The notes under the pieces are model-generated. The model was not told where the DNA came from, did no database searches, and was given only the letters and a program-made list of their open reading frames with translations. The position numbers were made by a program, and so were the translations under genes. Source: Paludibacter sp. (GTDB lineage: Bacteria > Bacteroidota > Bacteroidia > Bacteroidales > Paludibacteraceae). Taken from it: a stretch of DNA of 64,000 bases. The stretch is from positions 62,001-126,000 of the forward strand of contig JAFLKK010000008.1 of NCBI GenBank assembly GCA_019163375.1, in the 5' to 3' direction. Shown here in pieces: positions 1 through 64,000 of this stretch. The first letter of the stretch is position 1; each line of letters begins with the position of its first letter.

Positions 1-36
1 ATGTTTGTCCGTAGTATTGATATCTACTAAAAAAAT

Positions 37-44
37 TATCTTTG
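37..44 (+). promoter_or_regulatory. -7 promoter box (TATCTTTG) upstream of ompH/skp gene
   Basis: TATCTTTG at this site followed by GCA matches the Bacteroidota -7 consensus TAnnTTTG. A TTG at 17-19 lies 17 bases upstream, slightly short of the usual 19-21 spacing. The rest of 1-228 is an A-rich stretch with no gene; the start codon at 229 would follow a long leader of roughly 180 bases. Confidence 0.5.
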
Positions 45-228
45 CACTCGAAACATTTGAAAACTGACTTTGAACTGCATTTCAAATATAGATTTCAAAT
101 CATTTTTTAATCAACAAAACGCAAGAACAATCTGATCAAATCAGCCTTGAAAATAGGAACAAACGCAGAAAAAGAACACAAACATAGGATACAATAAAAA
201 AATCACTGATAATTATTAATAGAAAAAA

Positions 229-837
229 ATGCGAATGAAAAACTTATCACTCATTTTAAATGCCGTTTTGGCAGTTGCAGTTATAATCCTTTTTTGGTTG
301 GTACTCGGAAATAAATCGTCTGAAACCGGTAAAAAAGCATTAACAGGAAAAGGAGTTGTCAGTGTAGGTAAATTGCCCATAGCTTATATCAACATTGACT
401 CATTGTTGTTAAATTACCAATTTGCAAAAGATGCAAACGAGGCATTAACGAAAAGACAGGAAGAATCCCGTCTTACCATTAACACCAAAGCTCGTCAATT
501 GCAAACTGAAATGGGTGAATTTCAACGTAAGTTGGAAAACAATGCTTTCTTGAGCCGTGAACGCGCAGAACAAGAACAAGTCCGTCTACAGAAAAAGCAA
601 CAAGAATTGCAGCAGATGGATGGCAAACTTAGTCAGGAGCTGATGCAGGTTCAACAAAAAATGAGCGAGGGCTTACGTGACACCATTACTAAGTTTATCA
701 AGGAGTACAACAAAGACGGAAAGTACGAAATGATACTCAGCAACACCTCAAGTGACAATGTTCTATGGGCATCCAAGGGCTATGACATCACCGAGGAAGT
801 TACAAAGATGCTTAACGAACGCTTCGAAAAGAAATAA
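229..837 (+). CDS. skp: OmpH/Skp family periplasmic chaperone
   Basis: This 202-residue protein belongs to the OmpH/Skp family, periplasmic chaperones that hold unfolded outer-membrane proteins on their way to the BAM complex. An N-terminal hydrophobic segment (about residues 8-27) is a signal peptide or signal anchor with no obvious cleavage box. It is followed by YINIDSLLLNYQ, the first strand and helix of the OmpH fold, and a long charged helical-hairpin region rich in Glu, Gln, Arg and Lys (about residues 70-150). The C-terminus (YEMILSNTSSDNVLWASKGYDIT) carries the typical second strand and the final D-I-T helix start. The ATG at 235 is an equally plausible start. In Bacteroidota such genes often follow bamA; that side lies outside the window. 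A strong hairpin terminator follows. Confidence 0.85.
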   Translation: MRMKNLSLILNAVLAVAVIILFWLVLGNKSSETGKKALTGKGVVSVGKLPIAYINIDSLLLNYQFAKDANEALTKRQEESRLTINTKARQLQTEMGEFQRKLENNAFLSRERAEQEQVRLQKKQQELQQMDGKLSQELMQVQQKMSEGLRDTITKFIKEYNKDGKYEMILSNTSSDNVLWASKGYDITEEVTKMLNERFEKK

Positions 838-870
838 GCACTATGCATTAAAAACAAAAAAGTATTCATC

Positions 871-907
871 AAAAGCGCAACATTCGATATGAGTGTTGCG
901 CTTTTTG
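871..907 (+). terminator. Rho-independent terminator after skp
   Basis: A 12-bp perfect stem (AAAAGCGCAACA paired with TGTTGCGCTTTT) closes an 11-base loop and runs into a T-tract, 34 bases after the skp stop codon. Confidence 0.85.
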
Positions 908-1276
908 TTATATAATAATTGTCCTGTTCTGAAATAGCGTTACAAAAAAAACGTTGTTGAAACAGATCGAACGGTTTGCTGTAATGCTCCTCCTTAGGTA
1001 ATGGTTGGTATAGCATGTAGCCATGCTCCTAAAACTAAAAGACAGCAACCATTATTTGTACAAACTCATCCGATGACTTGAAGTCATCGGATGAGTTCTT
1101 ACATAGATTTCAGCACATCCAAAAATAGGTTTATCCAATATGAAGTTACATTGACATTACAAACCGCACAGAGCGTATTTTTAGGCTTATCACAAGCAAA
1201 CAAACATCCACAGCGCACAAGGTACTTTCAAGTGCTAACTGAGGGCTTAAACGCCGGAAAATGCGACTAAACGCAA
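908..1276. other. Non-coding spacer with an orphan palindrome
   Basis: No convincing gene lies between the skp and rpsA terminators. Short open frames here lack start signals or any recognisable similarity. The one structured element is the 16-bp-arm hairpin at 1063-1097, listed separately. Confidence 0.6.
1063..1097. repeat. Perfect 16-bp palindrome with 3-base loop (REP-like)
   Basis: AACTCATCCGATGACT at 1063-1078 is the exact reverse complement of 1082-1097, with loop TGA. There is no T-tract on either side, so it is not a typical terminator. Its core GACTTgAAGTC recurs in the hairpin at 37224-37256. It could be a REP-like element moved by a RAYT transposase elsewhere in the genome, which is an inference from form only. 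Confidence 0.5.
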
Positions 1277-1310
1277 AACAGGCTGTCCGAAAGATTTCGA
1301 ACAGCCTGTT
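1277..1310 (-). terminator. Terminator after rpsA
   Basis: AACAGGCTGT at 1277-1286 pairs with ACAGCCTGTT at 1301-1310. The loop itself holds a second stem (CGAAA/TTTCG). On the minus strand a T4 run follows. It lies just after the rpsA stop. Confidence 0.75.
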
Positions 1311-1332
1311 TATATAATTATTCAGATCAGAA

Positions 1333-3408
1333 TTATGCTTCTGGAGTTTCTTCCACAGCCGGTGCTTCAGGAGCAACTTCTGCTACTTTAGCTTTCTTTT
1401 CTTTTTTTGCAGCTTTTTCAGCAGCTAAATCCATTTTATCTTTCAAATCAGACAAAGATTGAATATCACCAAGTGTTGATTTTTCTACTGTAGAAGTAGA
1501 AGCTACAACCGGTGCATCTTCTTTCTTAGCACGTTTTGGAGCAGCCTTTTTTACAGGAGCTTCAGTAGCAGTGCTTTCGCCTTTTTCAGCACGTTTCACA
1601 TCTTCGTGAATACGGCTGTGAGAAAGGATAATACGTTTAGCATCTTTGTTGAATTCAATTACTTTGAAAGATAATTTTTCATCAACTTGTGCTTGTGATC
1701 CGTCTTCTTTAGCCAAATGTTTTGGAGTTGCAAAACCTTCAACGCCATATGGCAATGAAACTACTGCACCTTTATCCAACATTTCAACAATTGTACCTTC
1801 GTGAATGCTATCAACAACAAACATTGTTTCTAGAACATCCCAAGGGTTTTCTTCTAATTGTTTGTGACCTAAGCTCAAACGACGGTTTGCTTTGTCGATT
1901 TCAAGAACCTGAACGTCGATTTCTGCACCAATTTGAGTAAATTCAGATGGGTGTTTTACTTTCTTAGTCCAAGATAAGTCAGAAATGTGGATCAAACCAT
2001 CAACTCCTTCTTCGATTTCAACAAATACACCGAAGTTAGTAAAGTTACGTACTTTGGCAGTATGTTTGCTTCCAGTTGCATAACGTTCTTCGATATTTTC
2101 CCATGGATCAGATTTCAATTGTTTGATACCTAATGACATTTTGCGTTCGTCACGATCAAGAGTCAAGATAACAGTTGAAACTTCTTCGCCTACTTTCAAG
2201 AAATCCTGAGCAGAACGTAAATGTTGTGACCAGCTCATTTCTGAAACGTGGATCAAACCTTCAACACCTTGAGCGATTTCAACAAATGCACCGTAATCAG
2301 CCATAACAACTACTTTACCTACAACTTTGTCACCAACTTTCAAGTTTGGATCCAAAGCATCCCAAGGATGAGCAGAAAGTTGTTTCAAACCAAGAGCGAT
2401 ACGTTTTTTCTCATCATCAAAGTCAAGAATAACAACGTTCAATTTTTGATCCAATGCAACGATTTCTTCTGGATGAGAAACACGTCCCCATGATAGGTCG
2501 GTGATGTGGATCAAACCGTCTACGCCACCAAGGTCGATAAATACACCATACGAAGTGATGTTTTTAACTGTACCTTCAAGAACCTGACCTTTTTGAAGTT
2601 TACCGATAATTTCTTTCTTTTGCAATTCAAGCTCAGCTTCGATAAGTGCTTTATGCGAAACAACAACGTTTTTGAATTCGTGGTTGATTTTGATAACTTT
2701 GAATTCCATTGTTTTGTTTACGAATACATCGTAGTCGCGGATTGGTTTCACATCAATTTGTGAACCTGGAAGGAATGCTTCGATACCGAATACATCCACA
2801 ATCATACCACCCTTAGTACGACATTTTACAAAACCTTTTACAATTTCTTGAGTTTCAAGAGCTGCATTTACACGATCCCATGAGCGGGTTGCACGTGCTT
2901 GTTTATGAGAAAGGATTAATTGTCCTTTTTTATCTTCTTGGCTTTCGATGTAAACTTCAACTTTGTCGCCAACTGCTAAATCAGGATTGTAGCGGAATTC
3001 GCTCATTGGCACAACGCCGTCTGATTTGTAGCCAACATTTACAACTACCTCACGTTTGTTAATCAAAATTACCGTTCCTTCAACAACTTCTTTGTCTTTG
3101 ATAGCGTTCAAAGTGTTGTCGTAAATAAGTTCTAGGTCTGCTTTAGAAGCAGCTGTCATGGTAACACCATTTTCATAGGCATCCCAATCAAAATCACCAG
3201 CAGGAACTGGTTTTGGAGCTTTTACTTTAGCTGCAGGAGCTTCTTCAATTACGATTTCTTCTACTGCCGGAGCTTCAGCTACAACTGTTTCTTCAGCTAC
3301 AACTGGAGTTTCTTCAATTACAGTTTCTTCAACTACTGCCGGAGTTTCAATTACGTTTTCTACTGCAGCTGGAATTACTTCTTCTGCAATGTTTTTTTTC
3401 TCTTCCAT
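1333..3408 (-). CDS. rpsA: 30S ribosomal protein S1
   Basis: S1 binds mRNA on the small ribosomal subunit and helps start translation of leaders with weak Shine-Dalgarno sequences. The 691-residue protein contains six S1 (OB-fold) repeats between about residues 105 and 605. The third to fifth carry the clear signature G-x-V-x-x-[IF]-[TA]-x-[YF]-G-[VA]-F followed by GLIH. Unlike the 557-residue E. coli protein, it has an N-terminal extension of about 75 residues made of Glu/Ala/Val/Pro repeats (EEAPA, EETPVV) and a Lys/Ala/Glu-rich C-terminal tail of about 85 residues. Such tails are common in Bacteroidota S1. A TACCTTTG -7 box lies about 75 bases upstream and a terminator follows. Identification is very secure; the function of the tails is unknown. 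Confidence 0.97.
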   Translation of the reverse strand: MEEKKNIAEEVIPAAVENVIETPAVVEETVIEETPVVAEETVVAEAPAVEEIVIEEAPAAKVKAPKPVPAGDFDWDAYENGVTMTAASKADLELIYDNTLNAIKDKEVVEGTVILINKREVVVNVGYKSDGVVPMSEFRYNPDLAVGDKVEVYIESQEDKKGQLILSHKQARATRSWDRVNAALETQEIVKGFVKCRTKGGMIVDVFGIEAFLPGSQIDVKPIRDYDVFVNKTMEFKVIKINHEFKNVVVSHKALIEAELELQKKEIIGKLQKGQVLEGTVKNITSYGVFIDLGGVDGLIHITDLSWGRVSHPEEIVALDQKLNVVILDFDDEKKRIALGLKQLSAHPWDALDPNLKVGDKVVGKVVVMADYGAFVEIAQGVEGLIHVSEMSWSQHLRSAQDFLKVGEEVSTVILTLDRDERKMSLGIKQLKSDPWENIEERYATGSKHTAKVRNFTNFGVFVEIEEGVDGLIHISDLSWTKKVKHPSEFTQIGAEIDVQVLEIDKANRRLSLGHKQLEENPWDVLETMFVVDSIHEGTIVEMLDKGAVVSLPYGVEGFATPKHLAKEDGSQAQVDEKLSFKVIEFNKDAKRIILSHSRIHEDVKRAEKGESTATEAPVKKAAPKRAKKEDAPVVASTSTVEKSTLGDIQSLSDLKDKMDLAAEKAAKKEKKAKVAEVAPEAPAVEETPEA

Positions 3409-3483
3409 TTCTGAAAAATTGTTTTTTTAATTACTAATAAATTAGTAGGTTAGACATTATGATGACTTTACGAAATACGGGCG

Positions 3484-3491
3484 CAAAGGTA
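3484..3491 (-). promoter_or_regulatory. rpsA: -7 promoter box for rpsA
   Basis: On the minus strand this reads TACCTTTG (then GCGCC), matching TAnnTTTG. It lies about 75 bases before the rpsA start, giving a leader of about 70 bases. No TTG was found at the expected upstream spacing. Confidence 0.5.
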
Positions 3492-3658
3492 CAACTTATT
3501 TATGAAATTACATCCTGTAAAATGCAGATTATTTCAACTTCTGTTTAAATAAAATAGCGTTTCGAAAATTCCTTTTCAAAACGCTACAATTATATTCATT
3601 TCCAGATACTTATAATGACAAAATATCTGGATACAAAAACAGATTTACAAACTACTGC

Positions 3659-4363
3659 CTATTTTTTAGGTTTATGTTTCAATGCTTGTTTAATAGCTTC
3701 CTTCGCCAACGGCTCCATTACATCATACCCTTTAGCTGTGCAATGCACGCCATCGTAGGTCAGTTCGGCTTTCAATCCATGACGTTCGTCGGCCATTGGA
3801 GTGAAATAATCCAGATAAATAAATCCTTTTTTCTCGCAGTAAGATTTAATCCAGGCATTTAATGTTACAATTTTCTCGGCCGGCTCTAGTCCCGGTTTCC
3901 ATGGATAATCATAAGCGGGCAAAACCGACGACAGCACCACACGAATGCCATTCGCATTGGCCAACTCAGCCATCGAAGCCAGGTTATCTTCAATCATCTC
4001 GAGGGTGGAAGTACCGGTGTTTCCGGCAATATCATTCGTTCCGGCAAGAATTACAACTACTTTTGGTTGAAGCGCAATTACATCCTGACGAAAACGAACC
4101 AACATTTGTGGAGTAGTTTGACCGCTAATGCCACGATTCACATACGGATTTTCGGTAAAAAACTTAGGGTGAGTATCTTTCCAACCTTGTGTAATGGAAT
4201 TACCCAGAAACACAACACGCTTATCACCCTTGTCAGGAGTACCCAGCAAGGCGTTATCAGCACGAAAGCGATTTAAATTAGGCCAATCCTGAGCGTTTGA
4301 ATTAAATACCGAAAGTAAAAAAGCACACATTAACAGCACTTTTAGAGTAGAATTTTTCTTCAT
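3659..4363 (-). CDS. Secreted SGNH/GDSL-family hydrolase
   Basis: This 234-residue protein has a cleavable signal peptide (MKKNSTLKVLLMCAFLLSVF, ending near SNAQ) and the SGNH-hydrolase blocks in order. Block I is FLGNSITQGW (nucleophile Ser), block II is NRGISGQTT (oxyanion Gly), block III is ILAGTNDIAGN (oxyanion Asn) and block V is YDGVHCTAKGY (Asp-x-x-His). It is therefore expected to be an exported esterase, for example deacetylating a carbohydrate or acting on lysophospholipid. The substrate cannot be told from sequence. It stands alone between rpsA and the zinc-ribbon gene. A TAATTTTG-like -7 box reads on the minus strand at 4390-4397. Confidence 0.88.
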   Translation of the reverse strand: MKKNSTLKVLLMCAFLLSVFNSNAQDWPNLNRFRADNALLGTPDKGDKRVVFLGNSITQGWKDTHPKFFTENPYVNRGISGQTTPQMLVRFRQDVIALQPKVVVILAGTNDIAGNTGTSTLEMIEDNLASMAELANANGIRVVLSSVLPAYDYPWKPGLEPAEKIVTLNAWIKSYCEKKGFIYLDYFTPMADERHGLKAELTYDGVHCTAKGYDVMEPLAKEAIKQALKHKPKK

Positions 4364-4404
4364 ATTTGTATATTTGATTTTATATGCTGCAAAATTAACG
4401 AAAA

Positions 4405-4833
4405 CTATTTGATTTCCGACATTAATATGGTCTGAATCGGCACATTTTTATTGTTTTCAATCTTCAACATACAATTTTGTATTCGCTTCCGGAATTTCCA
4501 ACAAGTCATCTGATTTAACCCCAGCTGATCAGAATAATTGTAGGACGACAAATCATTTCCGAGCACACAAACGTTGTATGCAATATAGAATGCCTTATTG
4601 ATGGGAAACTTTATATTATGAAAAATGGTATTGGCCGCAGCCGACTCCTCTTTTTTACAACGGGTACATCGACGGGAAAACGGAGTTTTGCCATCACAAT
4701 AGTTTGTATGACCACATTTTCGGCACACAAAACCACCCTCCCACTTTACATCGGCTATGAATTTCAAAACTTTTTCGCTGTCATCAAATAATTGGTGAGC
4801 GAAATCCGGTAAAATTTCTTCTTTAAATATCAT
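4405..4833 (-). CDS. Orphan zinc-ribbon protein (IS1595-type N-terminal domain)
   Basis: The 142-residue product has CRKCGHTNYC followed by RRCTRCKKEES, that is two CxxC knuckles of the zinc ribbon found at the N-terminus of IS1595/ISXO2-type transposases, then the helical NTIFHNIKFPINKAFYIAY segment that normally joins it to the DDE nuclease. The nuclease domain is absent, and no inverted repeats or nuclease remnants lie next to it. It is therefore either a domesticated DNA-binding protein or a short remnant. It has its own well-formed promoter (4876-4905), divergent from the rhodanese operon, which favours a retained regulatory role. That role is an inference. Confidence 0.7.
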   Translation of the reverse strand: MIFKEEILPDFAHQLFDDSEKVLKFIADVKWEGGFVCRKCGHTNYCDGKTPFSRRCTRCKKEESAAANTIFHNIKFPINKAFYIAYNVCVLGNDLSSYNYSDQLGLNQMTCWKFRKRIQNCMLKIENNKNVPIQTILMSEIK

Positions 4834-4875
4834 ATTATCAATACATTTTACTTATTCAAACAACTAAATCGACTG

Positions 4876-4905
4876 CAAAGATAATAAAAATTTTAGTGAT
4901 ACCAA
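4876..4905 (-). promoter_or_regulatory. Promoter of the zinc-ribbon gene
   Basis: On the minus strand TTG (4905-4903), 19 bases, then TATCTTTG (4883-4876) fits the Bacteroidota consensus TTG-N19-TAnnTTTG exactly. It overlaps the first of two direct repeats shared with the opposite promoter. Confidence 0.75.
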
Positions 4906-4924
4906 TATAATTTATTAGTGATAC
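4893..4924. promoter_or_regulatory. Direct repeats TTAGTGATAC, 22 bp apart, between divergent promoters
   Basis: TTAGTGATAC occurs at 4893-4902 and again at 4915-4924, a 22-bp (two helical turns) spacing, each followed by an AT-rich tract of similar composition. The pair lies between, and partly overlaps, the -33 elements of the two divergent promoters. This arrangement is typical of an operator bound by a dimer on one DNA face. The binding protein is unknown; the neighbouring zinc-ribbon protein is one candidate. Confidence 0.5.
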
Positions 4925-4926
4925 TA

Positions 4927-4956
4927 TTGTAATATAGAAATATTCCTTTACCTTTG
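4927..4956 (+). promoter_or_regulatory. Promoter of the DUF2892-rhodanese operon
   Basis: TTG (4927-4929), 19 bases, then TACCTTTG (4949-4956), an exact fit to TTG-N19-TAnnTTTG. The first gene starts at 5047, leaving a leader of about 85 bases. Confidence 0.78.
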
Positions 4957-5046
4957 CAACGAATTACAAAACCAACGGCCTCCGACAATTACCGGACAAG
5001 CTATGTAGAAAAATAAAAACAGATAACAAAAAACAATTAAAAACTC

Positions 5047-5259
5047 ATGAACATGAAAGCAAACGTAGGAATCATCGATAGGGGAATGAGGATATTAGCA
5101 GCCTTCGTAATTACCGTTCTGTATCTTACACAGATTATTACCGGAACATTGGGTATTGTATTATTAGTACTGGCAGTACTATTTATTCTTACAGGATTAA
5201 TTCGATTTTGCCCGCTGTATCTGCCTTTTGGAATAAATACATGGAATAAGAATAAATAA
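5047..5259 (+). CDS. DUF2892 (YgaP-type) inner-membrane protein
   Basis: This 70-residue protein has the DUF2892 pattern seen in the membrane half of E. coli YgaP. MKANVGIIDRGMRILAAF opens the first hydrophobic helix, the second helix runs LGIVLLVLAVLFILTGLIRF, and it ends in CPLYLPFGINT, the conserved C-P-x-Y-x-x-x-G-x-x-T tail. In YgaP the membrane domain is fused to a rhodanese; here it is a separate gene directly followed by rhodanese genes, which supports a shared sulfur-transfer or sulfide-handling role. An additional start at 5053 (second Met) is possible. Confidence 0.85.
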   Translation: MNMKANVGIIDRGMRILAAFVITVLYLTQIITGTLGIVLLVLAVLFILTGLIRFCPLYLPFGINTWNKNK

Positions 5260-5346
5260 AATGATGCATCAATATTTAATTCGACTCACTTAACTATTGT
5301 TTTAAAAAGATTATTAGACACTTAATTATAAAATCAATAAAAAATT

Positions 5347-5736
5347 ATGAAAACAAAATTATTATTACCTGTACTTGTCTTGCTGTTTTGCTCATTTACA
5401 ACTATTACAGCACAAAATAAAGTGTCAGTAAGCTCAAAACAAGTAAGTTCAATGCTTCTGAAAGATAAAAAAATCATTGTTTTGGACGTTCGAACTGCCG
5501 AAGAATTTAGCTATGGTCATATTAAAGGAGCATTAAACATCGACATTCGCCAACCGGATGCGTTTAGTAAAATAGATAAGCTCAATAAAAATGCAAAATA
5601 TATAGTTCATTGCCGTACAAACCACAGAAGTGGAATTGCAGTGAATCACATGATACAGAGTGGATTTAAGAACATCTATCAAATGATGGATGGCTGGTCT
5701 GGCTGGTCAATGAATAATTTACCTGTTCAAAAATAG
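5347..5736 (+). CDS. Exported single-domain rhodanese
   Basis: This 129-residue protein starts with a signal peptide (MKTKLLLPVLVLLFCSFTT, cleavage near TAQ) and consists of one rhodanese domain: VLDVRTAEEFSYGHIKGALNI, then the active-site loop HCRTNHRSG with Cys89 as the predicted persulfide carrier. The loop reads C-R-T-N-H-R-S, with Asn where most single-domain rhodaneses have Gly. It should act in the periplasm, transferring sulfane sulfur. It lies 87 bases after the DUF2892 gene and 26 bases before the CoA-disulfide-reductase-like gene, in the same operon. Confidence 0.88.
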   Translation: MKTKLLLPVLVLLFCSFTTITAQNKVSVSSKQVSSMLLKDKKIIVLDVRTAEEFSYGHIKGALNIDIRQPDAFSKIDKLNKNAKYIVHCRTNHRSGIAVNHMIQSGFKNIYQMMDGWSGWSMNNLPVQK

Positions 5737-5762
5737 AAATACAAAGATAAAAAATTGAAGAT

Positions 5763-8045
5763 ATGGAAAAGATTGTAATTATTGGCGGAGTAGCCGCCGG
5801 CGCAACAGCTGCAGCCAAAGCTCGCCGCATTTCACCAACAGCTCAAATAACCATGCTCGAAGCAGGGCCGGACATTTCATTTGCCAATTGCGGATTGCCG
5901 TATTTTATTGGCGGCGATATTAAAAGTCGCTCGAAATTGATTTTACAAAGCCCCGAGAGCTTCAAAGAACAATACGATGTAACCGTGCATGTCAACACCA
6001 GAGTAACTGCTATAGACAGAACAAGCCACCAAATTGCCACCACAAATTCGGAAACCGGTGCCCAGACAACAGTTGAATATACAAAATTGATCCTGGCACA
6101 AGGCGGTCGACCCATCACTCCTACTCTACCCGGAGCTGATTTGGAACATGTGTTTACACTTTGGACATTGGAAGATATGGACAAAATTGCAAGTCATCTG
6201 AACGATAAGCATCCAAAAACAGCAGTGGTAGTGGGTGGTGGATTTATAGGTCTGGAAATGGTGGAAGCATTGGTAAAACGAGGATTAAAAGTAAATGTGG
6301 TGGAAATGATGCCGCATGTAATGGCCATTATGGAAGCCGAAACTGCCGGATTCATTGAAAATGAAATGCTTTCGTACGGAGTTGGAATTCACACAAGTGC
6401 GGGAGTAACTGAAATCACTCCAAAAACAGTGAAACTCGACAACGGCAAAACAATCGATGCAGATATGGTATTGCTTTCTATCGGCGTGCGCCCTACTCTG
6501 CAACTAGCAAAGGATGCAGGTTTGGAGCTTGGTGAAGCCGGTGGTTTATTGGTAAACTCGCAATTACAAACCAATGATCCCGACATTTATGCAGCCGGCG
6601 ACATGGTTGAAATTGAACATCGGGTGAACGGAAAGAAAGTACGCATTCCGCTTGCCGGTCCTGCCAATCGCCAGGGAAGAATTGCGGCAGAGAACGTACT
6701 TGGAGGTCATCACGAATACAAAGGTGCTTTGGGAACTTCAGTGGTTCGTGTTTTCGAAGCAGTAGCCGGAACTACCGGACTGTCGTTGAAACAAGCCAGA
6801 GCATTGGGCATTGATGCGGATGCGGTGGTGGTTCACAAAGAGCATCACACCTCCTACTATCCCGGTGCGGAAACAGTTACAGCACTATTGGTATACGATC
6901 GCGAAACCGGCATCATACTCGGCGGACAAACTGCAGGGTACAAAGGTGCCGATAAACGATTGGATATTATTGCCACCGCAACTGCTGCAAAACTAACCAT
7001 ACATGATATTGCAGATGTAGACTTTGCTTACTCGCCACCCATTGGCACAGCCAACGATGCCATCAATATGGCGGCATATACGGCAGAAAACAGACAATCG
7101 GGGTTCAGTCCTTCTGTAACTGCCTCGGAACTGGACGGTTATGTAGAAGGTAAAAATCCTGTTTTTGTAGATGTGCGCGATGTGTTTGCATTTGAAAAAA
7201 GCCATATCGAAGGAGCTATTCATTTACCGCTGGAATTGTTATCACAAAAACTAAATTCATTACCAACCGATCGATCCATCATTGTTTATTGCGAAATGGG
7301 TAAAAAAGCCCACCAGGCACTTCGAACCTTGGTTGGAGCAGGCTTTAAAGATGTGACCAATGTTTCAGGTGGACATACTTCCTTGCAACGCCATGCAAGA
7401 GCCATGGGATTCAAAAATATTAGCCTTGAATTACTGCCTGTAGCATCAAAATCGCTTACAGAAGAGGTGGAGAAAGAGGAACAAAAAACTGAAAGCAAAA
7501 AAGCCGAAGATAATGGAACATTAATTGTAGATGTACGCACGGTTCAGGAATTCAATACCGGTGCTTATCCCGGAGCTTTGAATATACCACTGGATGATGT
7601 AATGCAACGACGTAATGAATTCGGCAATGATTTGGCTCGTGAAATTGTGGTCTATTGCGCTTCTGGTGGCCGATCGGCTTATGCGCAACGTCAATTAATA
7701 CAATTGGGATACACGAATGTAAAAAATGGTGGAGGTATATCAGCTATGATGGCAAGCAGAAATGCTCAATCGTCGGCTACAACATCAACCCCTTCAAATC
7801 AGCCCCTCATTGTAGATGTCCGCTCACCGCAAGAGTTTTCGGGTGGTGCATATCCGGGAGCTGTAAACATCCCGTTGGATGAATTGCAAATGCATATCAA
7901 CAAACTTGGCAGTCCGTCACGCGACATTACACTTTACTGTGCTTCAGGTGCACGGTCGGCGTATGGTCAGCGTATTCTGCAACAACATGGATTTACTAAC
8001 GTAACGAACGGTGGTGGAATCATGCAAATGATGAGCAGAAGATAA
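5763..8045 (+). CDS. CoA-disulfide-reductase-like flavoenzyme fused to three rhodanese domains
   Basis: The 760-residue protein has an N-terminal pyridine-nucleotide-disulfide reductase part (about 1-445). It shows the FAD motif IGGVAAGATAAAKARR, the active Cys43 in FANCGLPYF as in CoA-disulfide reductase and NADH-dependent persulfide reductase, the NAD(P)H motif VVVGGGFIGLEMVEA and the FAD-binding IYAAGDM. Three rhodanese domains follow. The first (about 455-550, CEMGKKA, Cys510) is a weak match to the active loop. The second (Cys632, CASGGRS) and third (Cys726, CASGARS) have complete CxxGxRS loops. Family members with one rhodanese reduce CoA or protein persulfides to sulfide; three in a row is unusual. 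The two C-terminal domains resemble each other closely, suggesting internal duplication. It is probably cytoplasmic. Confidence 0.9.
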   Translation: MEKIVIIGGVAAGATAAAKARRISPTAQITMLEAGPDISFANCGLPYFIGGDIKSRSKLILQSPESFKEQYDVTVHVNTRVTAIDRTSHQIATTNSETGAQTTVEYTKLILAQGGRPITPTLPGADLEHVFTLWTLEDMDKIASHLNDKHPKTAVVVGGGFIGLEMVEALVKRGLKVNVVEMMPHVMAIMEAETAGFIENEMLSYGVGIHTSAGVTEITPKTVKLDNGKTIDADMVLLSIGVRPTLQLAKDAGLELGEAGGLLVNSQLQTNDPDIYAAGDMVEIEHRVNGKKVRIPLAGPANRQGRIAAENVLGGHHEYKGALGTSVVRVFEAVAGTTGLSLKQARALGIDADAVVVHKEHHTSYYPGAETVTALLVYDRETGIILGGQTAGYKGADKRLDIIATATAAKLTIHDIADVDFAYSPPIGTANDAINMAAYTAENRQSGFSPSVTASELDGYVEGKNPVFVDVRDVFAFEKSHIEGAIHLPLELLSQKLNSLPTDRSIIVYCEMGKKAHQALRTLVGAGFKDVTNVSGGHTSLQRHARAMGFKNISLELLPVASKSLTEEVEKEEQKTESKKAEDNGTLIVDVRTVQEFNTGAYPGALNIPLDDVMQRRNEFGNDLAREIVVYCASGGRSAYAQRQLIQLGYTNVKNGGGISAMMASRNAQSSATTSTPSNQPLIVDVRSPQEFSGGAYPGAVNIPLDELQMHINKLGSPSRDITLYCASGARSAYGQRILQQHGFTNVTNGGGIMQMMSRR

Positions 8046-8071
8046 ATTACTCACTTACAAACTAACATAAT

Positions 8072-8386
8072 ATGATATCAACATTAAAAAAATTATTTGG
8101 TTTCGGACCGGCAACAGATTACGCTGAGTTAGTAAAACAAGGTGCCATTGTTCTTGATGTTCGCAGCAAAAGCGAGTATGCATCAGGACATATCAAAGGT
8201 TCGATAAATATTCCGGTGGAGCAATTGAGCAAGAATCTCAACAAACTTAAGAATAAAAATCAACATATTATTACTTGTTGCGCTTCGGGTATGCGCAGTG
8301 CTTCGGCTAAAGGCATTCTATCATCAAACGCCTATGTAAATGTGTACAATGGTGGTGCATGGCATAGATTGAATCAAAAAATCTGA
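8072..8386 (+). CDS. Small cytoplasmic rhodanese
   Basis: A 104-residue single rhodanese domain without signal peptide: VLDVRSKSEYASGHIKGSINIP and the active loop CCASGMRSA, with Cys70 the likely sulfur carrier in a canonical CxxGxRS arrangement. It starts 26 bases after the triple-rhodanese fusion and ends the operon before a strong bidirectional terminator. It probably passes sulfane sulfur between partners of the same operon; the actual donor and acceptor are not visible. Confidence 0.9.
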   Translation: MISTLKKLFGFGPATDYAELVKQGAIVLDVRSKSEYASGHIKGSINIPVEQLSKNLNKLKNKNQHIITCCASGMRSASAKGILSSNAYVNVYNGGAWHRLNQKI

Positions 8387-8407
8387 TTCAATAGTTGATA
8401 CAAAAAG

Positions 8408-8446
8408 AGAGGCTGAATTTCATTATTGAAATTCAGCCTCTTCCTT
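8408..8446. terminator. Bidirectional terminator between rhodanese operon and tolC-like gene
   Basis: A perfect 15-bp stem (AGAGGCTGAATTTCA / TGAAATTCAGCCTCT) with loop TTAT, flanked by A-rich and T-rich sides, between two convergent genes. Confidence 0.88.
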
Positions 8447-8461
8447 TTTATAGCTTTGAGA

Positions 8462-9778
8462 TTAATAAATTTGCTCTCCCAATGCTATTTTCAGTTTCAA
8501 CAAACTTACCGAATAGTCGATTTTAGTCTTTAGCAAAGCTAATTTACTATCGGTCACAGCAGTATAGCTGTACATCAACTCCACGTTGGTAATAACTCCT
8601 GCTTTAAAACTAGTTTCGGCAAGTGCATGAGCTTGCTCTGCTTGTTCTAATTGCAATTCCGACAGATTCACTTTTTTCAAAGCCGTTTCTGCATTTGCTT
8701 TGCTCTCTACTACCTCGTTGACTATGGCTCTGCGGGTCAAATCAGTTTCCTGCACATTGCCTTTAATCTCTGATTGTGCCTGAATTTTGGTGTATTTAGA
8801 ACGATTAGCATCAAACAATGGAACTTTCAAACTCACACCTGCTACAAAATTGGGGGTAAACTTAGCTAAATCAGGAATATATCCATTTTTAAATCCGGCC
8901 GCACCAATAAAATTCAGCGAAGGATTGTTTTGAGCATTTACAATTCCAAGACGTGAGTTAGCCAATTCCGTTTTCTGACGAGCTACTTTAATCTCATTGC
9001 GATGATCGAACGCATATGAGAAGAGCGAATCGTTAGAAGCCATTATCTGAGGGGCAAACAATTCTTTCTTCACTTTCAGTTTTGTGTCCTGCGATTTTCC
9101 AAGAAAAGAATTCAGCTGGCTCAGTTGAATTTGTAGCGCGTTCAACAAATCGGTTTTTTGACTCTCGTTAGCCGAGATACGAACTTTAGTAGTCAAAAGT
9201 TCATATTTAGTTGCCGAGCCGGAAGCTTCTTTCTTTTCCACAAAATTAAAATGCGCTTTCAGAGTAAGCATCTCTTCATCTTTAATTTTAATTGCTTCCT
9301 GCAAGAAAAGAATTGAATAAAAGTTTCCAACCATCATTCCCGATAGTTTTTGTTTCAGTTGCTCAACCGAAAGTCCGGCCAATTCGCGACTTTGCTTTTC
9401 GAACGCAATATTCTTTTGTGTTTTTCCAAAATCGTAGATACTCTCTGTTACACTCAACATTGCCGAGTAGTTAATGGCTGGATTCATTTGAAAGGAGCCT
9501 AAGCCGGGAATTGAAATGGTAGATGTTGGACCTATTAAAGTATAGGCAGCAGTTGCATCAACATTGGGGAGATAGGCAGTTTTGGCCAGTCCTATTTTAG
9601 CGTCGGAAGATTCGAGATCGGTCTGAGCTTTTTTGATAGAAGGATAATTATGGATCACTTCGTTCAAAATCTCATTCAAGGTCAATGAATCACCGGAAAT
9701 TTTGCCTGTATTTTGTCCAACTACCATCCCAAATGGCAACAAGAGCAAAACAACAGTTAGTTTAAAGATTGATTTCAT
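8462..9778 (-). CDS. TolC-family outer-membrane efflux channel
   Basis: This is the outer-membrane component of a tripartite drug efflux pump. The chosen start at 9778 gives a clean signal peptide (MKSIFKLTVVLLLLPFGMVVGQ) and about 438 residues; the longer frame from 9820 adds 14 charged residues and would overlap the upstream gene. The protein shows the repeated OEP architecture: SLTLNEILNEVIHNYPSIKKA at the start of the first repeat, long amphipathic helices, a second repeat beginning near FSYAFDHRNEIKVARQK, and GVITNVELMYSYTAV near the end. It is the last gene of the MarR-EmrA-EmrB-TolC operon and is followed by a strong terminator. Confidence 0.9.
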   Translation of the reverse strand: MKSIFKLTVVLLLLPFGMVVGQNTGKISGDSLTLNEILNEVIHNYPSIKKAQTDLESSDAKIGLAKTAYLPNVDATAAYTLIGPTSTISIPGLGSFQMNPAINYSAMLSVTESIYDFGKTQKNIAFEKQSRELAGLSVEQLKQKLSGMMVGNFYSILFLQEAIKIKDEEMLTLKAHFNFVEKKEASGSATKYELLTTKVRISANESQKTDLLNALQIQLSQLNSFLGKSQDTKLKVKKELFAPQIMASNDSLFSYAFDHRNEIKVARQKTELANSRLGIVNAQNNPSLNFIGAAGFKNGYIPDLAKFTPNFVAGVSLKVPLFDANRSKYTKIQAQSEIKGNVQETDLTRRAIVNEVVESKANAETALKKVNLSELQLEQAEQAHALAETSFKAGVITNVELMYSYTAVTDSKLALLKTKIDYSVSLLKLKIALGEQIY

Positions 9779-9812
9779 TTTATATTTATGTATTAATTTT
9801 AATCTGTTTGGT

Positions 9813-11450
9813 TTATTCAATTATTTCCATGTGTACTTTCGGTTCATTAGGATTCGCTCCTTTTTTCTTCGTTCTCATCAGCAAGATAGGAACAAATCCA
9901 ATGGTGGTAATTAATGCTGCAATTAAAAAGTCATCATCAACACCGCTGATAAATGCCTGCGAACTGACATTCGACATCAGAATGGATTGACCCTGTTTCA
10001 TTGCCGTAGCCACAGAAGAGCCTCCATGTTGTTGGATATAATAGCCCATGTTGCGCGTAACATTCTGAAATACCTGCGAGCCACTTTGTACAGCACCACC
10101 ATACATTTGTGCATGAAAATTTACACGAGTAGTCAACACTGTAGACAATAATGCTACTCCAAGACTACCGCCAATCTGACGAACAGTATTTGAAATACCA
10201 GATGCCTGCGCCATTTTTTCGCGCGGTATAGTCAAAAGACCCAGCGAACTCAGTGGCGTAAAGATTAATCCCATACCCAACCCACGTAGATAAAGCGACG
10301 TCATAACAAACGATCGTTCGGTAAGAAACGAGAGTTGTGAATTCAGGAAAAAACTAAATACCAGCAGCCCTACACCCAGTATAACGGGTACTTTTGCATT
10401 TACTTTATCCGAAAACCAACCTGCTACCGGCGAAATAGCACCCTGAATGATTCCTACGGGTAAAAACACAGCTCCCGATTGAAGAGCAGTATAGCCCATT
10501 GAATTCTGAAGATATAACGGCAATAAAAACGTACTACCAAACATACCCATACTGAATACCAACATTACCAGATTACTCATCCCGAAGTTATGATCTTTCA
10601 GTAAGCGCAAATCAAGCAAGGGATATTTTGTGGTCAGCTCCTGCGTTAGAAAAACCGTCAACGCAATAGCCGAAATAGCAAAACAGATCAATATATACGG
10701 AGCAGACCAACCTGCCGAATTGGTTTGTGCATTTCCCTCCGAAAGTGCGTAGAGCAAAACGGGTAGAAAAATACTTACCGATATAAAACCGATATAATCA
10801 AACTTACGCGCATTCGGGCTAACAAATTCACGTTGAATAACTATGGTGAATAATAATGCTGCAATTCCCACCGGAACATTCACATCAAAGATCAATTGCC
10901 ATGAGAAATTATCAACTAAATACCCTCCTATCAACGGTCCGAATGACACCGATGCGGCCGCAGCAATAGCCCAAAAACCAAGTGCAACCCCACGTTGTTG
11001 TGGAGGAAATTCGCGTGTAATAATAGCCATACCAAGTGGTTGAATCATCCCTGCACCCAATCCCTGCACGATACGCGAGAGGATAAGTGTCGTTTCGTCG
11101 TTGGATAAACCGCAAAGCAACGAACCGAAGGTAAACAGAAACAAACCCCAGAAATAGACACGCTTATAACCAAACTTGTCGGCCAGCCAACCCGAAGTGG
11201 GTAACATAGCCGCCATGGCAAGCATATATGCCGTCACAACCCATTGAATAGTAGACAATCCTACTCCGAATGATGACATGATCTTCGGCAAACTCACATT
11301 TACAATCGTACTATCGAGCACAGCCATAAAAGTACCTAACATAATATTGGCCAATACAAACCATTTATAATAAGGACTTCGGGGGTGATACTTCGAATCC
11401 GAATTGCGGAGTTTGCGGCGAATTCTATGTGTTCTTGATATTTTTCGCAT
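9813..11450 (-). CDS. DHA2 (EmrB/QacA) family multidrug efflux transporter
   Basis: This 545-residue major-facilitator protein of the 14-helix DHA2 family exports hydrophobic drugs by proton antiport. Seen in the sequence: ANIMLGTFMAVLDSTIVNVSLP in the first helix (the D-S-T-I-V-N-V-x-L-P signature of the family), motif A GWLADKFGYKRVY, the arginine-containing SRIVQGLGAGMIQPLG and the motif-C-like FGPLIGGYLVDNFSWQ. It starts 3 bases after the EmrA-like gene, so the two form a pump through the TolC-like channel next to it. The highly basic first 20 residues are unusual but may be the cytoplasmic N-terminus. Confidence 0.93.
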   Translation of the reverse strand: MRKISRTHRIRRKLRNSDSKYHPRSPYYKWFVLANIMLGTFMAVLDSTIVNVSLPKIMSSFGVGLSTIQWVVTAYMLAMAAMLPTSGWLADKFGYKRVYFWGLFLFTFGSLLCGLSNDETTLILSRIVQGLGAGMIQPLGMAIITREFPPQQRGVALGFWAIAAAASVSFGPLIGGYLVDNFSWQLIFDVNVPVGIAALLFTIVIQREFVSPNARKFDYIGFISVSIFLPVLLYALSEGNAQTNSAGWSAPYILICFAISAIALTVFLTQELTTKYPLLDLRLLKDHNFGMSNLVMLVFSMGMFGSTFLLPLYLQNSMGYTALQSGAVFLPVGIIQGAISPVAGWFSDKVNAKVPVILGVGLLVFSFFLNSQLSFLTERSFVMTSLYLRGLGMGLIFTPLSSLGLLTIPREKMAQASGISNTVRQIGGSLGVALLSTVLTTRVNFHAQMYGGAVQSGSQVFQNVTRNMGYYIQQHGGSSVATAMKQGQSILMSNVSSQAFISGVDDDFLIAALITTIGFVPILLMRTKKKGANPNEPKVHMEIIE

Positions 11451-11453
11451 TTC

Positions 11454-12449
11454 TTATTTGATAATTTTCACAACAGCTGACATACCTGTAAGCAAACGGT
11501 ACGATGATAGATTTTGTCCTTTTTCGGTTCCATCAATCGAAATTTTAAGTGCCACTCGTTGTGTTACTTTGGTAAAGTTACCGGAAGCGTTACTTGGTGG
11601 AATAAGTGAAAACTGAGAAGCTGTAGTGGATCCCATTGTAAATATTTTACCCGTGAAAACAACACCGGGATACGTATCCAATTCAAATATGGCTTTTTGT
11701 CCCATTTTTAGATTTTCCATTTTTGTTTCCTCAAGATACACCATCACCCAAAAACGACTGTTGTTGTTTATGGTATAAATCGACTGACTTGGCTGACAAA
11801 TATCGCCCTGCAACAACCAACGTTTGGCTACCACTCCGTCAACCGGTGCATATAATCTCGTATTATTCAACTGAGTTGAGATTACAGCTATTTGAGCAAC
11901 AGCGCCTGCTACAGTAGTTTCGGCACTTTTAATCATCGATTTTGAAACCAGCAACTGAGCACGTGCAGCTTCCAATTGAGCCTGAGCTGTTTCCTCCGTT
12001 TTTTTCAAATGGTCATATTGCTCTTTTGTAATTACGCCACCATTAAACTGTGTTTTAGCACGTTCAAAATCTTCTTTTGCGCGATCGAGAGCAATTTGTA
12101 ATACTTTTATATTGGTCTGATCAAACTGATATTTAGCTTCCGATTGTGCCTTGTTAGCTTCTGTTTGTACTTTCGAAGCTAAAACCTGTTGCTTTTGAGC
12201 CAACAAATCAACACTGTCAAGCTCAGCAATTAGTTGACCTTTCTTTACTGAATCACCTTCCTGCACGTAAACCTGACTGATACGTCCCATAATTTTCGGA
12301 CTTACCGAAACAACGTCAGACGTTACATAGGCATCATCAGTTTTAATATAACTGGAGTAATCAACATACCAGAAATACCCACCAATAATCACAAACAGAA
12401 TAACCAATGTAAGTGGAATATACACTTTCAAATCTTTTTTCTTTTTCAT
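11454..12449 (-). CDS. HlyD/EmrA-type membrane fusion protein
   Basis: This 331-residue periplasmic adaptor connects the inner-membrane pump to the outer-membrane channel. A single transmembrane anchor lies at about residues 10-28 (IPLTLVILFVIIGGYFWYV). The first half of a biotinyl-lipoyl domain follows (VSPKIMGRISQVYVQEGDSVKKGQLIAELD), then a long alpha-hairpin rich in Ala, Gln and Lys, the second lipoyl half (LYAPVDGVVAKRWLLQGDICQ), and a beta-barrel domain near the C-terminus. Gene order with the EmrB-like and TolC-like genes is the usual emr arrangement. Confidence 0.92.
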   Translation of the reverse strand: MKKKKDLKVYIPLTLVILFVIIGGYFWYVDYSSYIKTDDAYVTSDVVSVSPKIMGRISQVYVQEGDSVKKGQLIAELDSVDLLAQKQQVLASKVQTEANKAQSEAKYQFDQTNIKVLQIALDRAKEDFERAKTQFNGGVITKEQYDHLKKTEETAQAQLEAARAQLLVSKSMIKSAETTVAGAVAQIAVISTQLNNTRLYAPVDGVVAKRWLLQGDICQPSQSIYTINNNSRFWVMVYLEETKMENLKMGQKAIFELDTYPGVVFTGKIFTMGSTTASQFSLIPPSNASGNFTKVTQRVALKISIDGTEKGQNLSSYRLLTGMSAVVKIIK

Positions 12450-12499
12450 ACTTTTACTTTATACTTTATTTTAAATATATTTTCTTCTCTAAAAAACAT

Positions 12500-12979
12500 T
12501 TATTTACAGCAAGTTGAAGAACCATTATAGGATAATTCCATTTCTATCAAGATATCCTTAATCTGTTTCGAAGCTTCTGCAAGAATATCCAACTTTTCGG
12601 CACTCAATTTTTCTAACCTGATTCTCAGTTCCTGGCTTATTTCGAGCTTAATAGCATTAAAGTCATCAATCCCTTTTTCAGTAATTCTGATATTGACGAT
12701 TCTTCTGTCTTTAGGATCAAGTAGACGTTCTACCATATCTTCAGCAATCAGTTTATCTACCAAACTTGTAACATGAGGTTTTGGCATCGATAACTTACAC
12801 CCAATTTCTGACATAGATAAAATATCGTGTCTGCGAAGCACTCCCAATACATACAATGAACCGGGATTTAAATTTGTCTTGGTTCGGATGGATTTGGTAA
12901 AGCTTTTGGAAAGCAATGGATGAATGGAAATCAAATTTTCGATGGATGAATCGATCGAAATCTTATTTTTTTCTAGCAT
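12500..12979 (-). CDS. MarR-family transcriptional regulator of the efflux operon
   Basis: The 159-residue protein has the MarR winged helix-turn-helix: LSMSEIGCKLSMPKPHVTSLVDKLIAEDMVERL as helix-turn-helix and recognition helix, then DPKDRRIVNIRITEKG, the wing with its characteristic D-x-R-D/R core. It lies 50 bases upstream of the EmrA-like gene on the same strand, so it most likely represses the pump operon and responds to a pump substrate, as MarR and EmrR do. A Cys pair sits at the extreme C-terminus (TCCK), which could sense oxidants or metals, an inference only. A TATTTTTG -7 box reads at 13019-13026 on the minus strand. Confidence 0.9.
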   Translation of the reverse strand: MLEKNKISIDSSIENLISIHPLLSKSFTKSIRTKTNLNPGSLYVLGVLRRHDILSMSEIGCKLSMPKPHVTSLVDKLIAEDMVERLLDPKDRRIVNIRITEKGIDDFNAIKLEISQELRIRLEKLSAEKLDILAEASKQIKDILIEMELSYNGSSTCCK

Positions 12980-13291
12980 GATTATTCAAATAATTTAGTT
13001 CCTTTTCAATAATACTTACAAAAATATAACTATTATTTTAAATGAACTATTGCACATTATAAAAACACCAAAAATATAACAATTAATGATTAATTTAGAG
13101 CTCTATGAGTCCCGAAAACCTATTTATTTATAAAGCTAAGCTTCAAAAAATACGTTTCTATGTTAAAGATATGAAATTAGTCGATTGCCTCATTTTAAGT
13201 CTCATTTCACTGATTAAACAATTACTCAGTTCAACATAATTTCCTATCTTTGCACTTCAAATTTAAAAACCATTTGTAAGGTTCAAAACGT
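12980..13291. other. Divergent regulatory spacer between marR-like gene and thrS
   Basis: No gene is visible. The spacer holds the minus-strand -7 box of the marR-like operon (13019-13026) and the plus-strand -7 box of thrS (13245-13252). I could not find a convincing palindromic MarR operator by eye in the AT-rich sequence between them. Confidence 0.55.
13245..13252 (+). promoter_or_regulatory. thrS: -7 promoter box for thrS
   Basis: TATCTTTG followed by GCA, matching TAnnTTTG, 39 bases upstream of the thrS start codon. No TTG is found at the ideal upstream distance. Confidence 0.6.
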
Positions 13292-15238
13292 ATGATTAAA
13301 GTAACATTCCCCGACGGTTCTGTTCGCGAATTTGCCAAAGGCATAACCGGACTGCAACTAGCTGAAAGTATCAGCTCTCGCTTAGCACAAGAAGTGCTGG
13401 CTATCACAGTAAATGATGAAATTTGGGATTTAACCCGTCCAATCGAAACAGATGCAGCTATAAAATTGCACAAATGGGACGATGAAGAAGCGAAGCATGC
13501 TTTCTGGCACACTTCCGCTCACCTTATGGCCGAAGCCCTACAGGAGTTGTATCCGGGCATTAAATTCGGTATCGGACCGGCTATCGAAAATGGTTTCTAC
13601 TACGATGTAGACCCGGGTGAAGTATCCATTAAAGAAAGTGATTTAGCTATCATCGAAGCTAAAATGCAGGAACTTGCTGCTCGCAAATCCGCCATTGTGC
13701 GTAGCGACATCAGCAAAGAAGATGCCTTAGCCCGTTTCGGAGCTATCAACGAAGTCTATAAAACAGAAATGATTAACGACCTGGCCGACGGAACCATTAC
13801 CTTGTACACACAAGGCAATTTCACCGACCTTTGTCGTGGACCTCACTTACCAACTACTGCCGACATTAAAGCTATCAAAGTGCTTAGCGTGGCCGGTGCT
13901 TACTGGCGTGGTGATGAAAAACGCAAAATGTTGACCCGTTTGTACGGTATCACCTTCCCAAAAAAGAAAATGCTCGATGAGTATTTAGTGTTATTGGAAG
14001 AAGCAAAAAAACGTGACCACCGCAAAATCGGTAAAGAACTGGAATTGTTTATGTTCTCCGAAATGGTGGGCAAAGGACTTCCTATGTGGTTGCCACGCGG
14101 AACATCATTGCGTTTACGTCTGGAAGATTTTTTGAAAAAAATCCAGCGTCGTTTCGACTACCAACAAGTAATGACTCCGCACATTGGTAACAAACAATTG
14201 TATGTTACTTCGGGTCACTACGCAAAATACGGTAAGGACTCATTCCAACCGATTCATACACCCGAAGAAGGTGAAGAGTACTTATTGAAACCAATGAACT
14301 GCCCTCACCACTGCGAAATTTACAAATTCAAACCCCGTTCGTACAAAGAACTGCCGGTTCGTATTGCTGAATTTGGTACCGTTTATCGCTACGAACAAAG
14401 TGGAGAGTTACACGGATTGACTCGCGTACGTAGTTTTACCCAGGATGATGCGCATATCTTCTGTCGCCCCGATCAGGTAAAAGATGAATTCCTTAAAGTA
14501 ATGGATATTATCTTTATCATTTTCAAAGCCTTGGAATTCGAGAACTTCGAAGCACAAATCTCATTGCGTGATCCGAACAACCGCGAGAAATATATCGGCT
14601 CTGACGAAAACTGGGATAAAGCTGAACAATCGATCATTGAAGCTTGTGCCGAAAAAGGATTGAAAGCCAAAGTAGAGACCGGCGAAGCTGCTTTCTACGG
14701 CCCTAAACTGGACTTTATGGTACGCGATGCTATCGGTCGTAAATGGCAGTTGGGAACTATTCAGGTGGATTATAACTTGCCTGAACGTTTTGAGTTGGAA
14801 TATACCGGCGAAGACAATGCTAAACACCGTCCGGTAATGATTCACCGTGCACCGTTTGGTTCAATGGAACGTTTCGTGGCTGTATTGATTGAGCACACTG
14901 CGGGTAAATTCCCATTGTGGTTGACTCCCGATCAGGTGGTTATTTTACCTATCAGCGAAAAGTTCAATGACTATGCCTTCCAGATTGCAAAAGATATGAA
15001 TGCACAGGATATTCGTGTCACAGTGGATGACCGCAACGAAAAAATCGGACGCAAAATCCGTGATAACGAATTAAAACGTATTCCTTACATGCTTATTGTT
15101 GGTGAGAAAGAAGCTGAGAATGGCGAAGTTGCCGTACGCCGTCAGGGTGAAGGTGACAAAGGAACCATGAAAGTGGCTGAGTTCTCTAAACTAATACTCG
15201 ACGAAGTAGACAGCTTAGTGAATCAATACAATAGTTAA
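13292..15238 (+). CDS. thrS: Threonyl-tRNA synthetase
   Basis: ThrRS charges tRNA-Thr. The 648-residue protein has full family length with all domains: TGS ([17 protein letters not shown], about 1-62), the editing domain with [11 protein letters not shown] and DLCRGPHLP, and the class II catalytic core (about 240-535). The core shows motif 2 [20 protein letters not shown], zinc-binding Cys and His in [10 protein letters not shown] and motif 3 [13 protein letters not shown]. The C-terminal anticodon-binding domain ([13 protein letters not shown]) completes it. It stands alone with its own promoter box and terminator. Confidence 0.98.
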
Positions 15239-15264
15239 TGCATAATTTAGAATTCATAATTAAG

Positions 15265-15302
15265 AAAGCGCGAATCGATTTAATCGGTTCGCGCTTTTTT
15301 TT
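15265..15302 (+). terminator. Terminator after thrS (shared hairpin family, copy 1)
   Basis: A 16-bp stem (AAAGCGCGAATCGATT with AATCGGTTCGCGCTTT, one G-T pair) followed by T8. Its 3' 27 bases recur identically in the terminator after higA. Confidence 0.9.
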
Positions 15303-15361
15303 GAGCGTTCTGCAAAAATATTGTTTTTCGAAATATAATCCCATTTTTCAAAATATTTTTT

Positions 15362-15369
15362 TATCTTTG
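15362..15369 (+). promoter_or_regulatory. -7 promoter box for higBA
   Basis: TATCTTTG followed by GCA, 19 bases before the higB start codon, so the leader would be short, roughly ten bases. No TTG at the standard upstream distance. Confidence 0.55.
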
Positions 15370-15387
15370 CATCAAAGAATTTAGATT

Positions 15388-15681
15388 ATGAGAATAGTAA
15401 CCCACAGAACAATAGTTACCTTTTACAAAAAGCATAAAGATGCAACTACTGCCCTACAGGACTGGTATTCCAAAACAACAGAAGCAAACTGGACTTGCTT
15501 TGCCGACATTAAAGAAACCTTTAATACGGTAGACGCAGTAGGTAATAAAAGATTTGTGTTCAACATCAAAGGCAATGACTATCGGTTAGTTGCAATTGTG
15601 CTTTTCAACATTAAAATGGTTTATATTCGTTTTATCGGGACACATAAAGAATATGACAAAACTGATTGCTCAAACATTTAA
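15388..15681 (+). CDS. higB: HigB-type mRNA interferase toxin
   Basis: This 97-residue protein fits the HigB_toxin family (RelE superfamily ribosome-dependent mRNA endonucleases). Family features are MRIVTHRTIVTFYKKHKDA at the N-terminus, LQDWYSKTTEANWTCFADIKETF in the helix after it, RFVFNIKGNDYRLVAIV in the central sheet and YIRFIGTHKEYDKTD at the end, where the late basic and His residues sit in the active region of homologues. It directly precedes the antitoxin gene, toxin-first as usual for hig loci. Confidence 0.9.
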   Translation: MRIVTHRTIVTFYKKHKDATTALQDWYSKTTEANWTCFADIKETFNTVDAVGNKRFVFNIKGNDYRLVAIVLFNIKMVYIRFIGTHKEYDKTDCSNI

Positions 15682-15686
15682 AAACA

Positions 15687-16052
15687 ATGACAAAGATTAA
15701 TAACGAACTGGAATATAAAGTTTTTTCTGAAAGGATGGAAGAACTTCTGCAACTGGTGGATAACGACACCACCACAACGGACAAAAATCTGGTGGAACTA
15801 GGCATCATATCAGCTCTTGTTGCCGACTACGAAGAGGAACATTACCCGATAACAGCACCAACTTTGGTGGATGTTATTAAACTTCGAATGTATGAAATGA
15901 AGCTAAACCAGATAAAATTATCAGAAATGCTAGGAGTTAGCACTTCGAGGGTGAGCGAATATCTGACAGGAAAAAGTGAACCAACGCTCAAAGTCGCGAG
16001 AGAGATAAGTAAAAAATTAAATATAGATGCCCATATTATTTTGGGAGTCTGA
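15687..16052 (+). CDS. higA: HigA-type antitoxin (helix-turn-helix)
   Basis: The antitoxin of the hig pair. An N-terminal helical part (EYKVFSERMEELLQLV, ending EYEEEHYPI) is followed by a Cro/C1-type helix-turn-helix in the last 60 residues (LNQIKLSEMLGVSTSRVSEYLTGKSEPTLK). It should neutralise HigB and repress the operon. I chose the ATG at 15687 because homologues begin close to the EYKV segment; an in-frame ATG at 15666 inside the end of higB would add seven residues and make the genes overlap. Confidence 0.88.
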   Translation: MTKINNELEYKVFSERMEELLQLVDNDTTTTDKNLVELGIISALVADYEEEHYPITAPTLVDVIKLRMYEMKLNQIKLSEMLGVSTSRVSEYLTGKSEPTLKVAREISKKLNIDAHIILGV

Positions 16053-16070
16053 TAAATAGTCATTCACAAG

Positions 16071-16108
16071 AAAAGCGCAAATCGATTTAATCGGTTCGCG
16101 CTTTTTAT
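16071..16108 (+). terminator. Terminator after higA (shared hairpin family, copy 2)
   Basis: Hairpin of AAAAGCGCAAATCGATT with AATCGGTTCGCGCTTTTT. It shares 27 identical consecutive bases, loop included, with the terminator after thrS. It may also serve the convergent gene ending at 16125. Confidence 0.85.
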
Positions 16109-16124
16109 TGAATAATTGAACACT

Positions 16125-16763
16125 TTAGTTTTTCTGCGCTTTAATGCTGCAACCAATGGCTACAGTGCTAGCTTGTGCAATGGGCTGATTGGCTAACAGA
16201 GCATCAACAGCAGCTTCAACATATTTATTACTTACATCGTTTGCATCAGCGTAATTATCGTCAATAGCTCCGATATAGCGCACAATGTTCTTACCATTTT
16301 CTTTGTTCAGCAAAAACACGTGTGGAGTTTTGGTGGCACCATATTGCGGATAAACCTTTTGTCCATCATCGAACAAATACGGGAAAGTGAATCCCTTCTC
16401 TTTAGCCCGAACCTGCATCGCTTCAAAATTATCGGCCGGTACTACTATCGGGTCGTTGGGGTTAATGGCAATTACCGGATAACCTTTCGAAGCATATTTC
16501 TTATCAAGAGCAATGATACGACTCTCGTACGCTTTAGCATACGGACAATGGTTGCAGGTAAATACTACAATAAAACCTTTGGCAGCCGCGTAATCGGACA
16601 ACGACACCGTTTTCTGATCTACATTCTTCAATTTAAAATCGGCAGCTACATCGCCGACTTTGTACCCTTTAAGTTCTGAGTTGTTTTCCATATTTTGCGC
16701 TTTCACCTGTGCCAAACCGGTCAGGAAGATGATTGAATATACGATTAAAACTGTTTTTTTCAT
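16125..16763 (-). CDS. Exported thioredoxin-fold (peroxiredoxin-like) protein
   Basis: A 212-residue protein with a signal peptide (MKKTVLIVYSIIFLTGLAQV, cleaved near KAQ) and an AhpC/TSA-Redoxin fold: GYKVGDVAADFKLKNVDQ, then VVFTCNHCPYAKAYESR with Cys70 and Cys73 as a CNHC redox pair, and the cis-Pro region GATKTPHVFLLN. Members with this CxxCPYA motif are annotated as thioredoxin-family or peroxiredoxin-like proteins of unproven function. It lies 12 bases downstream of a TlpA-like gene on the same strand, so both probably act as periplasmic thiol-redox partners. Confidence 0.87.
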   Translation of the reverse strand: MKKTVLIVYSIIFLTGLAQVKAQNMENNSELKGYKVGDVAADFKLKNVDQKTVSLSDYAAAKGFIVVFTCNHCPYAKAYESRIIALDKKYASKGYPVIAINPNDPIVVPADNFEAMQVRAKEKGFTFPYLFDDGQKVYPQYGATKTPHVFLLNKENGKNIVRYIGAIDDNYADANDVSNKYVEAAVDALLANQPIAQASTVAIGCSIKAQKN

Positions 16764-16775
16764 ATTGATTGTTGT

Positions 16776-17306
16776 TTATAAGTACTTATTAATAATTTGT
16801 TCTAATTCACTCTTTTGTATTTGGTTTTCAATAAATTCTACTTTTTCCCCGTTCCGATAAAACACAGTAGCCGGAATTGCTCCGCTCCAGTTTTTGTCAA
16901 TGGCAGGTATCCATTCGTTCATACGTTTATTGTCGTCCAGCAAATACACGTCCACATCCATCTTTCTTTTTTCTAAAAAGGCTCGAACAGTTGTTTCTGC
17001 TTCTTTTGCCACATCCAAACTGACCAATATCATTTTGAACCGGGGATTGTTGCGATACGCATTGTTTACTTCCATAAACTCAGGGAGCTCCATCACACAA
17101 GGTCTGCACCAGGTAGCCCAGAAGTTGACCACGTACAATTTGTCATCATTCTTCTTCATAACTGCTTCCAGATCGGCAAAGCGGACAATCTTTACAGAAT
17201 AGTCATGTTTGATAGTGCCAACCGTTGCCGGCTCTTTTTTTTCGGCATTCTGAGCGGAACCATTAAGCGTTAGGAGCGTCATTATAATTATTGTAAGGTA
17301 TCTCAT
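16776..17306 (-). CDS. TlpA-like periplasmic thiol-disulfide oxidoreductase
   Basis: This 176-residue protein has a short signal peptide (MRYLTIIIMTLLTLNGSAQN) and a thioredoxin domain with VVNFWATWCRPCVMELPEF, active Cys67 and Cys70 in WCRPC, followed by the cis-Pro region SGAIPATVFYRNG. It resembles TlpA/ResA reductases that keep exported thiols reduced, for example during cytochrome c maturation. It is first in a two-gene unit with the CNHC protein. Confidence 0.9.
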   Translation of the reverse strand: MRYLTIIIMTLLTLNGSAQNAEKKEPATVGTIKHDYSVKIVRFADLEAVMKKNDDKLYVVNFWATWCRPCVMELPEFMEVNNAYRNNPRFKMILVSLDVAKEAETTVRAFLEKRKMDVDVYLLDDNKRMNEWIPAIDKNWSGAIPATVFYRNGEKVEFIENQIQKSELEQIINKYL

Positions 17307-17442
17307 GCTGTTTTTTCAAACTCAAACACTACATTCGTGCCGATTGTTTGAAGTAAAGTTCTTATAATAACTTTTTAGAGGAAGTTTTTAAATACAATTT
17401 AGATTTACAGGGAGGGAATTCACGTTTGTTGAGATATTGAAA

Positions 17443-17491
17443 AGAGGCAAGAAGTAAGGAGTAAGAGGTAAGGAGTAAGAGGTAAGGAGTA
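17443..17491. repeat. Seven tandem heptanucleotides (AGRRGTA)
   Basis: Seven consecutive 7-bp units: AGAGGCA, AGAAGTA, AGGAGTA, AGAGGTA, AGGAGTA, AGAGGTA, AGGAGTA. Read on the other strand they are TACTCCT/TACCTCT, resembling units in the arrays at 43585-43689 and 43960-44043. A 66-residue open frame through them is not a credible gene. Confidence 0.8.
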
Positions 17492-17495
17492 AGAA

Positions 17496-17530
17496 AAAAC
17501 CGCGAATCGATTTTACTCAATTCGCGGTTT
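17496..17530 (-). terminator. Terminator after guaB (shared hairpin family, copy 3)
   Basis: AAACCGCGAAT pairs with ATTCGCGGTTT; on the minus strand T6 follows the stem. It is a diverged relative of the thrS and higA terminators. Confidence 0.8.
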
Positions 17531-17558
17531 TCATTTTTTATAATGGGAATAGTTTCTA

Positions 17559-19064
17559 TCAACTGTTTGTATTGCGGCTATCTTTTACCACTACGTCGTG
17601 AGCACCACCTTCAACGATACTGGTAGATGAAACCAATGTAATCTTCGCGTTCTGTTTCAAGTCATCGAGTGAGATCACACCACAACTGTTCATGGTCGAT
17701 TTAATCTTGCCCAACGTAATGTTGAGGTTATCTTTCAGCTTTCCGGCATAAGGCACAAAACTATCTACTCCTTCTTCAAATTTCAGGCTGTCGCTGCCGC
17801 CCATGTCGTAACGTTGCCAGTTGCGGGCACGGTTGGAACCTTCGCCCCAGTATTCTTTCATATAATTGCCGTTTACCATCAGTTTGCGGGTAGGACTTTC
17901 GTCGAAACGGGCAAAATAACGACCCATCATGATAAAGTCGGCTCCCATGGCCAGTGCCAGCACCATATGATAATCCTGAACAATTCCACCATCGGAACAG
18001 ATAGGAATATAAACACCTGTTTTGCGGAAATACTCATCGCGGGCTTCCGCTACTTCAATCAGTGCAGTAGCTTGTCCACGTCCGATTCCTTTTTGTTCGC
18101 GGGTGATACAGATAGAACCACCACCAACACCTACTTTTACAAAGTCGGCACCAGCTTCGGCCAGGTACATAAATCCGTCGCGATCCACTACGTTTCCGGC
18201 TCCGACCTTTGCTTTGTCGCCATAGGTCAACTTAATAAATTCGAGCGTTTCCTTTTGGTATTCCGAAAAACCATCCGACGAGTCGATACACATTACATCC
18301 ACTCCGGCTTCCAACAATCGGGGCACGCGCTCTTTGTAATCGCGGGTATTGATACCGGCTCCTACGAGCAGTTTCATATTATCGTCCGACAATTCGTTTG
18401 GATTTTCCTTGTGGTTTTCGTAGTCCTTACGGAACACCAGGTATTTAAGAAATTGGTCTTTATCAATAATTGGTAAGCAGTTCAGTTTGTGATCCCAGAT
18501 AATGTCATTTGCTTCGGTGATACTGATACCAAACGCTCCGGTAATCAGTTTTGGAAACGGAGTCATAAAGTCTTTTACCTTTTTATCCATGCTGTCACGA
18601 CTAACGCGATAGTCACGACCCGTTACAATACCAAGCAATTTGCCTTGTGAGGTTCCATCCTCCGTAACGCCGATAGTACCATGACCCGATTCTTCTTTAA
18701 GCGCAATCACATCGCGTAAAGTGTGTTCGGGAGTCAGGTTGGCGTTGCTAACCACAAAGCCGGCTTTGTACGATTTTGCTTTGTATACCATTTCGGCTTG
18801 TTCCTCTATACCTTGCGAACCGAAGATGAAAGCCAGTCCACCATTGCGAGCCAAAGCGATAGCCATTTTGTGATCGGATACCGACTGCATGATGGCAGAT
18901 ACAAATGGGACATTGAGGTGAATGGGTGATGTTTCTCCAGCTTTAAATCTCACAAGCGGAGTTTTCAATGATATATTCGCAGGAGTACACTCTTTTGTGG
19001 TAAGTCCCGGAATTAATAAATACTCACTGAAAGTTCTGGAGATGTCGTTTAAATATTGTGCCAT
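17559..19064 (-). CDS. guaB: IMP dehydrogenase, Tritrichomonas-type
   Basis: IMPDH oxidises IMP to XMP, the committed step to guanine nucleotides. The 501-residue protein has the TIM barrel with a CBS-type subdomain inserted near 120-220. Catalytic Cys319 lies in [17 protein letters not shown], and the mobile flap carries Arg418-Tyr419 in NWQRYDMGG. These are the same residue numbers known for the Tritrichomonas foetus enzyme (Cys319, Arg418, Tyr419), whose length (about 503) and sequence, as I remember it, match closely along the whole chain, including EYLLIPGL, the [16 protein letters not shown] loop and EYWGEGS. Common bacterial GuaB has GPGSICTTR instead. It is a stand-alone gene with a -7 box at 19099-19106 and a terminator. 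Confidence 0.93.
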
Positions 19065-19098
19065 ACCGTTTTTTAAGTTTTATGCGATAAAAATTTTG

Positions 19099-19106
19099 CA
19101 AAGGTA
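19099..19106 (-). promoter_or_regulatory. guaB: -7 promoter box for guaB
   Basis: Minus strand TACCTTTG followed by GCA, 35 bases upstream of the guaB start. Confidence 0.6.
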
Positions 19107-19303
19107 TCCAAAAAAAATAAATAATGACGAAAGTTTTAGTGGAATACCTCACATTTTTAAGTAGAATTTTAAGTGTCGAGAGCTTTTCTATCCGTTTTCA
19201 GACCCTGATGGCATTTTTAAGGTCAAGACATTAGTAAAAAGTTGCTGATTTGTTGTTGATTCAACTGCTATCAGAGTCTTCGACTGCTGACAGGGTTGTT
19301 TAG
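19107..19303. other. Spacer upstream of guaB
   Basis: No gene recognised. The second half has ordinary coding-like composition but is broken by stops in all frames I checked; it may be further remnant of the gene whose end lies at 19304-19483. Confidence 0.4.
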
Positions 19304-19483
19304 GCAACCAGCGATCTGGGACAAACGCTGACAGGCATCAACGCGGTGGTGAGAAAAACACTCGATCCACTTATGCTAGAGTTTAAACTTTTAAATCCTA
19401 CCCTGTATGGCGAATACCTCAATGCCCGCAAGATAAACAATCGCTCGGCAGGAAGATCAACAAAATTGACAGACCAGCAATAA
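19304..19483 (+). pseudogene. C-terminal remnant of an unidentified gene
   Basis: From 19304 to the TAA at 19481-19483 a 59-codon frame reads as protein-like sequence (ATSDLGQTLTGINAVVRKTL, then DPLMLEFKLLNPTLYGEYL, then NARKINNRSAGRSTKLTDQQ) with balanced composition. It opens directly after an in-frame TAG with no start codon nearby. A terminator hairpin follows at once, as after a real gene. I do not recognise the family. It looks like the surviving tail of a decayed plus-strand gene. Confidence 0.5.
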
Positions 19484-19491
19484 TTCAACAG

Positions 19492-19528
19492 AAAAAGCGC
19501 GAACCGGATAAATCGATTCGCGCTTTTT
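19492..19528. terminator. Bidirectional terminator (shared hairpin family, copy 4)
   Basis: AAAAAGCGCGAACCGGATAAATCGATTCGCGCTTTTTT folds into a stem related to those after thrS, higA and guaB. It serves the convergent BamE-like gene on the minus strand and the remnant gene on the plus strand. Confidence 0.8.
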
Positions 19529-19551
19529 TATGAGATTTATTTTGAAAGTCG

Positions 19552-19974
19552 TTATTCCAATTTGACAACTCGTCCGGAATAATCTTCCGGATGAATGGTT
19601 CTAAAATAACTAGTACAAGAGCTTTCTGAAATATTATCATAAGTGGTCATACTTGTTACAGCACCTTTCATGAACCAAATAATAACATAATGATTATTCA
19701 CCGTGGTTGGGTGTTTCTCTGTAGCTAAACTATTTATCGAACTTGTATAACAATACTGCCAAGCCTCATATTCTTTGTCGAACTGAAAATTGCAGGGATC
19801 ACCAAAGAGTTCCTTTACCTGATCTTTCGACATGCCATTTTCAATTTTATACTGGTTTGCAGTTATTAATCTTTGTCTACGCGTGTCTTCTTTTTGTTCC
19901 TTAATGACGGCACAAGAACTAAGTAATAAACAAGCCAGAGAGATAGACAGGCGGTTGATTGAAATAAACTTCAT
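19552..19974 (-). CDS. BamE/SmpA-like lipoprotein
   Basis: With the start at 19974 the protein is 140 residues: MKFISINRLSISLACLLLSS then Cys, a lipoprotein signal peptide ending in the lipobox LLSSC. The longer frame from 20019 would put 15 polar residues before the signal and overlap the upstream gene. The mature part has ITANQYKIENGMSKDQVKELFGDPCNFQFD, the pattern of the SmpA/OmlA (BamE) fold in which a short helix precedes G-x-P, then WQYCYT and IIWFMKGAVTSM strands. It may assist outer-membrane assembly, though many such lipoproteins are unassigned. It lies 28 bases after the DUF898 gene. Confidence 0.72.
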   Translation of the reverse strand: MKFISINRLSISLACLLLSSCAVIKEQKEDTRRQRLITANQYKIENGMSKDQVKELFGDPCNFQFDKEYEAWQYCYTSSINSLATEKHPTTVNNHYVIIWFMKGAVTSMTTYDNISESSCTSYFRTIHPEDYSGRVVKLE

Positions 19975-20002
19975 AACTATGAGTTTAAATGATTTGATTT
20001 GA

Positions 20003-20998
20003 TTATTCTGCAACTTCAATTTCTTCCAAGTAAGTCTTATTCAAAATTCTGCTGGAGATTTTGCAAAATGCCCATGGATAATAGATTCCCAGCGTTATAA
20101 TGGTCAATAGATATTGCCCCCAAATAAATAGAAAGTCATTCATTGGATCAATATCATACCCAAACCTTTTGCTTACAGACTTTGATGATGCAATAGTTCT
20201 CTCCGAAAAGTAACTGTATAACTTCAATCCGGCAAGTGGTAAATAGATACCTACCGTTATGGCAGATAAGAATAATTCAATGGCAATTTTTCCCACTGAA
20301 CTCCAAAAATCGGTTCTCCATTTAATGCTGTATTCTTTAAATTTGAAATTTACCAACCATTTGTATAAAAAATATATATAAGGAATAAAGATAATGAGGA
20401 TCATTATAAACATCATAATGGGCATTAGAGCAATGTGGCTTGGAGTAGTACTCGTACCTTGAGCCAGATTTTTAAATGTAAAAATTGTAAAACTGGCTAT
20501 TATAGCAATCATTGGAAGAATAACAGCAAGTAATACTATCAAAAATAAATCGCCTCCTTTGCCTTTAAATTCAAAACTATTCGAGTCGTGAGAAGTGCTC
20601 TTTGCAAAAAATCTGCAAATATCTGCGTAAAACCACGGGCCATAAATACCTAATGTAATGATGGTAAGAATAAATCCGGGAATTAGAATCTTCAAAAACT
20701 GTCCGAATTTGCCAATAAATTGCAATGACGTTTCTTTAAACTCTATGGCTTCTATAACCAATTTTGCAAAAAAGAATAAAATCGAATATTCTACTACCAG
20801 CAGAAAAATCATAACTCCATACCACTTAAATATTCCGCCAACAGCTTCCATAGCTCCATGCGCGTCGGCAGAATGACTTCTAAAGCCTTGAATTTTGATC
20901 TGAACAAGAATGTACGGGATAAGAAAAAGAACCATAAATAGTAGCCATACAGGCAGAACATCTTTACCGTTTAATTTAAATTGAAAGTAATTTTTCAT
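20003..20998 (-). CDS. DUF898 (YjgN-like) multi-pass membrane protein
   Basis: This 331-residue protein has about seven hydrophobic segments and the DUF898 signature repeated twice: LITLGIYGPWFYADICRF-like sequence (ITLGIYGPWFYADICRFFAK near residue 115) and ITLGIYYPWAFCKISSRIL near the end, plus FNKFKEYSIKWRTDF-like basic loops. The N-terminal FQFKLNGKDVLPVWLLF is also typical. E. coli YjgN is the reference member; no biochemical role is established. It probably shares a transcript with the BamE-like lipoprotein downstream. Confidence 0.82.
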   Translation of the reverse strand: MKNYFQFKLNGKDVLPVWLLFMVLFLIPYILVQIKIQGFRSHSADAHGAMEAVGGIFKWYGVMIFLLVVEYSILFFFAKLVIEAIEFKETSLQFIGKFGQFLKILIPGFILTIITLGIYGPWFYADICRFFAKSTSHDSNSFEFKGKGGDLFLIVLLAVILPMIAIIASFTIFTFKNLAQGTSTTPSHIALMPIMMFIMILIIFIPYIYFLYKWLVNFKFKEYSIKWRTDFWSSVGKIAIELFLSAITVGIYLPLAGLKLYSYFSERTIASSKSVSKRFGYDIDPMNDFLFIWGQYLLTIITLGIYYPWAFCKISSRILNKTYLEEIEVAE

Positions 20999-21180
20999 CG
21001 TTTTTTAATTAAATTTATATTCGAGAATTTAAGATACACAGACTGTAGCAGAACTGAATTCATGATAGAAAGACAACGCTCGATTAACTATATGTAGTTA
21101 ATCGGGCGTAAAGATATACATTGCAATTATATTAACAATGGAATAATGCGTATTTCTTTAAAGAAAGTTATAAATAAAAA

Positions 21181-21207
21181 AAGGTGACCTCGCAAGGCCA
21201 CCTTTCA
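21181..21207 (-). terminator. Terminator after VWA lipoprotein gene
   Basis: AAGGTGACCT and AGGCCACCTT form an imperfect stem; on the minus strand a run of eight T follows. Confidence 0.8.
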
Positions 21208-21225
21208 GGTATATCAGTATCAGTT

Positions 21226-22677
21226 TTACTCCCCGGTCCACATATTCACCAGCGAAACAAATTCCCGGCGGTAGCCATTAGGATCGAATGTAAAAGCACC
21301 TTGTCCTAAATCAATCACCATTTGCTTAGTAGCGGTTCCTTTGTATTTAGAGTGCTTTAGCAACAAGCCAAACGCGGTTACCGAAACTGCAAACCGCATG
21401 TTCTCAGATGCATTATTAAACTCCCCTGGAATGGCCTGAATATCAAGGCCCAATTGTCGGCTCTGTTTCTCGTCGGGTTTGGTGTAGGTGAAATCAACTA
21501 TGCCAATTTTTTCGTCGACACTTAAATTGCGTAATACGATTTCATAGATAGCAGTAATCGTTTGTGTGGCACCAATTTCGGCATCAAGAGCATACCCATC
21601 CGTGGCCTCTTTTTTAAACGCACGCTCCTCGTATCCTATCAAGCGGAATGAATCAACTTTCAATTCATTAAACTTTACTTGGATTTTCGCATTCTTGGCT
21701 ACCGGGCAGAACTTCGCTTTTTCTTTTACAAAAACCTTCATAAACTGACCCAAGTTGTCGATATATTCGTAGTTCCCATTCCCTTTATTGGGGATTTGCT
21801 CCATTAGGTGATTGTTTGGATTGGACTTTCCAAAACCAAGAACCGTTAGATTCACTCCCGACTTTCTTTTTTCATTGATAACTTTAACGAGCTCGTCACT
21901 CGAAGATGGATTTACGTTTAAATCACCATCCGATACCATAATAACCCGATTACTGCCATTCGCAATAAAGTTATCCATAGCTACGCTGTACGAATAGGTC
22001 AAACTCGGCACGTCAACACCAGAGCCACCCGTAAAAAGCTTGTCGATAGCCGCCCTAATCTCATCCTTCCGATCGCAAGCAGTACTTTTAAGCACCAGTT
22101 TGGTTTGGTTGGAGTACGTTATAAGTGAAATTTTATCAGTAGCCTCCAAATTATCCAACAACAGTTTAAGTCCGGATTGCAACAATTCTAATCTCTCGGG
22201 CGAATTCATTGATTTGGATACATCAACAAGGAAAACATAGTTCGATTTGGGTTGCTCACTTTCAGAAATTGACTTCCCCTTCAGTCCAATGCGCATCAGG
22301 TAGTGACCGGCACGCCATGGACAAGCGGTTACCTCCGAACTCAATGATATATTCTCTGACAAAACAGGTTCGGGATAATCGTAGGTGAAGTAATTAATTA
22401 AATCTTCAACTTTCACGGAGGTAGTTGGCGGAGTTTGTCCTAAGTTTATATATTGTCGCACATCTGCGTACGAAGCACCCTCAACATCGGTCGAAACAAT
22501 CGAAATAGTTTGAGCTTCCACCTTCACGAAAGGATTTTCAGCCAAATCACTGTATTCTTTATTAAAAGCAATATCTTCTGAATCTATTCCATAGTTTTGG
22601 TCAACGCCATCCCTGTTACAGGCCGACATCAAGCAAATCAGAATCGAAAAAAAGAATATTCTTACTATTTTATTCAC
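21226..22677 (-). CDS. YfbK-like VWA-domain lipoprotein
   Basis: The 483-residue product begins with a lipoprotein signal (FFFSILICLMSAC, lipobox LMSAC). It then has the N-terminal domain typical of YfbK (YADVRQYINLGQTPPTTSVKVEDLINYF), a von Willebrand A domain with the metal site DVSKS near residue 150 and a later T/D pair (VMVSDGDLNVN), and a C-terminal DUF3520-type domain (FTYTKPDEKQSRQLGLDI to the end). In Bacteroidota such proteins occur in the envelope; function is not established, but a protein-protein interaction role through the metal site is expected. It is a single gene with its own terminator. Confidence 0.88.
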   Translation of the reverse strand: MNKIVRIFFFSILICLMSACNRDGVDQNYGIDSEDIAFNKEYSDLAENPFVKVEAQTISIVSTDVEGASYADVRQYINLGQTPPTTSVKVEDLINYFTYDYPEPVLSENISLSSEVTACPWRAGHYLMRIGLKGKSISESEQPKSNYVFLVDVSKSMNSPERLELLQSGLKLLLDNLEATDKISLITYSNQTKLVLKSTACDRKDEIRAAIDKLFTGGSGVDVPSLTYSYSVAMDNFIANGSNRVIMVSDGDLNVNPSSSDELVKVINEKRKSGVNLTVLGFGKSNPNNHLMEQIPNKGNGNYEYIDNLGQFMKVFVKEKAKFCPVAKNAKIQVKFNELKVDSFRLIGYEERAFKKEATDGYALDAEIGATQTITAIYEIVLRNLSVDEKIGIVDFTYTKPDEKQSRQLGLDIQAIPGEFNNASENMRFAVSVTAFGLLLKHSKYKGTATKQMVIDLGQGAFTFDPNGYRREFVSLVNMWTGE

Positions 22678-22939
22678 AGCTGTATTTTAAAAATTCCCGA
22701 AATCAAATCGTTTGTTAGTGTATAAATCAATACTCAAAAAGCACTACCCGAATCATTGTAGTTATACATTTAGATAGCTCTTTTTTCTATTTTCTACAAA
22801 ATTGGCAGTAAAGGTAGGAATAGTTAATGAATTAATCTCAACCTTAATTAAGAAAAAAGAGAGTAAAACTAAAATTTGGTCATTATTTAACATTACAATA
22901 CCACCTTTACATAATTTGCAAGGAATTTCTCAAAAAAAA

Positions 22940-22971
22940 ATCCCCGTTTCCGACAATTCAGAAACGAGGAT
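22940..22971 (-). terminator. Terminator after the zinc-ribbon membrane protein gene
   Basis: On the minus strand ATCCTCGTTTC pairs with GAAACGGGGAT across a ten-base loop (one G-T pair), followed by nine T. Confidence 0.82.
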
Positions 22972-22992
22972 ACAGAATAAGATATTGGAGTA

Positions 22993-23619
22993 TCAAGCCT
23001 CCGCCTGATCTTTTACAACTTTAGGAGCAGGTGTACCGGTAGTCGACTTTTTCTTACGGGGTACATATTTGCCCGGAAGAATCACGTCTAATAATTTCTT
23101 ACCCATTAGACCGAGCTTAACTGCACAACCCAACGATAGTAAACTCAACACTAAAGTCACCCAGGTATAAACATTTTCGTAAGCCGTATACCATTGAGCA
23201 AAGGCCAAAACCATAATAATGCAGCTATAAATAATCTTAGACTTCAGCAACGGAGTCTTTAATGTCTTGAAACGGGTTATACCGTCTAAAATACCCGAAA
23301 CGGTAGAGGCTACAAGCGATATAGGCAACATCAATATCGAGAAAGTAATAACAGAATGAACAACTACTTCCTGAAAATCCGGAAAAATGTAATGGAAAAT
23401 AATCAACATCGGTGTTAAAGCCACAAATGTTTGCGAAAGGTGAATAGCAATCGGGTGAATATCCAATGCCAAAATAAATAAACGGTTTGCCGAAACCTTT
23501 TCGCGATAAGGTTCGAACACATTTCTGGGAAGACCGCAAGCAGGACAAACATCGCCTAACTCACTTTCTTTCATTACGTAACCGCACGGGCGACAACGTA
23601 CTAATTCTTCATCTATCAT
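22993..23619 (-). CDS. Rubredoxin-like zinc-ribbon fused to a DUF2231-like membrane domain
   Basis: Start at 23619 gives 208 residues beginning MIDEELVRCRPCGYVMKE. Two CxxC pairs (CRPC and CPACG) 20 residues apart form a rubredoxin/rubrerythrin-like metal-binding knuckle. Four hydrophobic segments follow, the first starting at LDIHPIAIHLSQTFVALTPM, which resembles DUF2231 and may hold haem- or metal-ligating His. The frame could extend to 23718, but a complete promoter (23653-23682) lies inside that extension, so the longer form is rejected. A lysine-rich tail ends the protein. The likely role is membrane electron transfer, which is an inference. Confidence 0.75.
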   Translation of the reverse strand: MIDEELVRCRPCGYVMKESELGDVCPACGLPRNVFEPYREKVSANRLFILALDIHPIAIHLSQTFVALTPMLIIFHYIFPDFQEVVVHSVITFSILMLPISLVASTVSGILDGITRFKTLKTPLLKSKIIYSCIIMVLAFAQWYTAYENVYTWVTLVLSLLSLGCAVKLGLMGKKLLDVILPGKYVPRKKKSTTGTPAPKVVKDQAEA

Positions 23620-23652
23620 TTTTTGTAATAATTTTAAAATTGGTTTGAAATG

Positions 23653-23682
23653 CAAAGATAATAAGTAATTAATAAGGAGCAA
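23653..23682 (-). promoter_or_regulatory. Promoter of the zinc-ribbon membrane protein gene
   Basis: Minus strand TTG (23682-23680), 19 bases, then TATCTTTG (23660-23653): an exact consensus fit, 34 bases upstream of the ATG at 23619. It decides the start of that gene. Confidence 0.75.
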
Positions 23683-23769
23683 AAAAGACAGCCTATTTTT
23701 AACTCTCCATAAATACAAATTTTGAGGGGCAAAAGTTCGACTACCGAAACAATTGAGTTTCAGAATTTA

Positions 23770-24405
23770 TCAAGCCTTGGCATAATACTTGCACCACACT
23801 CTTAAACCACACTCTTCGCATTTTGGTTTGCGGGCAACACATACATATCGCCCGTGCAAAATAAGCCAGTGATGAGCTTTGGGAATCAGTTCGGGCGGAA
23901 TGTGTTTTACCAGTTCGAGTTCGGTTTGCAGTGGATTTTTGGAGTTGGTGGTCAACCCCAATCGTTCGGAAATACGAAACACATGCGTATCAACAGCCAT
24001 GGTGGGTTTATTGAAAATAACGGATGCAATAACATTGGCTGTTTTGCGACCAACACCGGGCAGAGTTTGGAGTTGTTCAATATCATCGGGCATCACACCT
24101 CCAAAATCGGACACCAGTTTTTGGGCCATTCCCACTAAGTGTTTGGCTTTATTATTGGGATAAGAAATACTGCGGATATATTCAAAAATCACCTCGTGAC
24201 TAGATGCCGCCATTACTTCCGGTGTCGGAAAATCGGCCAGTAACCGGGGTGTGATCATGTTCACCCGTTTATCGGTACATTGAGCGGAGAGAATGACCGC
24301 CACCAGTAATCCGAAAGGATCGGAATAATGCAGTTCGGTTTCTGCAATGGGCATGTTTTCAGTAAACCAGGCAATTATGTATTTATATCGTTGTGCTGTT
24401 GTCAT
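23770..24405 (-). CDS. nth: Endonuclease III
   Basis: Nth is a DNA glycosylase/AP lyase that removes oxidised pyrimidines. The 211-residue protein has all hallmarks: the helix-hairpin-helix LQTLPGVGRKTANVIASV with the catalytic Lys in GRKTA, the catalytic Asp in AVDTHVFRISERLGL, and the four-cysteine iron-sulfur cluster C-x6-C-x2-C-x5-C at the end (CVARKPKCEECGLRVWC). It is separated from its downstream neighbour by that gene's own promoter. Confidence 0.97.
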   Translation of the reverse strand: MTTAQRYKYIIAWFTENMPIAETELHYSDPFGLLVAVILSAQCTDKRVNMITPRLLADFPTPEVMAASSHEVIFEYIRSISYPNNKAKHLVGMAQKLVSDFGGVMPDDIEQLQTLPGVGRKTANVIASVIFNKPTMAVDTHVFRISERLGLTTNSKNPLQTELELVKHIPPELIPKAHHWLILHGRYVCVARKPKCEECGLRVWCKYYAKA

Positions 24406-24548
24406 ATTTTCGTTTAAAAAAGTGGAGCGTGTCTGCGTCCGAGATTAAAATCGCAACATCCGCATGTCCCTGTCAGGGGCTTAGAACGTATTGACAGATT
24501 TTTCTGCAAATTTATATCAAAAGATGTAATTCTAGCGTTCCTTTTTAT

Positions 24549-24556
24549 TATTTTTG
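24549..24556 (+). promoter_or_regulatory. ftsK: -7 promoter box upstream of ftsK
   Basis: TATTTTTG followed by GCAAAT, a TAnnTTTG match about 140 bases before the ftsK start. The 288-base spacer between nth and ftsK holds nothing else I can support. Confidence 0.45.
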
Positions 24557-24693
24557 CAAATTAAAGAAGCAAATTGTATTTGCAATCTGATTTGATTTAT
24601 TTATACTGACTTAAGCTTGTTTATTTCACTGAAAAAAGGATGAGATGAAGTAGAACTCTTTCTATCCTTAATTTAAAATTCTCAATTACATAC

Positions 24694-27204
24694 ATGGCAC
24701 CAAGAAAACCTATCAAAGCCACTCCAAAACCGGAACAAAGACCAGAGCCTAAGTTTCAACCAAAAGCCGAAAAAAAGATCACAGATCCTAACGAACCCGG
24801 CATTGGACAAAAATTCAAAGCATTTATTACCGACGAACGAACCCGCTTCGTGATAGGACTAGGCCTGCTGCTGGGGGCTTTGTTTATGTTCTTGTCGTTT
24901 ATATCGTACTTTTTCACCGGTGCGGCCGATCAGAGCAAAATGGAGTTGTCGTTCGGCGAGTTGCAAAAAATGCGCAACGATATTCAAAACTGGGCTTCGG
25001 TAACAGGCGCTGTTTTGGCCGAAACATTTATAAATCGTTGGTTTGGTGTTTCCTCATTTGCCATATTCTACTTAGGCATTGTGTTAGGGCTTCGACTAAT
25101 GAAAGTACGCGTTACTGCCCTTTGGAAAGCATTTTTCCACTCCAGCTTCTGGTTGGTGTGGCTATCTGTTTTACTCGCATTTGCGCTGCGCTCATTTTAC
25201 AAAGACTATCTGTTCTTTTCGCCTGGTGGACAGCATGGCGACGGTGTTAGCAACTGGCTAATCTCGTACATAGGTTTCCCCGGAACGTTGATGATTATCA
25301 TTGGGACATTTCTGGTGTATTGCATCGTAATTTCAAAAGCCACTATTCCATTTCTGAAACGCTTATTCTCCCGCAAATCGAAAGTTGACGAAGCTACGGC
25401 TGCCGAAATGATGGACACTGAAGATGGAATGGCAGACAACGATGCATCAATAGCCGTTGGTACAGAAATAATCCCCGAAGATTGGATTACAAAAGCCAAT
25501 GAAGACGAAGAAACTGAGGATGAGGAAATTATTATTGAACCCGTTGCTGCAGTTGAATCGGACGACGTAGATGATATTCCTTTCGAAATTCAACAACCTG
25601 CCGAGCCCGAAGAAAGCAAAGCGGTGGATACACTCGAAATGGAAATTGTAGAACCGGAGAATGATGACCCTTATTATAATGTTGCAAAATTGGGTAAATA
25701 TGACCCGACATTAGATTTGACGCATTACACGCCACCTACGCTCGATTTGCTGAAGGTGTATGGCACCGACAATGATACTCAAATAGATATGGTGGAACAA
25801 AATGCAAATAAGAAACGCATTACCACCACATTGCAAAATTACGGTATTGAAATCGATACCATCAAAGCAACTGTAGGGCCTACCATTACACTTTACGAAA
25901 TTGTACCAAAAGCAGGTGTGCGTATTTCAAAAATCCGTAATCTGGAATACGATATCATGCTCAGTCTGGCTGCCACCGGCATTCGTATTATTGCTCCAAT
26001 CCCGGGCAAAGGAACCATTGGTATTGAGGTACCGAATATCGATCCGCAAGTGGTGTCGATGCATTCCATCATTGCATCTAAAAAGTTCCAGGAGTCTAAA
26101 TTTGAACTTCCTGTGGCATTTGGACGCACCATTACGAATGAGATTTTCATGGTCGACCTGGCTAAAATGCCTCACTTACTGGTGGCAGGAGCTACCGGAC
26201 AAGGGAAATCGGTTGGGTTAAATGCTATTATTACTTCTTTACTTTATAAGAAACATCCTGCCGAGTTGAAATTGGTATTGGTGGATCCTAAAAAAGTAGA
26301 ATTCAACATCTATGGCGACATAGAAAAACATTTCCTTGCTAAATTGCCCGATGGCGATGACGCTATTATTACCGACACCAGCAAAGTGGTGGAAACACTT
26401 AACTCGCTATGTAAAGAAATGGACGATCGTTACGATTTGTTGAAAAAAGCCCATGTTCGCAACCTCAAAGAATATAACGATAAATTTACCAATCGCCATT
26501 TGAATCCTGAGAAAGGACATCGGTTCTTGCCCTATATTGTGGTGATTGTCGACGAGTTTGGTGACTTGATAATGACGGCCGGTAAGGAAGTGGAAATGCC
26601 GATTGCACGTATTGCTCAGTTGGCTCGTGCGGTGGGAATTCACATGATTATTGCCACACAACGTCCGTCGGTGAACATTATTACCGGTGTAATTAAGGCC
26701 AACTTCCCTGCCCGTGTGGCTTTCCGCGTATCGTCGATGATTGACTCGAGAACCATTCTGGATGCACCGGGCGCTAATCAACTGGTGGGACGTGGCGACA
26801 TGCTTTTCTCGCAAGGTAGCGACTTGGTACGTGTACAATGTGCATTCGTCGACACGCCTGAAGTGGAAAATGTGGTGAATCATATTAAGGTACAACAAAG
26901 TTACCCTACTGCGTTTTATTTACCGGAGTTTGTGCGTCCTGATGCTGATGGTATTGACTCGAGCTCGGTTGATATGACCAAACGCGATCCTTTGTTCGAA
27001 GAAGCTGCACATTTAATTGTAGCCAACCAACAAGGTTCAACATCGCTTATTCAACGTAAATTCTCGATTGGCTACAACCGTGCAGGCCGAATTGTGGATC
27101 AATTGGAAGTAGCCGGTATTATCGGACCATTTGAAGGAAGCAAGGCGCGTCAGGTATTGGTGATAGACGCGTTTCATTTGGAACAGATTTTGAAGCACCT
27201 TTAG
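24694..27204 (+). CDS. ftsK: DNA translocase FtsK
   Basis: FtsK couples septation to chromosome segregation, pumping DNA to resolve dimers at dif. The 836-residue protein has a basic, proline-rich start, about four N-terminal membrane helices (residues 50-230), an acidic linker (about 240-330, many Glu/Asp) and the motor. The motor shows Walker A VAGATGQGKSVGLN, Walker B PYIVVIVDEFGDLI and the LARAVGIHMIIATQRPSV segment. It ends with the winged-helix gamma domain (STSLIQRKFSIGYNRAGRI) that reads KOPS sites. A LolA-like gene follows 51 bases later, an order seen across Bacteroidota. Confidence 0.97.
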   Translation: MAPRKPIKATPKPEQRPEPKFQPKAEKKITDPNEPGIGQKFKAFITDERTRFVIGLGLLLGALFMFLSFISYFFTGAADQSKMELSFGELQKMRNDIQNWASVTGAVLAETFINRWFGVSSFAIFYLGIVLGLRLMKVRVTALWKAFFHSSFWLVWLSVLLAFALRSFYKDYLFFSPGGQHGDGVSNWLISYIGFPGTLMIIIGTFLVYCIVISKATIPFLKRLFSRKSKVDEATAAEMMDTEDGMADNDASIAVGTEIIPEDWITKANEDEETEDEEIIIEPVAAVESDDVDDIPFEIQQPAEPEESKAVDTLEMEIVEPENDDPYYNVAKLGKYDPTLDLTHYTPPTLDLLKVYGTDNDTQIDMVEQNANKKRITTTLQNYGIEIDTIKATVGPTITLYEIVPKAGVRISKIRNLEYDIMLSLAATGIRIIAPIPGKGTIGIEVPNIDPQVVSMHSIIASKKFQESKFELPVAFGRTITNEIFMVDLAKMPHLLVAGATGQGKSVGLNAIITSLLYKKHPAELKLVLVDPKKVEFNIYGDIEKHFLAKLPDGDDAIITDTSKVVETLNSLCKEMDDRYDLLKKAHVRNLKEYNDKFTNRHLNPEKGHRFLPYIVVIVDEFGDLIMTAGKEVEMPIARIAQLARAVGIHMIIATQRPSVNIITGVIKANFPARVAFRVSSMIDSRTILDAPGANQLVGRGDMLFSQGSDLVRVQCAFVDTPEVENVVNHIKVQQSYPTAFYLPEFVRPDADGIDSSSVDMTKRDPLFEEAAHLIVANQQGSTSLIQRKFSIGYNRAGRIVDQLEVAGIIGPFEGSKARQVLVIDAFHLEQILKHL

Positions 27205-27255
27205 AAAGAGGGTAAAGTTGCCCTGTTTAAACAATTTTCGATAAAAAAGATAATT

Positions 27256-27894
27256 ATGAAAAAGATAATTTATTCAATAGCACTCTTATTTTTTTGTTTT
27301 CAAACTGCAGTAGCCCAAACCGACGCAAAGGCCGACAAAATTGTCAGCAACTTGCTTGCTGAGGCCAGAAACAACGCCATAAAAACCAATTTTAAATTGT
27401 CCATCAGCGAAAAGAGCAATTCGCAGGCAATGGCTTCCATGGGAACTTTTACTATTAAAGGCAACAAGTTTGTATTGGAAATGGCAGATATGAAAGTCTA
27501 TTTCGATGGAAAAACACAATGGGCTTATGTGGCAAAAAATAATGAAGTTTCTGTTACCGAACCATCAGAAAAAGAACTCTCTGAAACAAATCCAATGGCT
27601 ATTCTGTCAGGATTCAAAGCTAAGAGCATTATTCGCTTTTCATCAAAAGTAAAATCCGCTCAAAACCATTGCATAGAAATGACCCCAAAAGCAAAGAATC
27701 AGGACATTGCAAAAATAGAAGTGCAGATAACAAAATCGAACGGCAACCTGTATTCTATAAAATTGACCAACAAAAACGGAAGTGCTTCGCTCCTATCATT
27801 ATCTAATTTTCAGAAAAATGTAAAGGTTGCTGATGCTATTTTTGTTTTCAATTCCGCAAAATACAAAGGAGTAGAAGTAAATGATTTGAGATAA
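27256..27894 (+). CDS. LolA-like periplasmic lipoprotein carrier
   Basis: This 212-residue exported protein (signal MKKIIYSIALLFFCFQTAVA then Q) has the LolA-like fold pattern: ADKIVSNLLAEARNNAI, then strands such as GTFTIKGNKFVLEMADMKVYFDGKTQWAY and NEVSVTEPSEKELSETNPMAIL. LolA shuttles lipoproteins across the periplasm. Divergent Bacteroidota members next to ftsK are assigned on fold alone. It is probably co-transcribed with ftsK. Confidence 0.85.
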   Translation: MKKIIYSIALLFFCFQTAVAQTDAKADKIVSNLLAEARNNAIKTNFKLSISEKSNSQAMASMGTFTIKGNKFVLEMADMKVYFDGKTQWAYVAKNNEVSVTEPSEKELSETNPMAILSGFKAKSIIRFSSKVKSAQNHCIEMTPKAKNQDIAKIEVQITKSNGNLYSIKLTNKNGSASLLSLSNFQKNVKVADAIFVFNSAKYKGVEVNDLR

Positions 27895-28071
27895 TCTACT
27901 AGAACTTATTCTCATTTTCCGTCATTTATTTTTATAGAATTTATAAATATCTTTATTGAGACCCTATTTGATGTTTTCAAAAAACCTTTTGATTATAAAT
28001 GCGTTTGACTAATAAAACAAAGAAATAATTAAACGGTAGCCTGCCGAAAAAACAAACAACAAAAGAATTAT

Positions 28072-29013
28072 ATGAACGAAAAAGTACGTTGCCTAATCAT
28101 AGGCTCAGGACCGGCGGGATATACCGCAGCCATTTACGCTTCGCGCGCTAACCTTGCACCGGTATTATACGAAGGTATGCAACCGGGTGGACAATTGACC
28201 ACAACAACCGAAGTAGAAAATTTCCCAGGCTACCCAACAGGTACCACAGGAACAGAATTAATGGAAGACCTAAAAAAACAAGCTGAACGCTTTGGAGCGG
28301 ACATTCGGTTTGGAATGGCTACTGCAACCGATTTATCGGCAGCACCTTACAAAGTTACCATCGATGGCGATAAAGTTATTGAAGCGGAAACCATCATTAT
28401 TTCTACCGGAGCTACTGCAAAATACCTAGGAATACCCGACGAGCAAAAATATGCCGGCTCGGGTGTATCGGCATGTGCTACTTGCGACGGATTTTTCTAT
28501 CGTAAAATGACTGTGGCCGTAGTTGGTGGTGGTGATACTGCTTGCGAAGAAGCCATTTATCTATCGGGCTTAGCCAGCAAAGTATATCTTATTGTACGTA
28601 AAGACTTTTTACGCGCCTCTAAAATTATGCAGGACCGTGTGTTGGAAAATTCAAAAATCGAAGTGCTTTTCGAACACGAAACACTTGGACTAACCGGCGA
28701 AGGCGTGGTACAAGGTGCTAATCTGGTAAAAAGAAAAGGACAGGCTGACGAAGAACAAGTACATATTGATATTGACGGTTTTTTCCTTGCCATCGGGCAT
28801 AAACCCAATTCAGACATTTTCAAACCATGGATTGAAACCGACGAAGTGGGTTATATCAAAACCATTGCCGGAACACCACGTACCAATGTGGCCGGAGTAT
28901 TTGCTTCGGGCGATGTTTCCGATCCACACTACCGACAAGCCATTACAGCTGCAGGTACCGGTTGTCAGGCTGCCATTGAGGCCGAACGCTATTTATCTGA
29001 AAAAGGATTATAA
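28072..29013 (+). CDS. trxB: Thioredoxin-disulfide reductase
   Basis: TrxB uses NADPH and FAD to reduce thioredoxin. The 313-residue protein has the FAD motif GSGPAGYTAAIYASRA, the redox pair in CATCDGFFY (CxxC), the NADPH motif VVGGGDTACEEA with VRKDFLRA binding the 2'-phosphate, and the closing ASGDVSDPHYRQAITAAGTG. Length is normal for the low-molecular-weight type. It lies 177 bases downstream of the lolA-like gene and ends at a strong terminator. Confidence 0.97.
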   Translation: MNEKVRCLIIGSGPAGYTAAIYASRANLAPVLYEGMQPGGQLTTTTEVENFPGYPTGTTGTELMEDLKKQAERFGADIRFGMATATDLSAAPYKVTIDGDKVIEAETIIISTGATAKYLGIPDEQKYAGSGVSACATCDGFFYRKMTVAVVGGGDTACEEAIYLSGLASKVYLIVRKDFLRASKIMQDRVLENSKIEVLFEHETLGLTGEGVVQGANLVKRKGQADEEQVHIDIDGFFLAIGHKPNSDIFKPWIETDEVGYIKTIAGTPRTNVAGVFASGDVSDPHYRQAITAAGTGCQAAIEAERYLSEKGL

Positions 29014-29033
29014 AAGAATAAATTCTCAGACAC

Positions 29034-29071
29034 AAAAAGCCGGAATGTTGAATTCAACATTCCGGCTTTTT
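29034..29071. terminator. Bidirectional terminator between trxB and clpB
   Basis: A perfect 38-base palindrome centred on GAATTC, with A5 at one edge and T5 at the other. It serves both convergent genes. Confidence 0.88.
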
Positions 29072-29090
29072 AGCATCTATTCTCTGAATA

Positions 29091-31688
29091 TCAATTTAAT
29101 TTTTCATTGAATACCAATCCGTTATCATCTGTATCAACCACTATTGTCTGGTCACTATGCACTTTCCCTGAAATCAATTGCTTGGATAAATCGTTGAGCA
29201 CATATTTCTGAATGGCCCGTTTTACAGGACGAGCACCAAACTGTGGATCGAAACCAAGATTAGCGATTAAATTCAAAGCACTTTTAGTCACTTCTAACTG
29301 AATGCCATTTTGGAGCAATGTCTTCTGAAGCATAGCTATTTGCAAACTTACAATTTCCTCAATTTGAGTTATATTAAGTGGTGCAAACATAACAAGCTCG
29401 TCAATCCGGTTCAAAAACTCCGGACGAATGGTTTGTTTAAGCAATTCAAACACCTGCGTTTTAGTTCTTTCTAAAACTTCGTCGTGATTATGATCGGTCA
29501 TTTTTTCAAAACTATCCTGTATCAATGACGAACCGATATTGGAAGTCATAATGATAATGGTATTTTTAAAGTTTACCATCCGCCCTTTATTGTCGGTTAG
29601 TCGGCCATCGTCCAGCACTTGTAGCAACACGTTGAAAACATCGGGATGCGCTTTTTCAATTTCATCGAAAAGCACCACCGAATAGGGTTTACGGCGAATA
29701 GCTTCGGTCAACTGACCACCTTCATCGTAGCCCACATATCCCGGAGGTGAACCAATCAAACGGGTTACCGAGAATTTTTCCTGATACTCGCTCATGTCAA
29801 TACGCGTCATCATGTTTTCGTCATCGAATAAGTATTCGGCCAGGGCTTTAGCCAACTCTGTTTTACCAACACCGGTCGTTCCGAGAAAGATAAACGAGCC
29901 AATGGGTCGTTTAGGATCCTGCAAACCGGCACGACTGCGACGCACAGCGTCCGCCACTGCCTGAATAGCCTCCTCCTGCCCCACTACACGCAAATGCAGC
30001 TCATCTTCCAAATGCAGTAATTTGTCCTTTTCACTTTGCAGCATTTTCTTTACAGGAATGCCCGTCCAACGACTTACCACATCGGCAATATCGTCGCCAT
30101 CAACTTCTTCTTTTATCAAAGCATGAATGCCCTGCATAACAGCCAGTTTCGTTTGAAATTCTGCTATTTGCTCTTCGGCAGCTTTCACTTTTCCATAACG
30201 AATTTCGGCCACAAGTCCATATTCGCCTTCTCGTTCGGCTTTATCGGCCTGATATTTCAGATCCTCAATTTCTATTTTTATTTGCTGAATGCTGTCTATC
30301 AGCTGCTTTTCGCTCGACCATTTGGCACGCATTTCCTTGCTTTCTTCTTTCAGATTCGCAATTTCTTCGTTCAGTTGTGCCAATTTGCGGGTATCGTTTT
30401 CACGTTTTATTGCTTCACGTTCAATTTCCAATTGCTTGATATTACGATCTATTTTATCCAACTCTTCAGGCACAGAATCAACTTCCAAGCGTAATTTAGC
30501 AGCTGCTTCATCCATCAAATCGATAGCTTTATCGGGCAAAAAACGGTTGGTAATGTATCGGCTGGAAAGCTCAACAGCTGCAATAATTGCATCGTCTTTG
30601 ATCCGCACTTTATGGTGATTTTCGTAGCGTTCTTTCAGTCCACGCAAAATAGAAATAGAACTCGGAATATCCGGTTCATCAATATTTACAATTTGAAAAC
30701 GACGTTCCAGCGCTTTATCTTTTTCAAAATATTTTTGATACTCATCCAGGGTGGTAGCACCAATAGCACGCAATTCACCACGCGCCAAAGCAGGTTTCAG
30801 AATATTTGCCGCATCCATGGCGCCATCGCTTTTACCCGCACCCACCAAAGTGTGTATTTCGTCGATAAACAAAATCACTTCACCATCGGCTTTGATCACT
30901 TCGTTCACCACAGCTTTCAGTCGTTCTTCAAATTCTCCTTTGTATTTTGCACCGGCAATCAGCGCACCCATATCCAACGAGAAAATCTGTTTAGATTTCA
31001 GGTTTTCCGGAACGTCACCGCGAACGATACGATGTGCCAAACCTTCGGCAATAGCTGTTTTACCTACGCCCGGTTCACCAATCAGTATTGGGTTATTTTT
31101 TGTTCTACGACTCAAAATCTGGAGTACCCGACGAATTTCTTCGTCACGTCCAATCACTGGATCAAGTTTGCCGGCCCGAGCTTGTTCGTTCAGGTTGATA
31201 GCATATTTGTTCAATGCATTATAACTTTCCTCGGCTGATGCAGAATCAGCTTTTGCCCCTTTACGCAGTTCAGCAATGGCTTTTTGTAAATCTGCTACCG
31301 AAATGCCCGCATCTTTGAGCACTTGCGTCAAAGCATTTTTTTCGGCCACCAAAGCCAGTACTATATATTCCAGCGCCACGAATTGGTCTCCGTCTTTTGA
31401 CGAAAGAGCAGTAGCCTTTTGCAAAACAGCATTTGTATCACGACTCAGATAAGGCTCGCCACCCGAAACGCGTGGAAAACCACTAATCATATTGTCGGCA
31501 ATGGCTTGTAGTGTCGACACGTTTACTCCCAGTTTTCCAAATAAAAACTGAGTAAGGTCCTCGCCTTTTGTTAGCAACGCTTTAAACAAATGAGGTGTTT
31601 CAACCACTTGTTGACCATTTGATTGGACTAATTCAATGGCTTGTTGTATCGCTTCCTGCGATTTGAGTGTAAAATTGTTAAAGTTCAT
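29091..31688 (-). CDS. clpB: ATP-dependent disaggregase ClpB
   Basis: ClpB works with DnaK to pull proteins out of aggregates. The 865-residue protein shows the Clp N-domain repeats (FTLKSQEAIQQAIELVQSNG onward) and the first AAA+ module with Walker A GEPGVGKTAIAEGLA and Walker B ILFIDEIHTLVGAG. The long coiled-coil middle domain (about residues 410-525, rich in Glu/Lys) is what distinguishes ClpB from ClpA and ClpC. The second AAA+ module has FLGTTGVGKTELAKALAE, and the C-terminal domain follows (GFDPQFGARPVKRAIQ). It is a single gene; I saw no CIRCE-like inverted repeat in its leader. Confidence 0.98.
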   Translation of the reverse strand: MNFNNFTLKSQEAIQQAIELVQSNGQQVVETPHLFKALLTKGEDLTQFLFGKLGVNVSTLQAIADNMISGFPRVSGGEPYLSRDTNAVLQKATALSSKDGDQFVALEYIVLALVAEKNALTQVLKDAGISVADLQKAIAELRKGAKADSASAEESYNALNKYAINLNEQARAGKLDPVIGRDEEIRRVLQILSRRTKNNPILIGEPGVGKTAIAEGLAHRIVRGDVPENLKSKQIFSLDMGALIAGAKYKGEFEERLKAVVNEVIKADGEVILFIDEIHTLVGAGKSDGAMDAANILKPALARGELRAIGATTLDEYQKYFEKDKALERRFQIVNIDEPDIPSSISILRGLKERYENHHKVRIKDDAIIAAVELSSRYITNRFLPDKAIDLMDEAAAKLRLEVDSVPEELDKIDRNIKQLEIEREAIKRENDTRKLAQLNEEIANLKEESKEMRAKWSSEKQLIDSIQQIKIEIEDLKYQADKAEREGEYGLVAEIRYGKVKAAEEQIAEFQTKLAVMQGIHALIKEEVDGDDIADVVSRWTGIPVKKMLQSEKDKLLHLEDELHLRVVGQEEAIQAVADAVRRSRAGLQDPKRPIGSFIFLGTTGVGKTELAKALAEYLFDDENMMTRIDMSEYQEKFSVTRLIGSPPGYVGYDEGGQLTEAIRRKPYSVVLFDEIEKAHPDVFNVLLQVLDDGRLTDNKGRMVNFKNTIIIMTSNIGSSLIQDSFEKMTDHNHDEVLERTKTQVFELLKQTIRPEFLNRIDELVMFAPLNITQIEEIVSLQIAMLQKTLLQNGIQLEVTKSALNLIANLGFDPQFGARPVKRAIQKYVLNDLSKQLISGKVHSDQTIVVDTDDNGLVFNEKLN

Positions 31689-32010
31689 AGTTTGTTATAT
31701 TATTATTTCATTTTAATGTGTGCAGTATCTGTTTTTGACGAACAATTTACATCAAAAAATTCACCAACTCCATAAATCGGTTATTTTGTCAATTTCACAG
31801 CTTACAAAGCTGTAAAAGAAGACATTATTGCAGAAATTTGGAAATTTTGGCAGTTCGGTTTGCTTTTCTATTTCATAGTGATATTTAAACCCCTATATTT
31901 TTTTCAAATTTTAGGGCATGATTTAATATTATCGCATAAAAATTCATATATTTGCCACTGTAAAATCTTAAAGAATACGCAATAACCAATTTTAAATTTA
32001 ATAATTCACT
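31689..32010. other. Divergent spacer between clpB and ppdK
   Basis: No gene. It contains the ppdK -7 box near its right end, a small CAGCTTACAAAGCTG hairpin near 31798-31812, and AT-rich sequence otherwise. No clear stress-regulator site was recognised for clpB. Confidence 0.5.
31947..31954 (+). promoter_or_regulatory. ppdK: -7 promoter box for ppdK
   Basis: TATATTTG followed by CCA matches TAnnTTTG, 56 bases before the start codon. Confidence 0.5.
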
Positions 32011-34734
32011 ATGAGTAACACAAAAAGAGTTTATACTTTTGGCAACGGAAAAGCCGAAGGTAAAGCAGACATGAAGAATTTGCTTGGTGGAAAAGGCGCG
32101 AACCTTGCCGAAATGAATTTAATCGGAGTACCCGTTCCACCAGGGTTAACCATCACCACTGACGTTTGTAGCGAGTATTTCACATTGGGCAAGGACAAGG
32201 TTGTAGAACTTCTTAAACCTGAGGTAGAAGCAGCTATTGCCGGTATTGAACTTTTGATGAATTCCAAATTTGGCGATATTGAAAATCCTCTGTTGGTTTC
32301 GGTACGTTCGGGTGCTCGTGCTTCAATGCCGGGCATGATGGATACTATTTTAAACTTAGGATTGAACGATGCAGTAGTGGAGGGTCTGGTTAGAAAAACA
32401 GGAAATGCCCGCTTTGCATGGGATTCGTACCGTCGCTTTGTACAAATGTATGGTGATGTAGTTTTAGGTATGAAACCCGAAAATAAAAATGATATTGATC
32501 CTTTCGAAGATATTATAGAACACATAAAAGAAGCCCGTGGGGTGGAATTAGATACACAGCTTTCGGTTGATGACCTGAAAGAGCTGGTGACCAAATTTAA
32601 AGCCGCTGTGCTGAAAAAAACCGGCAAGAATTTCCCCGACTCAGCTTACGAACAACTGTGGGGAGCTATCTGTGCCGTGTTCGACTCATGGATGAATGAC
32701 CGTGCTATTCTATATCGCAAAATGGAAAATATCCCTGCCGAATGGGGAACAGCGGTAAGCGTACAATCGATGGTTTTTGGAAATATGGGCGAAACTTCGG
32801 CAACCGGTGTTTGCTTTAGTCGTGATGCTGCCACTGGCGAAGACGTATTTATTGGTGAATATTTAATTAATGCACAAGGCGAAGATGTGGTTGCCGGAAT
32901 TCGTACTCCACAACAAATCACGAAGGCAGGCTCACAACGTTGGGCGGTATTGGCTGGTGTCTCAGAAGAAAAACGCTTAGCTAAATACCCTTCGATGGAA
33001 GAAGCGATGCCTTCTATTTACAAAGAGCTCGATGAAATCCAAACAAAACTGGAAAATCATTACAAAGATATGCAGGACATGGAATTTACCGTACAAGAAG
33101 GCAAACTCTGGTTCTTACAAACTCGTAACGGAAAACGTACCGGTGCTGCCATGGTTAAAATTGCCATCGATTTATTCCATCAAGGAGTGATTGATGAAAA
33201 ATCGGCTATCCTGCGTATCGATCCAAACAGACTAGATGAACTCCTCCACCCTATTTTCGACAAAAAGGCGATTAAAGAAGCAAAACTTGTTGCCAAAGGA
33301 CTGGCTGCTTCTCCCGGGGCTGCTTCGGGTCGTGTTGTGTTCAATGCGGATGATGCTGCCGAATGGGCTGCCAGTGGCGAAAAAGTAATCATGGTGCGCG
33401 TTGAAACTTCGCCCGAAGATTTAGCCGGTATGGCTGCTGCTCAGGGAATTTTGACTGCACGTGGTGGTATGACATCACATGCTGCAGTAGTAGCACGCGG
33501 TATGGGCAAGTGTTGCGTTTCGGGTGCAGGAACATTGAAAATTGACTATGTAGCCAAGACCATTGAAGTAGATGGTTTAACGATAAAAGAAGGCGATTAT
33601 ATTTCGCTCAACGGTTCTACCGGCGATATTTTCCTTGGTAAAGTAGGAACAAAAGAAGCCGAGTTGGATGCCGATTTTGCAGAAATAATGACACTCTCGG
33701 ATAAATACACCCGAATGACGGTTCGCACCAATGCCGATACTCCTCACGACGCAATTGTTGCTCGTAAGTTTGGTGCATGTGGTATTGGACTTTGCCGTAC
33801 CGAACACATGTTCTTCGAAGGCGAAAAAATTAAAGCCATGCGCGAAATGATTCTTGCCAAAGATGAAGAAGGCCGTAGAATTGCATTAGAAAAAATTCTG
33901 CCGTATCAGGAAGCTGACTTTGAAGGTATTTTTGAAGCAATGCAAGGCTGTCCGGTTACTGTTCGTTTGCTCGATCCGCCATTGCATGAATTTGTTCCTC
34001 ACGATGAAAAAGGGCAACAAGAAATGGCTGAAGCAATGGGTGTTTCTATCAAAATTATTAAACAACGTGTAGATGCACTTCACGAACAAAATCCGATGTT
34101 GGGTCACCGTGGCTGCCGTTTGGGAAATACCTATCCCGAAATTACCGAGATGCAAACGCGTGCCATTTTAGGTGCGGCATTGGCACTCAAAGCCCGCGGA
34201 ATAAAAGCAATTCCTGAAATTATGGTACCGTTGGTTGGTATCAAGTTTGAGTTCAATGAACAAGACAAGATTATCCGCGATACAGCTGCTGCTTTATTTG
34301 CTGAAAGAGGCGACAGCATTGAGTTTAAAGTAGGAACAATGATTGAAATTCCGCGTGCTGCACTTACTGCCGATCGCATTGCTGAGAAAGCAGAGTTCTT
34401 CTCATTTGGAACGAATGACTTAACTCAAATGACTTTTGGGTACTCGCGCGACGATATTGCTTCATTCTTACCTATTTATCTCGAAAAGAAAATTCTTAAA
34501 GCCGATCCGTTCCAAATCCTCGACCAGCTTGGGGTTGGTTCATTGATACAAATGGCAACAGAAAAAGGGCGTTCTATTCGTCCCGATTTGAAAGTGGGTA
34601 TTTGTGGTGAGCATGGTGGCGAACCATCATCGGTAGAATTCTGCCATCGTGTAGGATTGAACTATGTGAGTTGTTCACCATTTCGTGTGCCTATAGCACG
34701 TCTGGCTGCTGCACAAGCAGCTTTGAGGAATTAA
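32011..34734 (+). CDS. ppdK: Pyruvate, phosphate dikinase
   Basis: PPDK interconverts pyruvate + ATP + Pi and PEP + AMP + PPi, in anaerobes often as a glycolytic step that saves energy. The 907-residue protein has the full three-domain length. The nucleotide-binding half starts VYTFGNGKAEGKADMKNLLGGKGANLAEM. The swivelling phosphohistidine domain carries the catalytic His in GGMTSHAAVVARGMGK. The PEP/pyruvate barrel has CRTEHMFF, GHRGCRLG and SFGTNDLTQMTFGYSRDD, ending in VGICGEHGGEPSSVEFC with the conserved acid-base Cys. It is a single gene with a promoter box and a shared terminator. Confidence 0.98.
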   Translation: MSNTKRVYTFGNGKAEGKADMKNLLGGKGANLAEMNLIGVPVPPGLTITTDVCSEYFTLGKDKVVELLKPEVEAAIAGIELLMNSKFGDIENPLLVSVRSGARASMPGMMDTILNLGLNDAVVEGLVRKTGNARFAWDSYRRFVQMYGDVVLGMKPENKNDIDPFEDIIEHIKEARGVELDTQLSVDDLKELVTKFKAAVLKKTGKNFPDSAYEQLWGAICAVFDSWMNDRAILYRKMENIPAEWGTAVSVQSMVFGNMGETSATGVCFSRDAATGEDVFIGEYLINAQGEDVVAGIRTPQQITKAGSQRWAVLAGVSEEKRLAKYPSMEEAMPSIYKELDEIQTKLENHYKDMQDMEFTVQEGKLWFLQTRNGKRTGAAMVKIAIDLFHQGVIDEKSAILRIDPNRLDELLHPIFDKKAIKEAKLVAKGLAASPGAASGRVVFNADDAAEWAASGEKVIMVRVETSPEDLAGMAAAQGILTARGGMTSHAAVVARGMGKCCVSGAGTLKIDYVAKTIEVDGLTIKEGDYISLNGSTGDIFLGKVGTKEAELDADFAEIMTLSDKYTRMTVRTNADTPHDAIVARKFGACGIGLCRTEHMFFEGEKIKAMREMILAKDEEGRRIALEKILPYQEADFEGIFEAMQGCPVTVRLLDPPLHEFVPHDEKGQQEMAEAMGVSIKIIKQRVDALHEQNPMLGHRGCRLGNTYPEITEMQTRAILGAALALKARGIKAIPEIMVPLVGIKFEFNEQDKIIRDTAAALFAERGDSIEFKVGTMIEIPRAALTADRIAEKAEFFSFGTNDLTQMTFGYSRDDIASFLPIYLEKKILKADPFQILDQLGVGSLIQMATEKGRSIRPDLKVGICGEHGGEPSSVEFCHRVGLNYVSCSPFRVPIARLAAAQAALRN

Positions 34735-34756
34735 AAATACGTTAGTATTGATTATA

Positions 34757-34792
34757 AAAATAGACTGCCTATTCGTTTAGACAGTCTATTTT
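34757..34792. terminator. Bidirectional terminator between ppdK and ompA-like gene
   Basis: AAAATAGACTG at 34757-34767 pairs with CAGTCTATTTT at 34782-34792, with T-rich sequence on both outgoing strands. Confidence 0.82.
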
Positions 34793-34810
34793 TATTTAAT
34801 GAAAAGTATG

Positions 34811-36178
34811 TTATTTGGTAATTACAAATTCTACACGGCGGTTTTTTTGACGACCTGAATCAGTGCTATTGGTAGCAATAGGTCTATCTTCACCAAAACC
34901 AGAGACAGACATGCTCGAAGAAGGAACGTTTTTATCCAGTAAATAATTTCTTACCGAATTAGCTCTGTTTCTCGAAAGTGCCTGATTGAATTTACGGGAA
35001 CCGCTTGAATCGGTATGTCCGGCTACGTTCAATCTTGCCCATGCAGGATTTCTTACTAAAACCACAGCAATTCTATCCAATGTTGAAAGTGAATTACTGG
35101 TCAGTTGAGCAGAGCCTAGTTCAAATTCAATATTATCGAAAGAAGCGTTCACTACTCCTTTATTTTTCAATGCCAATGCTTTCAAATCATTTTCCAATTT
35201 TTGAATTTTATCATTCAAAGCATCATTATTTCCAACAATAACTGTAGTTTCTGCTTTGTTTTCGCGAAGTGACAAAGCTTTGATGTCCTCAGCCATTTTT
35301 TTGTTAGCTTTGTTTATCGAGTCATTTTCGGCTTCTAAAGCATTCAAACGATTAACGGTTTCAATAGTATTGTCTTTCACAATTTTCTCTACAATAACAG
35401 GAGCCGGTTTTGGATAATACTCACACATGCTGATATTGCGGGCATGTTGTTTATCGCCGGTAGCTCCAAGTTTGAATCGTAAACCAATGGTTGCAGTTAA
35501 TGCATCACTGTTTCCTTTAGACATGTTATAACCACCCAAATTTGCTCTGTCGTAGTAACGATATTGTACTTCGCCACCAAAAGCAACAGATTTACTCAAA
35601 TTAAATTCAAGATTTAAACCTACTTTTGCCGCCAAAGTTTGAGGCACACCATCACCTGCGTCGCGTGAATCTACAATTACATTATCATTGGCATCCGATA
35701 ATTTAAACTGGTAGAGACCAACGCCTACACCTGCGTTTCCGTAGATATTCATGTAACTCCAAAATCCGGTACGATTTGGAATCAACACATTAGCTAAATT
35801 TACAGAAGCATACATCAGAACATCGTGTGTGCGACCGTCAAGCGTACCCGTTTGATTGTTATTGAGTAAAAATGAATGGCCATAAGGATTGTACATATAT
35901 TCTACACCAAGACCTAATAAAGGATTAATACTGTACTCCAACTCTGCTCCACCCATTAGATGAATTTGATCACGACGAGATAGAATTCCCGGGGCTACAC
36001 GAAAATAATTAGCTCCCCCTTTAAAACCGATAGACCAGTGCGAAACCGGCACAAATTCGCAAGCTGTTGATTTTGAAATTTCTGTACTCTCTGAGCGACT
36101 CACTGTTACGACTTCCTGTGCAGAAGAGTAACCAATTGATGCCAACAATAAAACGGCAATGCTAAGTTTTTGTTTCAT
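34811..36178 (-). CDS. OmpA-family outer-membrane protein
   Basis: This 455-residue protein has a signal peptide (MKQKLSIAVLLLASIGYSSA). The N-terminal beta-barrel of about 220 residues alternates aromatic strands (SIGFKGGANYFRVAPG, LGLGVEYMYNPYGHSF). A coiled-coil spacer follows (about 275-345, LNALEAENDSINKANKKMAED). The C-terminal OmpA/MotB peptidoglycan-binding domain shows NVAGHTDSSGSRKFNQALS and RNRANSVRNYLL with the diaminopimelate-binding Asp and Arg. It anchors the outer membrane to the cell wall. Two TACCTTTG -7 boxes lie upstream, suggesting strong or dual transcription. Confidence 0.93.
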   Translation of the reverse strand: MKQKLSIAVLLLASIGYSSAQEVVTVSRSESTEISKSTACEFVPVSHWSIGFKGGANYFRVAPGILSRRDQIHLMGGAELEYSINPLLGLGVEYMYNPYGHSFLLNNNQTGTLDGRTHDVLMYASVNLANVLIPNRTGFWSYMNIYGNAGVGVGLYQFKLSDANDNVIVDSRDAGDGVPQTLAAKVGLNLEFNLSKSVAFGGEVQYRYYDRANLGGYNMSKGNSDALTATIGLRFKLGATGDKQHARNISMCEYYPKPAPVIVEKIVKDNTIETVNRLNALEAENDSINKANKKMAEDIKALSLRENKAETTVIVGNNDALNDKIQKLENDLKALALKNKGVVNASFDNIEFELGSAQLTSNSLSTLDRIAVVLVRNPAWARLNVAGHTDSSGSRKFNQALSRNRANSVRNYLLDKNVPSSSMSVSGFGEDRPIATNSTDSGRQKNRRVEFVITK

Positions 36179-36244
36179 AATTTTCTTTACTGTTTAAATG
36201 TATACTAATAATTGAATGTAAATAATCTTCCTTAAATTGCAATT

Positions 36245-36274
36245 CAAAGGTACTTATTGAATGAGGCAAAGGTA
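36245..36274 (-). promoter_or_regulatory. Tandem -7 boxes upstream of ompA-like gene
   Basis: CAAAGGTA occurs at 36245-36252 and again at 36267-36274, reading TACCTTTG twice on the minus strand, 22 bases apart and about 70-95 bases upstream of the start. Either or both may be used. Confidence 0.5.
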
Positions 36275-36491
36275 GACGTTTAGTTAAAGCATAAATTACA
36301 CAATTATATTTATTTATTACAGAATTCACACATAGAATACCTATTCTTAATTTTCGAATTATCCTGATTTTCAATTCATCGCATCTATATTATTATCTAA
36401 ATGCTTCATCATGTGAGAACATTAGTTGCAACGACCATAAACTACTTTATTTTCATATACTAAAAATAAATAAATTATTTTTTATAAAATG
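36275..36491. other. AT-rich spacer between ompA-like and RDD genes
   Basis: No gene or clear structured element seen between the divergent promoters. Confidence 0.5.
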
Positions 36492-36523
36492 TTTGGTTGT
36501 TAATACCATAATACTTAAATTTG
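36492..36523 (+). promoter_or_regulatory. Promoter of the RDD gene
   Basis: TTTG (36492-36495), 20 bases, then TAAATTTG (36516-36523) followed by GCA; a good fit to the Bacteroidota consensus, 34 bases before the start codon. Confidence 0.65.
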
Positions 36524-36557
36524 CAGCAGATATATTAATAATTAAAATTTAATACAA

Positions 36558-37187
36558 ATGAAAAACGAACTATTACCCATAAGATTTCAAGGAATTTCAG
36601 AAACCGTTTACGCAGGATTTGGACCTAGATTAGGTGCAAAGATCTTGGATTTTCTTATCATGGTGCCTGTTATGGGGCTATTACTTTACATTAGCGGATT
36701 AAGCAAATCTGCTTATTTCTATACTGTGATACCAAACTTACTAATTGGAATTTTCTTTGAAGTTTGCTTGGTAAAAATCTATGGAGGAACGCCGGGAAAA
36801 CTAATTATGAGACTGAAAATAATTCAGAAAAATGGAGATGATGTTGATTGGAAAGCTGCATTTTACAGATATTCGGTTGAATTATTTTTAGCTATTCTGG
36901 CTATTTATGTAATGATTCTGACATTAAATATGATTGACGACAGCACCTATGCCAGCTTAGGATTTATGGAAAGAAATAAACTTATCAGCACCATCAATCC
37001 ACTCCCAAATACAATTCAAACGTGGTTGAGTGGTATCTGGATAGTTTGCGGACTTATCGTTTTACTTACAAATGCCCGCAAGCGTTCAACACATGACTTC
37101 ATAGCAGGTACAGTGGTGGTAAAATCAATTTTCATTGATAAAATAAGAGAAATTGCAAATAGTTCAACAGATGAAGAAGTAGAATAA
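36558..37187 (+). CDS. RDD-family membrane protein
   Basis: A 209-residue membrane protein with the RDD pattern: FGPRLGAKILDFLIMVPVMGLLL (the R...D pair at the start of the first helix), ENGTPGKLIM-like segment GGTPGKLIMRLKIIQKNG, and RKRSTHDFIAGTVVVK, where the final D of the family name lies. Four hydrophobic segments are visible. Some RDD proteins act as sodium/proton antiporters, but most are unassigned. A hairpin terminator follows at 37224. Confidence 0.88.
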   Translation: MKNELLPIRFQGISETVYAGFGPRLGAKILDFLIMVPVMGLLLYISGLSKSAYFYTVIPNLLIGIFFEVCLVKIYGGTPGKLIMRLKIIQKNGDDVDWKAAFYRYSVELFLAILAIYVMILTLNMIDDSTYASLGFMERNKLISTINPLPNTIQTWLSGIWIVCGLIVLLTNARKRSTHDFIAGTVVVKSIFIDKIREIANSSTDEEVE

Positions 37188-37223
37188 TTATTTCATATAA
37201 AAAACACATATTCAAATTCTAAT

Positions 37224-37264
37224 AGTGATAGCACGACTTAAAGTCATGTTATCACTGTTTTTTT
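37224..37264 (+). terminator. Terminator after RDD gene (related to palindrome at 1063)
   Basis: AGTGATAGCACGACTT pairs with AAGTCATGTTATCACT (one wobble, one mismatch) followed by T8. The apex GACTTaAAGTC matches the apex of the palindrome at 1063-1097. Confidence 0.8.
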
Positions 37265-37309
37265 ATATAACAATGAATAGAACCCATTTCCAAATTCCCT
37301 CTTTCTTTG

Positions 37310-37317
37310 TATCTTTG
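37310..37317 (+). promoter_or_regulatory. -7 promoter box for the DUF4160-DUF2442 pair
   Basis: TATCTTTG followed by CCA, 60 bases before the DUF4160 start codon. Confidence 0.5.
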
Positions 37318-37376
37318 CCAATAGTATACAGGAAATGCATTGATTAGTTTACCAAAGACTTTAAAACAATGATAAT

Positions 37377-37680
37377 ATGCCAAAACTTTATGAATACTTC
37401 GGTTTAATATTTTTATTTTACTCAAATGAACATGAACCAATTCACGTTCATGGTAAATTTCAAGATACAGAAAGTAAAGCTGAAAATTGTTTTTGAAAAT
37501 GGGGAATTTAAAGAAATAATTATCAAAGAAGTACTGGGTAAAAAACCTCTAGATGCTCAAAACGTAAAAAAATTCAAAAAAGTAGTTGAACTTTACAGAG
37601 ATGATATTATCAGAAAATGGATTGATTTTTTTGTTTACAACATTGATTTTTCACCAGAGAAAATAACTAAAAAATTATAA
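37377..37680 (+). pseudogene. DUF4160 protein, frameshifted in an A4 run
   Basis: An ATG at 37377 opens MPKLYEYFGLIFLFYSNEHE followed by PIHVHGKFQDTESKAE, the typical beginning of a DUF4160 protein (with the conserved NEHEPIHVHG). The frame then hits TGA at 37494. The rest of the family pattern (IVFENGEFKEIIIKEV, GKKPLDAQNVKKFKK, IIRKWIDFFV) continues in the next frame to the stop at 37680. Removing one A from the AAAA at 37483-37486 joins them into a 100-residue product of normal size. It is a recent one-base insertion, a sequencing error, or a slippery site. DUF4160 genes regularly pair with DUF2442 genes, as here; function is unknown. Confidence 0.8.
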
Positions 37681-37684
37681 CATT

Positions 37685-37927
37685 ATGGTTATTTCAATTA
37701 TTAAAGCAGAATATATCAGAGAATATAACATTCACTTTTCATTTTCCGATGGTATTGAAAAAACAATTGATTTTTCAAACTTCTTGAAAAATGCGAAAAC
37801 ACAAATGTCGAGAAAATATCTTGACAAAAAACTATTTAAAAATTACTCCATCAATTATGGCGACATAGTATGGAACGATTACGAAATGTGCTTCCCCATT
37901 TGGGATTTACACGAAGGAAATATTTAA
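37685..37927 (+). CDS. DUF2442 protein
   Basis: This 80-residue protein has the DUF2442 pattern: ISIIKAEYIREYNIHFSFSDGIEKTIDFSNFL and INYGDIVWNDYEMCFPIWDLHEGNI, the late W-x-D/N-x-x-D-x-x-P-x-x-L block. It starts 4 bases after the DUF4160 stop, so the two are translationally linked. Such pairs are small mobile modules with no established biochemical role; toxin-antitoxin action has been proposed in general terms but nothing in this sequence proves it. Confidence 0.8.
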   Translation: MVISIIKAEYIREYNIHFSFSDGIEKTIDFSNFLKNAKTQMSRKYLDKKLFKNYSINYGDIVWNDYEMCFPIWDLHEGNI

Positions 37928-38019
37928 TTTATTTTTCAACTGACCTCCTTCACCAACAAGCGATAAAGAAGCAAAAAAAAATTACTCATTATGAATTATA
38001 AATTATGAATTAAAAATAT

Positions 38020-39690
38020 ATGGCTGACGATAAAAAAGTTATTTTCTCGATGGTGGGAGTTAGTAAAACTTTCCCTCCACAAAAAAAAGTATTGAACAAC
38101 ATTTACCTTTCGTTTTTCTACGGAGCTAAAATCGGTATTATTGGTCTCAATGGATCCGGTAAATCTACCTTGCTGAAAATCATTGCCGGCGTCGAAAAAA
38201 GTTTCGATGGTGAAGTGGTTTTCTCTCCGGGTTATTCGGTTGGATATTTGGAACAAGAGCCACAACTGGACAATAGTAAAACGGTAAAGGAAATTGTGCA
38301 GGAAGGTGTACAGGAAATTGTGGATATGTTGGCTGAATACGAGCGCATCAACGAACAATTTGCTGAGCCGGATGCCGATTTCGATAAATTGATTGCCCGC
38401 CAGGGTGAATTGCAGGAATTGCTGGATCATGCAGATGCATGGAACCTGGACAATAAACTGGAGCGCGCTATGGACGCTTTGCGTTGCCCGGATGAAGATG
38501 CACTGGTTTCGGTATTATCAGGAGGTGAACGCCGTCGTGTGGCGCTGTGCCGCTTGTTGCTACGCAATCCGGATATCTTATTGCTCGATGAGCCTACCAA
38601 CCACTTGGATGCCGAATCGGTAGAATGGTTGGAACACTACCTGCAAAACTATGCCGGAACCGTTATCGCCATTACCCACGACCGTTACTTCCTCGACAAT
38701 GTTTCGGGTTGGATTCTGGAACTCGACCGTGGCGAAGGTATTCCATGGAAAGGTAACTATACTTCGTGGTTAGAACAAAAAACGGCACGTATGGCCGGCG
38801 AAGAAAAGCAAGCCAGCAAGCGTCGCAAAACGCTCGAACGTGAGTTGGAATGGGTGCGTATGGCTCCTAAAGCGCGTCATGCCAAGGGTAAAGCGCGTAT
38901 CGAAGCGTACGACAAGCTGATTAACGAAGATCAAAGAGAAAAAGAAGAAAAACTGGAAATATTCATTCCTAACGGACCGCGTCTGGGTAACAAAGTGGTA
39001 GAAGCCATCGATGTTGCTAAAGGATTTGGTGATCGCTCCTTGTTCGAGCACCTTAATTTCATGCTTCCTCCCAATGGTATCGTAGGTATTATCGGACCAA
39101 ATGGTGCAGGTAAAACAACACTTTTCCGCCTTATGATGGGATTGGAAACTGCCGACAAAGGAACATTCGAAGTGGGCGAAACAGTAAAAATCGGTTATGT
39201 GGATCAAAGTCACGCCGATATTGACCCAACAAAAACAGTATACCAGGTAGTGTCGGGTGGAACAGACTTTATCCGCGTAGGTGGAAAAGAAATCAACGCA
39301 CGTGCTTATCTGTCGCGTTTCAACTTTGCCGGTGGCGATCAGGAGAAATTGTGTGGTATTCTTTCGGGTGGTGAGCGTAATCGCTTGCATTTGGCTATCA
39401 CACTGAAATCTGAAGCCAACGTGCTCCTACTCGATGAGCCGACCAATGATATTGACGTAAATACCTTACGTGCATTGGAAGAAGGACTGGAAGCATTTGC
39501 CGGATGTGCCGTGGTTATCTCGCACGACCGCTGGTTCCTCGACCGTATTTGTACCCACATCATTGCTTTTGAAGGAAACTCAGAAATATTTGTGTTCGAA
39601 GGATCTTATTCTGAATACGAAGAAAACAAAAAAATGCGCTTGGGCGACGAAGCCCCAAAACGGATACGCTACAAAAAATTGATGGTGTAA
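38020..39690 (+). CDS. ettA: Energy-dependent translational throttle protein EttA
   Basis: This ABC-F protein, 556 residues as in other EttA proteins, gates ribosomes entering elongation according to the ATP/ADP ratio. Two ABC modules are seen. The first has Walker A IGLNGSGKSTLLK, signature VLSGGERRRVALCRLLL and Walker B ILLLDEPTNHLDAES. The second has IGPNGAGKTTLFR, ILSGGERNRLHLAITL and VLLLDEPTNDIDVNT. Between them is a charged linker with RMAPKARHAKGKARIEAYD. The arm insertion in the first domain (QELLDHADAWNLDNKLERAM) supports EttA over other ABC-F types. Heptad repeats begin immediately after its stop. Confidence 0.96.
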   Translation: MADDKKVIFSMVGVSKTFPPQKKVLNNIYLSFFYGAKIGIIGLNGSGKSTLLKIIAGVEKSFDGEVVFSPGYSVGYLEQEPQLDNSKTVKEIVQEGVQEIVDMLAEYERINEQFAEPDADFDKLIARQGELQELLDHADAWNLDNKLERAMDALRCPDEDALVSVLSGGERRRVALCRLLLRNPDILLLDEPTNHLDAESVEWLEHYLQNYAGTVIAITHDRYFLDNVSGWILELDRGEGIPWKGNYTSWLEQKTARMAGEEKQASKRRKTLERELEWVRMAPKARHAKGKARIEAYDKLINEDQREKEEKLEIFIPNGPRLGNKVVEAIDVAKGFGDRSLFEHLNFMLPPNGIVGIIGPNGAGKTTLFRLMMGLETADKGTFEVGETVKIGYVDQSHADIDPTKTVYQVVSGGTDFIRVGGKEINARAYLSRFNFAGGDQEKLCGILSGGERNRLHLAITLKSEANVLLLDEPTNDIDVNTLRALEEGLEAFAGCAVVISHDRWFLDRICTHIIAFEGNSEIFVFEGSYSEYEENKKMRLGDEAPKRIRYKKLMV

Positions 39691-39718
39691 ATTCAGTTGT
39701 CAGTCATCAGTAAACAGT
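39691..39718 (+). repeat. Heptad repeat tract (4 units) after ettA
   Basis: ATTCAGT TGTCAGT CATCAGT AAACAGT: four 7-bp units starting at the first base after the ettA stop, same consensus as the arrays at 43585 and 43960. Confidence 0.7.
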
Positions 39719-39749
39719 CCCGATAAATCGGGATGTCGCAAGCTCCATT
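39719..39749. repeat. CCCGATAAATCGGG palindrome module
   Basis: CCCGATAAATCGGGATGTCG, then CAAGCTCCATT. The same words (CCGATAAATCGGGATGT... TCGCAAGCTCCAT) occur, interrupted, on the minus strand of 43866-43956, so this is a shortened copy of a dispersed repeat. Confidence 0.65.
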
Positions 39750-39764
39750 ATCAGTAATCAATAA

Positions 39765-39806
39765 AAAATGTGCCTCTCGATTTATTTCGGGAGGCACATT
39801 TTTATT
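39765..39806 (+). terminator. Terminator after ettA
   Basis: AAAAATGTGCCTC pairs with GAGGCACATTTTT around a TCGA...TCGG inner loop, followed by T-rich sequence. Confidence 0.82.
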
Positions 39807-39829
39807 TATATGAGTTGATTACATTGTAT

Positions 39830-40035
39830 AAAAGTAACCACTTAGTCACAAAGGCCACCAAGAATCACTAAAAATCTAAGTAATTACAAGACACAATCAA
39901 TGATTATCAAAACTGTAGACAAATAAACCATTCATGTTTAATTCTTCGTCTTCTTTATATTATTAGTAACAGAAATATCGGAAGATTTAAACTTTGTGTA
40001 GCTCTATATACTTAGTGCCATAGTGGTAAATATTT
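39830..40035. repeat. Spacer with TTAGTG-family degenerate repeats
   Basis: No gene. Two degenerate members of a dispersed repeat family lie here: CCACTTAGTCACAAAGGCCACC (39839-39860) and ACTTTGTGTAGC...CTTAGTGCCATAGTGGTAAA (about 39989-40030). The latter abuts the end of the wzc-like gene. Confidence 0.5.
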
Positions 40036-40037
40036 TA

Positions 40038-41888
40038 TCATATCATCCCATATCCAATCCGTTCATCGGTTCCGTTCAGCACTACCGACATTTTATTGAA
40101 CTTATTAGCAGCATAAATTTCGTTTATCAAACTACAAGCCTCACGGGGCGTAAAGTCCTGACGAACCACATAGATACAGTTATCAACCAACCTGTTGAGT
40201 AAATACGTATCCGAAACCACACCCACCGGTGCTGAATCAAGGATAATATAATCAAATTCTGCTTTTAGTTTCCCGATCAAATCGTCTAAACGCGCACTCA
40301 TCAGTAACTCATCCGGATTGGAAAGAAGAGAACCTGCAGGAATTATACTTAAACATGAGTGAATGCCCGAAGGAACAATTATATCACTAAGGTCGTTGGT
40401 TGAATCGGATAAAAACAGACTCATTCCTTTATCTTTGGTTAGGTGTAAATACTCGTCAACCATCGGATTCCGAAGATCCAAATCCACCAATACCACTTTT
40501 TTCTTCATCATTGCAAATGACAGAGCCATGTTTGTTGCTGTGAATGTTTTTCCTTCACCTGCAATCGTAGAAGTCACTAGAATTACCGGTGATTTAGCAC
40601 CTCCCAATGTAAACTGAAGATGAGTGCGAATTGACCTGAACATTTCTGCCACAGGGGTATTCTTCCCATCAGCCATCACTATTTTATCCGCATCTTTATT
40701 CTTTGCAATTGAGCCCAGATAAGGCACTTTTAGCAGTTTTTGTAGTTCTGCTTTATCCACAATTTTATCATTGAGTTTATTTTTCAGATAAAAAATCAGA
40801 CCCGGAATTCCAAAACTTAAGACAAATGCCAACAACAAAACAAGAAGGACTTTGGGCGAAACCGGATCTATAGAGACATACGCATTATCAATTGGTTTAG
40901 AAGTAGGGATAACTGTAGCCATACTAAGTTCATTTTCCTCGCGTTTCTGCAGTACAAACAAGTAAAGTGTTTGCTTCACTTTTTGTTGTCTGAGAAGGTC
41001 TACATTTGAACTATTTTTTTTCAGTTCGGCTTCAACCTTTTGTAATTCGCCTCCTATCAATTTCAGCCTTTCATCAATAAAATAAGCGGTAACCTTCGCC
41101 AATGCATTTTTATCATCTACTTCGTGCTTATTGTACAGTTCAATAAGTTTATTTAAAAATGCCTGCCCTTTTTTCACACAAGCCGAGTGGGTAGAAATAC
41201 TGATGGCATTCGACCTTTTCAGCACCGCACTCACTTTTATATTTTCACAATAGTATTCAATAAGATGACGAGTAGGGTACGATACAGTTTTATAAGTTGT
41301 ACCACCTTTCAGAGGTTGTATTTGCTTGAATCTGAATTCACCGATAGGTGTACGAACAGGTTCTGAAAGACTTGCCAACTGATATTCCCCGCTGATGGCA
41401 TCATATTTGAACCGAACAGTATACCCTTTTTCAGAACGATCTATTTTGAAAACTGCGAGATACTTTGCCGTATCATTGAACTGAGCCGGAACGAGCAATT
41501 GGACAGGTATTGTCGGATAAAGTTCCACATACCGCCATCCTTCTTTTTGAAAATACTCTGTTTGGATATTCAGATCCAAAATTACTTTTCGAATGATTGT
41601 TTGAGAACTAAGCACCTGAATTTCATCTTCAACGTCCTTATTTGTAACACCCATTCCTAAATCAATCAGCGATTTATCGAGCAATGCAGGTCCTGAATTA
41701 TCCTGACGCAATAAAATGGTTGCTTCAACTTTGTATTTTTTGTTAGCAACGCATAAGTACAAGGTCGCCATACCGAAGCAGGCAACAGCAGATATTGCAA
41801 ACCAATACCACTTTGAACGATACTTGAAGAATAAGTCTCTTACACTGAACGAATTTGGATTAGATATGTTAGGTTTATTATTGTCCAT
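40038..41888 (-). CDS. Wzc-like polysaccharide co-polymerase / tyrosine autokinase
   Basis: This 616-residue inner-membrane protein controls polymer length and export. It has an N-terminal Wzz domain after a first transmembrane segment (WYWFAISAVACFGMATLYLCV), a periplasmic region with a short coiled coil (about 250-300), a second transmembrane segment (VLLVLLLAFVLSFGIPGLIFYL) and a BY-kinase domain. The kinase shows Walker A STIAGEGKTFTATNMA, Walker A' KVVLVDLDLRNP and Walker B FDYIILDSAPVGV. It is shorter than the usual 700-800 residues. Its C-terminus (DERIGYGMI) has one Tyr where most relatives have a cluster of several. No Wza-type export gene is adjacent. Confidence 0.92.
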   Translation of the reverse strand: MDNNKPNISNPNSFSVRDLFFKYRSKWYWFAISAVACFGMATLYLCVANKKYKVEATILLRQDNSGPALLDKSLIDLGMGVTNKDVEDEIQVLSSQTIIRKVILDLNIQTEYFQKEGWRYVELYPTIPVQLLVPAQFNDTAKYLAVFKIDRSEKGYTVRFKYDAISGEYQLASLSEPVRTPIGEFRFKQIQPLKGGTTYKTVSYPTRHLIEYYCENIKVSAVLKRSNAISISTHSACVKKGQAFLNKLIELYNKHEVDDKNALAKVTAYFIDERLKLIGGELQKVEAELKKNSSNVDLLRQQKVKQTLYLFVLQKREENELSMATVIPTSKPIDNAYVSIDPVSPKVLLVLLLAFVLSFGIPGLIFYLKNKLNDKIVDKAELQKLLKVPYLGSIAKNKDADKIVMADGKNTPVAEMFRSIRTHLQFTLGGAKSPVILVTSTIAGEGKTFTATNMALSFAMMKKKVVLVDLDLRNPMVDEYLHLTKDKGMSLFLSDSTNDLSDIIVPSGIHSCLSIIPAGSLLSNPDELLMSARLDDLIGKLKAEFDYIILDSAPVGVVSDTYLLNRLVDNCIYVVRQDFTPREACSLINEIYAANKFNKMSVVLNGTDERIGYGMI

Positions 41889-42241
41889 CGCAAAATAGGG
41901 AGTAAATAGTTTGTGATAAGTGATCTTTTCGTTTTAGACATATCGGTTATATCTATAGAAACATTTTGATTGTCTCCTATAAATTAATCGATTAGCTATT
42001 GCATATTGCACAAAATTACGCAAATCATTATCAATCCACAAACATTGTTTCCAAATAATGTAAAATAATATATAATTGAGTTAGCAATAGTTTGGTGGTC
42101 TATTATTTATTCTGTTATTTTGAAGTGATTTTACCACTAAGGCACTAAAAACACATAGATGCACAACAAGAATGTTATTTTTTATAACAACGCAACAATT
42201 TACACATCTTTGCCAAATTTCAAACTAAAACATATCCATTT
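41889..42241. other. Divergent spacer between wzc-like and dipeptidase genes
   Basis: No gene. A minus-strand TAATTTTG -7-like box (42011-42018) may drive wzc. A plus-strand CATCTTTG (42205-42212) is an imperfect -7 box for the dipeptidase. A TTAGTG-family repeat (TTTTACCACTAAGGCACTAAA) lies at about 42129-42149. Confidence 0.5.
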
Positions 42242-43606
42242 ATGAACACAAAAGAATATATCTCCGAACATCAGGATCGTTTTTTAAATGAACTCTTCAG
42301 TCTAATCCGCATACCCAGTGTGAGCGCGCATGTACACCGTCAGCCTGAGTTACAACAATGTGCCGCCCAATGGCAGAAACTATTACTCGAAGCGGGTGCA
42401 GATACAGTTCAGATTATACCGACCAAAGGCAACCCCGTGGTTTTTGCTACCAAAACACTGGATAGCTCCTACCCGACCATTATGGTCTACGGCCATTACG
42501 ACGTTATGCCGGCCGAACCTCTTGAGTTATGGACCACACCGCCTTTTGAACCCGAAATTCGCGATGGGAAAATCTTTGCACGTGGTGCCGACGACGACAA
42601 AGGTCAATCGTTTATGCATGCCAAAGCTTTCGAATACCTTGTTCGAAGCAAGCAATTGAAATGCAACGTCAAGTTCCTGCTCGAAGGGGAAGAAGAAATC
42701 GGTTCGCCGAGTCTGGAAGTCTTTTGTGCCGAGAACAAAGAGCTGCTCCAATGCGATATGATATTGGTTTCGGACACCAGCATGCTTTCGGCAGATACCC
42801 CGAGCATCACCACCGGATTGCGGGGATTGGCCTACTGGCAAATCGAAGTCACAGCAGCATCACGCGATTTGCACTCCGGCATTTTTGGCGGTGCAGTGGC
42901 TAATCCGATTATGGAGCTTAGTAAAATCCTGGCACAGCTCACCAATGCTGAGGGGCAAATCACCATCCCGCATTTCTACGACGATGTAGAGGAAGTTTCC
43001 GATTACGAACGCTCTCTTATCGTTCAAATTCCGTTCAACGAAGAAGAATACAAGCGCAACCTAAATATTTCGCAGGTATACGGCGAAAAAGGCTACAGCA
43101 CTATTGAGCGCACCGGTATTCGTCCGGCATTGGACATTTGTGGTATTTGGGGAGGATATACAGGCGAAGGATCTAAAACGGTATTGCCATCCAAAGCATT
43201 TGCCAAACTATCGGCACGATTGGTCCCACATCAACAATATGAAAAGATAGCACGATTGGTAGCCGAACATCTTAGGGCTATTGCTCCTGAGCATATCGAC
43301 ATAAAAATCACGACCTTGCATGGAGCGGAGAGCTATGTTTGTCCTATCGACTCCGATGCCTACAAAGCTGCTGAGAAAGCCTATACCAAAGTATTTGGAG
43401 TAAAGCCCCTGCCCGTTCGCCGTGGTGGAAGCATTGGAGTAATTCCGATTTTTGAGAAAGTGCTGAACGTAAAACCTATTCTAATGGGCTTTGGACTCGA
43501 ATCGGACGCCATCCATTCACCGAACGAAAATTTCCCGCTCGACTTGTTCCAAAAAGGCATCGAAACCATCGTGGAATTCTATTTAACAGTGAACAGTCAA
43601 CAGTGA
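42242..43606 (+). CDS. M20-family dipeptidase
   Basis: This 454-residue metallopeptidase of family M20 (dipeptidase/carnosinase-like group) shows the metal-site blocks MVYGHYDVMPAEPLELW (His and Asp), RGADDDKGQS (bridging Asp), LLEGEEEIGS (catalytic Glu pair), a dimerisation domain around SRDLHSGIFGGAVANP, and the C-terminal GFGLESDAIHSPNE with the last metal His. It is cytoplasmic, hydrolysing dipeptides. It is the only plus-strand gene in the polysaccharide region and is probably unrelated to it. Its last codons (LTVNSQQ) are written in the heptad repeat that follows. Confidence 0.94.
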   Translation: MNTKEYISEHQDRFLNELFSLIRIPSVSAHVHRQPELQQCAAQWQKLLLEAGADTVQIIPTKGNPVVFATKTLDSSYPTIMVYGHYDVMPAEPLELWTTPPFEPEIRDGKIFARGADDDKGQSFMHAKAFEYLVRSKQLKCNVKFLLEGEEEIGSPSLEVFCAENKELLQCDMILVSDTSMLSADTPSITTGLRGLAYWQIEVTAASRDLHSGIFGGAVANPIMELSKILAQLTNAEGQITIPHFYDDVEEVSDYERSLIVQIPFNEEEYKRNLNISQVYGEKGYSTIERTGIRPALDICGIWGGYTGEGSKTVLPSKAFAKLSARLVPHQQYEKIARLVAEHLRAIAPEHIDIKITTLHGAESYVCPIDSDAYKAAEKAYTKVFGVKPLPVRRGGSIGVIPIFEKVLNVKPILMGFGLESDAIHSPNENFPLDLFQKGIETIVEFYLTVNSQQ

Positions 43607-43689
43607 GCAGTTATCAGTAAACAGTTATCAGTAAATAGTTAATAGTTATCAGTGAGCAGTGATCACTGAGCAGTGATCAGTCATCAGTG
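43585..43689 (+). repeat. Tandem heptanucleotide array, 15 units
   Basis: From AACAGTG at 43585 onward the sequence keeps a strict 7-base period for 15 units (AACAGTG, AACAGTC, AACAGTG, AGCAGTT, ATCAGTA, AACAGTT, ATCAGTA ...), consensus A-[ACGT]-[CT]-AGT-N. It begins 22 bases before the dipeptidase stop, so it encodes the protein's C-terminus. Confidence 0.9.
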
Positions 43690-43959
43690 ATTAGATAATA
43701 ATCTTTGTGGTTCTACGTGAACTCCCGATTCTCGGGATGTTCCATTAGTGACTTAGTGATAAAAACTATTTTTATTGACAATAAACTACGAATGACGCGA
43801 ATGACGCGAATTAATTTCTTTCTTATTCGTGGAATTTGTGCAATTCGTTGTTTTGAAATGTTTATGGAGCTTGCGATGGAGTATTTCGATGGAGTATTTC
43901 GACATCCCGTTTTTTCGGGACATTCCGAGAATCGGAACATCCCGATTTATCGGAACTAC
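43690..43959. repeat. Mosaic of dispersed repeat modules
   Basis: No gene. In order: a TTAGTG-family element with CTTTGTGGTTCTACGTGAA (43692-43720), a CCCGATTCTCGGGATGTTCC palindrome (43726-43745), GTGACTTAGTGATAAAA, a module TTTTTATTGACAATAAACTA followed by CGAATGACGCGAA...TTATTCGT (43770-43829) that recurs at 45115-45166, and CCCG/CGGG palindromes again (43900-43955). Confidence 0.7.
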
Positions 43960-44043
43960 TTACTGATAACTGTTTACTGATAACTACTTACTATTTACTC
44001 CTTACTATTTACTGTTGACTGCTTACTGTTAACTGATACCTGA
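43960..44043 (-). repeat. Tandem heptanucleotide array, 12 units (opposite orientation)
   Basis: TTACTGA TAACTGT TTACTGA TAACTAC TTACTAT TTACTCC and so on, twelve 7-bp units. On the minus strand they match the array at 43585. The array overlaps the 3' end of the WecA-like gene, whose last residues (SVNSKQSTVNSKE) it encodes. Confidence 0.9.
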
Positions 44044-44966
44044 TATCGGACCACCGCATACCATCCTATCGCCAGCACAGCAACCACCACACACGGATAC
44101 CAATAGGAATATGGCTCCAACAGCAGAAAACCGACAATAATAAGTGCTTGTAATGATGCATAGATAGTCGATACCCATACATGCGGCAGTTTTATTTCAT
44201 TAGCGAGTAGTTGGTAGACATGTTTGCGGTGCGCTTCGAAGATATTTTCTTTTAATAGCAAGCGGCGTATAATCGTCAATACCGTATCAACACCATAAAC
44301 CCCCAGTAAAACAATATAACTGATATCGTTGGTAGCAATGATAAGTTTACCCAACAAAAACAGAAGGATAAAAGCAATAGAGATAGATCCCACATCACCG
44401 GCAAAACACCTGGCTTTGGTTCTGAAATTAAAGTAATTGAACACCAACAAGGATAATATCACATAGTATATCAATTCGTTATCTATAAACTGCACCCGAT
44501 AGATATTAATGTAGAGCAATGCAGCTGCCACCACCAGACTATACCCACCAGTAATGCCATTGATACCATCCATAAAGTTATACGCATTCAGTATGCCTGT
44601 GCTGACTACCAATGCGCACACGCTAAAGTACCAGGGCAATTCAAATAACCCCCACTGATAAAACATCAAGCCCATAGCCGTAAAATGAACCAGCAAGCGG
44701 AGCTTTACTGAAAGTGACCTTATATCATCAATAAAACTGACAATAGAAATGAGGGTTAATCCTATAAAAAAGAAAGGATAGCTAAATTCTTGAAACAGAA
44801 AATAGAATAGAATAGCAATATAAAATATAATTCCCCCACCTCGCAAAGTCACCTGAGAACTAGAGCTGCGTTTATTCGGCAGAGCAATAATACTAAACCG
44901 ATTAGCCAACCAAAAATAGACTAGTTCAGCTATAAGCAGTAAGATGAAAATGAGAATATAGTTCAT
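43995..44966 (-). CDS. WecA/MraY-type polyprenyl-phosphate sugar-1-phosphate transferase
   Basis: This 323-residue multi-pass membrane enzyme of the PNPT family moves a HexNAc-1-phosphate from UDP to undecaprenyl phosphate. Seen: LRGGGIIFYIAILF near the start, the catalytic Asp pair in SFIDDIRSLSVKLR, NAYNFMDGINGITGGYS (nucleotide/Mg site), RCFAGDVGSIS and the basic loop ENIFEAHRKHVYQLL with its HxxH-type histidines. About ten membrane helices are visible. The final 13 residues come from the heptad repeat and are probably not functional. It is a likely first enzyme of glycan assembly. Confidence 0.92.
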   Translation of the reverse strand: MNYILIFILLLIAELVYFWLANRFSIIALPNKRSSSSQVTLRGGGIIFYIAILFYFLFQEFSYPFFFIGLTLISIVSFIDDIRSLSVKLRLLVHFTAMGLMFYQWGLFELPWYFSVCALVVSTGILNAYNFMDGINGITGGYSLVVAAALLYINIYRVQFIDNELIYYVILSLLVFNYFNFRTKARCFAGDVGSISIAFILLFLLGKLIIATNDISYIVLLGVYGVDTVLTIIRRLLLKENIFEAHRKHVYQLLANEIKLPHVWVSTIYASLQALIIVGFLLLEPYSYWYPCVVVAVLAIGWYAVVRYQVSVNSKQSTVNSKE

Positions 44967-45295
44967 ACTTTTTAGTTGATACTTCTACTACGTTCTGTAC
45001 AAGTAAAAGTAGTTTGTTGTAAATAGTGGTTGACTATAACTATTTACTGATAATGAAGTTTGAGATATCCCAACCTATCGGAACTGCTTACTTTACAAAC
45101 TGCTCCTTGCGGTTTTTATTGATAATAAACTCCGAATGACACGAATTAATCTCTTTCTTATTCGTAAAACCTGTGAACCAACGGTCAGCGTAGCTAAATT
45201 CGTTGTCTGAAATTTATTCAGTACACTCTCTCTGTGTATCTAAGTGAACTTAGTGACTTAGTGGTAAAACTGTTTTATTCACTGATAACTGTTTA
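44967..45295. repeat. Second mosaic of dispersed repeats
   Basis: No gene. It repeats the modules of 43690-43959: heptads (TAACTAT TTACTGA near 45038), TATCCCAACCTATCGGAACTGCTTAC (diverged palindrome, 45066-45091), TTTTTATTGATAATAAACTC then CGAATGACACGAATTAATCT to TTATTCGT (45115-45166), and CTGTGTATCTAAGTGAACTTAGTGACTTAGTGGTAAAA-like TTAGTG repeats (about 45232-45269). Confidence 0.7.
45115..45166. repeat. Copy of the TTTTTATTGAyAATAAACT module
   Basis: About 50 bases that match 43770-43829 apart from a few substitutions and one 9-base unit (GAATGACGC) that is doubled in the other copy. Confidence 0.75.
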
Positions 45296-45303
45296 CTACC
45301 TAC
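45276..45303 (-). repeat. Heptad tract at the 3' end of the wzi-like gene
   Basis: On the minus strand TTTAGTA GGTAGTA AACAGTT ATCAGTG: four 7-bp units that begin in the last codons of the Wzi-like frame and supply its stop codon. Confidence 0.65.
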
Positions 45304-46704
45304 TAAACAAATTCCCCCTCTTCCTTACACTCACCATGCACCCTATCGAGTTACCATACAGTTTACCGATATCTGCACCTACCGAGCATCCCATTTCTAT
45401 ATGCGATAATTTAGGAAATTGTTTCTTTACTTCCAGCAGCAGAGAGGTATTTCTAATCATTTCAGGATAAGGAGCCCAGTAATTACCGTAGTTTTTACTA
45501 AATGAACATAAGGCCTTATAGTTATAACCATGCACATCACCTTCCAGCCCAATATGATGTACCTGAACGCGACTATTCACAATACTTACACCTCCATTTT
45601 TATTATACACCGGTGACGACAGAAAAGGTGTACCTATGGTTCTGGAAAAATAGGTCCAACCATTTTTATATACGCTATTGCCAAAATAACCATCATTTCC
45701 ACCATAAACGATTCCATCCTTGTCATGAAACGGTCCTGATTGATCGGTGCTGTTCAGGTATTCATAGACCAGTCCTTTAATAATAGGGAATGTATTGTTC
45801 CGAATAGATATACCCCAGAGCCCATCAGGTTTATTCATGGTGTTGGTCATAAATTTAGGACTGTCCTCCGATATATTATGCCAGTAGCCACTTACCGAGA
45901 AGTTAGAAATGCAATACTCCACCTTCATGCTCTGCGAAAGAATATGATTGCCCAATGCATTGACTTGATCCGTTTTAAGTGCTGAACTACCACCGGAGCT
46001 ACCCATTACTATCCTCAGGTAATCACTTAATGAAGTGGGTTGTTGCCCCATTCCCAGCACATTACCACCCCATTGTGCCACATGGTCTACCCCATACTGA
46101 AAATGAAAGGGCACCCCCCCCCCACTCTAAAGTAAATATATTTATGATGAAGGAGTAGATTCGTTACGGCGATATTATCCGTAAACCAACCGTGTGCCAC
46201 AGCTCCCTTTACTTCCAGATAGCCTTTGGTAAAGGGTACGGGGGTGAAACGTTCTATTCCAAGGGTAATTTTGGGCATGGGGCGGGCATTTTTGGAGAAC
46301 AGAAAACCACCACAGGACAAACTGGAATCCTGAGTACCCAGATGTTCTTCGCGTGCCCCTACGATTAGATCCAAGACAGAAAAGCGGGCTTTCAGATAAG
46401 CTTCGTGAAAATATGCTTTCGTCTTGTTATCGTAAGTTTTGAGTAGTACATCAGCTTTAAAACCATAATCAAATACCGCAGACTTTTTATTGAAATCTTT
46501 ACTAAACCCCATATTCACATTGACTGAATTTGGCGAAGATGAAATTTGTCCATAGTTATCGCTCTGCAACCAAAATGGAGCATACGTCCCGGTGGAACCT
46601 ACTCCCGTAAAGCCCACTTCATACTTTAGCGTATCTTTCTGTGCTTCAGCTGCAAACGGAAGTAACAATAAAACTACACAAACAACTATTTTACAATTTA
46701 CCAT
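45296..46704 (-). pseudogene. Wzi-family capsule assembly outer-membrane protein, interrupted at a G10 tract
   Basis: Start at 46704 gives a signal peptide (MVNCKIVVCVVLLLLPFAAE then AQ). The first frame reads GSTGTYAPFWLQSDNYGQIS, LKTYDNKTKAYFHEAYLKA and HKYIYFRVGGG, the start of a Wzi/capsule-assembly beta-barrel. At the C10 run (46114-46123, G10 on the coding strand) it shifts and stops 6 codons later. The barrel resumes in another frame (PFHFQYGVDHVAQWGGNVLG, then IGTPFLSSPVYNKNG) to 45296. Eleven (or eight) G would restore one frame; eleven gives RVGGGVP, aligning with the usual R-L-G-G-x-x-P. The total (about 470 residues) suits the family. It is a pseudogene, an assembly error, or a phase-variable switch. 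Confidence 0.85.
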
Positions 46705-46734
46705 GTACACAATTTTAATGAATAAGAAATTTTT

Positions 46735-46764
46735 CCGATATTGTGTACACACAATATCGGAAAT
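46735..46764. promoter_or_regulatory. Perfect 14-bp palindrome between sugar-transferase and wzi-like genes
   Basis: TTCCGATATTGTGT, AC, ACACAATATCGGAA: a perfect inverted repeat with a 2-base centre in the 78-base gap of an otherwise tightly packed minus-strand cluster. T-tracts beside it are weak, so it may be a weak terminator, an RNA stability hairpin or a protein-binding site. Confidence 0.6.
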
Positions 46765-46782
46765 GTTAATCAAAAACAATTT

Positions 46783-47370
46783 CTATTTCACAATATGCCA
46801 AAATGTCAAGAAAATGATGTAAAAATACTCTTTGATACTTTTATGCTCAATAAATTTCATATTGAGTCTTATTTTATGGGGCATTATTTCCTCTATATAC
46901 ACTTTTTCGGGATCAGTTGCCGAACCAAGGATTTCATTTTCATCCACATATTCAATCGATGCATAATCTGTTATTCCCGGGCGTACACTTAGTACTTGTA
47001 ACTGTGCCTCATTATACATTTCCACATACTTTCTTACTTCCGGTCTGGGACCAACAAAACTCATATCACCTACAAAAACATTTAGTAATTGTGGTAATTC
47101 ATCCAGTTTAAACCGACGGATAAAATAACCCACACGTGTCATTCGTGGGTCTCTGCCGCCGATGGTTATTAATCCCTTTTTATCAGAGCCAACACGCATG
47201 GAACGAAATTTATACAGCGAAAAGTCAATATTATTTCGACCGACTCTTTTCTGAATATAAAAACCACCACCCTTACTTTCAACAGCTATTAACAGGTAAA
47301 TAATAATGAATAGTGGAAGGCAAATTAAAATTCCAAGGAATGAAAATACAATATCAAATATTCGAATCAT
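46783..47370 (-). CDS. Small monotopic phosphoglycosyltransferase (PglC-like sugar transferase)
   Basis: This 195-residue bacterial sugar transferase attaches a sugar-1-phosphate to undecaprenyl phosphate. It has a single re-entrant hydrophobic segment at the start (IFDIVFSFLGILICLPLFII), then IQKRVGRNNIDFSLYKFRSM, the catalytic FKLDELPQLLNVFVGDMSF with the Asp-Glu dyad, and VGPRPEVRKYV plus RPGITDYASI. Length matches the minimal PglC class rather than the long WbaP class. Its ATG overlaps the stop of the aminotransferase gene by one base, and the two may cooperate, as PglC and PglE do with diamino sugars. That link is an inference. Confidence 0.93.
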   Translation of the reverse strand: MIRIFDIVFSFLGILICLPLFIIIYLLIAVESKGGGFYIQKRVGRNNIDFSLYKFRSMRVGSDKKGLITIGGRDPRMTRVGYFIRRFKLDELPQLLNVFVGDMSFVGPRPEVRKYVEMYNEAQLQVLSVRPGITDYASIEYVDENEILGSATDPEKVYIEEIMPHKIRLNMKFIEHKSIKEYFYIIFLTFWHIVK

Positions 47371-48593
47371 TATTTAAGTATTATTTTTTGGTAGGCATCA
47401 ACAACAGTATTAATTACGAAATCAACCTCTTCAGTTGTCAATTGCGGATAAATAGGTAATGATATCTCAGCAGCATAATTTTTAAATGCCTGAGGATAAT
47501 TAGTAATATCGTATCCTTTATTTTTGAAGAAACTCAACATAGGCATAGGTATAAAATGAACGTTAACAGCTACTTCACTTTTTGCAATTTCATCTATTAT
47601 CTCATCGCGTAGGTCTTCTGTTATATCAGCAATTCTTAATGCATAAATATGGTACGAACTTTCTTTCCCATTATCTTTTGAAGGTGGTAAAACAGCCCAT
47701 TCATACTTACGAAATATGGTATCATATTGTCCGAAAATTCGTTTACGTGATGCGAGTAAGTTGGAATACTGACGAATCTGAGCTAATCCTATTGCTGCAT
47801 TTACATCGGGCATATTGATCTTCATTCCAAAATCAACTATATCATATCTCCAACCACCTGCTTTACTTTTCGAAAATGCATCCTTTGTCTGGCAGTTTAA
47901 AGTCATTTGACGTAATTCTGCATACAAAGCAGCATTATCAAAGGGTTCTGGTAAATTTAAACAAATTGCTCCTCCTTCGGCTGTAGTAATATTCTTTACA
48001 GCATGTAACGAGAAAATTGCTATATCCGTTTCACACCCGGTACGTTTATCTTTCTGATAAAAAGCGCCTAGAGAATGAGCTGCGTCATTCATCACCAGTA
48101 TGCGCCCTAACTTTTGTTGAACGGTAGAATTCGGTTGAAACATTTCTAGTATTTTTTTTTCAGTAACTACCTCCATGATTTCATCATAATCACATGGAAA
48201 ACCTGCTATATCAACGGGTATGATTGCTTTTGTTTTGGGAGTTATTGCTGCGCGAATAGCTTGTACAGAAATATTAAAGTCCTCGCACGAATCAACCATT
48301 ACAGGCACCGCTCCTGCATGTAAAACAGCCAATGCTGTAGCCGCATAAGTATAAGCAGGAACGATAACCTCATCCCCCTCTTTCACTCCCAGCCATTTCA
48401 ACATCATAATAGCTCCCGAAGTCCAGGAATTTACACACAACACTTCTTGCGCTGAACACAATTCCTTAATCTCATTTTCCAAAGCTTTTACTTTGGGACC
48501 GGTAGTAATCCAACCGGAGTTTAAAGAGTCAACAACTTCCTTAATAACAGATTCATCTACATAAGGGGGAGAAAAACTTATTTTCATAATCAT
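47370..48593 (-). CDS. DegT/DnrJ/EryC1/StrS sugar aminotransferase
   Basis: This 407-residue PLP enzyme transfers an amino group onto a nucleotide keto-sugar. Seen: SFSPPYVDESVIKEVVDSLNSGW at the start, the cofactor region NSWTSGAIMMLKWLGV, GDEVIVPAYTYAATA, VMNDAAHSLGAFY (Asp for the pyridine ring) and SLHAVKNITTAEGGAI with the Schiff-base Lys. The likely products are 4-amino sugars of the bacillosamine or similar type, but the partner 4,6-dehydratase for a UDP-sugar is not in the window. The start codon overlaps the upstream GT2 stop (ATGA). Confidence 0.93.
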   Translation of the reverse strand: MIMKISFSPPYVDESVIKEVVDSLNSGWITTGPKVKALENEIKELCSAQEVLCVNSWTSGAIMMLKWLGVKEGDEVIVPAYTYAATALAVLHAGAVPVMVDSCEDFNISVQAIRAAITPKTKAIIPVDIAGFPCDYDEIMEVVTEKKILEMFQPNSTVQQKLGRILVMNDAAHSLGAFYQKDKRTGCETDIAIFSLHAVKNITTAEGGAICLNLPEPFDNAALYAELRQMTLNCQTKDAFSKSKAGGWRYDIVDFGMKINMPDVNAAIGLAQIRQYSNLLASRKRIFGQYDTIFRKYEWAVLPPSKDNGKESSYHIYALRIADITEDLRDEIIDEIAKSEVAVNVHFIPMPMLSFFKNKGYDITNYPQAFKNYAAEISLPIYPQLTTEEVDFVINTVVDAYQKIILK

Positions 48594-49606
48594 CTATTTA
48601 TTTCGACACTAAACTTTTTGTGCATAATTATTTTATAAATTCCAACTAAATAACCGTATCCATAACTAATATGAATCATAAAAAAGACAACTGGCAAGAA
48701 AATGGTTAATTTCCAGTCTTTGACTTTTACTGCACCTTTCACTGCAAAAAATATACTCAATAATAAATAGGAGCAGATAACAAGTAAATATGGAATCAAA
48801 AAGTAGTTTGAAAATATAGAAAGTAATCCTCCAACTGTTAGACCAAATAAAAATGCTATGGGAAAAAATTGTCTAATTGTTGCTGGTGCTCCAATTTTCA
48901 GATTAACTAATGGTTTAAATAAGCCATATTGATAATACATTTTAGACATTTTAGCTACACTGTCACGAGCAGTGTAATTTATAACTAAATCTGGTATCAA
49001 AAAAATTTTACCTCCACTCTTTACAAGTCGCGCATTAAACTCGTCATCTTGATTACGAATTAGTTCCTCATCAAACAAACCAATTTTGTCAAAAACTTCT
49101 CTTCGGTAGCAACCAAAAGGCACTGTATCTGTTTCTATTATATCTTTTGCACCAACTTTATGCTTTGAATCACCTACTCCAAATTTATGACTTGAACCTA
49201 TGGCTATAGCACGACAAATAGAATTATTTTTTGCAGGTAAAGTATTCCAAACTGCACCAACATTATCTGCATTAAGCTCAAAAAGATACATTACAAGGGT
49301 AGATATATAATCGGTTGGATACACACAATGTCCATCAATTCGAATAATGACCTCGCCATTTGAAGCTTTAATTCCTAAATTTAGCGCGTGAGGTACTACT
49401 TTGTCAATGTTGTCAAGTAGTTTTATATAACTGTACTTCTTACTATAATTTTGAACAATCTCTCTTGTCTTATCTGTACTCATTCCGTCTACAAAAAAGA
49501 CTTCCAAAGAGTCTTTTGGATAATCTTGAGCAATTATAGACTCAACACATTTATCAATAAACTTTTCTTCATTTAGAATTGGACAAATAATTGAAACAAA
49601 CTGCAT
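48590..49606 (-). CDS. Membrane-associated GT2 glycosyltransferase
   Basis: A 338-residue family 2 glycosyltransferase with ISIICPILNEEKFIDKCVESI-type start (VSIICPILNEEKFI), FVDGMSTDKT, the metal site in IIRIDGHCVYP, TDTVPFGCYRREVF and RNQDDEFNARLVKSGG with the catalytic ED-type acid. The C-terminal third has three or four hydrophobic segments, placing it at the inner membrane. The acceptor and donor are unknown. It forms a tight unit with the aminotransferase and PglC-like genes downstream. Confidence 0.9.
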   Translation of the reverse strand: MQFVSIICPILNEEKFIDKCVESIIAQDYPKDSLEVFFVDGMSTDKTREIVQNYSKKYSYIKLLDNIDKVVPHALNLGIKASNGEVIIRIDGHCVYPTDYISTLVMYLFELNADNVGAVWNTLPAKNNSICRAIAIGSSHKFGVGDSKHKVGAKDIIETDTVPFGCYRREVFDKIGLFDEELIRNQDDEFNARLVKSGGKIFLIPDLVINYTARDSVAKMSKMYYQYGLFKPLVNLKIGAPATIRQFFPIAFLFGLTVGGLLSIFSNYFLIPYLLVICSYLLLSIFFAVKGAVKVKDWKLTIFLPVVFFMIHISYGYGYLVGIYKIIMHKKFSVEINR

Positions 49607-49627
49607 ATTTAAGATATATTTTAAAAT

Positions 49628-49735
49628 TTAAAATCGATTAAACAGTGAACTAATTGTTAGGGAATCTATTCCATCCAATTCTGATTTAGCATAAATATTT
49701 CGTAAATCAATTGGTTTCAATATTTGAATTTTTCA
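49628..49735 (-). pseudogene. Remnant of a second ugd: C-terminal tail
   Basis: On the minus strand from about 49714 to the TAA at 49628 a 28-codon frame reads PIDLRNIYAKSELDGIDSLT then ISSLFNRF. It aligns with the end of the intact Ugd a kilobase upstream (PLLIDGRNVYSKAELEGIDY): R-N-[IV]-Y-[AS]-K-[SA]-E-L-[DE]-G-I-D. The DNA is also similar over about 45 bases. A stop lies six codons upstream of the aligned part and no start is present. It is a leftover from an older ugd copy at this spot. Confidence 0.72.
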
Positions 49736-49831
49736 ATAAAAAAAATCAAATAATTACATTCAAACCTCTACAACAACTATTGAAAGAAGGACATCTAAAA
49801 CTACACCAATACTGCATTACTAAAACATTAA

Positions 49832-50584
49832 TTAAATCCTCTTTTTTGTAGAATTAAATGAATACAAACAAAAGCAAAATAAAGTCTGAAGTATCGACAA
49901 TTTTTCAATATCTCTATAAAGCTTCCAAACATTATTAGCTGCTTTCCATTTATTGGCAGTATTAGAATTAGAAACTACACGATATGTTGCCAAAACTTCA
50001 TTTAAACCATACGCTATAAAACCTCTCTTTAAAATTGACAACCACAAGCCTGTATCATGAGCACTTTTAATTATAGGCATCCTGAAATCTCCTATTTTAT
50101 CTTTATCTATAATCACAGTCAAACAACCGATAATGGTATTTCTTAAAAGTTGATTATAAGTAACACTTCGAGGAACATAAATTATTTTACTAAGCTTTTC
50201 TCCTAACTCGCTTATTTTGTCATAGGCTGAAAACGTAAATGCATAATCATTTAGTTTCATGAAAGCTAATTGACACTCTAACTTATTATTAAGCCAAATA
50301 TCATCACTATCTAAAAAAGCAATATACTTACCGCTTGCCTTTTCTAAAGAATTATTTCGTGCAGCCGCAGCACCAACATTTCTATTCAATGAAAATAATT
50401 TAATTCGATGATCTATTTCTGTGTATTTTTGAATCAATTCAACAGAATAATCTTGAGAACAATCATCTGTTATCAATAACTCCCAATCTACATACGACTG
50501 GTTAATTACAGACATAATGGAATCATCTAAAAAGCTAGAGGAATTATAAGACGACATTATAATTGACACTAATCCTTTAATCAT
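49832..50584 (-). CDS. GT2 glycosyltransferase
   Basis: The start at 50584 (MIKGLVSIIMSSYNSSSFL) is preceded by GGGGGAAAC, an unusually good ribosome-binding site for this genome; the longer frame begins five residues earlier. The 250-residue protein has the GT-A nucleotide-binding start, ELLITDDCSQDYS, the metal-binding DSDD in KYIAFLDSDDIWLNNKLE and a short C-terminal region without membrane helices. It starts 23 bases after ugd. It may have entered the locus together with that ugd copy, since the remnant of another ugd follows it. Confidence 0.9.
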   Translation of the reverse strand: MIKGLVSIIMSSYNSSSFLDDSIMSVINQSYVDWELLITDDCSQDYSVELIQKYTEIDHRIKLFSLNRNVGAAAARNNSLEKASGKYIAFLDSDDIWLNNKLECQLAFMKLNDYAFTFSAYDKISELGEKLSKIIYVPRSVTYNQLLRNTIIGCLTVIIDKDKIGDFRMPIIKSAHDTGLWLSILKRGFIAYGLNEVLATYRVVSNSNTANKWKAANNVWKLYRDIEKLSILQTLFCFCLYSFNSTKKRI

Positions 50585-50607
50585 AATTGTTTCCCCCAAA
50601 TGAATTA

Positions 50608-51912
50608 TTAACCAATCTTTATATAATCAATTCCTTCTAGTTCAGCTTTAGAATAAACATTTCGACCATCAATTAGTAATGGGGTGTTCATTGATTTTCT
50701 TATTACACCCCAATTTGGCATGCGAAATTCTTTCCATTCAGTTATATGAAATATGGCATCAACGTCTAAAACAGCATCATACATATCTACTGCATATTCA
50801 ATCCGATTTCCCAATATCCGTTTAGCTTCATTCATTGCTACAGGATCATAAGCCACCACATGACAGCCCGCTTTCAATAAACTATCAATAAGGACTAATG
50901 ATGGTGCCTCACGCATATCATCAGTTCCAGGTTTAAATGACAAACCCCAAACTGCGACTTTTTTACCATCTACTCTTCCATTAAAGTAGTTTGAAAATTT
51001 ATCAAAGAGTATGCTTTTTTGCCTATCATTTACCGTCTCAACTGCTTCCAAAACCTTTAATTGATAACTATTCTTTTGCCCGGTTTTAATAAGTGCCTTC
51101 ACATCTTTCGGAAAACATGAACCTCCATAACCACAACCTGAATACAGAAACTTGTTACCAATTCTAGAATCTGAACCAATCCCCTTACGAACCATACTTA
51201 CGTCTGCACCTATTAACTCACAAAGGTTTGCAATATCATTCATAAAACTTATTCGAGTAGCCAACATAGCATTAGCAGCATATTTTGTCATCTCTGCAGA
51301 AGGTATATCCATAAAAATAACTCGGAAGTTGTTTAATAGCATCGGTCTATATAAACGTGTCATTAGTTCTTTTGCTTGTTCTGTCTCAACACCAACAACC
51401 ACTCTGTCTGGTTTCATAAAATCATCTATCGCATCTCCCTCTTTTAAAAATTCAGGATTTGAAGCGACATCAAATTGTACCTCAACTTCCCTTTTATCTA
51501 TTTCAGACTGTATCACAGCTTTAACCTTCTGCGCTGTACCAACAGGTACAGTACTTTTTGTAACAACTAATATATATTTATTAATGCTAGATCCAATTGT
51601 TTTAGCAACCTCAAGTACATATTTTAAATCTGCACTTCCATCCTCATCTTGTGGAGTTCCTACTGCAATAAATACGATTTCAACATTATTTAAACAAGAC
51701 AATAAATCTGGAGTAAAATGCAAACGGCCTGATTTCGAATTTCTTGCGACTAAAATATCTAAATTAGGCTCATAAATTGGAATAATACCATTTTTCAACC
51801 CTTCAATTTTTTCATTATTTATATCAACACATGTTACATTAATTCCTAATTCAGCAAAACAAGCCCCACTTACTAGTCCGACATATCCTGTTCCTACAAT
51901 TGCTATATTCAT
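50608..51912 (-). CDS. ugd: UDP-glucose 6-dehydrogenase
   Basis: Ugd oxidises UDP-glucose twice to UDP-glucuronic acid. The 434-residue protein has the NAD-binding start MNIAIVGTGYVGLVSGACFA, the second glycine region KSTVPVGTAQK, NPEFLKEGDAIDDFMKPDRVVVG, the catalytic Cys in GCGYGGSCFPKDVKAL and the sugar-binding WGLSFKPGTDDMREAPSL. It ends DGRNVYSKAELEGIDYIKIG. All catalytic residues seem intact. It supplies the uronic acid on which a C5-epimerase in the same cluster could act after polymerisation. Confidence 0.95.
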   Translation of the reverse strand: MNIAIVGTGYVGLVSGACFAELGINVTCVDINNEKIEGLKNGIIPIYEPNLDILVARNSKSGRLHFTPDLLSCLNNVEIVFIAVGTPQDEDGSADLKYVLEVAKTIGSSINKYILVVTKSTVPVGTAQKVKAVIQSEIDKREVEVQFDVASNPEFLKEGDAIDDFMKPDRVVVGVETEQAKELMTRLYRPMLLNNFRVIFMDIPSAEMTKYAANAMLATRISFMNDIANLCELIGADVSMVRKGIGSDSRIGNKFLYSGCGYGGSCFPKDVKALIKTGQKNSYQLKVLEAVETVNDRQKSILFDKFSNYFNGRVDGKKVAVWGLSFKPGTDDMREAPSLVLIDSLLKAGCHVVAYDPVAMNEAKRILGNRIEYAVDMYDAVLDVDAIFHITEWKEFRMPNWGVIRKSMNTPLLIDGRNVYSKAELEGIDYIKIG

Positions 51913-52203
51913 CTTTATTATTACATTTCAAATTTTTATACTCATTTTTTCAAATCTCACCAAAAGAGATAAATCAATAATTACAATGCTTTTTTCAGCT
52001 TACAAGTATTTTTGTAGTTCAAACAATTCAATTTAGATTCAAAATTCATATATATTTTATGACTTAGCACTTATTATTGATTTAAATTCACTCCAATTTT
52101 CAACGTTTTCCATTCATAAGAGACAATGAGTTAAATAATCATATAATATGAGAATCACTGAAAAACAAACATGTCTTAACTAAATACACTTTAAGGATAA
52201 TAT

Positions 52204-53367
52204 CTAATTATTATTTCTATCAACTAACAATCCTCTTTCTTTTAATTCATCAAGACTTTCATCATATTGACTAGATTTCATTTTATATGATTCCTTTTGA
52301 GATTGAACCCATTCTGCAAATTTTTTAATTCCGTCTTCAAAAGATATTCTAGGTTCCCAATTTAAATATTCTAATGCATAAGTTACATCAGCCTTATTAT
52401 GTCGAATATCTCCAAGTCTAAAATCTCCTGATATTCTAATATTTGATTTTGAATGATAATATTTTTTAAGTGTTTCCGCTATTTCTAATACACTAATTGA
52501 ATTGCCACTTCCAATATTGAAAACTGTATTTGTAGTATCGAAATTAGTAATTAATGCTTTATAAATACCTTCAGCAACATCTTCAACATTAATAAAATCT
52601 CTTGATTCATACCCATCTTCAAAAATATTTATTTCTTGATTTTCGAGTAACAACCTTGAAAATATGGATAGTATACCCGTATATGGATTCGTTAATGACT
52701 GACCTGCTCCATATACATTTTGAAATCGGAGTATTGTATATTCTATATTCAGGGCAGCACATTGCGCCTTAATCATCTGCTCTTGAGCTAATTTAGTCAC
52801 GGCATATATTGAATCTGGATTTGTCCACGATTTTTCATCTGTAGGTATAGATTTTAAAACCAAATCACAATGAGGACAGTAGCAATCGTACTTTTCATTG
52901 ACTAGGCGACTTTGCTTTCTTGAGTCAGGGTAAATTACTCCATGATTTTCACACAAATACTTACCCTCACCATAAACCGATCTTGATGATGCAAGAATTA
53001 TTTTTGATATTTTAATTTTGTGGTTTGTTATTATATCAAGAATATTAGCTGTGCCCATCACATTAACATCAAAATAATTATCAATATCATACATCGATTG
53101 ACCAGTTCCAGTTTCAGCAGCTAAATGAATTATAGTATCAACGGAATTTAAAGTCTCAATCATTAATTGCTTATCTCTTACATCTCCCTTGATAATTCTA
53201 CATTCAAGTGGCAGTTTTTTAAACAAAAATGACTCCATATAATTATCGCCATGAATCTTTTCTGAGAAATTATCTAGGATTGTTACATTATATCCTTTCA
53301 GAACCAACAATCTAGACAAAGTTGAACCAATAAAACCGGCACCACCAGTAATAAGTATTTTTTTCAT
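52204..53367 (-). CDS. NAD-dependent sugar epimerase/dehydratase with Cys-rich insert
   Basis: The 387-residue extended short-chain dehydrogenase has GGAGFIGSTLSRLL at the start, the catalytic SIYAVTKLAQEQM (YxxxK), LRFQNVYGAGQSL and the C-terminal NWEPRISFEDGIKKFAEWV. Between the catalytic Ser region (ASSRSVYGEGKYL) and the YxxxK lies an insert of about 45 residues with CENHG and CYCPHC, which could form a zinc knuckle. I recall similar inserts in some dTDP-L-rhamnose 4-epimerase-like proteins, so epimerisation of a nucleotide deoxysugar is possible. The product is not certain. Confidence 0.82.
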   Translation of the reverse strand: MKKILITGGAGFIGSTLSRLLVLKGYNVTILDNFSEKIHGDNYMESFLFKKLPLECRIIKGDVRDKQLMIETLNSVDTIIHLAAETGTGQSMYDIDNYFDVNVMGTANILDIITNHKIKISKIILASSRSVYGEGKYLCENHGVIYPDSRKQSRLVNEKYDCYCPHCDLVLKSIPTDEKSWTNPDSIYAVTKLAQEQMIKAQCAALNIEYTILRFQNVYGAGQSLTNPYTGILSIFSRLLLENQEINIFEDGYESRDFINVEDVAEGIYKALITNFDTTNTVFNIGSGNSISVLEIAETLKKYYHSKSNIRISGDFRLGDIRHNKADVTYALEYLNWEPRISFEDGIKKFAEWVQSQKESYKMKSSQYDESLDELKERGLLVDRNNN

Positions 53368-53368
53368 A

Positions 53369-54526
53369 TTAAATATTTAGTATAAAAGAATTCAACAACC
53401 CCATTCTATTCTCTAACTCTGTAGTGTTTGAAAATTTAAATGCATTGTTTTTATAATTAGTTTTATTTACTTTAAAATCAGTTATTATCTCATCAATATT
53501 GTTATATAAATATAGATTCTCTTTTATTGAAAAAATTTCCTCAATAGCTAAAAATTTCCCTTTTTCTATAATTATAGGTATTCTGCCACAAAGCCCTAAT
53601 GAAAACCTAGTCGGAATACTAATATTTGTTCTCAAATCGTTAAAATCATTATAGAAAACTATTATTCCATCAAATTTCGAAATAAACTTTCCAAGCTCAC
53701 CATTATATATTTCATCAAAAGAAAAGGTTTTAAAAATATTTATATTCTTGTGAGGAAGTAGACCAACAGCGGGTTCTTGAACAAATATTTCAATTCCACA
53801 ATTTGCCAAATCATATATTTGACTTCTGACATCATCAATTGTTCGATTTTTAAACTCTGTATTTCCTAAGAATACAAGTTTCAATTTATCTTCATCATTA
53901 ATTGTAAGTTCTTCTGTTGAATATAACTTACTTATAAATGAATCATAAAATATAATATATTTTTTTCTCTCCAAATTTATATATTTTGAGAAATAATCTT
54001 TCATAATTTCCGATGTGAATATTAAACCATCAATTTGATTAAAAACTCTCATATCGTCATTTATAAATTCTCCTATTTCGTCAAATTTTATCTTCTCACG
54101 AACAGGATAGGTATTAATATCAAGTATCACTTTGATATTTGGGAAGTGCTCTTTTATAACCTCAATCTCGTTAAATGTACACGTTCCCCAAAAAGAAAAA
54201 CAAACACTGGGATTTATATCTGCAATATAGCTAACCATATTGTTTTCGAACTCCTTGACTTTTTCCTTTTCTAAAAACTTCAAATACTTTATAAATAAAA
54301 TAGAAGTGTCAATTTTTAGATACTTGATTATTTTTTTTATAAAAAACCAAATTCTCTTATTTCTTCTCTCAGGGTAGATATTTAAAACTTCAATACCAAA
54401 CAGATTCTCAAAATGTTCTTCCTTAGATGTATTAATTATCGACAGCTCAAAACCACTTTCTGAAAGTGCTTGAACATAACTCCAAGAAAAAATACTCGTA
54501 AGAGAGCCTAAATAAAGTAACCTCAT
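53369..54526 (-). CDS. Probable GT-B fold glycosyltransferase
   Basis: Start at 54526 (MRLLYLGSLTSIFSWSYVQA) is preferred; the longer frame from 54574 would prefix a hydrophobic 16-residue stretch and overlap the acetyltransferase further. The 385-residue protein shows the two-domain GT4-like plan: an N-terminal Rossmann half beginning LYLGSLTS, a middle linker, then LKLVFLGNTEFKNRTIDDV and ISIPTRFSLGLCGRIPIIIEKGKFLAI, the C-terminal donor-binding half. The usual E-x7-E motif is not clear, so the assignment is moderate. It is closely spaced with the SDR downstream. Confidence 0.6.
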   Translation of the reverse strand: MRLLYLGSLTSIFSWSYVQALSESGFELSIINTSKEEHFENLFGIEVLNIYPERRNKRIWFFIKKIIKYLKIDTSILFIKYLKFLEKEKVKEFENNMVSYIADINPSVCFSFWGTCTFNEIEVIKEHFPNIKVILDINTYPVREKIKFDEIGEFINDDMRVFNQIDGLIFTSEIMKDYFSKYINLERKKYIIFYDSFISKLYSTEELTINDEDKLKLVFLGNTEFKNRTIDDVRSQIYDLANCGIEIFVQEPAVGLLPHKNINIFKTFSFDEIYNGELGKFISKFDGIIVFYNDFNDLRTNISIPTRFSLGLCGRIPIIIEKGKFLAIEEIFSIKENLYLYNNIDEIITDFKVNKTNYKNNAFKFSNTTELENRMGLLNSFILNI

Positions 54527-54530
54527 AATG

Positions 54531-55172
54531 TTATATATTATTAAACAAATTAGAATCAATAAATAGATCAGCACTTTCTTTCAACTTTTTATTATCCCAC
54601 TCCCACCATTTTACATCTTTTATTTTTAATATAACATCGTCTGGCAATCTAAATCTATGGAACTTTGCCGGAGCCCCCATCACTATCGCATACGGTTCGA
54701 CATCTTTAGTTACAATTGAGCCGGCTGCTATAACTGCTCCATTCCCAATTTTCAAACCACCCATAATTAACACATTTGCTCCGATCCAAACATCATTGCC
54801 AATTTCTACGTTACTAAAATGGTCGAAATAATTTCTATTTGAAAAACTATCTTTCAAATTTTTGTCATAAAAATACGGAGATGTACTTACTAAATGTAAA
54901 GGATGAATCCCAAGCCCTATCTTCACACCTGGCCCGATACTACAGAATCTGCCTATAATGGAATTAATAAGAATACTTCCTGGTGAAATATATGTGTAAG
55001 AGCCTAAGGTAGAATTAAATAATCTACAATTATCAAGAATCATTACATGTTGTTCAAATTTACATCTGAAATTTATGTAACATCCTCTTCCTATTGTTAA
55101 TTTTCTCTTTGTGATTCGAAGAAAAAACAAGTACATATCAGATAAAAACCATTTAATATATTGCATCTTCAT
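54531..55172 (-). CDS. Left-handed beta-helix O-acetyltransferase (CatB/LbetaH type)
   Basis: This 213-residue hexapeptide-repeat acyltransferase has repeating I-G-x-x-x-x motifs, such as SIIGRFCSIGPGVKIGLGIHP, with the catalytic His in GLGIHPLHLVST. DVWIGANVLIMGGLKIGNGA and VVTKDVEPYAIVMGAPAK-like SIVTKDVEPYAIVMGAPAK close the helix. It should acetylate a sugar using acetyl-CoA. Its first 20 bases overlap the end of the GT4 gene upstream, so translation is probably coupled. Confidence 0.9.
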   Translation of the reverse strand: MKMQYIKWFLSDMYLFFLRITKRKLTIGRGCYINFRCKFEQHVMILDNCRLFNSTLGSYTYISPGSILINSIIGRFCSIGPGVKIGLGIHPLHLVSTSPYFYDKNLKDSFSNRNYFDHFSNVEIGNDVWIGANVLIMGGLKIGNGAVIAAGSIVTKDVEPYAIVMGAPAKFHRFRLPDDVILKIKDVKWWEWDNKKLKESADLFIDSNLFNNI

Positions 55173-56175
55173 TTAATATGTATTTGTAGTTATTTCTTTG
55201 ATTCTCTATATAATTACTCAATTCAATCTGATTTCTAAAAAAATCTCTTGAATTAAATAATACAGAATCCTTTTGATTCAATATTTGTTGTGCTGCAGCA
55301 TCCACATCACTTGATAATTTCAATGAATTAGGGATTTGCGATAAGTAGGTCCAAATATCCCCGGCATTCATAGAATAGATAGGTAGATTGGTTGCTATCG
55401 ATTCTTTTACGATGTTAGGAGAACCCTCAGCATCTGAAGTAATCAAAACAAATTCGCAAGCAGAATAAAAATAATTAACAACACTATTTTCAACACCTGT
55501 CATTATGAGCAATTCATAATTAGTGCCGCCAACACTATTGACTATGTCAAGAATCTTATATGCTTTATCAATCCGCTTGATCAAAGATTTACTTCCATAT
55601 CCAAAAAGGATATATTTAGTATTAAAATCTAAATTAAGCTGTTGTTTCGCAATCACTTTATCAATAGGATAATACCTTTCATAATCGACTCCTAAAGCTA
55701 TTGAATAAATCTTGGCTCTATATCTGCCTAACACATTTGAAGGGATTGAATTCAATAAATTCTCTGAAACAACCTCATTTCGATCAGCTATTTTTATAAG
55801 ATTCAATGATGCAATTCTGTTTAAGTAAATCCATATCTTTTTTAATCCTTTTGAATTGGCTCTTCCATGCAATTCTGTTCCATGATAAGTAATTACAAAT
55901 TTAGACTTTGTATTGTTAAATTTTAAAAAGACATACAATAATAGAACATAAATGCCCCCAAAATGAAAATGAATTATATCAAATTGTTTGTTCTTCAATT
56001 TAACTAACTCTATAATTTTAAATATGAGATTTGGTTGATCATTTCCAATTCTAGCAATAAATAGGCAAACATCATCAGTAGGATATATACGTTTATATGC
56101 ATCAACTACGGATTGAACGATTGGAGTTCCAATATTTTTAACTGGATACGTATTTGTTATATATAATATTTTCAT
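55153..56175 (-). CDS. GT4-family glycosyltransferase
   Basis: This 340-residue GT-B enzyme has MKILYITNTYPVKNIGTPIV at the N-terminus, VITYHGTELHGRANSKGLKK as the acceptor-side loop and GVDYERYYPIDK at the domain junction. The donor site SKSLIKRIDKAYKILDIV is followed by ITSDAEGSPNIVKESIATNLP (the E-x-x-P-x-x-x-x-E pattern of retaining GT4 enzymes). It adds one sugar of the repeat unit; which one is unknown. Confidence 0.9.
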   Translation of the reverse strand: MKILYITNTYPVKNIGTPIVQSVVDAYKRIYPTDDVCLFIARIGNDQPNLIFKIIELVKLKNKQFDIIHFHFGGIYVLLLYVFLKFNNTKSKFVITYHGTELHGRANSKGLKKIWIYLNRIASLNLIKIADRNEVVSENLLNSIPSNVLGRYRAKIYSIALGVDYERYYPIDKVIAKQQLNLDFNTKYILFGYGSKSLIKRIDKAYKILDIVNSVGGTNYELLIMTGVENSVVNYFYSACEFVLITSDAEGSPNIVKESIATNLPIYSMNAGDIWTYLSQIPNSLKLSSDVDAAAQQILNQKDSVLFNSRDFFRNQIELSNYIENQRNNYKYILNEDAIY

Positions 56176-56266
56176 AAAGACTCGAGTAACATATTAAATA
56201 AAAAAAAACTAGTGAAATAATCAAACATTAAAGTACAATTGATTTACACCGAAGATACTAAAACAA

Positions 56267-57187
56267 TTACTGTCTATTGATAGTATTTAATGAACTCATA
56301 TTCAATACCTTTTGAATAGCTTTAATAAATATGAATAGATATCCAAATCTAAGAGATTTCTCCCAAAATCGTGCTTTTTTCAAAAAAAACAAATCTTTAG
56401 TTATGTGATGTAAACTATACATCATATCAATATGTAATTGATGATAGAAAAGACTCGCAATAGTTTTAGTTGTAGTATAATATGACCAATTAAATACAAA
56501 ATTATACTTGACTATGATTGATTTTAGGACAGAAATATGATAGTCAAAATAATCAAATTTACCTGTAAACAAAGCATAATCATATAATCCGTAAATTGCA
56601 AATATATATCCATTCAAAACATTTTCTGATGCACCACCAAATTCTTGCAATATAATTCCATAAACTGTTTCATTTGATAACTCATCACTGAGCATATGAT
56701 TCTTCGCAATTTCTATTTTTTCACTAGCAATATCTTTCGATATTAAATTCAAAAGATAACATCTATAAATAAATGAGATAGCTAATCCTTGCCCCATAGC
56801 TGAAGACCATCCAGGCTTAACTGATAAATATGAAATACTGTAATCATTATGCCATCCTCCGTCATCGCCTTGATTAAAAAAAATCCATTCTAAAATATTC
56901 TTAATGTGAAATATATTATTGGGATTTGAATGCAATTCATCAATCAATCCTAATCCATAATTAAATATTGTAATAGAGAATTCCATTTCCTCTCCATTCA
57001 TTTCAACAATTGGAATAGAATTATTTTTTTTAAATGGATAATTTGATTTTGGTGTGAAATTTAAATAATACAGCTCTTTATATGGGAACTCAGTTCTAGC
57101 CATTAAACGAGCATGCCAATAATCTTCCTTATTTGATAAATCTTCAAATAATCTAACAAAACCGTATCTTATTTTCGTTAAAAACAT
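56267..57187 (-). CDS. D-glucuronyl C5-epimerase-like protein
   Basis: This 306-residue protein resembles the C-terminal catalytic domain (C5-epim_C) of heparan-type glucuronyl C5-epimerases, which convert GlcA to IdoA within the polymer. Seen: GDDGGWHNDYSISY, the hallmark GWSSAMGQGLAISFIYRCY, LQEFGGASENVLNGYIFAIYGLYDY and TTTKTIASLFYHQLHIDMMY, an SxFYHxLHI block with conserved Tyr/His. No signal peptide is obvious, so where it would meet its polymer is unclear. UDP-glucose dehydrogenase in the same cluster supplies the uronic acid. The family call is by remembered motifs, so activity needs proof. Confidence 0.75.
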   Translation of the reverse strand: MFLTKIRYGFVRLFEDLSNKEDYWHARLMARTEFPYKELYYLNFTPKSNYPFKKNNSIPIVEMNGEEMEFSITIFNYGLGLIDELHSNPNNIFHIKNILEWIFFNQGDDGGWHNDYSISYLSVKPGWSSAMGQGLAISFIYRCYLLNLISKDIASEKIEIAKNHMLSDELSNETVYGIILQEFGGASENVLNGYIFAIYGLYDYALFTGKFDYFDYHISVLKSIIVKYNFVFNWSYYTTTKTIASLFYHQLHIDMMYSLHHITKDLFFLKKARFWEKSLRFGYLFIFIKAIQKVLNMSSLNTINRQ

Positions 57188-57214
57188 ATTAGGTGTACTA
57201 ATTTATATTATATA

Positions 57215-58531
57215 TTAATTTGAATTAAATAATGAGACTTTAGTTTCTTTTAAATCAATCATCAACAAACCGATAAACATCCAGAACCATTCAGAAAATC
57301 TTATAATTGAGACACTGTTACAACCCAGGCCGCTTAATAAGAAAAGAATTAAAATCATACTGAAAAAATACCTATTATTATAATGAACTGTGAAAATTAT
57401 TTTAGAAATCCAAATACCGAATATTGTCAAGAGAATACTACCGATAAGACCTGCGCTATAAAAAAATTCAAGATAAAGAGAATCATTTACTCCTAAATTT
57501 TTATAAGATCTAAAACCACTTCCTAGTAGAAAATTATCATATATTACTTTTGTCAAATCCCCAGTCGATCTTTCGTTAAAGTCATATCGTTGTCCTAACT
57601 TTCTTCCATTAAAAAATGCATCAATCAAATAGTTAAAATTATCTGCATATACTGAAAAAGTGTCAGAATATTTAATCTTCAAATAAAGAAGAAGAAAAAT
57701 TATAGCAATTACCAATAAAATTACATATTTGAACATAACTTTAAAGTCAAATACGAGAAAATATAAAAATATAAAAAATACACCTCCATAATATGTCAAA
57801 GAAGAACATAAAATACCAGAAGTAACATTCAGCAAAAATATACCAATTAGTATTTTTCTTTCTTTTAACGATATATTATATTTGTAAAATCTTAATATAA
57901 ACTCCAAACTGACAAAGGTTGTTATCAACAAAAATGCGGCATAATAAGAAACATTTTCAAAAACACCAATTGATCTGAATATATAGTCTGAATGTTTAGA
58001 AATTTCTTCCATTAATCCTTGAAAAACCGGGCGATTAACAGAAGAATAGAACATTTCTGTAAGACTTATTATATAACTATTTTGAATAGACTGCCCTATA
58101 CCAATTAATGATATTGGAACTGAAACAAGAAGCAATAATCTTAAAATCTTGATATTGCTAATCCTTTCTGTTTTTAAGTTACTTGCTATTATCATCAAAA
58201 AGCCATATCTTATAAAATTGAATCCTGTTGTATAGGAGACTTCACTATCCAAATCATAATCATTCGAAATAAAAGTAACGAGAAAAAGATAAATAACAAT
58301 CAATAACCATAAAAGGATAATTTTGGTTATATAGACCCTCCTCTTTCTTAATAAGAATATTGCGAAAAGTATCGGCGTAAGTAGTAATTCAATTCTAAAA
58401 TTTAGTGATCCAATTGAACAATATGGCGCCAAAAAAACTGATATAATATAGACATAAATGCCCACATATGTTTTATGATAGAAATAAAATATTACAGAAC
58501 AAACAAGAAATATCAATAGTACATTTATCAT
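57215..58531 (-). CDS. Wzy-like O-antigen/capsule polymerase
   Basis: The 438-residue protein has 10-12 hydrophobic helices and a large polar loop near 290-345 (FNGRKLGQRYDFNERSTGDL, LGSGFRSYKNLGVNDSLYLE) of the O-antigen ligase/polymerase type, where Arg residues and the G-S-G-F-x-x-Y pattern recur in Wzy/EpsG-like proteins. With the flippase two genes upstream it indicates Wzx/Wzy-dependent synthesis. Polymerase sequences vary strongly, so the call rests on topology and context. Confidence 0.8.
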   Translation of the reverse strand: MINVLLIFLVCSVIFYFYHKTYVGIYVYIISVFLAPYCSIGSLNFRIELLLTPILFAIFLLRKRRVYITKIILLWLLIVIYLFLVTFISNDYDLDSEVSYTTGFNFIRYGFLMIIASNLKTERISNIKILRLLLLVSVPISLIGIGQSIQNSYIISLTEMFYSSVNRPVFQGLMEEISKHSDYIFRSIGVFENVSYYAAFLLITTFVSLEFILRFYKYNISLKERKILIGIFLLNVTSGILCSSLTYYGGVFFIFLYFLVFDFKVMFKYVILLVIAIIFLLLYLKIKYSDTFSVYADNFNYLIDAFFNGRKLGQRYDFNERSTGDLTKVIYDNFLLGSGFRSYKNLGVNDSLYLEFFYSAGLIGSILLTIFGIWISKIIFTVHYNNRYFFSMILILFLLSGLGCNSVSIIRFSEWFWMFIGLLMIDLKETKVSLFNSN

Positions 58532-58627
58532 TTATAAACAAATAAATTAAAACCCATTATCCTTTACCCTTAAATATATCATTTATAAATATAATCTTTC
58601 TACATTAACAACAACATAGAATACAAA

Positions 58628-59617
58628 TTATAATCTTTTATTTACATCTAAAATAAAGGACACGTCAACTCCTTTAATTTTAAGAATTAATTTTATAACA
58701 CGTAAGGAAACATTTGGAAAAAGAAATGACAGTTTATAAATAAGGATTTTAAATCTAAAAAAAGGATTTCTGTTGAAATAATACAATCTTTCTGTCATTT
58801 TACTAAATAAATAATAACTAGATTTTATATCATTACTATAATGAATCGAATTTAGTGCTTCATATATGGAACATTCAATAGTTGGTTTTTTAGATATTCT
58901 ATCCGCTAATATTTTTTTAGTTTTGAAATTAAACGGAAGTTCTAGCAAAGTCATTTTCCCAAGATTAGGTCCTATCGCAGCCCATTTATTATCATCTTCA
59001 GCTAAACAAAGTTCTGAGATTATTTTTTCAGCACAAAAAACAACCTTACTATCATTATAGGCTAGAAATGCCAATAGTGTAGCAATATGAGGTGACCAAG
59101 AATATGCATATTGATACCCAAATCTAAGATAAGGTTTTAGTTTAAATGCATTAAACACAGAAATAGAAGTAAAATTTATTTGCCCCCAATTACTTATATT
59201 GCTTACAAATTCTTCTATGTTATTAGATATAAGTTCATCTTTATGAATATGTAGTGAATCTGAAAAATTCAAGAAAGCTACGTTATTCAGACCTTCAATT
59301 TTTTCTAGTATAATCTTAATTGCAACTGGTGAAGGTATATCATCATCACCAATTACCCATAACCACTCTGTTTCACAGTACTCAAAACATCTTAATATAT
59401 TGGCATTACCTCCAATATTAACCTTATTCTCTATAATTAAAAAATTATTTGTTAAACTTATATCAGCATCTTCAATAGATTGCTTAATTGGAATGGTTGA
59501 ACAATTATCAATAATTATTACCTTAATATTATCATTAAGTTGGAGTTGAAGTGCTCGAATTAAGTTTATCAATTCAACATTTCTATTATAAGTAGGTATT
59601 CCAATTGTTAGTTTCAT
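58628..59617 (-). CDS. GT2 glycosyltransferase
   Basis: A 329-residue family 2 glycosyltransferase: MKLTIGIPTYNRNVELINLI, VIIIDNCSTIP and the metal-binding VIGDDDIPSP, followed by a long AT-rich, helical C-terminal part with SYAWSPHIATLLAF. Proteins of this type are common in O-antigen clusters; donor and acceptor are unknown. Confidence 0.88.
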   Translation of the reverse strand: MKLTIGIPTYNRNVELINLIRALQLQLNDNIKVIIIDNCSTIPIKQSIEDADISLTNNFLIIENKVNIGGNANILRCFEYCETEWLWVIGDDDIPSPVAIKIILEKIEGLNNVAFLNFSDSLHIHKDELISNNIEEFVSNISNWGQINFTSISVFNAFKLKPYLRFGYQYAYSWSPHIATLLAFLAYNDSKVVFCAEKIISELCLAEDDNKWAAIGPNLGKMTLLELPFNFKTKKILADRISKKPTIECSIYEALNSIHYSNDIKSSYYLFSKMTERLYYFNRNPFFRFKILIYKLSFLFPNVSLRVIKLILKIKGVDVSFILDVNKRL

Positions 59618-59755
59618 TATTATATGTTTTTTGTAAACTTATCTTTTGATTATTTTCAGAATAATATTAATATTGTATTTAGTTTTAAGTAAAACAATTT
59701 GATACAAATAAGAATTGCATAGCTAAACAATCATAATATTATGTCCTATATAGGT

Positions 59756-61120
59756 TTAATGCCATTCTACTTTTTTGTTTTTATAAATGTAATACGCCCA
59801 AAAAAGTGTCATCAGTGTTATTAAACAATAACCAGTCGTAATCCCAATTACACCAAAGTATTTGCCGAGAAGAAGTGTCGACAAAGCGCACAAAACACCA
59901 CTCACAATTGATATTACTAAAAAAGGCTCTTTTTTATGGCATCTTAAATATGTCGCCCATGAAGAAATAAATTGATTTAGAAATATCGGAATCATCATTA
60001 AAATCATAGGTAAATAATTTAGAAAACGATTTCCAAGAAATTTTCCAGCTATTTTAATCTCAAAGTTTCTTATTAAATATATTAGAACTATTAAAAAAAA
60101 TAGCCCACAAAAATTTATTATTGAAGATTGTTTCAATGTTTTGTTAAATACAGTGTCCAATACGTTAAATTTCCGCTGGGCAATAAGACCTGAAAATAAA
60201 GGAATTTTTGTTGTCATCCATGCAAATGAAAGTGATTGAATTCCATTTAGTGCTGCTAAAGTCATACCCATTTGTCCTGCTACTTCGGCACCTTCAGTAG
60301 CAAACAACACTGGATTAAAAAGTTGAAAAATAAAATAACCACTTATCCAACTCAATGCAATCTTCCATTGATATGGAAATATCTCTGTCCTATAAGATAC
60401 TTTTTCTATAATTTGGGTTCTCCAAATAGAAATAAGTAATATTCTATACTTACTTATAATTATAACCATTAAAAGCAAAGCTCCTAGAATAGAACTAATA
60501 CCCAAAACATACAAACTTGCTCCCAATATTAACCCTCCCCAAACAATAGAGAGTTTAAATATTTGTAATATGAGTTGAATTTGTGCTATTTCCTTTACCT
60601 TGCCAAGTCCTTGAATAAATGCCACTATAGGTGAAATAATTAAACTAATACTAGTCCCTATTGCAAGTAAAATCCAAGGAGCTTCCCAACTAACAATACC
60701 ATTTGTTGAGTCATACTTATTAAAAAAAACAAAACCAACGATTATCAAAATTAATAGCAAAATTGTTGCAAAGAACATATACCACTTTACACTAAAATGG
60801 AGAAGTGAAGACAACCGTGATTTAAACTTTGAATCACCTAAAAGTATATTCCGACTCTCCCATTTTAAATTAGAAGCTTCGTGAGCAACATATTGGGTTA
60901 TTATGCCATTAAGTCCTAATTCAAAAAAGACTTGTATTGCTACTATGCTTCCAAAAGTATAATAAAAACCTTGTTCAAATCCGGACAAACATTTAACTAC
61001 TAAAATTATTGAAATTACATTACCTACACCTCCAATTAGACTATTTGATGACGTGAATAATATGGCTTTATCTATTCCTAAAGTAGAAACTATTCGCGTT
61101 ATAATTGAAGTTAACTTCAT
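59756..61120 (-). CDS. Wzx-like polysaccharide flippase
   Basis: A 454-residue protein with 12-14 hydrophobic helices and the start pattern of polysaccharide exporters (LFTSSNSLIGGVGNVISIILVVKCLS, EQGFYYTFGSIVAIQVFFELGL). A central QWKIALSWISGYFIFQLFNP and a late GYCLITLMTLFWAYYIYK are typical. It should move the lipid-linked repeat unit across the inner membrane for polymerisation by the Wzy-like protein. Confidence 0.87.
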   Translation of the reverse strand: MKLTSIITRIVSTLGIDKAILFTSSNSLIGGVGNVISIILVVKCLSGFEQGFYYTFGSIVAIQVFFELGLNGIITQYVAHEASNLKWESRNILLGDSKFKSRLSSLLHFSVKWYMFFATILLLILIIVGFVFFNKYDSTNGIVSWEAPWILLAIGTSISLIISPIVAFIQGLGKVKEIAQIQLILQIFKLSIVWGGLILGASLYVLGISSILGALLLMVIIISKYRILLISIWRTQIIEKVSYRTEIFPYQWKIALSWISGYFIFQLFNPVLFATEGAEVAGQMGMTLAALNGIQSLSFAWMTTKIPLFSGLIAQRKFNVLDTVFNKTLKQSSIINFCGLFFLIVLIYLIRNFEIKIAGKFLGNRFLNYLPMILMMIPIFLNQFISSWATYLRCHKKEPFLVISIVSGVLCALSTLLLGKYFGVIGITTGYCLITLMTLFWAYYIYKNKKVEWH

Positions 61121-61211
61121 TTTGTTATATAAAAAAATGTTTATTAGAGAGTATATTTAGATATTTTATTAAACCACAGTAAAACATTGTCAAACTTGAC
61201 AATTAACAAAA

Positions 61212-62924
61212 TTAAAGTTCAATTGGTTTTGAAATTGGTTCCATCTCTGTCAAAGGCTTACCAAATGCTATTTTAGGATAACAGTTTATATGAGTATCAA
61301 TCATTACTTGGAGTAAAAAAGGTTCGTAGGGGTTAGACCATAATTCTACAAGACCATCTTCAATTTCATCAATTTCACTTATTGTTTTCGCCTTTATATT
61401 ATATGAATTTGCAACCTTTTCAAAATCCGGGCATGAATATCCCCAAATACTACTTTGATAATTACAATCAAAATAACTCTCTTGAAACTGACGAATCATC
61501 CCAAGAGACTTATTGTTAATTACAACAATTTTTATCGGCAATCTATTCCTAACAATTGTTTGTAGTTCTTGAATATTCAACTGAAATCCACCATCTCCTG
61601 ATATTGAAACAACAGGTTTATTTAGCGCAAAACATGCTCCAATAGCTGCTGGAAGACAATAACCCATTGCACCCATTCCTCCTGATGATAAAAAATACTG
61701 ATCCATATTTAGTTCTAAGGATTGTGCACACCACATTTGATGATTTCCAACATCTGCCAAAAAGGCTCCTGCCTTGTCGGAATGTCTCGATAATAGATGC
61801 ATAAATGAATTTGGATTAATACCCATAACATTATCCGTTTCTTTATCATCGGGATACTTCACTTTAGATGCATTAATTTCATCGTACCAACTATCCCAGT
61901 TTGTTGTCGGAATAATATTTACTTTTTCCAATGCATTCGTTAGAAAAATATTTATATCTTCAACAATGGCATAACAGTTTTTAATTCTATTATTGATTTC
62001 ATTTGAATCAATATCAATATGAAAAATTGTTCGATTACTAAAAAAATCAACGTTTGCACCAGTTTGTCGAATATCTAGCCGACTTCCAAGTACAATTATC
62101 AAATCACTTTCACCAATTAAGATATTTGACCATCTATTCCCATATGTTCCAATAAAACCAACACGCAACGGGTGATTATAGGGTATTACATCAAGTGCAT
62201 GTAACGAAGTGACAATTGGTATTCCATTTTTTTCTGCAAAATTTATCAACAAATTTTTTGAAGCCGAAACTTGTATTCCTCTTCCTGCTAGGATTAATGG
62301 TCTTTTTGAACTATTCAACTTTTCATTTAACAAACCCCAATTTATATCACTTAAATATTTCTTTTCTATAAGTTCTACTTTGGGTTCAGAAAAATCTATT
62401 TCAGTTATTTCTACTTTTTGAAAATTCATAGGCACATCAATCAGAACAGGACCAGGTCTACCACTCAGTGCAACTTTAAAAGCTTCTTCAATAATAGCGG
62501 GAAACTCCAGAGCAGATTTAACTTCAAATACAGCCTTACAGATAGGTTTTGCCATTGATAGAATATCAGTTTCCTGAAATCCAAATTGACGTACATTTCG
62601 GTCACCTTTTTGCTCATAAGAATTAACTTGTCCAGTAATGAATATTGCTGGAACAGAATCAAAATAACAATTCCCGATCCCAGTTAACAAATTAATTGCA
62701 CCAGGTCCACTGGTCGCAAAAGCTACACCTGGTAGATTCGAAATTCGTGCAAATCCATCAGTAGCAAATGATACAGCTTGTTCATGGTGCATAGTCACAA
62801 CTTTTATCTTCTCGAATTGATAAAAAGCGTTTAAAAAATTAGCAACCATCCCACCAGTCAACTCAAAGATATGTGTTATACCTTTTTTATATAAATATTG
62901 AACTAAATATTCACTTAATGTCAT
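61212..62924 (-). CDS. Thiamine-diphosphate enzyme, acetolactate-synthase-like (YerE-type candidate)
   Basis: The 570-residue protein has the ThDP fold in three parts: the N-terminal domain with the activating Glu in MHHEQAVSFATDGFAR, a central domain, and the cofactor-binding GDGGFQLNIQELQTIVRNRLP motif (GDG...N). It resembles acetolactate synthases but sits between a CDP-glucose 4,6-dehydratase/epimerase pair and the flippase. In Yersinia, the homologous YerE adds a two-carbon unit from pyruvate to a CDP-keto-deoxysugar to make branched yersiniose. By context this is the best candidate for a similar branching enzyme; a real branched-chain amino-acid role is less likely here. It starts 4 bases after the SDR gene. 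Confidence 0.75.
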   Translation of the reverse strand: MTLSEYLVQYLYKKGITHIFELTGGMVANFLNAFYQFEKIKVVTMHHEQAVSFATDGFARISNLPGVAFATSGPGAINLLTGIGNCYFDSVPAIFITGQVNSYEQKGDRNVRQFGFQETDILSMAKPICKAVFEVKSALEFPAIIEEAFKVALSGRPGPVLIDVPMNFQKVEITEIDFSEPKVELIEKKYLSDINWGLLNEKLNSSKRPLILAGRGIQVSASKNLLINFAEKNGIPIVTSLHALDVIPYNHPLRVGFIGTYGNRWSNILIGESDLIIVLGSRLDIRQTGANVDFFSNRTIFHIDIDSNEINNRIKNCYAIVEDINIFLTNALEKVNIIPTTNWDSWYDEINASKVKYPDDKETDNVMGINPNSFMHLLSRHSDKAGAFLADVGNHQMWCAQSLELNMDQYFLSSGGMGAMGYCLPAAIGACFALNKPVVSISGDGGFQLNIQELQTIVRNRLPIKIVVINNKSLGMIRQFQESYFDCNYQSSIWGYSCPDFEKVANSYNIKAKTISEIDEIEDGLVELWSNPYEPFLLQVMIDTHINCYPKIAFGKPLTEMEPISKPIEL

Positions 62925-62928
62925 AATA

Positions 62929-63849
62929 TTATTTATTATTTAAAAACCATGTAACCGTGCTTTCTAATCCTTCACTTAATTGTACACTTGGATTCCAGCC
63001 TGTATCAAGTCGTAATTTTGTATTATCAGCTTGAAGTACCATTATCTGATTCTGAGCATAGCTTTTTGTTCCAAAAACAAGCGACATTGCAGGATTAATT
63101 ATATCTCTTATATTTTGTATAACAGATTTCAGTTGATAACCAGTCCCAGAACCTAAATTATAAATCCCAATGGTCTTATCATTCTCGCCACAACTAACTA
63201 TGGCACTTACAACATCATCTATATAAATATAGTCCCAAATTTGCTCTCCCTTAGTTAATTCTGGAGTAACCCCTTCAGATAATGATTTAATCAAATATGG
63301 TATTAACCAATTTTCGTTATCGGCAGGTCCATAAGACGAAAATAACCTCAACCAGACAAACCTGATATTGTTTTGCCTGAAGTTATAATTCATTATATTA
63401 TATGCAGTCAGTTTGGCAATTCCATACAAAGTTGTTGGATTTGTTTGTTGTTTTTCGCTAATTACACAATTACATGGTCCATATTCAGCCTGAGAACCCA
63501 GTCCTATAAATGTTTTCACATTTCCTTTAAGAATAATATTTACCAATGATAACGTTGATTGAATATTCACATTAAGTATATTCTCATTATTATGCATTGT
63601 GTTGTCAACGCCTGCCCAACCTAAATGATAAACAATTTCTGGGTCAAATTTTAATATTTCAGATTCACTTTCATCAAAATTAGTATAGTCTGAATAAATA
63701 ATTTGTACACGCTCAAGACTTTCTATAATTCTTTTGAAAGAACTCTCTTTTCTAACTATGATTGCAATCTGATAACTAGAATCTAAAAGATTCTTTAATA
63801 AGAATGATCCAATAAAACCAGTTGCACCAGTAATTAAGACTCTTTTCAT
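62929..63849 (-). CDS. NAD-dependent nucleotide-sugar epimerase/reductase
   Basis: A 306-residue extended SDR: MKRVLITGATGFIGSFLLKN, VYHLGWAGVDN, then the catalytic TTLYGIAKLTAYN (YxxxK) and WLRLFSSYGPADNENWLIP, ending TGWNPSVQLSEGLESTVTWF. Its ATG overlaps the stop of the CDP-glucose 4,6-dehydratase (ATGA), and it precedes the ThDP enzyme by 4 bases, so the three form one translation-coupled unit. It probably reduces or epimerises the 4-keto CDP-sugar (like abequose/paratose synthases) or the branched product (like YerF). Confidence 0.82.
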   Translation of the reverse strand: MKRVLITGATGFIGSFLLKNLLDSSYQIAIIVRKESSFKRIIESLERVQIIYSDYTNFDESESEILKFDPEIVYHLGWAGVDNTMHNNENILNVNIQSTLSLVNIILKGNVKTFIGLGSQAEYGPCNCVISEKQQTNPTTLYGIAKLTAYNIMNYNFRQNNIRFVWLRLFSSYGPADNENWLIPYLIKSLSEGVTPELTKGEQIWDYIYIDDVVSAIVSCGENDKTIGIYNLGSGTGYQLKSVIQNIRDIINPAMSLVFGTKSYAQNQIMVLQADNTKLRLDTGWNPSVQLSEGLESTVTWFLNNK

Positions 63850-64000
63850 ATTTTATAACTTAAGTACTTTACTATATTTTCAACACATAAATTATGGATA
63901 TTCTTAGATTTATATCGCTTATACCAATCAACTGTCAATTCAACTGTTTGGTCTATATTTAACCGTGGTTCCCAACCCAGTTGAAATTTCGCTTTGGAAA
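63846..64000 (-). CDS. rfbG: CDP-glucose 4,6-dehydratase, C-terminal end (partial)
   Basis: Reading from the window edge, 50 codons to a TGA at 63846 encode SKAKFQLGWEPRLNIDQTVE then LTVDWYKRYKSKNIHN and NLCVENIVKYL. This matches the end of RfbG as I know it (SKAKxQLGWxPRWxL...W). The enzyme turns CDP-glucose into CDP-4-keto-6-deoxyglucose, the entry to 3,6-dideoxy sugars and yersiniose. The rest of the gene, and probably rfbF and rfbH, lie beyond the window. Confidence 0.75.
   Translation of the reverse strand, partial: SKAKFQLGWEPRLNIDQTVELTVDWYKRYKSKNIHNLCVENIVKYLSYKI

What the first reader, a model, noticed from the sequence alone, without database searches (positions are those of the whole stretch)
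45296..46704. Wzi-type capsule protein switched off by a ten-base G tract: possible phase variation
Two frames of one Wzi-like outer-membrane protein meet exactly at a C10/G10 homopolymer. Adding one G (11) joins them and produces the family's usual R-[LV]-G-G-x-x-P turn; eight would also be in frame. Slipped-strand change of such tracts is the standard way bacteria turn surface genes on and off. Both halves keep good protein sequence with no other stops, which argues against old decay.
Basis: partly seen in the sequence, partly recalled or inferred. Interest (0 to 1): 0.7.

Follow-up and report, generated by a model that had tools for sequence, protein, structure and literature searches.

The report
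Sugar-coat gene broken at G run
In a Paludibacter-like bacterium, the gene for an outer-membrane protein of the kind that holds a sugar coat on the cell is cut in two exactly at a run of ten identical bases, which could be a reversible on/off switch but could also be a recent one-off mutation or an assembly slip.

Summary
At 46114-46123 a C10 run (G10 on the coding, minus strand) separates two frames of one PF14052 (Wzi) gene; neither half has another stop. It is the only G/C run of 9 or more in the 4.66-Mb Paludibacter-like genome. The gene sits in a Wzy-type polysaccharide locus. An intact relative models as an 18-strand barrel, best solved match E. coli Wzi (2YNK); the tract falls in the turn between strands 8 and 9.

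Both halves are as conserved as in 24 intact relatives (2 changes at otherwise invariant sites; median 3), so the break is recent, reversible or not real. Nothing here shows switching: the same N-terminal fragment is on two contigs, no joined allele of this species was seen (in a database clustered at 90%), relatives lack the tract (2-3 Gs at 35 of 38 sites, at most 7), and genus tracts show no clear pattern.

Best reading: slippage in a newly grown G10 tract has put wzi in a revertible OFF state. An evolved switch is possible but unproven; assembly error and plain mutation remain open.

The parts
46114..46123 (-). G10 homopolymer (C10 on +) where the two frames meet; only G/C run of 9 or more in the genome
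46087..46704 (-). upstream part of wzi-like gene: signal peptide-like start, region of strands 1-8, then 8 out-of-frame residues after the tract and a stop (205 aa)
45296..46114 (-). downstream part of wzi-like gene: region of strands 9-18; no start of its own that is known to be used
46783..47370 (-). bacterial sugar transferase (PF02397), gene just upstream of wzi
47370..48593 (-). DegT/DnrJ aminotransferase of the polysaccharide locus
43995..44966 (-). glycosyltransferase family 4 (PF00953), downstream gene
40038..41888 (-). Wzc-like chain-length protein/tyrosine kinase (Wzz, GNVR, AAA_31)
48590..63849 (-). rest of the polysaccharide locus: glycosyltransferases, UDP-sugar dehydrogenase, epimerases, hexapeptide transferase, C5-epimerase domain protein, TPP enzyme, and three ORFs without a Pfam hit (53369, 57215, 59756; the last two look like Wzy and Wzx, my reading); not split by ORF layout and Pfam

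Best explanation
This is the wzi-type gene of a Wzy-dependent polysaccharide (capsule-like) locus in a Paludibacter species, recently put out of frame by replication slippage in a G tract that grew at the codons of a conserved Gly-Gly turn. In the assembled state the product stops 11 residues after the Arg-Val before the tract, at a point where the model has 8 of 18 barrel strands, so no functional Wzi should be made from this gene and polymer would be shed rather than held. Because the tract is long and nothing else is damaged, slippage can return the gene to frame, so the cell line behaves as a phase-variable (OFF now) contingency locus, whether or not selection keeps the tract for that purpose. 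Shown: tract, frame break, family, predicted fold of the relative, locus, lack of decay. Inferred: that slippage caused it, that it reverts, and the coat phenotype (from E. coli, Klebsiella and Acinetobacter Wzi).
Against: No length variation seen: only one tract state is known, from at most two contigs. No conservation of the tract in relatives. One such tract in a genome is only mildly improbable. A singleton frameshift is, by the criteria of PMC3711429 (passages), likely an indel mutation or sequencing error.
Confidence: 0.55

Rival explanations
1. Assembly or base-calling error in a G10 homopolymer; the gene is intact in the living cell.
For: Both halves show no decay; homopolymers of this length are a usual place for such errors; the sequencing platform is unknown to me; relatives' frames are open at the site.
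Against: The same N fragment, ending in the same out-of-frame tail, is on two contigs, and the separate C fragment is a called protein on a contig of another length, 13,487; 33 A/T runs of 7-9 lie in open ORFs. But the two contigs may come from the same reads, and no other G run near 10 was available as a control.
Confidence: 0.22
2. Ordinary recent loss-of-function indel, fixed in this strain (for example during laboratory growth or phage escape), not a switch; the gene is an early pseudogene.
For: Singleton break, tract not conserved; a divergent Wzi-family paralogue with an open frame (571 aa) remains in the genome.
Against: No second lesion and no excess of changes at conserved sites; a G10 tract would be expected to keep mutating in length, so fixation of one state is not expected in a large population.
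Confidence: 0.16
3. Recoding: RNA polymerase or ribosome slippage on the G run makes a fraction of full-length protein from the out-of-frame gene.
For: Both frames conserved; homopolymers are known slippage sites (PMC3711429, passages, which names runs of adenine or thymine).
Against: Neither tract nor break was found in the relatives compared; the slippery runs named in that paper are A/T.
Confidence: 0.07

Closest known systems
Wzi, E. coli group 1 capsule lectin (PF14052; PDB 2YNK)
   Same: Pfam family, 18 long strands on the model of a relative, place in a Wzy-type polysaccharide locus; best PDB match
   Different: 13% identity; the model aligns from residue 90 of 2YNK, so the N-terminal helical domain of E. 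coli Wzi may be missing; the window allele is broken
Homopolymer (poly-G) contingency loci of Neisseria, Campylobacter, Helicobacter (abstracts in the listing)
   Same: long G tract inside the reading frame of a surface gene, assembled in the OFF frame
   Different: there, many repeat-associated genes per genome and observed variation; here one such run in the genome and no variation seen
Slipped-strand mutations in the Acinetobacter baumannii K locus under phage selection (PMC10249906, passages)
   Same: frame break by slippage in a homopolymer of a capsule gene
   Different: A/T runs in gtr6 and wzx, selected in the laboratory, not wzi
Capsule variation of Bacteroidales (Bacteroides fragilis; PMC3090145, one passage)
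   Same: same order; that passage suggests slippage could vary a polysaccharide locus in which an extra C in a run of 4 breaks a gene
   Different: the well-known mechanism there is DNA inversion of promoters (recalled, from no call); the run is much shorter

Membership tests
Wzi capsule assembly family (PF14052) | profile match above the curated cut-off | tested here: met
   C part 41.7 bits, N part 30.9 bits, cut-off 30.1
Wzi capsule assembly family (PF14052) | 18-strand outer-membrane barrel | tested here: met
Wzi capsule assembly family (PF14052) | N-terminal periplasmic helical bundle as in E. coli Wzi | tested here: inconclusive
   alignment begins at chain residue 90 of 2YNK; the model has a strand right after the signal peptide-like helix
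Wzi capsule assembly family (PF14052) | encoded in a Wzy-dependent polysaccharide locus | tested here: met
   Wzz/Wzc, sugar transferase, glycosyltransferases, UDP-sugar dehydrogenase around it; Wzy and Wzx themselves only by my reading of two ORFs without Pfam hits
Wzi capsule assembly family (PF14052) | binds the polymer and holds it on the cell | not testable with these tools
   needs a mutant and coat assays
simple-sequence-repeat phase-variable gene | repeat tract that controls the frame | tested here: met
   G10 at the frame junction
simple-sequence-repeat phase-variable gene | rest of the gene intact and under constraint | tested here: met
   no other stops; 2 changes in 241 otherwise invariant sites
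simple-sequence-repeat phase-variable gene | tract length varies within the population or between isolates | tested here: inconclusive
   one state only, on two contigs; no reads or sibling isolates at hand
simple-sequence-repeat phase-variable gene | tract conserved in orthologues (common, not strictly required) | tested here: not met
   38 distinct relatives' sites: G runs of 2 (23), 3 (12), 5, 6, 7 (one each)

The most novel reading that the evidence does not exclude
A Paludibacter uses a poly-G contingency tract in wzi, not a promoter inversion, to switch its polymer between cell-bound coat and shed slime without stopping synthesis: a retention switch, useful against phage or for dispersal.
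Probability: 0.25. Interest if true: 0.6.

Novelty: new member of a known kind. Interest (0 to 1): 0.38.

Why it matters
If the tract really varies, it would be a case of homopolymer phase variation in Bacteroidales, where capsule switching is known mainly through DNA inversion (recalled), and it would act on retention of the polymer (Wzi) rather than on its synthesis. I found no paper on slipped-strand switching of wzi: 'Wzi' with 'slipped-strand' gave 3 papers, of which I read passages of one; any two of 'Wzi', 'phase variation', 'poly-G' gave 118, and the 15 listed hold no Wzi, so 103 were not looked at; 'Paludibacter' with 'phase variation' gave 2, one of which I read in passages, on other repeats. 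The library holds open-licence papers only. If it is a one-off mutation or an error, it matters little.

Tried and rejected
Genus-wide switch: 42 of 48 genus genomes, the window's included, have a G/C run of 9 or more. I examined 50 tracts in 49 loci: 30 loci (one per genome) and 19 further ones (20 regions asked for, all with runs of 10 or more, one already held). The listing was cut, and at least one listed run of 10 (G035:C53) was not fetched; a number of tracts lie near contig ends. Nine lie in frame within ORFs with 60 or more open codons on both sides; two were flagged as broken (the window and L104); L061, one of the nine, was also flagged on its antisense strand; the remaining 39 are not in such ORFs. 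L104's upstream ORF has no Pfam hit and its other half is a helix-turn-helix protein, so it is weak. In-frame tracts of 10 sit in a TonB-dependent receptor (L106), a GH31 enzyme (L109) and a WbqC-like protein (L110): no clear enrichment for surface genes.

Second copy of this gene in the genome: P0001 finds only the two halves at E up to 0.001. A divergent paralogue exists.

Sequence search of solved structures with alignment A1 found no Wzi (7 matches up to E 1, best E 0.04, unrelated); the link to 2YNK rests on Pfam and on fold comparison.

Identity of the species: not Paludibacter jiangxiensis NM7 by size (3,664,884 bp, abstract of PMC5522939 in the listing, against 4,657,121). That G016 (3,685,504 bp, one contig) is P. 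propionicigenes WB4 is recalled.

Synteny: tblastn of 11 window proteins (wzi halves and neighbours) against 11 loci hit the wzi halves only, at E up to 1e-8. Six of these loci are 3.8 kb and could show little; the five of 6.4-12.8 kb (L031-L035) also showed no shared neighbour.

Errors of my own: one search read minus-strand matches in the wrong orientation and was replaced; the C half was in the wrong frame, its 'own' row is void (and it disturbed that alignment), and one search replaces it. In one search one row (L090) is clearly misaligned at the site and a few rows are distant homologues outside the genus; they are in the 38.

Full report
What is there. On the minus strand of the window a gene of the Wzi family (PF14052) is split into two reading frames that meet at a G10 run, 46114-46123. 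The upstream ORF matches profile positions 24-139 and the downstream ORF 166-308, both above the curated cut-off. A full-length relative, P0001, aligns along the two places as residues 1-206 and 192-469. Neither half contains another stop.

Whose genome. The window lies on contig 3 of a 4,657,121-base assembly in 29 contigs, 99.99% complete. A same-genus genome, G022, holds a 12,272-base contig with the same length and match position as the record titled 'Paludibacter sp. isolate ppb03', so the genus is Paludibacter or what GTDB calls so. I saw nothing that points to a pathogen.

How unusual the tract is. The genome has 12 G/C runs of 7 or more: nine of 7, two of 8, this one of 10. In the window no other run exceeds 5. 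By the fall-off of the observed tail, a run of 10 or more is expected in about 4-28% of such genomes. A first-order model of the window gives 0.7 per genome, and base composition alone 0.46-1.23, but these models predict about 67-133 runs of 7 or more, far above the 12 seen. In shuffles of the window, 16 of 100 had at least as many 7-base matches. The tract is thus mildly unusual at most; its place at the break is the informative part. GGG is 70 of 916 glycine codons in 26 window genes.

Is the gene decaying? I aligned each half apart with 24 full-length relatives (P0001-P0025 without P0018, which is the window's own fragment). At positions where all the others agree, the window gene differs at 0 of 93 (N part) and 2 of 148 (C part). 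The same test on each of the 24 gives totals of 0-19, median 3. So both halves look as constrained as unbroken genes.

Is the tract shared? Not in what I could compare. Of the 24 close relatives, 23 read G-G-S-L-P and one G-G-R-L-P at the site. At DNA level 38 distinct relatives' sites have G runs of 2 (23), 3 (12), 5, 6 and 7 (one each); the G7 is in L007, whose frame is open. No DNA of the 80-90% identical relatives was available. In one search (60 genomes) the only listed row with a stop inside is G035:C183, which covers query residues 97-165 and does not span the site. Among the 120 listed of 257 protein hits, the best full-length ones are 90% identical and none is a joined form of this species' protein; but the database is clustered at 90%, so such a form could be hidden in a cluster. 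The upstream fragment (205 aa, identical, with the same out-of-frame tail) is on two contigs, the longer being the window's own of 432,312 bases; the downstream fragment P0018 (236 aa, 100% identical, a cluster of 11 members that I could not open) is on a contig of 13,487 bases. So a second contig very likely shows the same break; whether it comes from independent reads is not known.

What loss would do. In E. coli and Klebsiella, loss of Wzi leaves polymer secreted and less of it held as a capsule (PMC3791409, passages); in Acinetobacter baumannii cell-bound polymer falls about 4.4-fold with more shed (PMC8571296, passages). By analogy the broken allele here should give a shed-slime state. 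The genome keeps a divergent Wzi-family protein of 571 aa, so the effect may be partial.

Switch, mutation or error? The lack of decay and the exact place at the tract fit a reversible OFF state, a very recent mutation and an assembly error alike. Against a general homopolymer error, 33 of 56 A/T runs of 7 or more in the window are inside ORFs that stay open, though none of these is a G run. Against a conserved switch, neither the tract nor the break recurs in the relatives compared, and the genus tracts show no clear pattern. PMC3711429 (passages) treats single, unclustered frame breaks as likely mutation or sequencing error. I therefore put 0.55 on a real slippage-made, revertible OFF allele, and 0.25 on the stronger claim that switching is a used trait.

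Noticed in passing
window 39694-39713, 43587-43695, 43954-44042, 45279-45304: Intergenic sets of TAACTGA-like heptamers in 7-base register: a two-unit pattern with up to 2 mismatches has 20 matches in the window (1.8 expected), 15 of them in these stretches. Known kind: PMC4679880 (passages) reports TAACTGA direct repeats in Beggiatoaceae, cyanobacteria and five Bacteroidetes including P. propionicigenes.
   Followed up: partly
L117 2021-2075 (G000:C1 814620-814674): Two very long T runs (27 and 26) separated by CA lie just before an ATG of an ORF (open through the runs as well) resembling its upstream neighbour; both end in what I read as a LuxR-like helix-turn-helix (no Pfam run). Either a striking leader repeat or an assembly oddity.
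   Followed up: partly
L118 834-2549 (G000:C3 30833-32548): Divergent Wzi-family protein of 571 aa (24.2 bits, below the Pfam cut-off) beside what reads like a sugar transferase; hits with open frames of about 500-640 aa appear in most of the 48 genus genomes searched.
   Followed up: partly
L106, L109, L110: In-frame G10 tracts inside a TonB-dependent receptor, a GH31 enzyme and a WbqC-like protein of other genomes of the genus; candidates for tract-length checks.
   Followed up: no
window 43798-43840 and 45133-45175: A dispersed 43-base intergenic repeat, 86% alike between the two places.
   Followed up: no
window 40038-41888: The Wzc-like protein has 616 aa, shorter than I recall for Bacteroidetes Wzc; possibly a shortened coiled-coil part.
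   Followed up: no
window 15388-16052: HigB-type toxin gene followed by a helix-turn-helix gene, overlapping by 16 bases: looks like an ordinary toxin-antitoxin pair.
   Followed up: no
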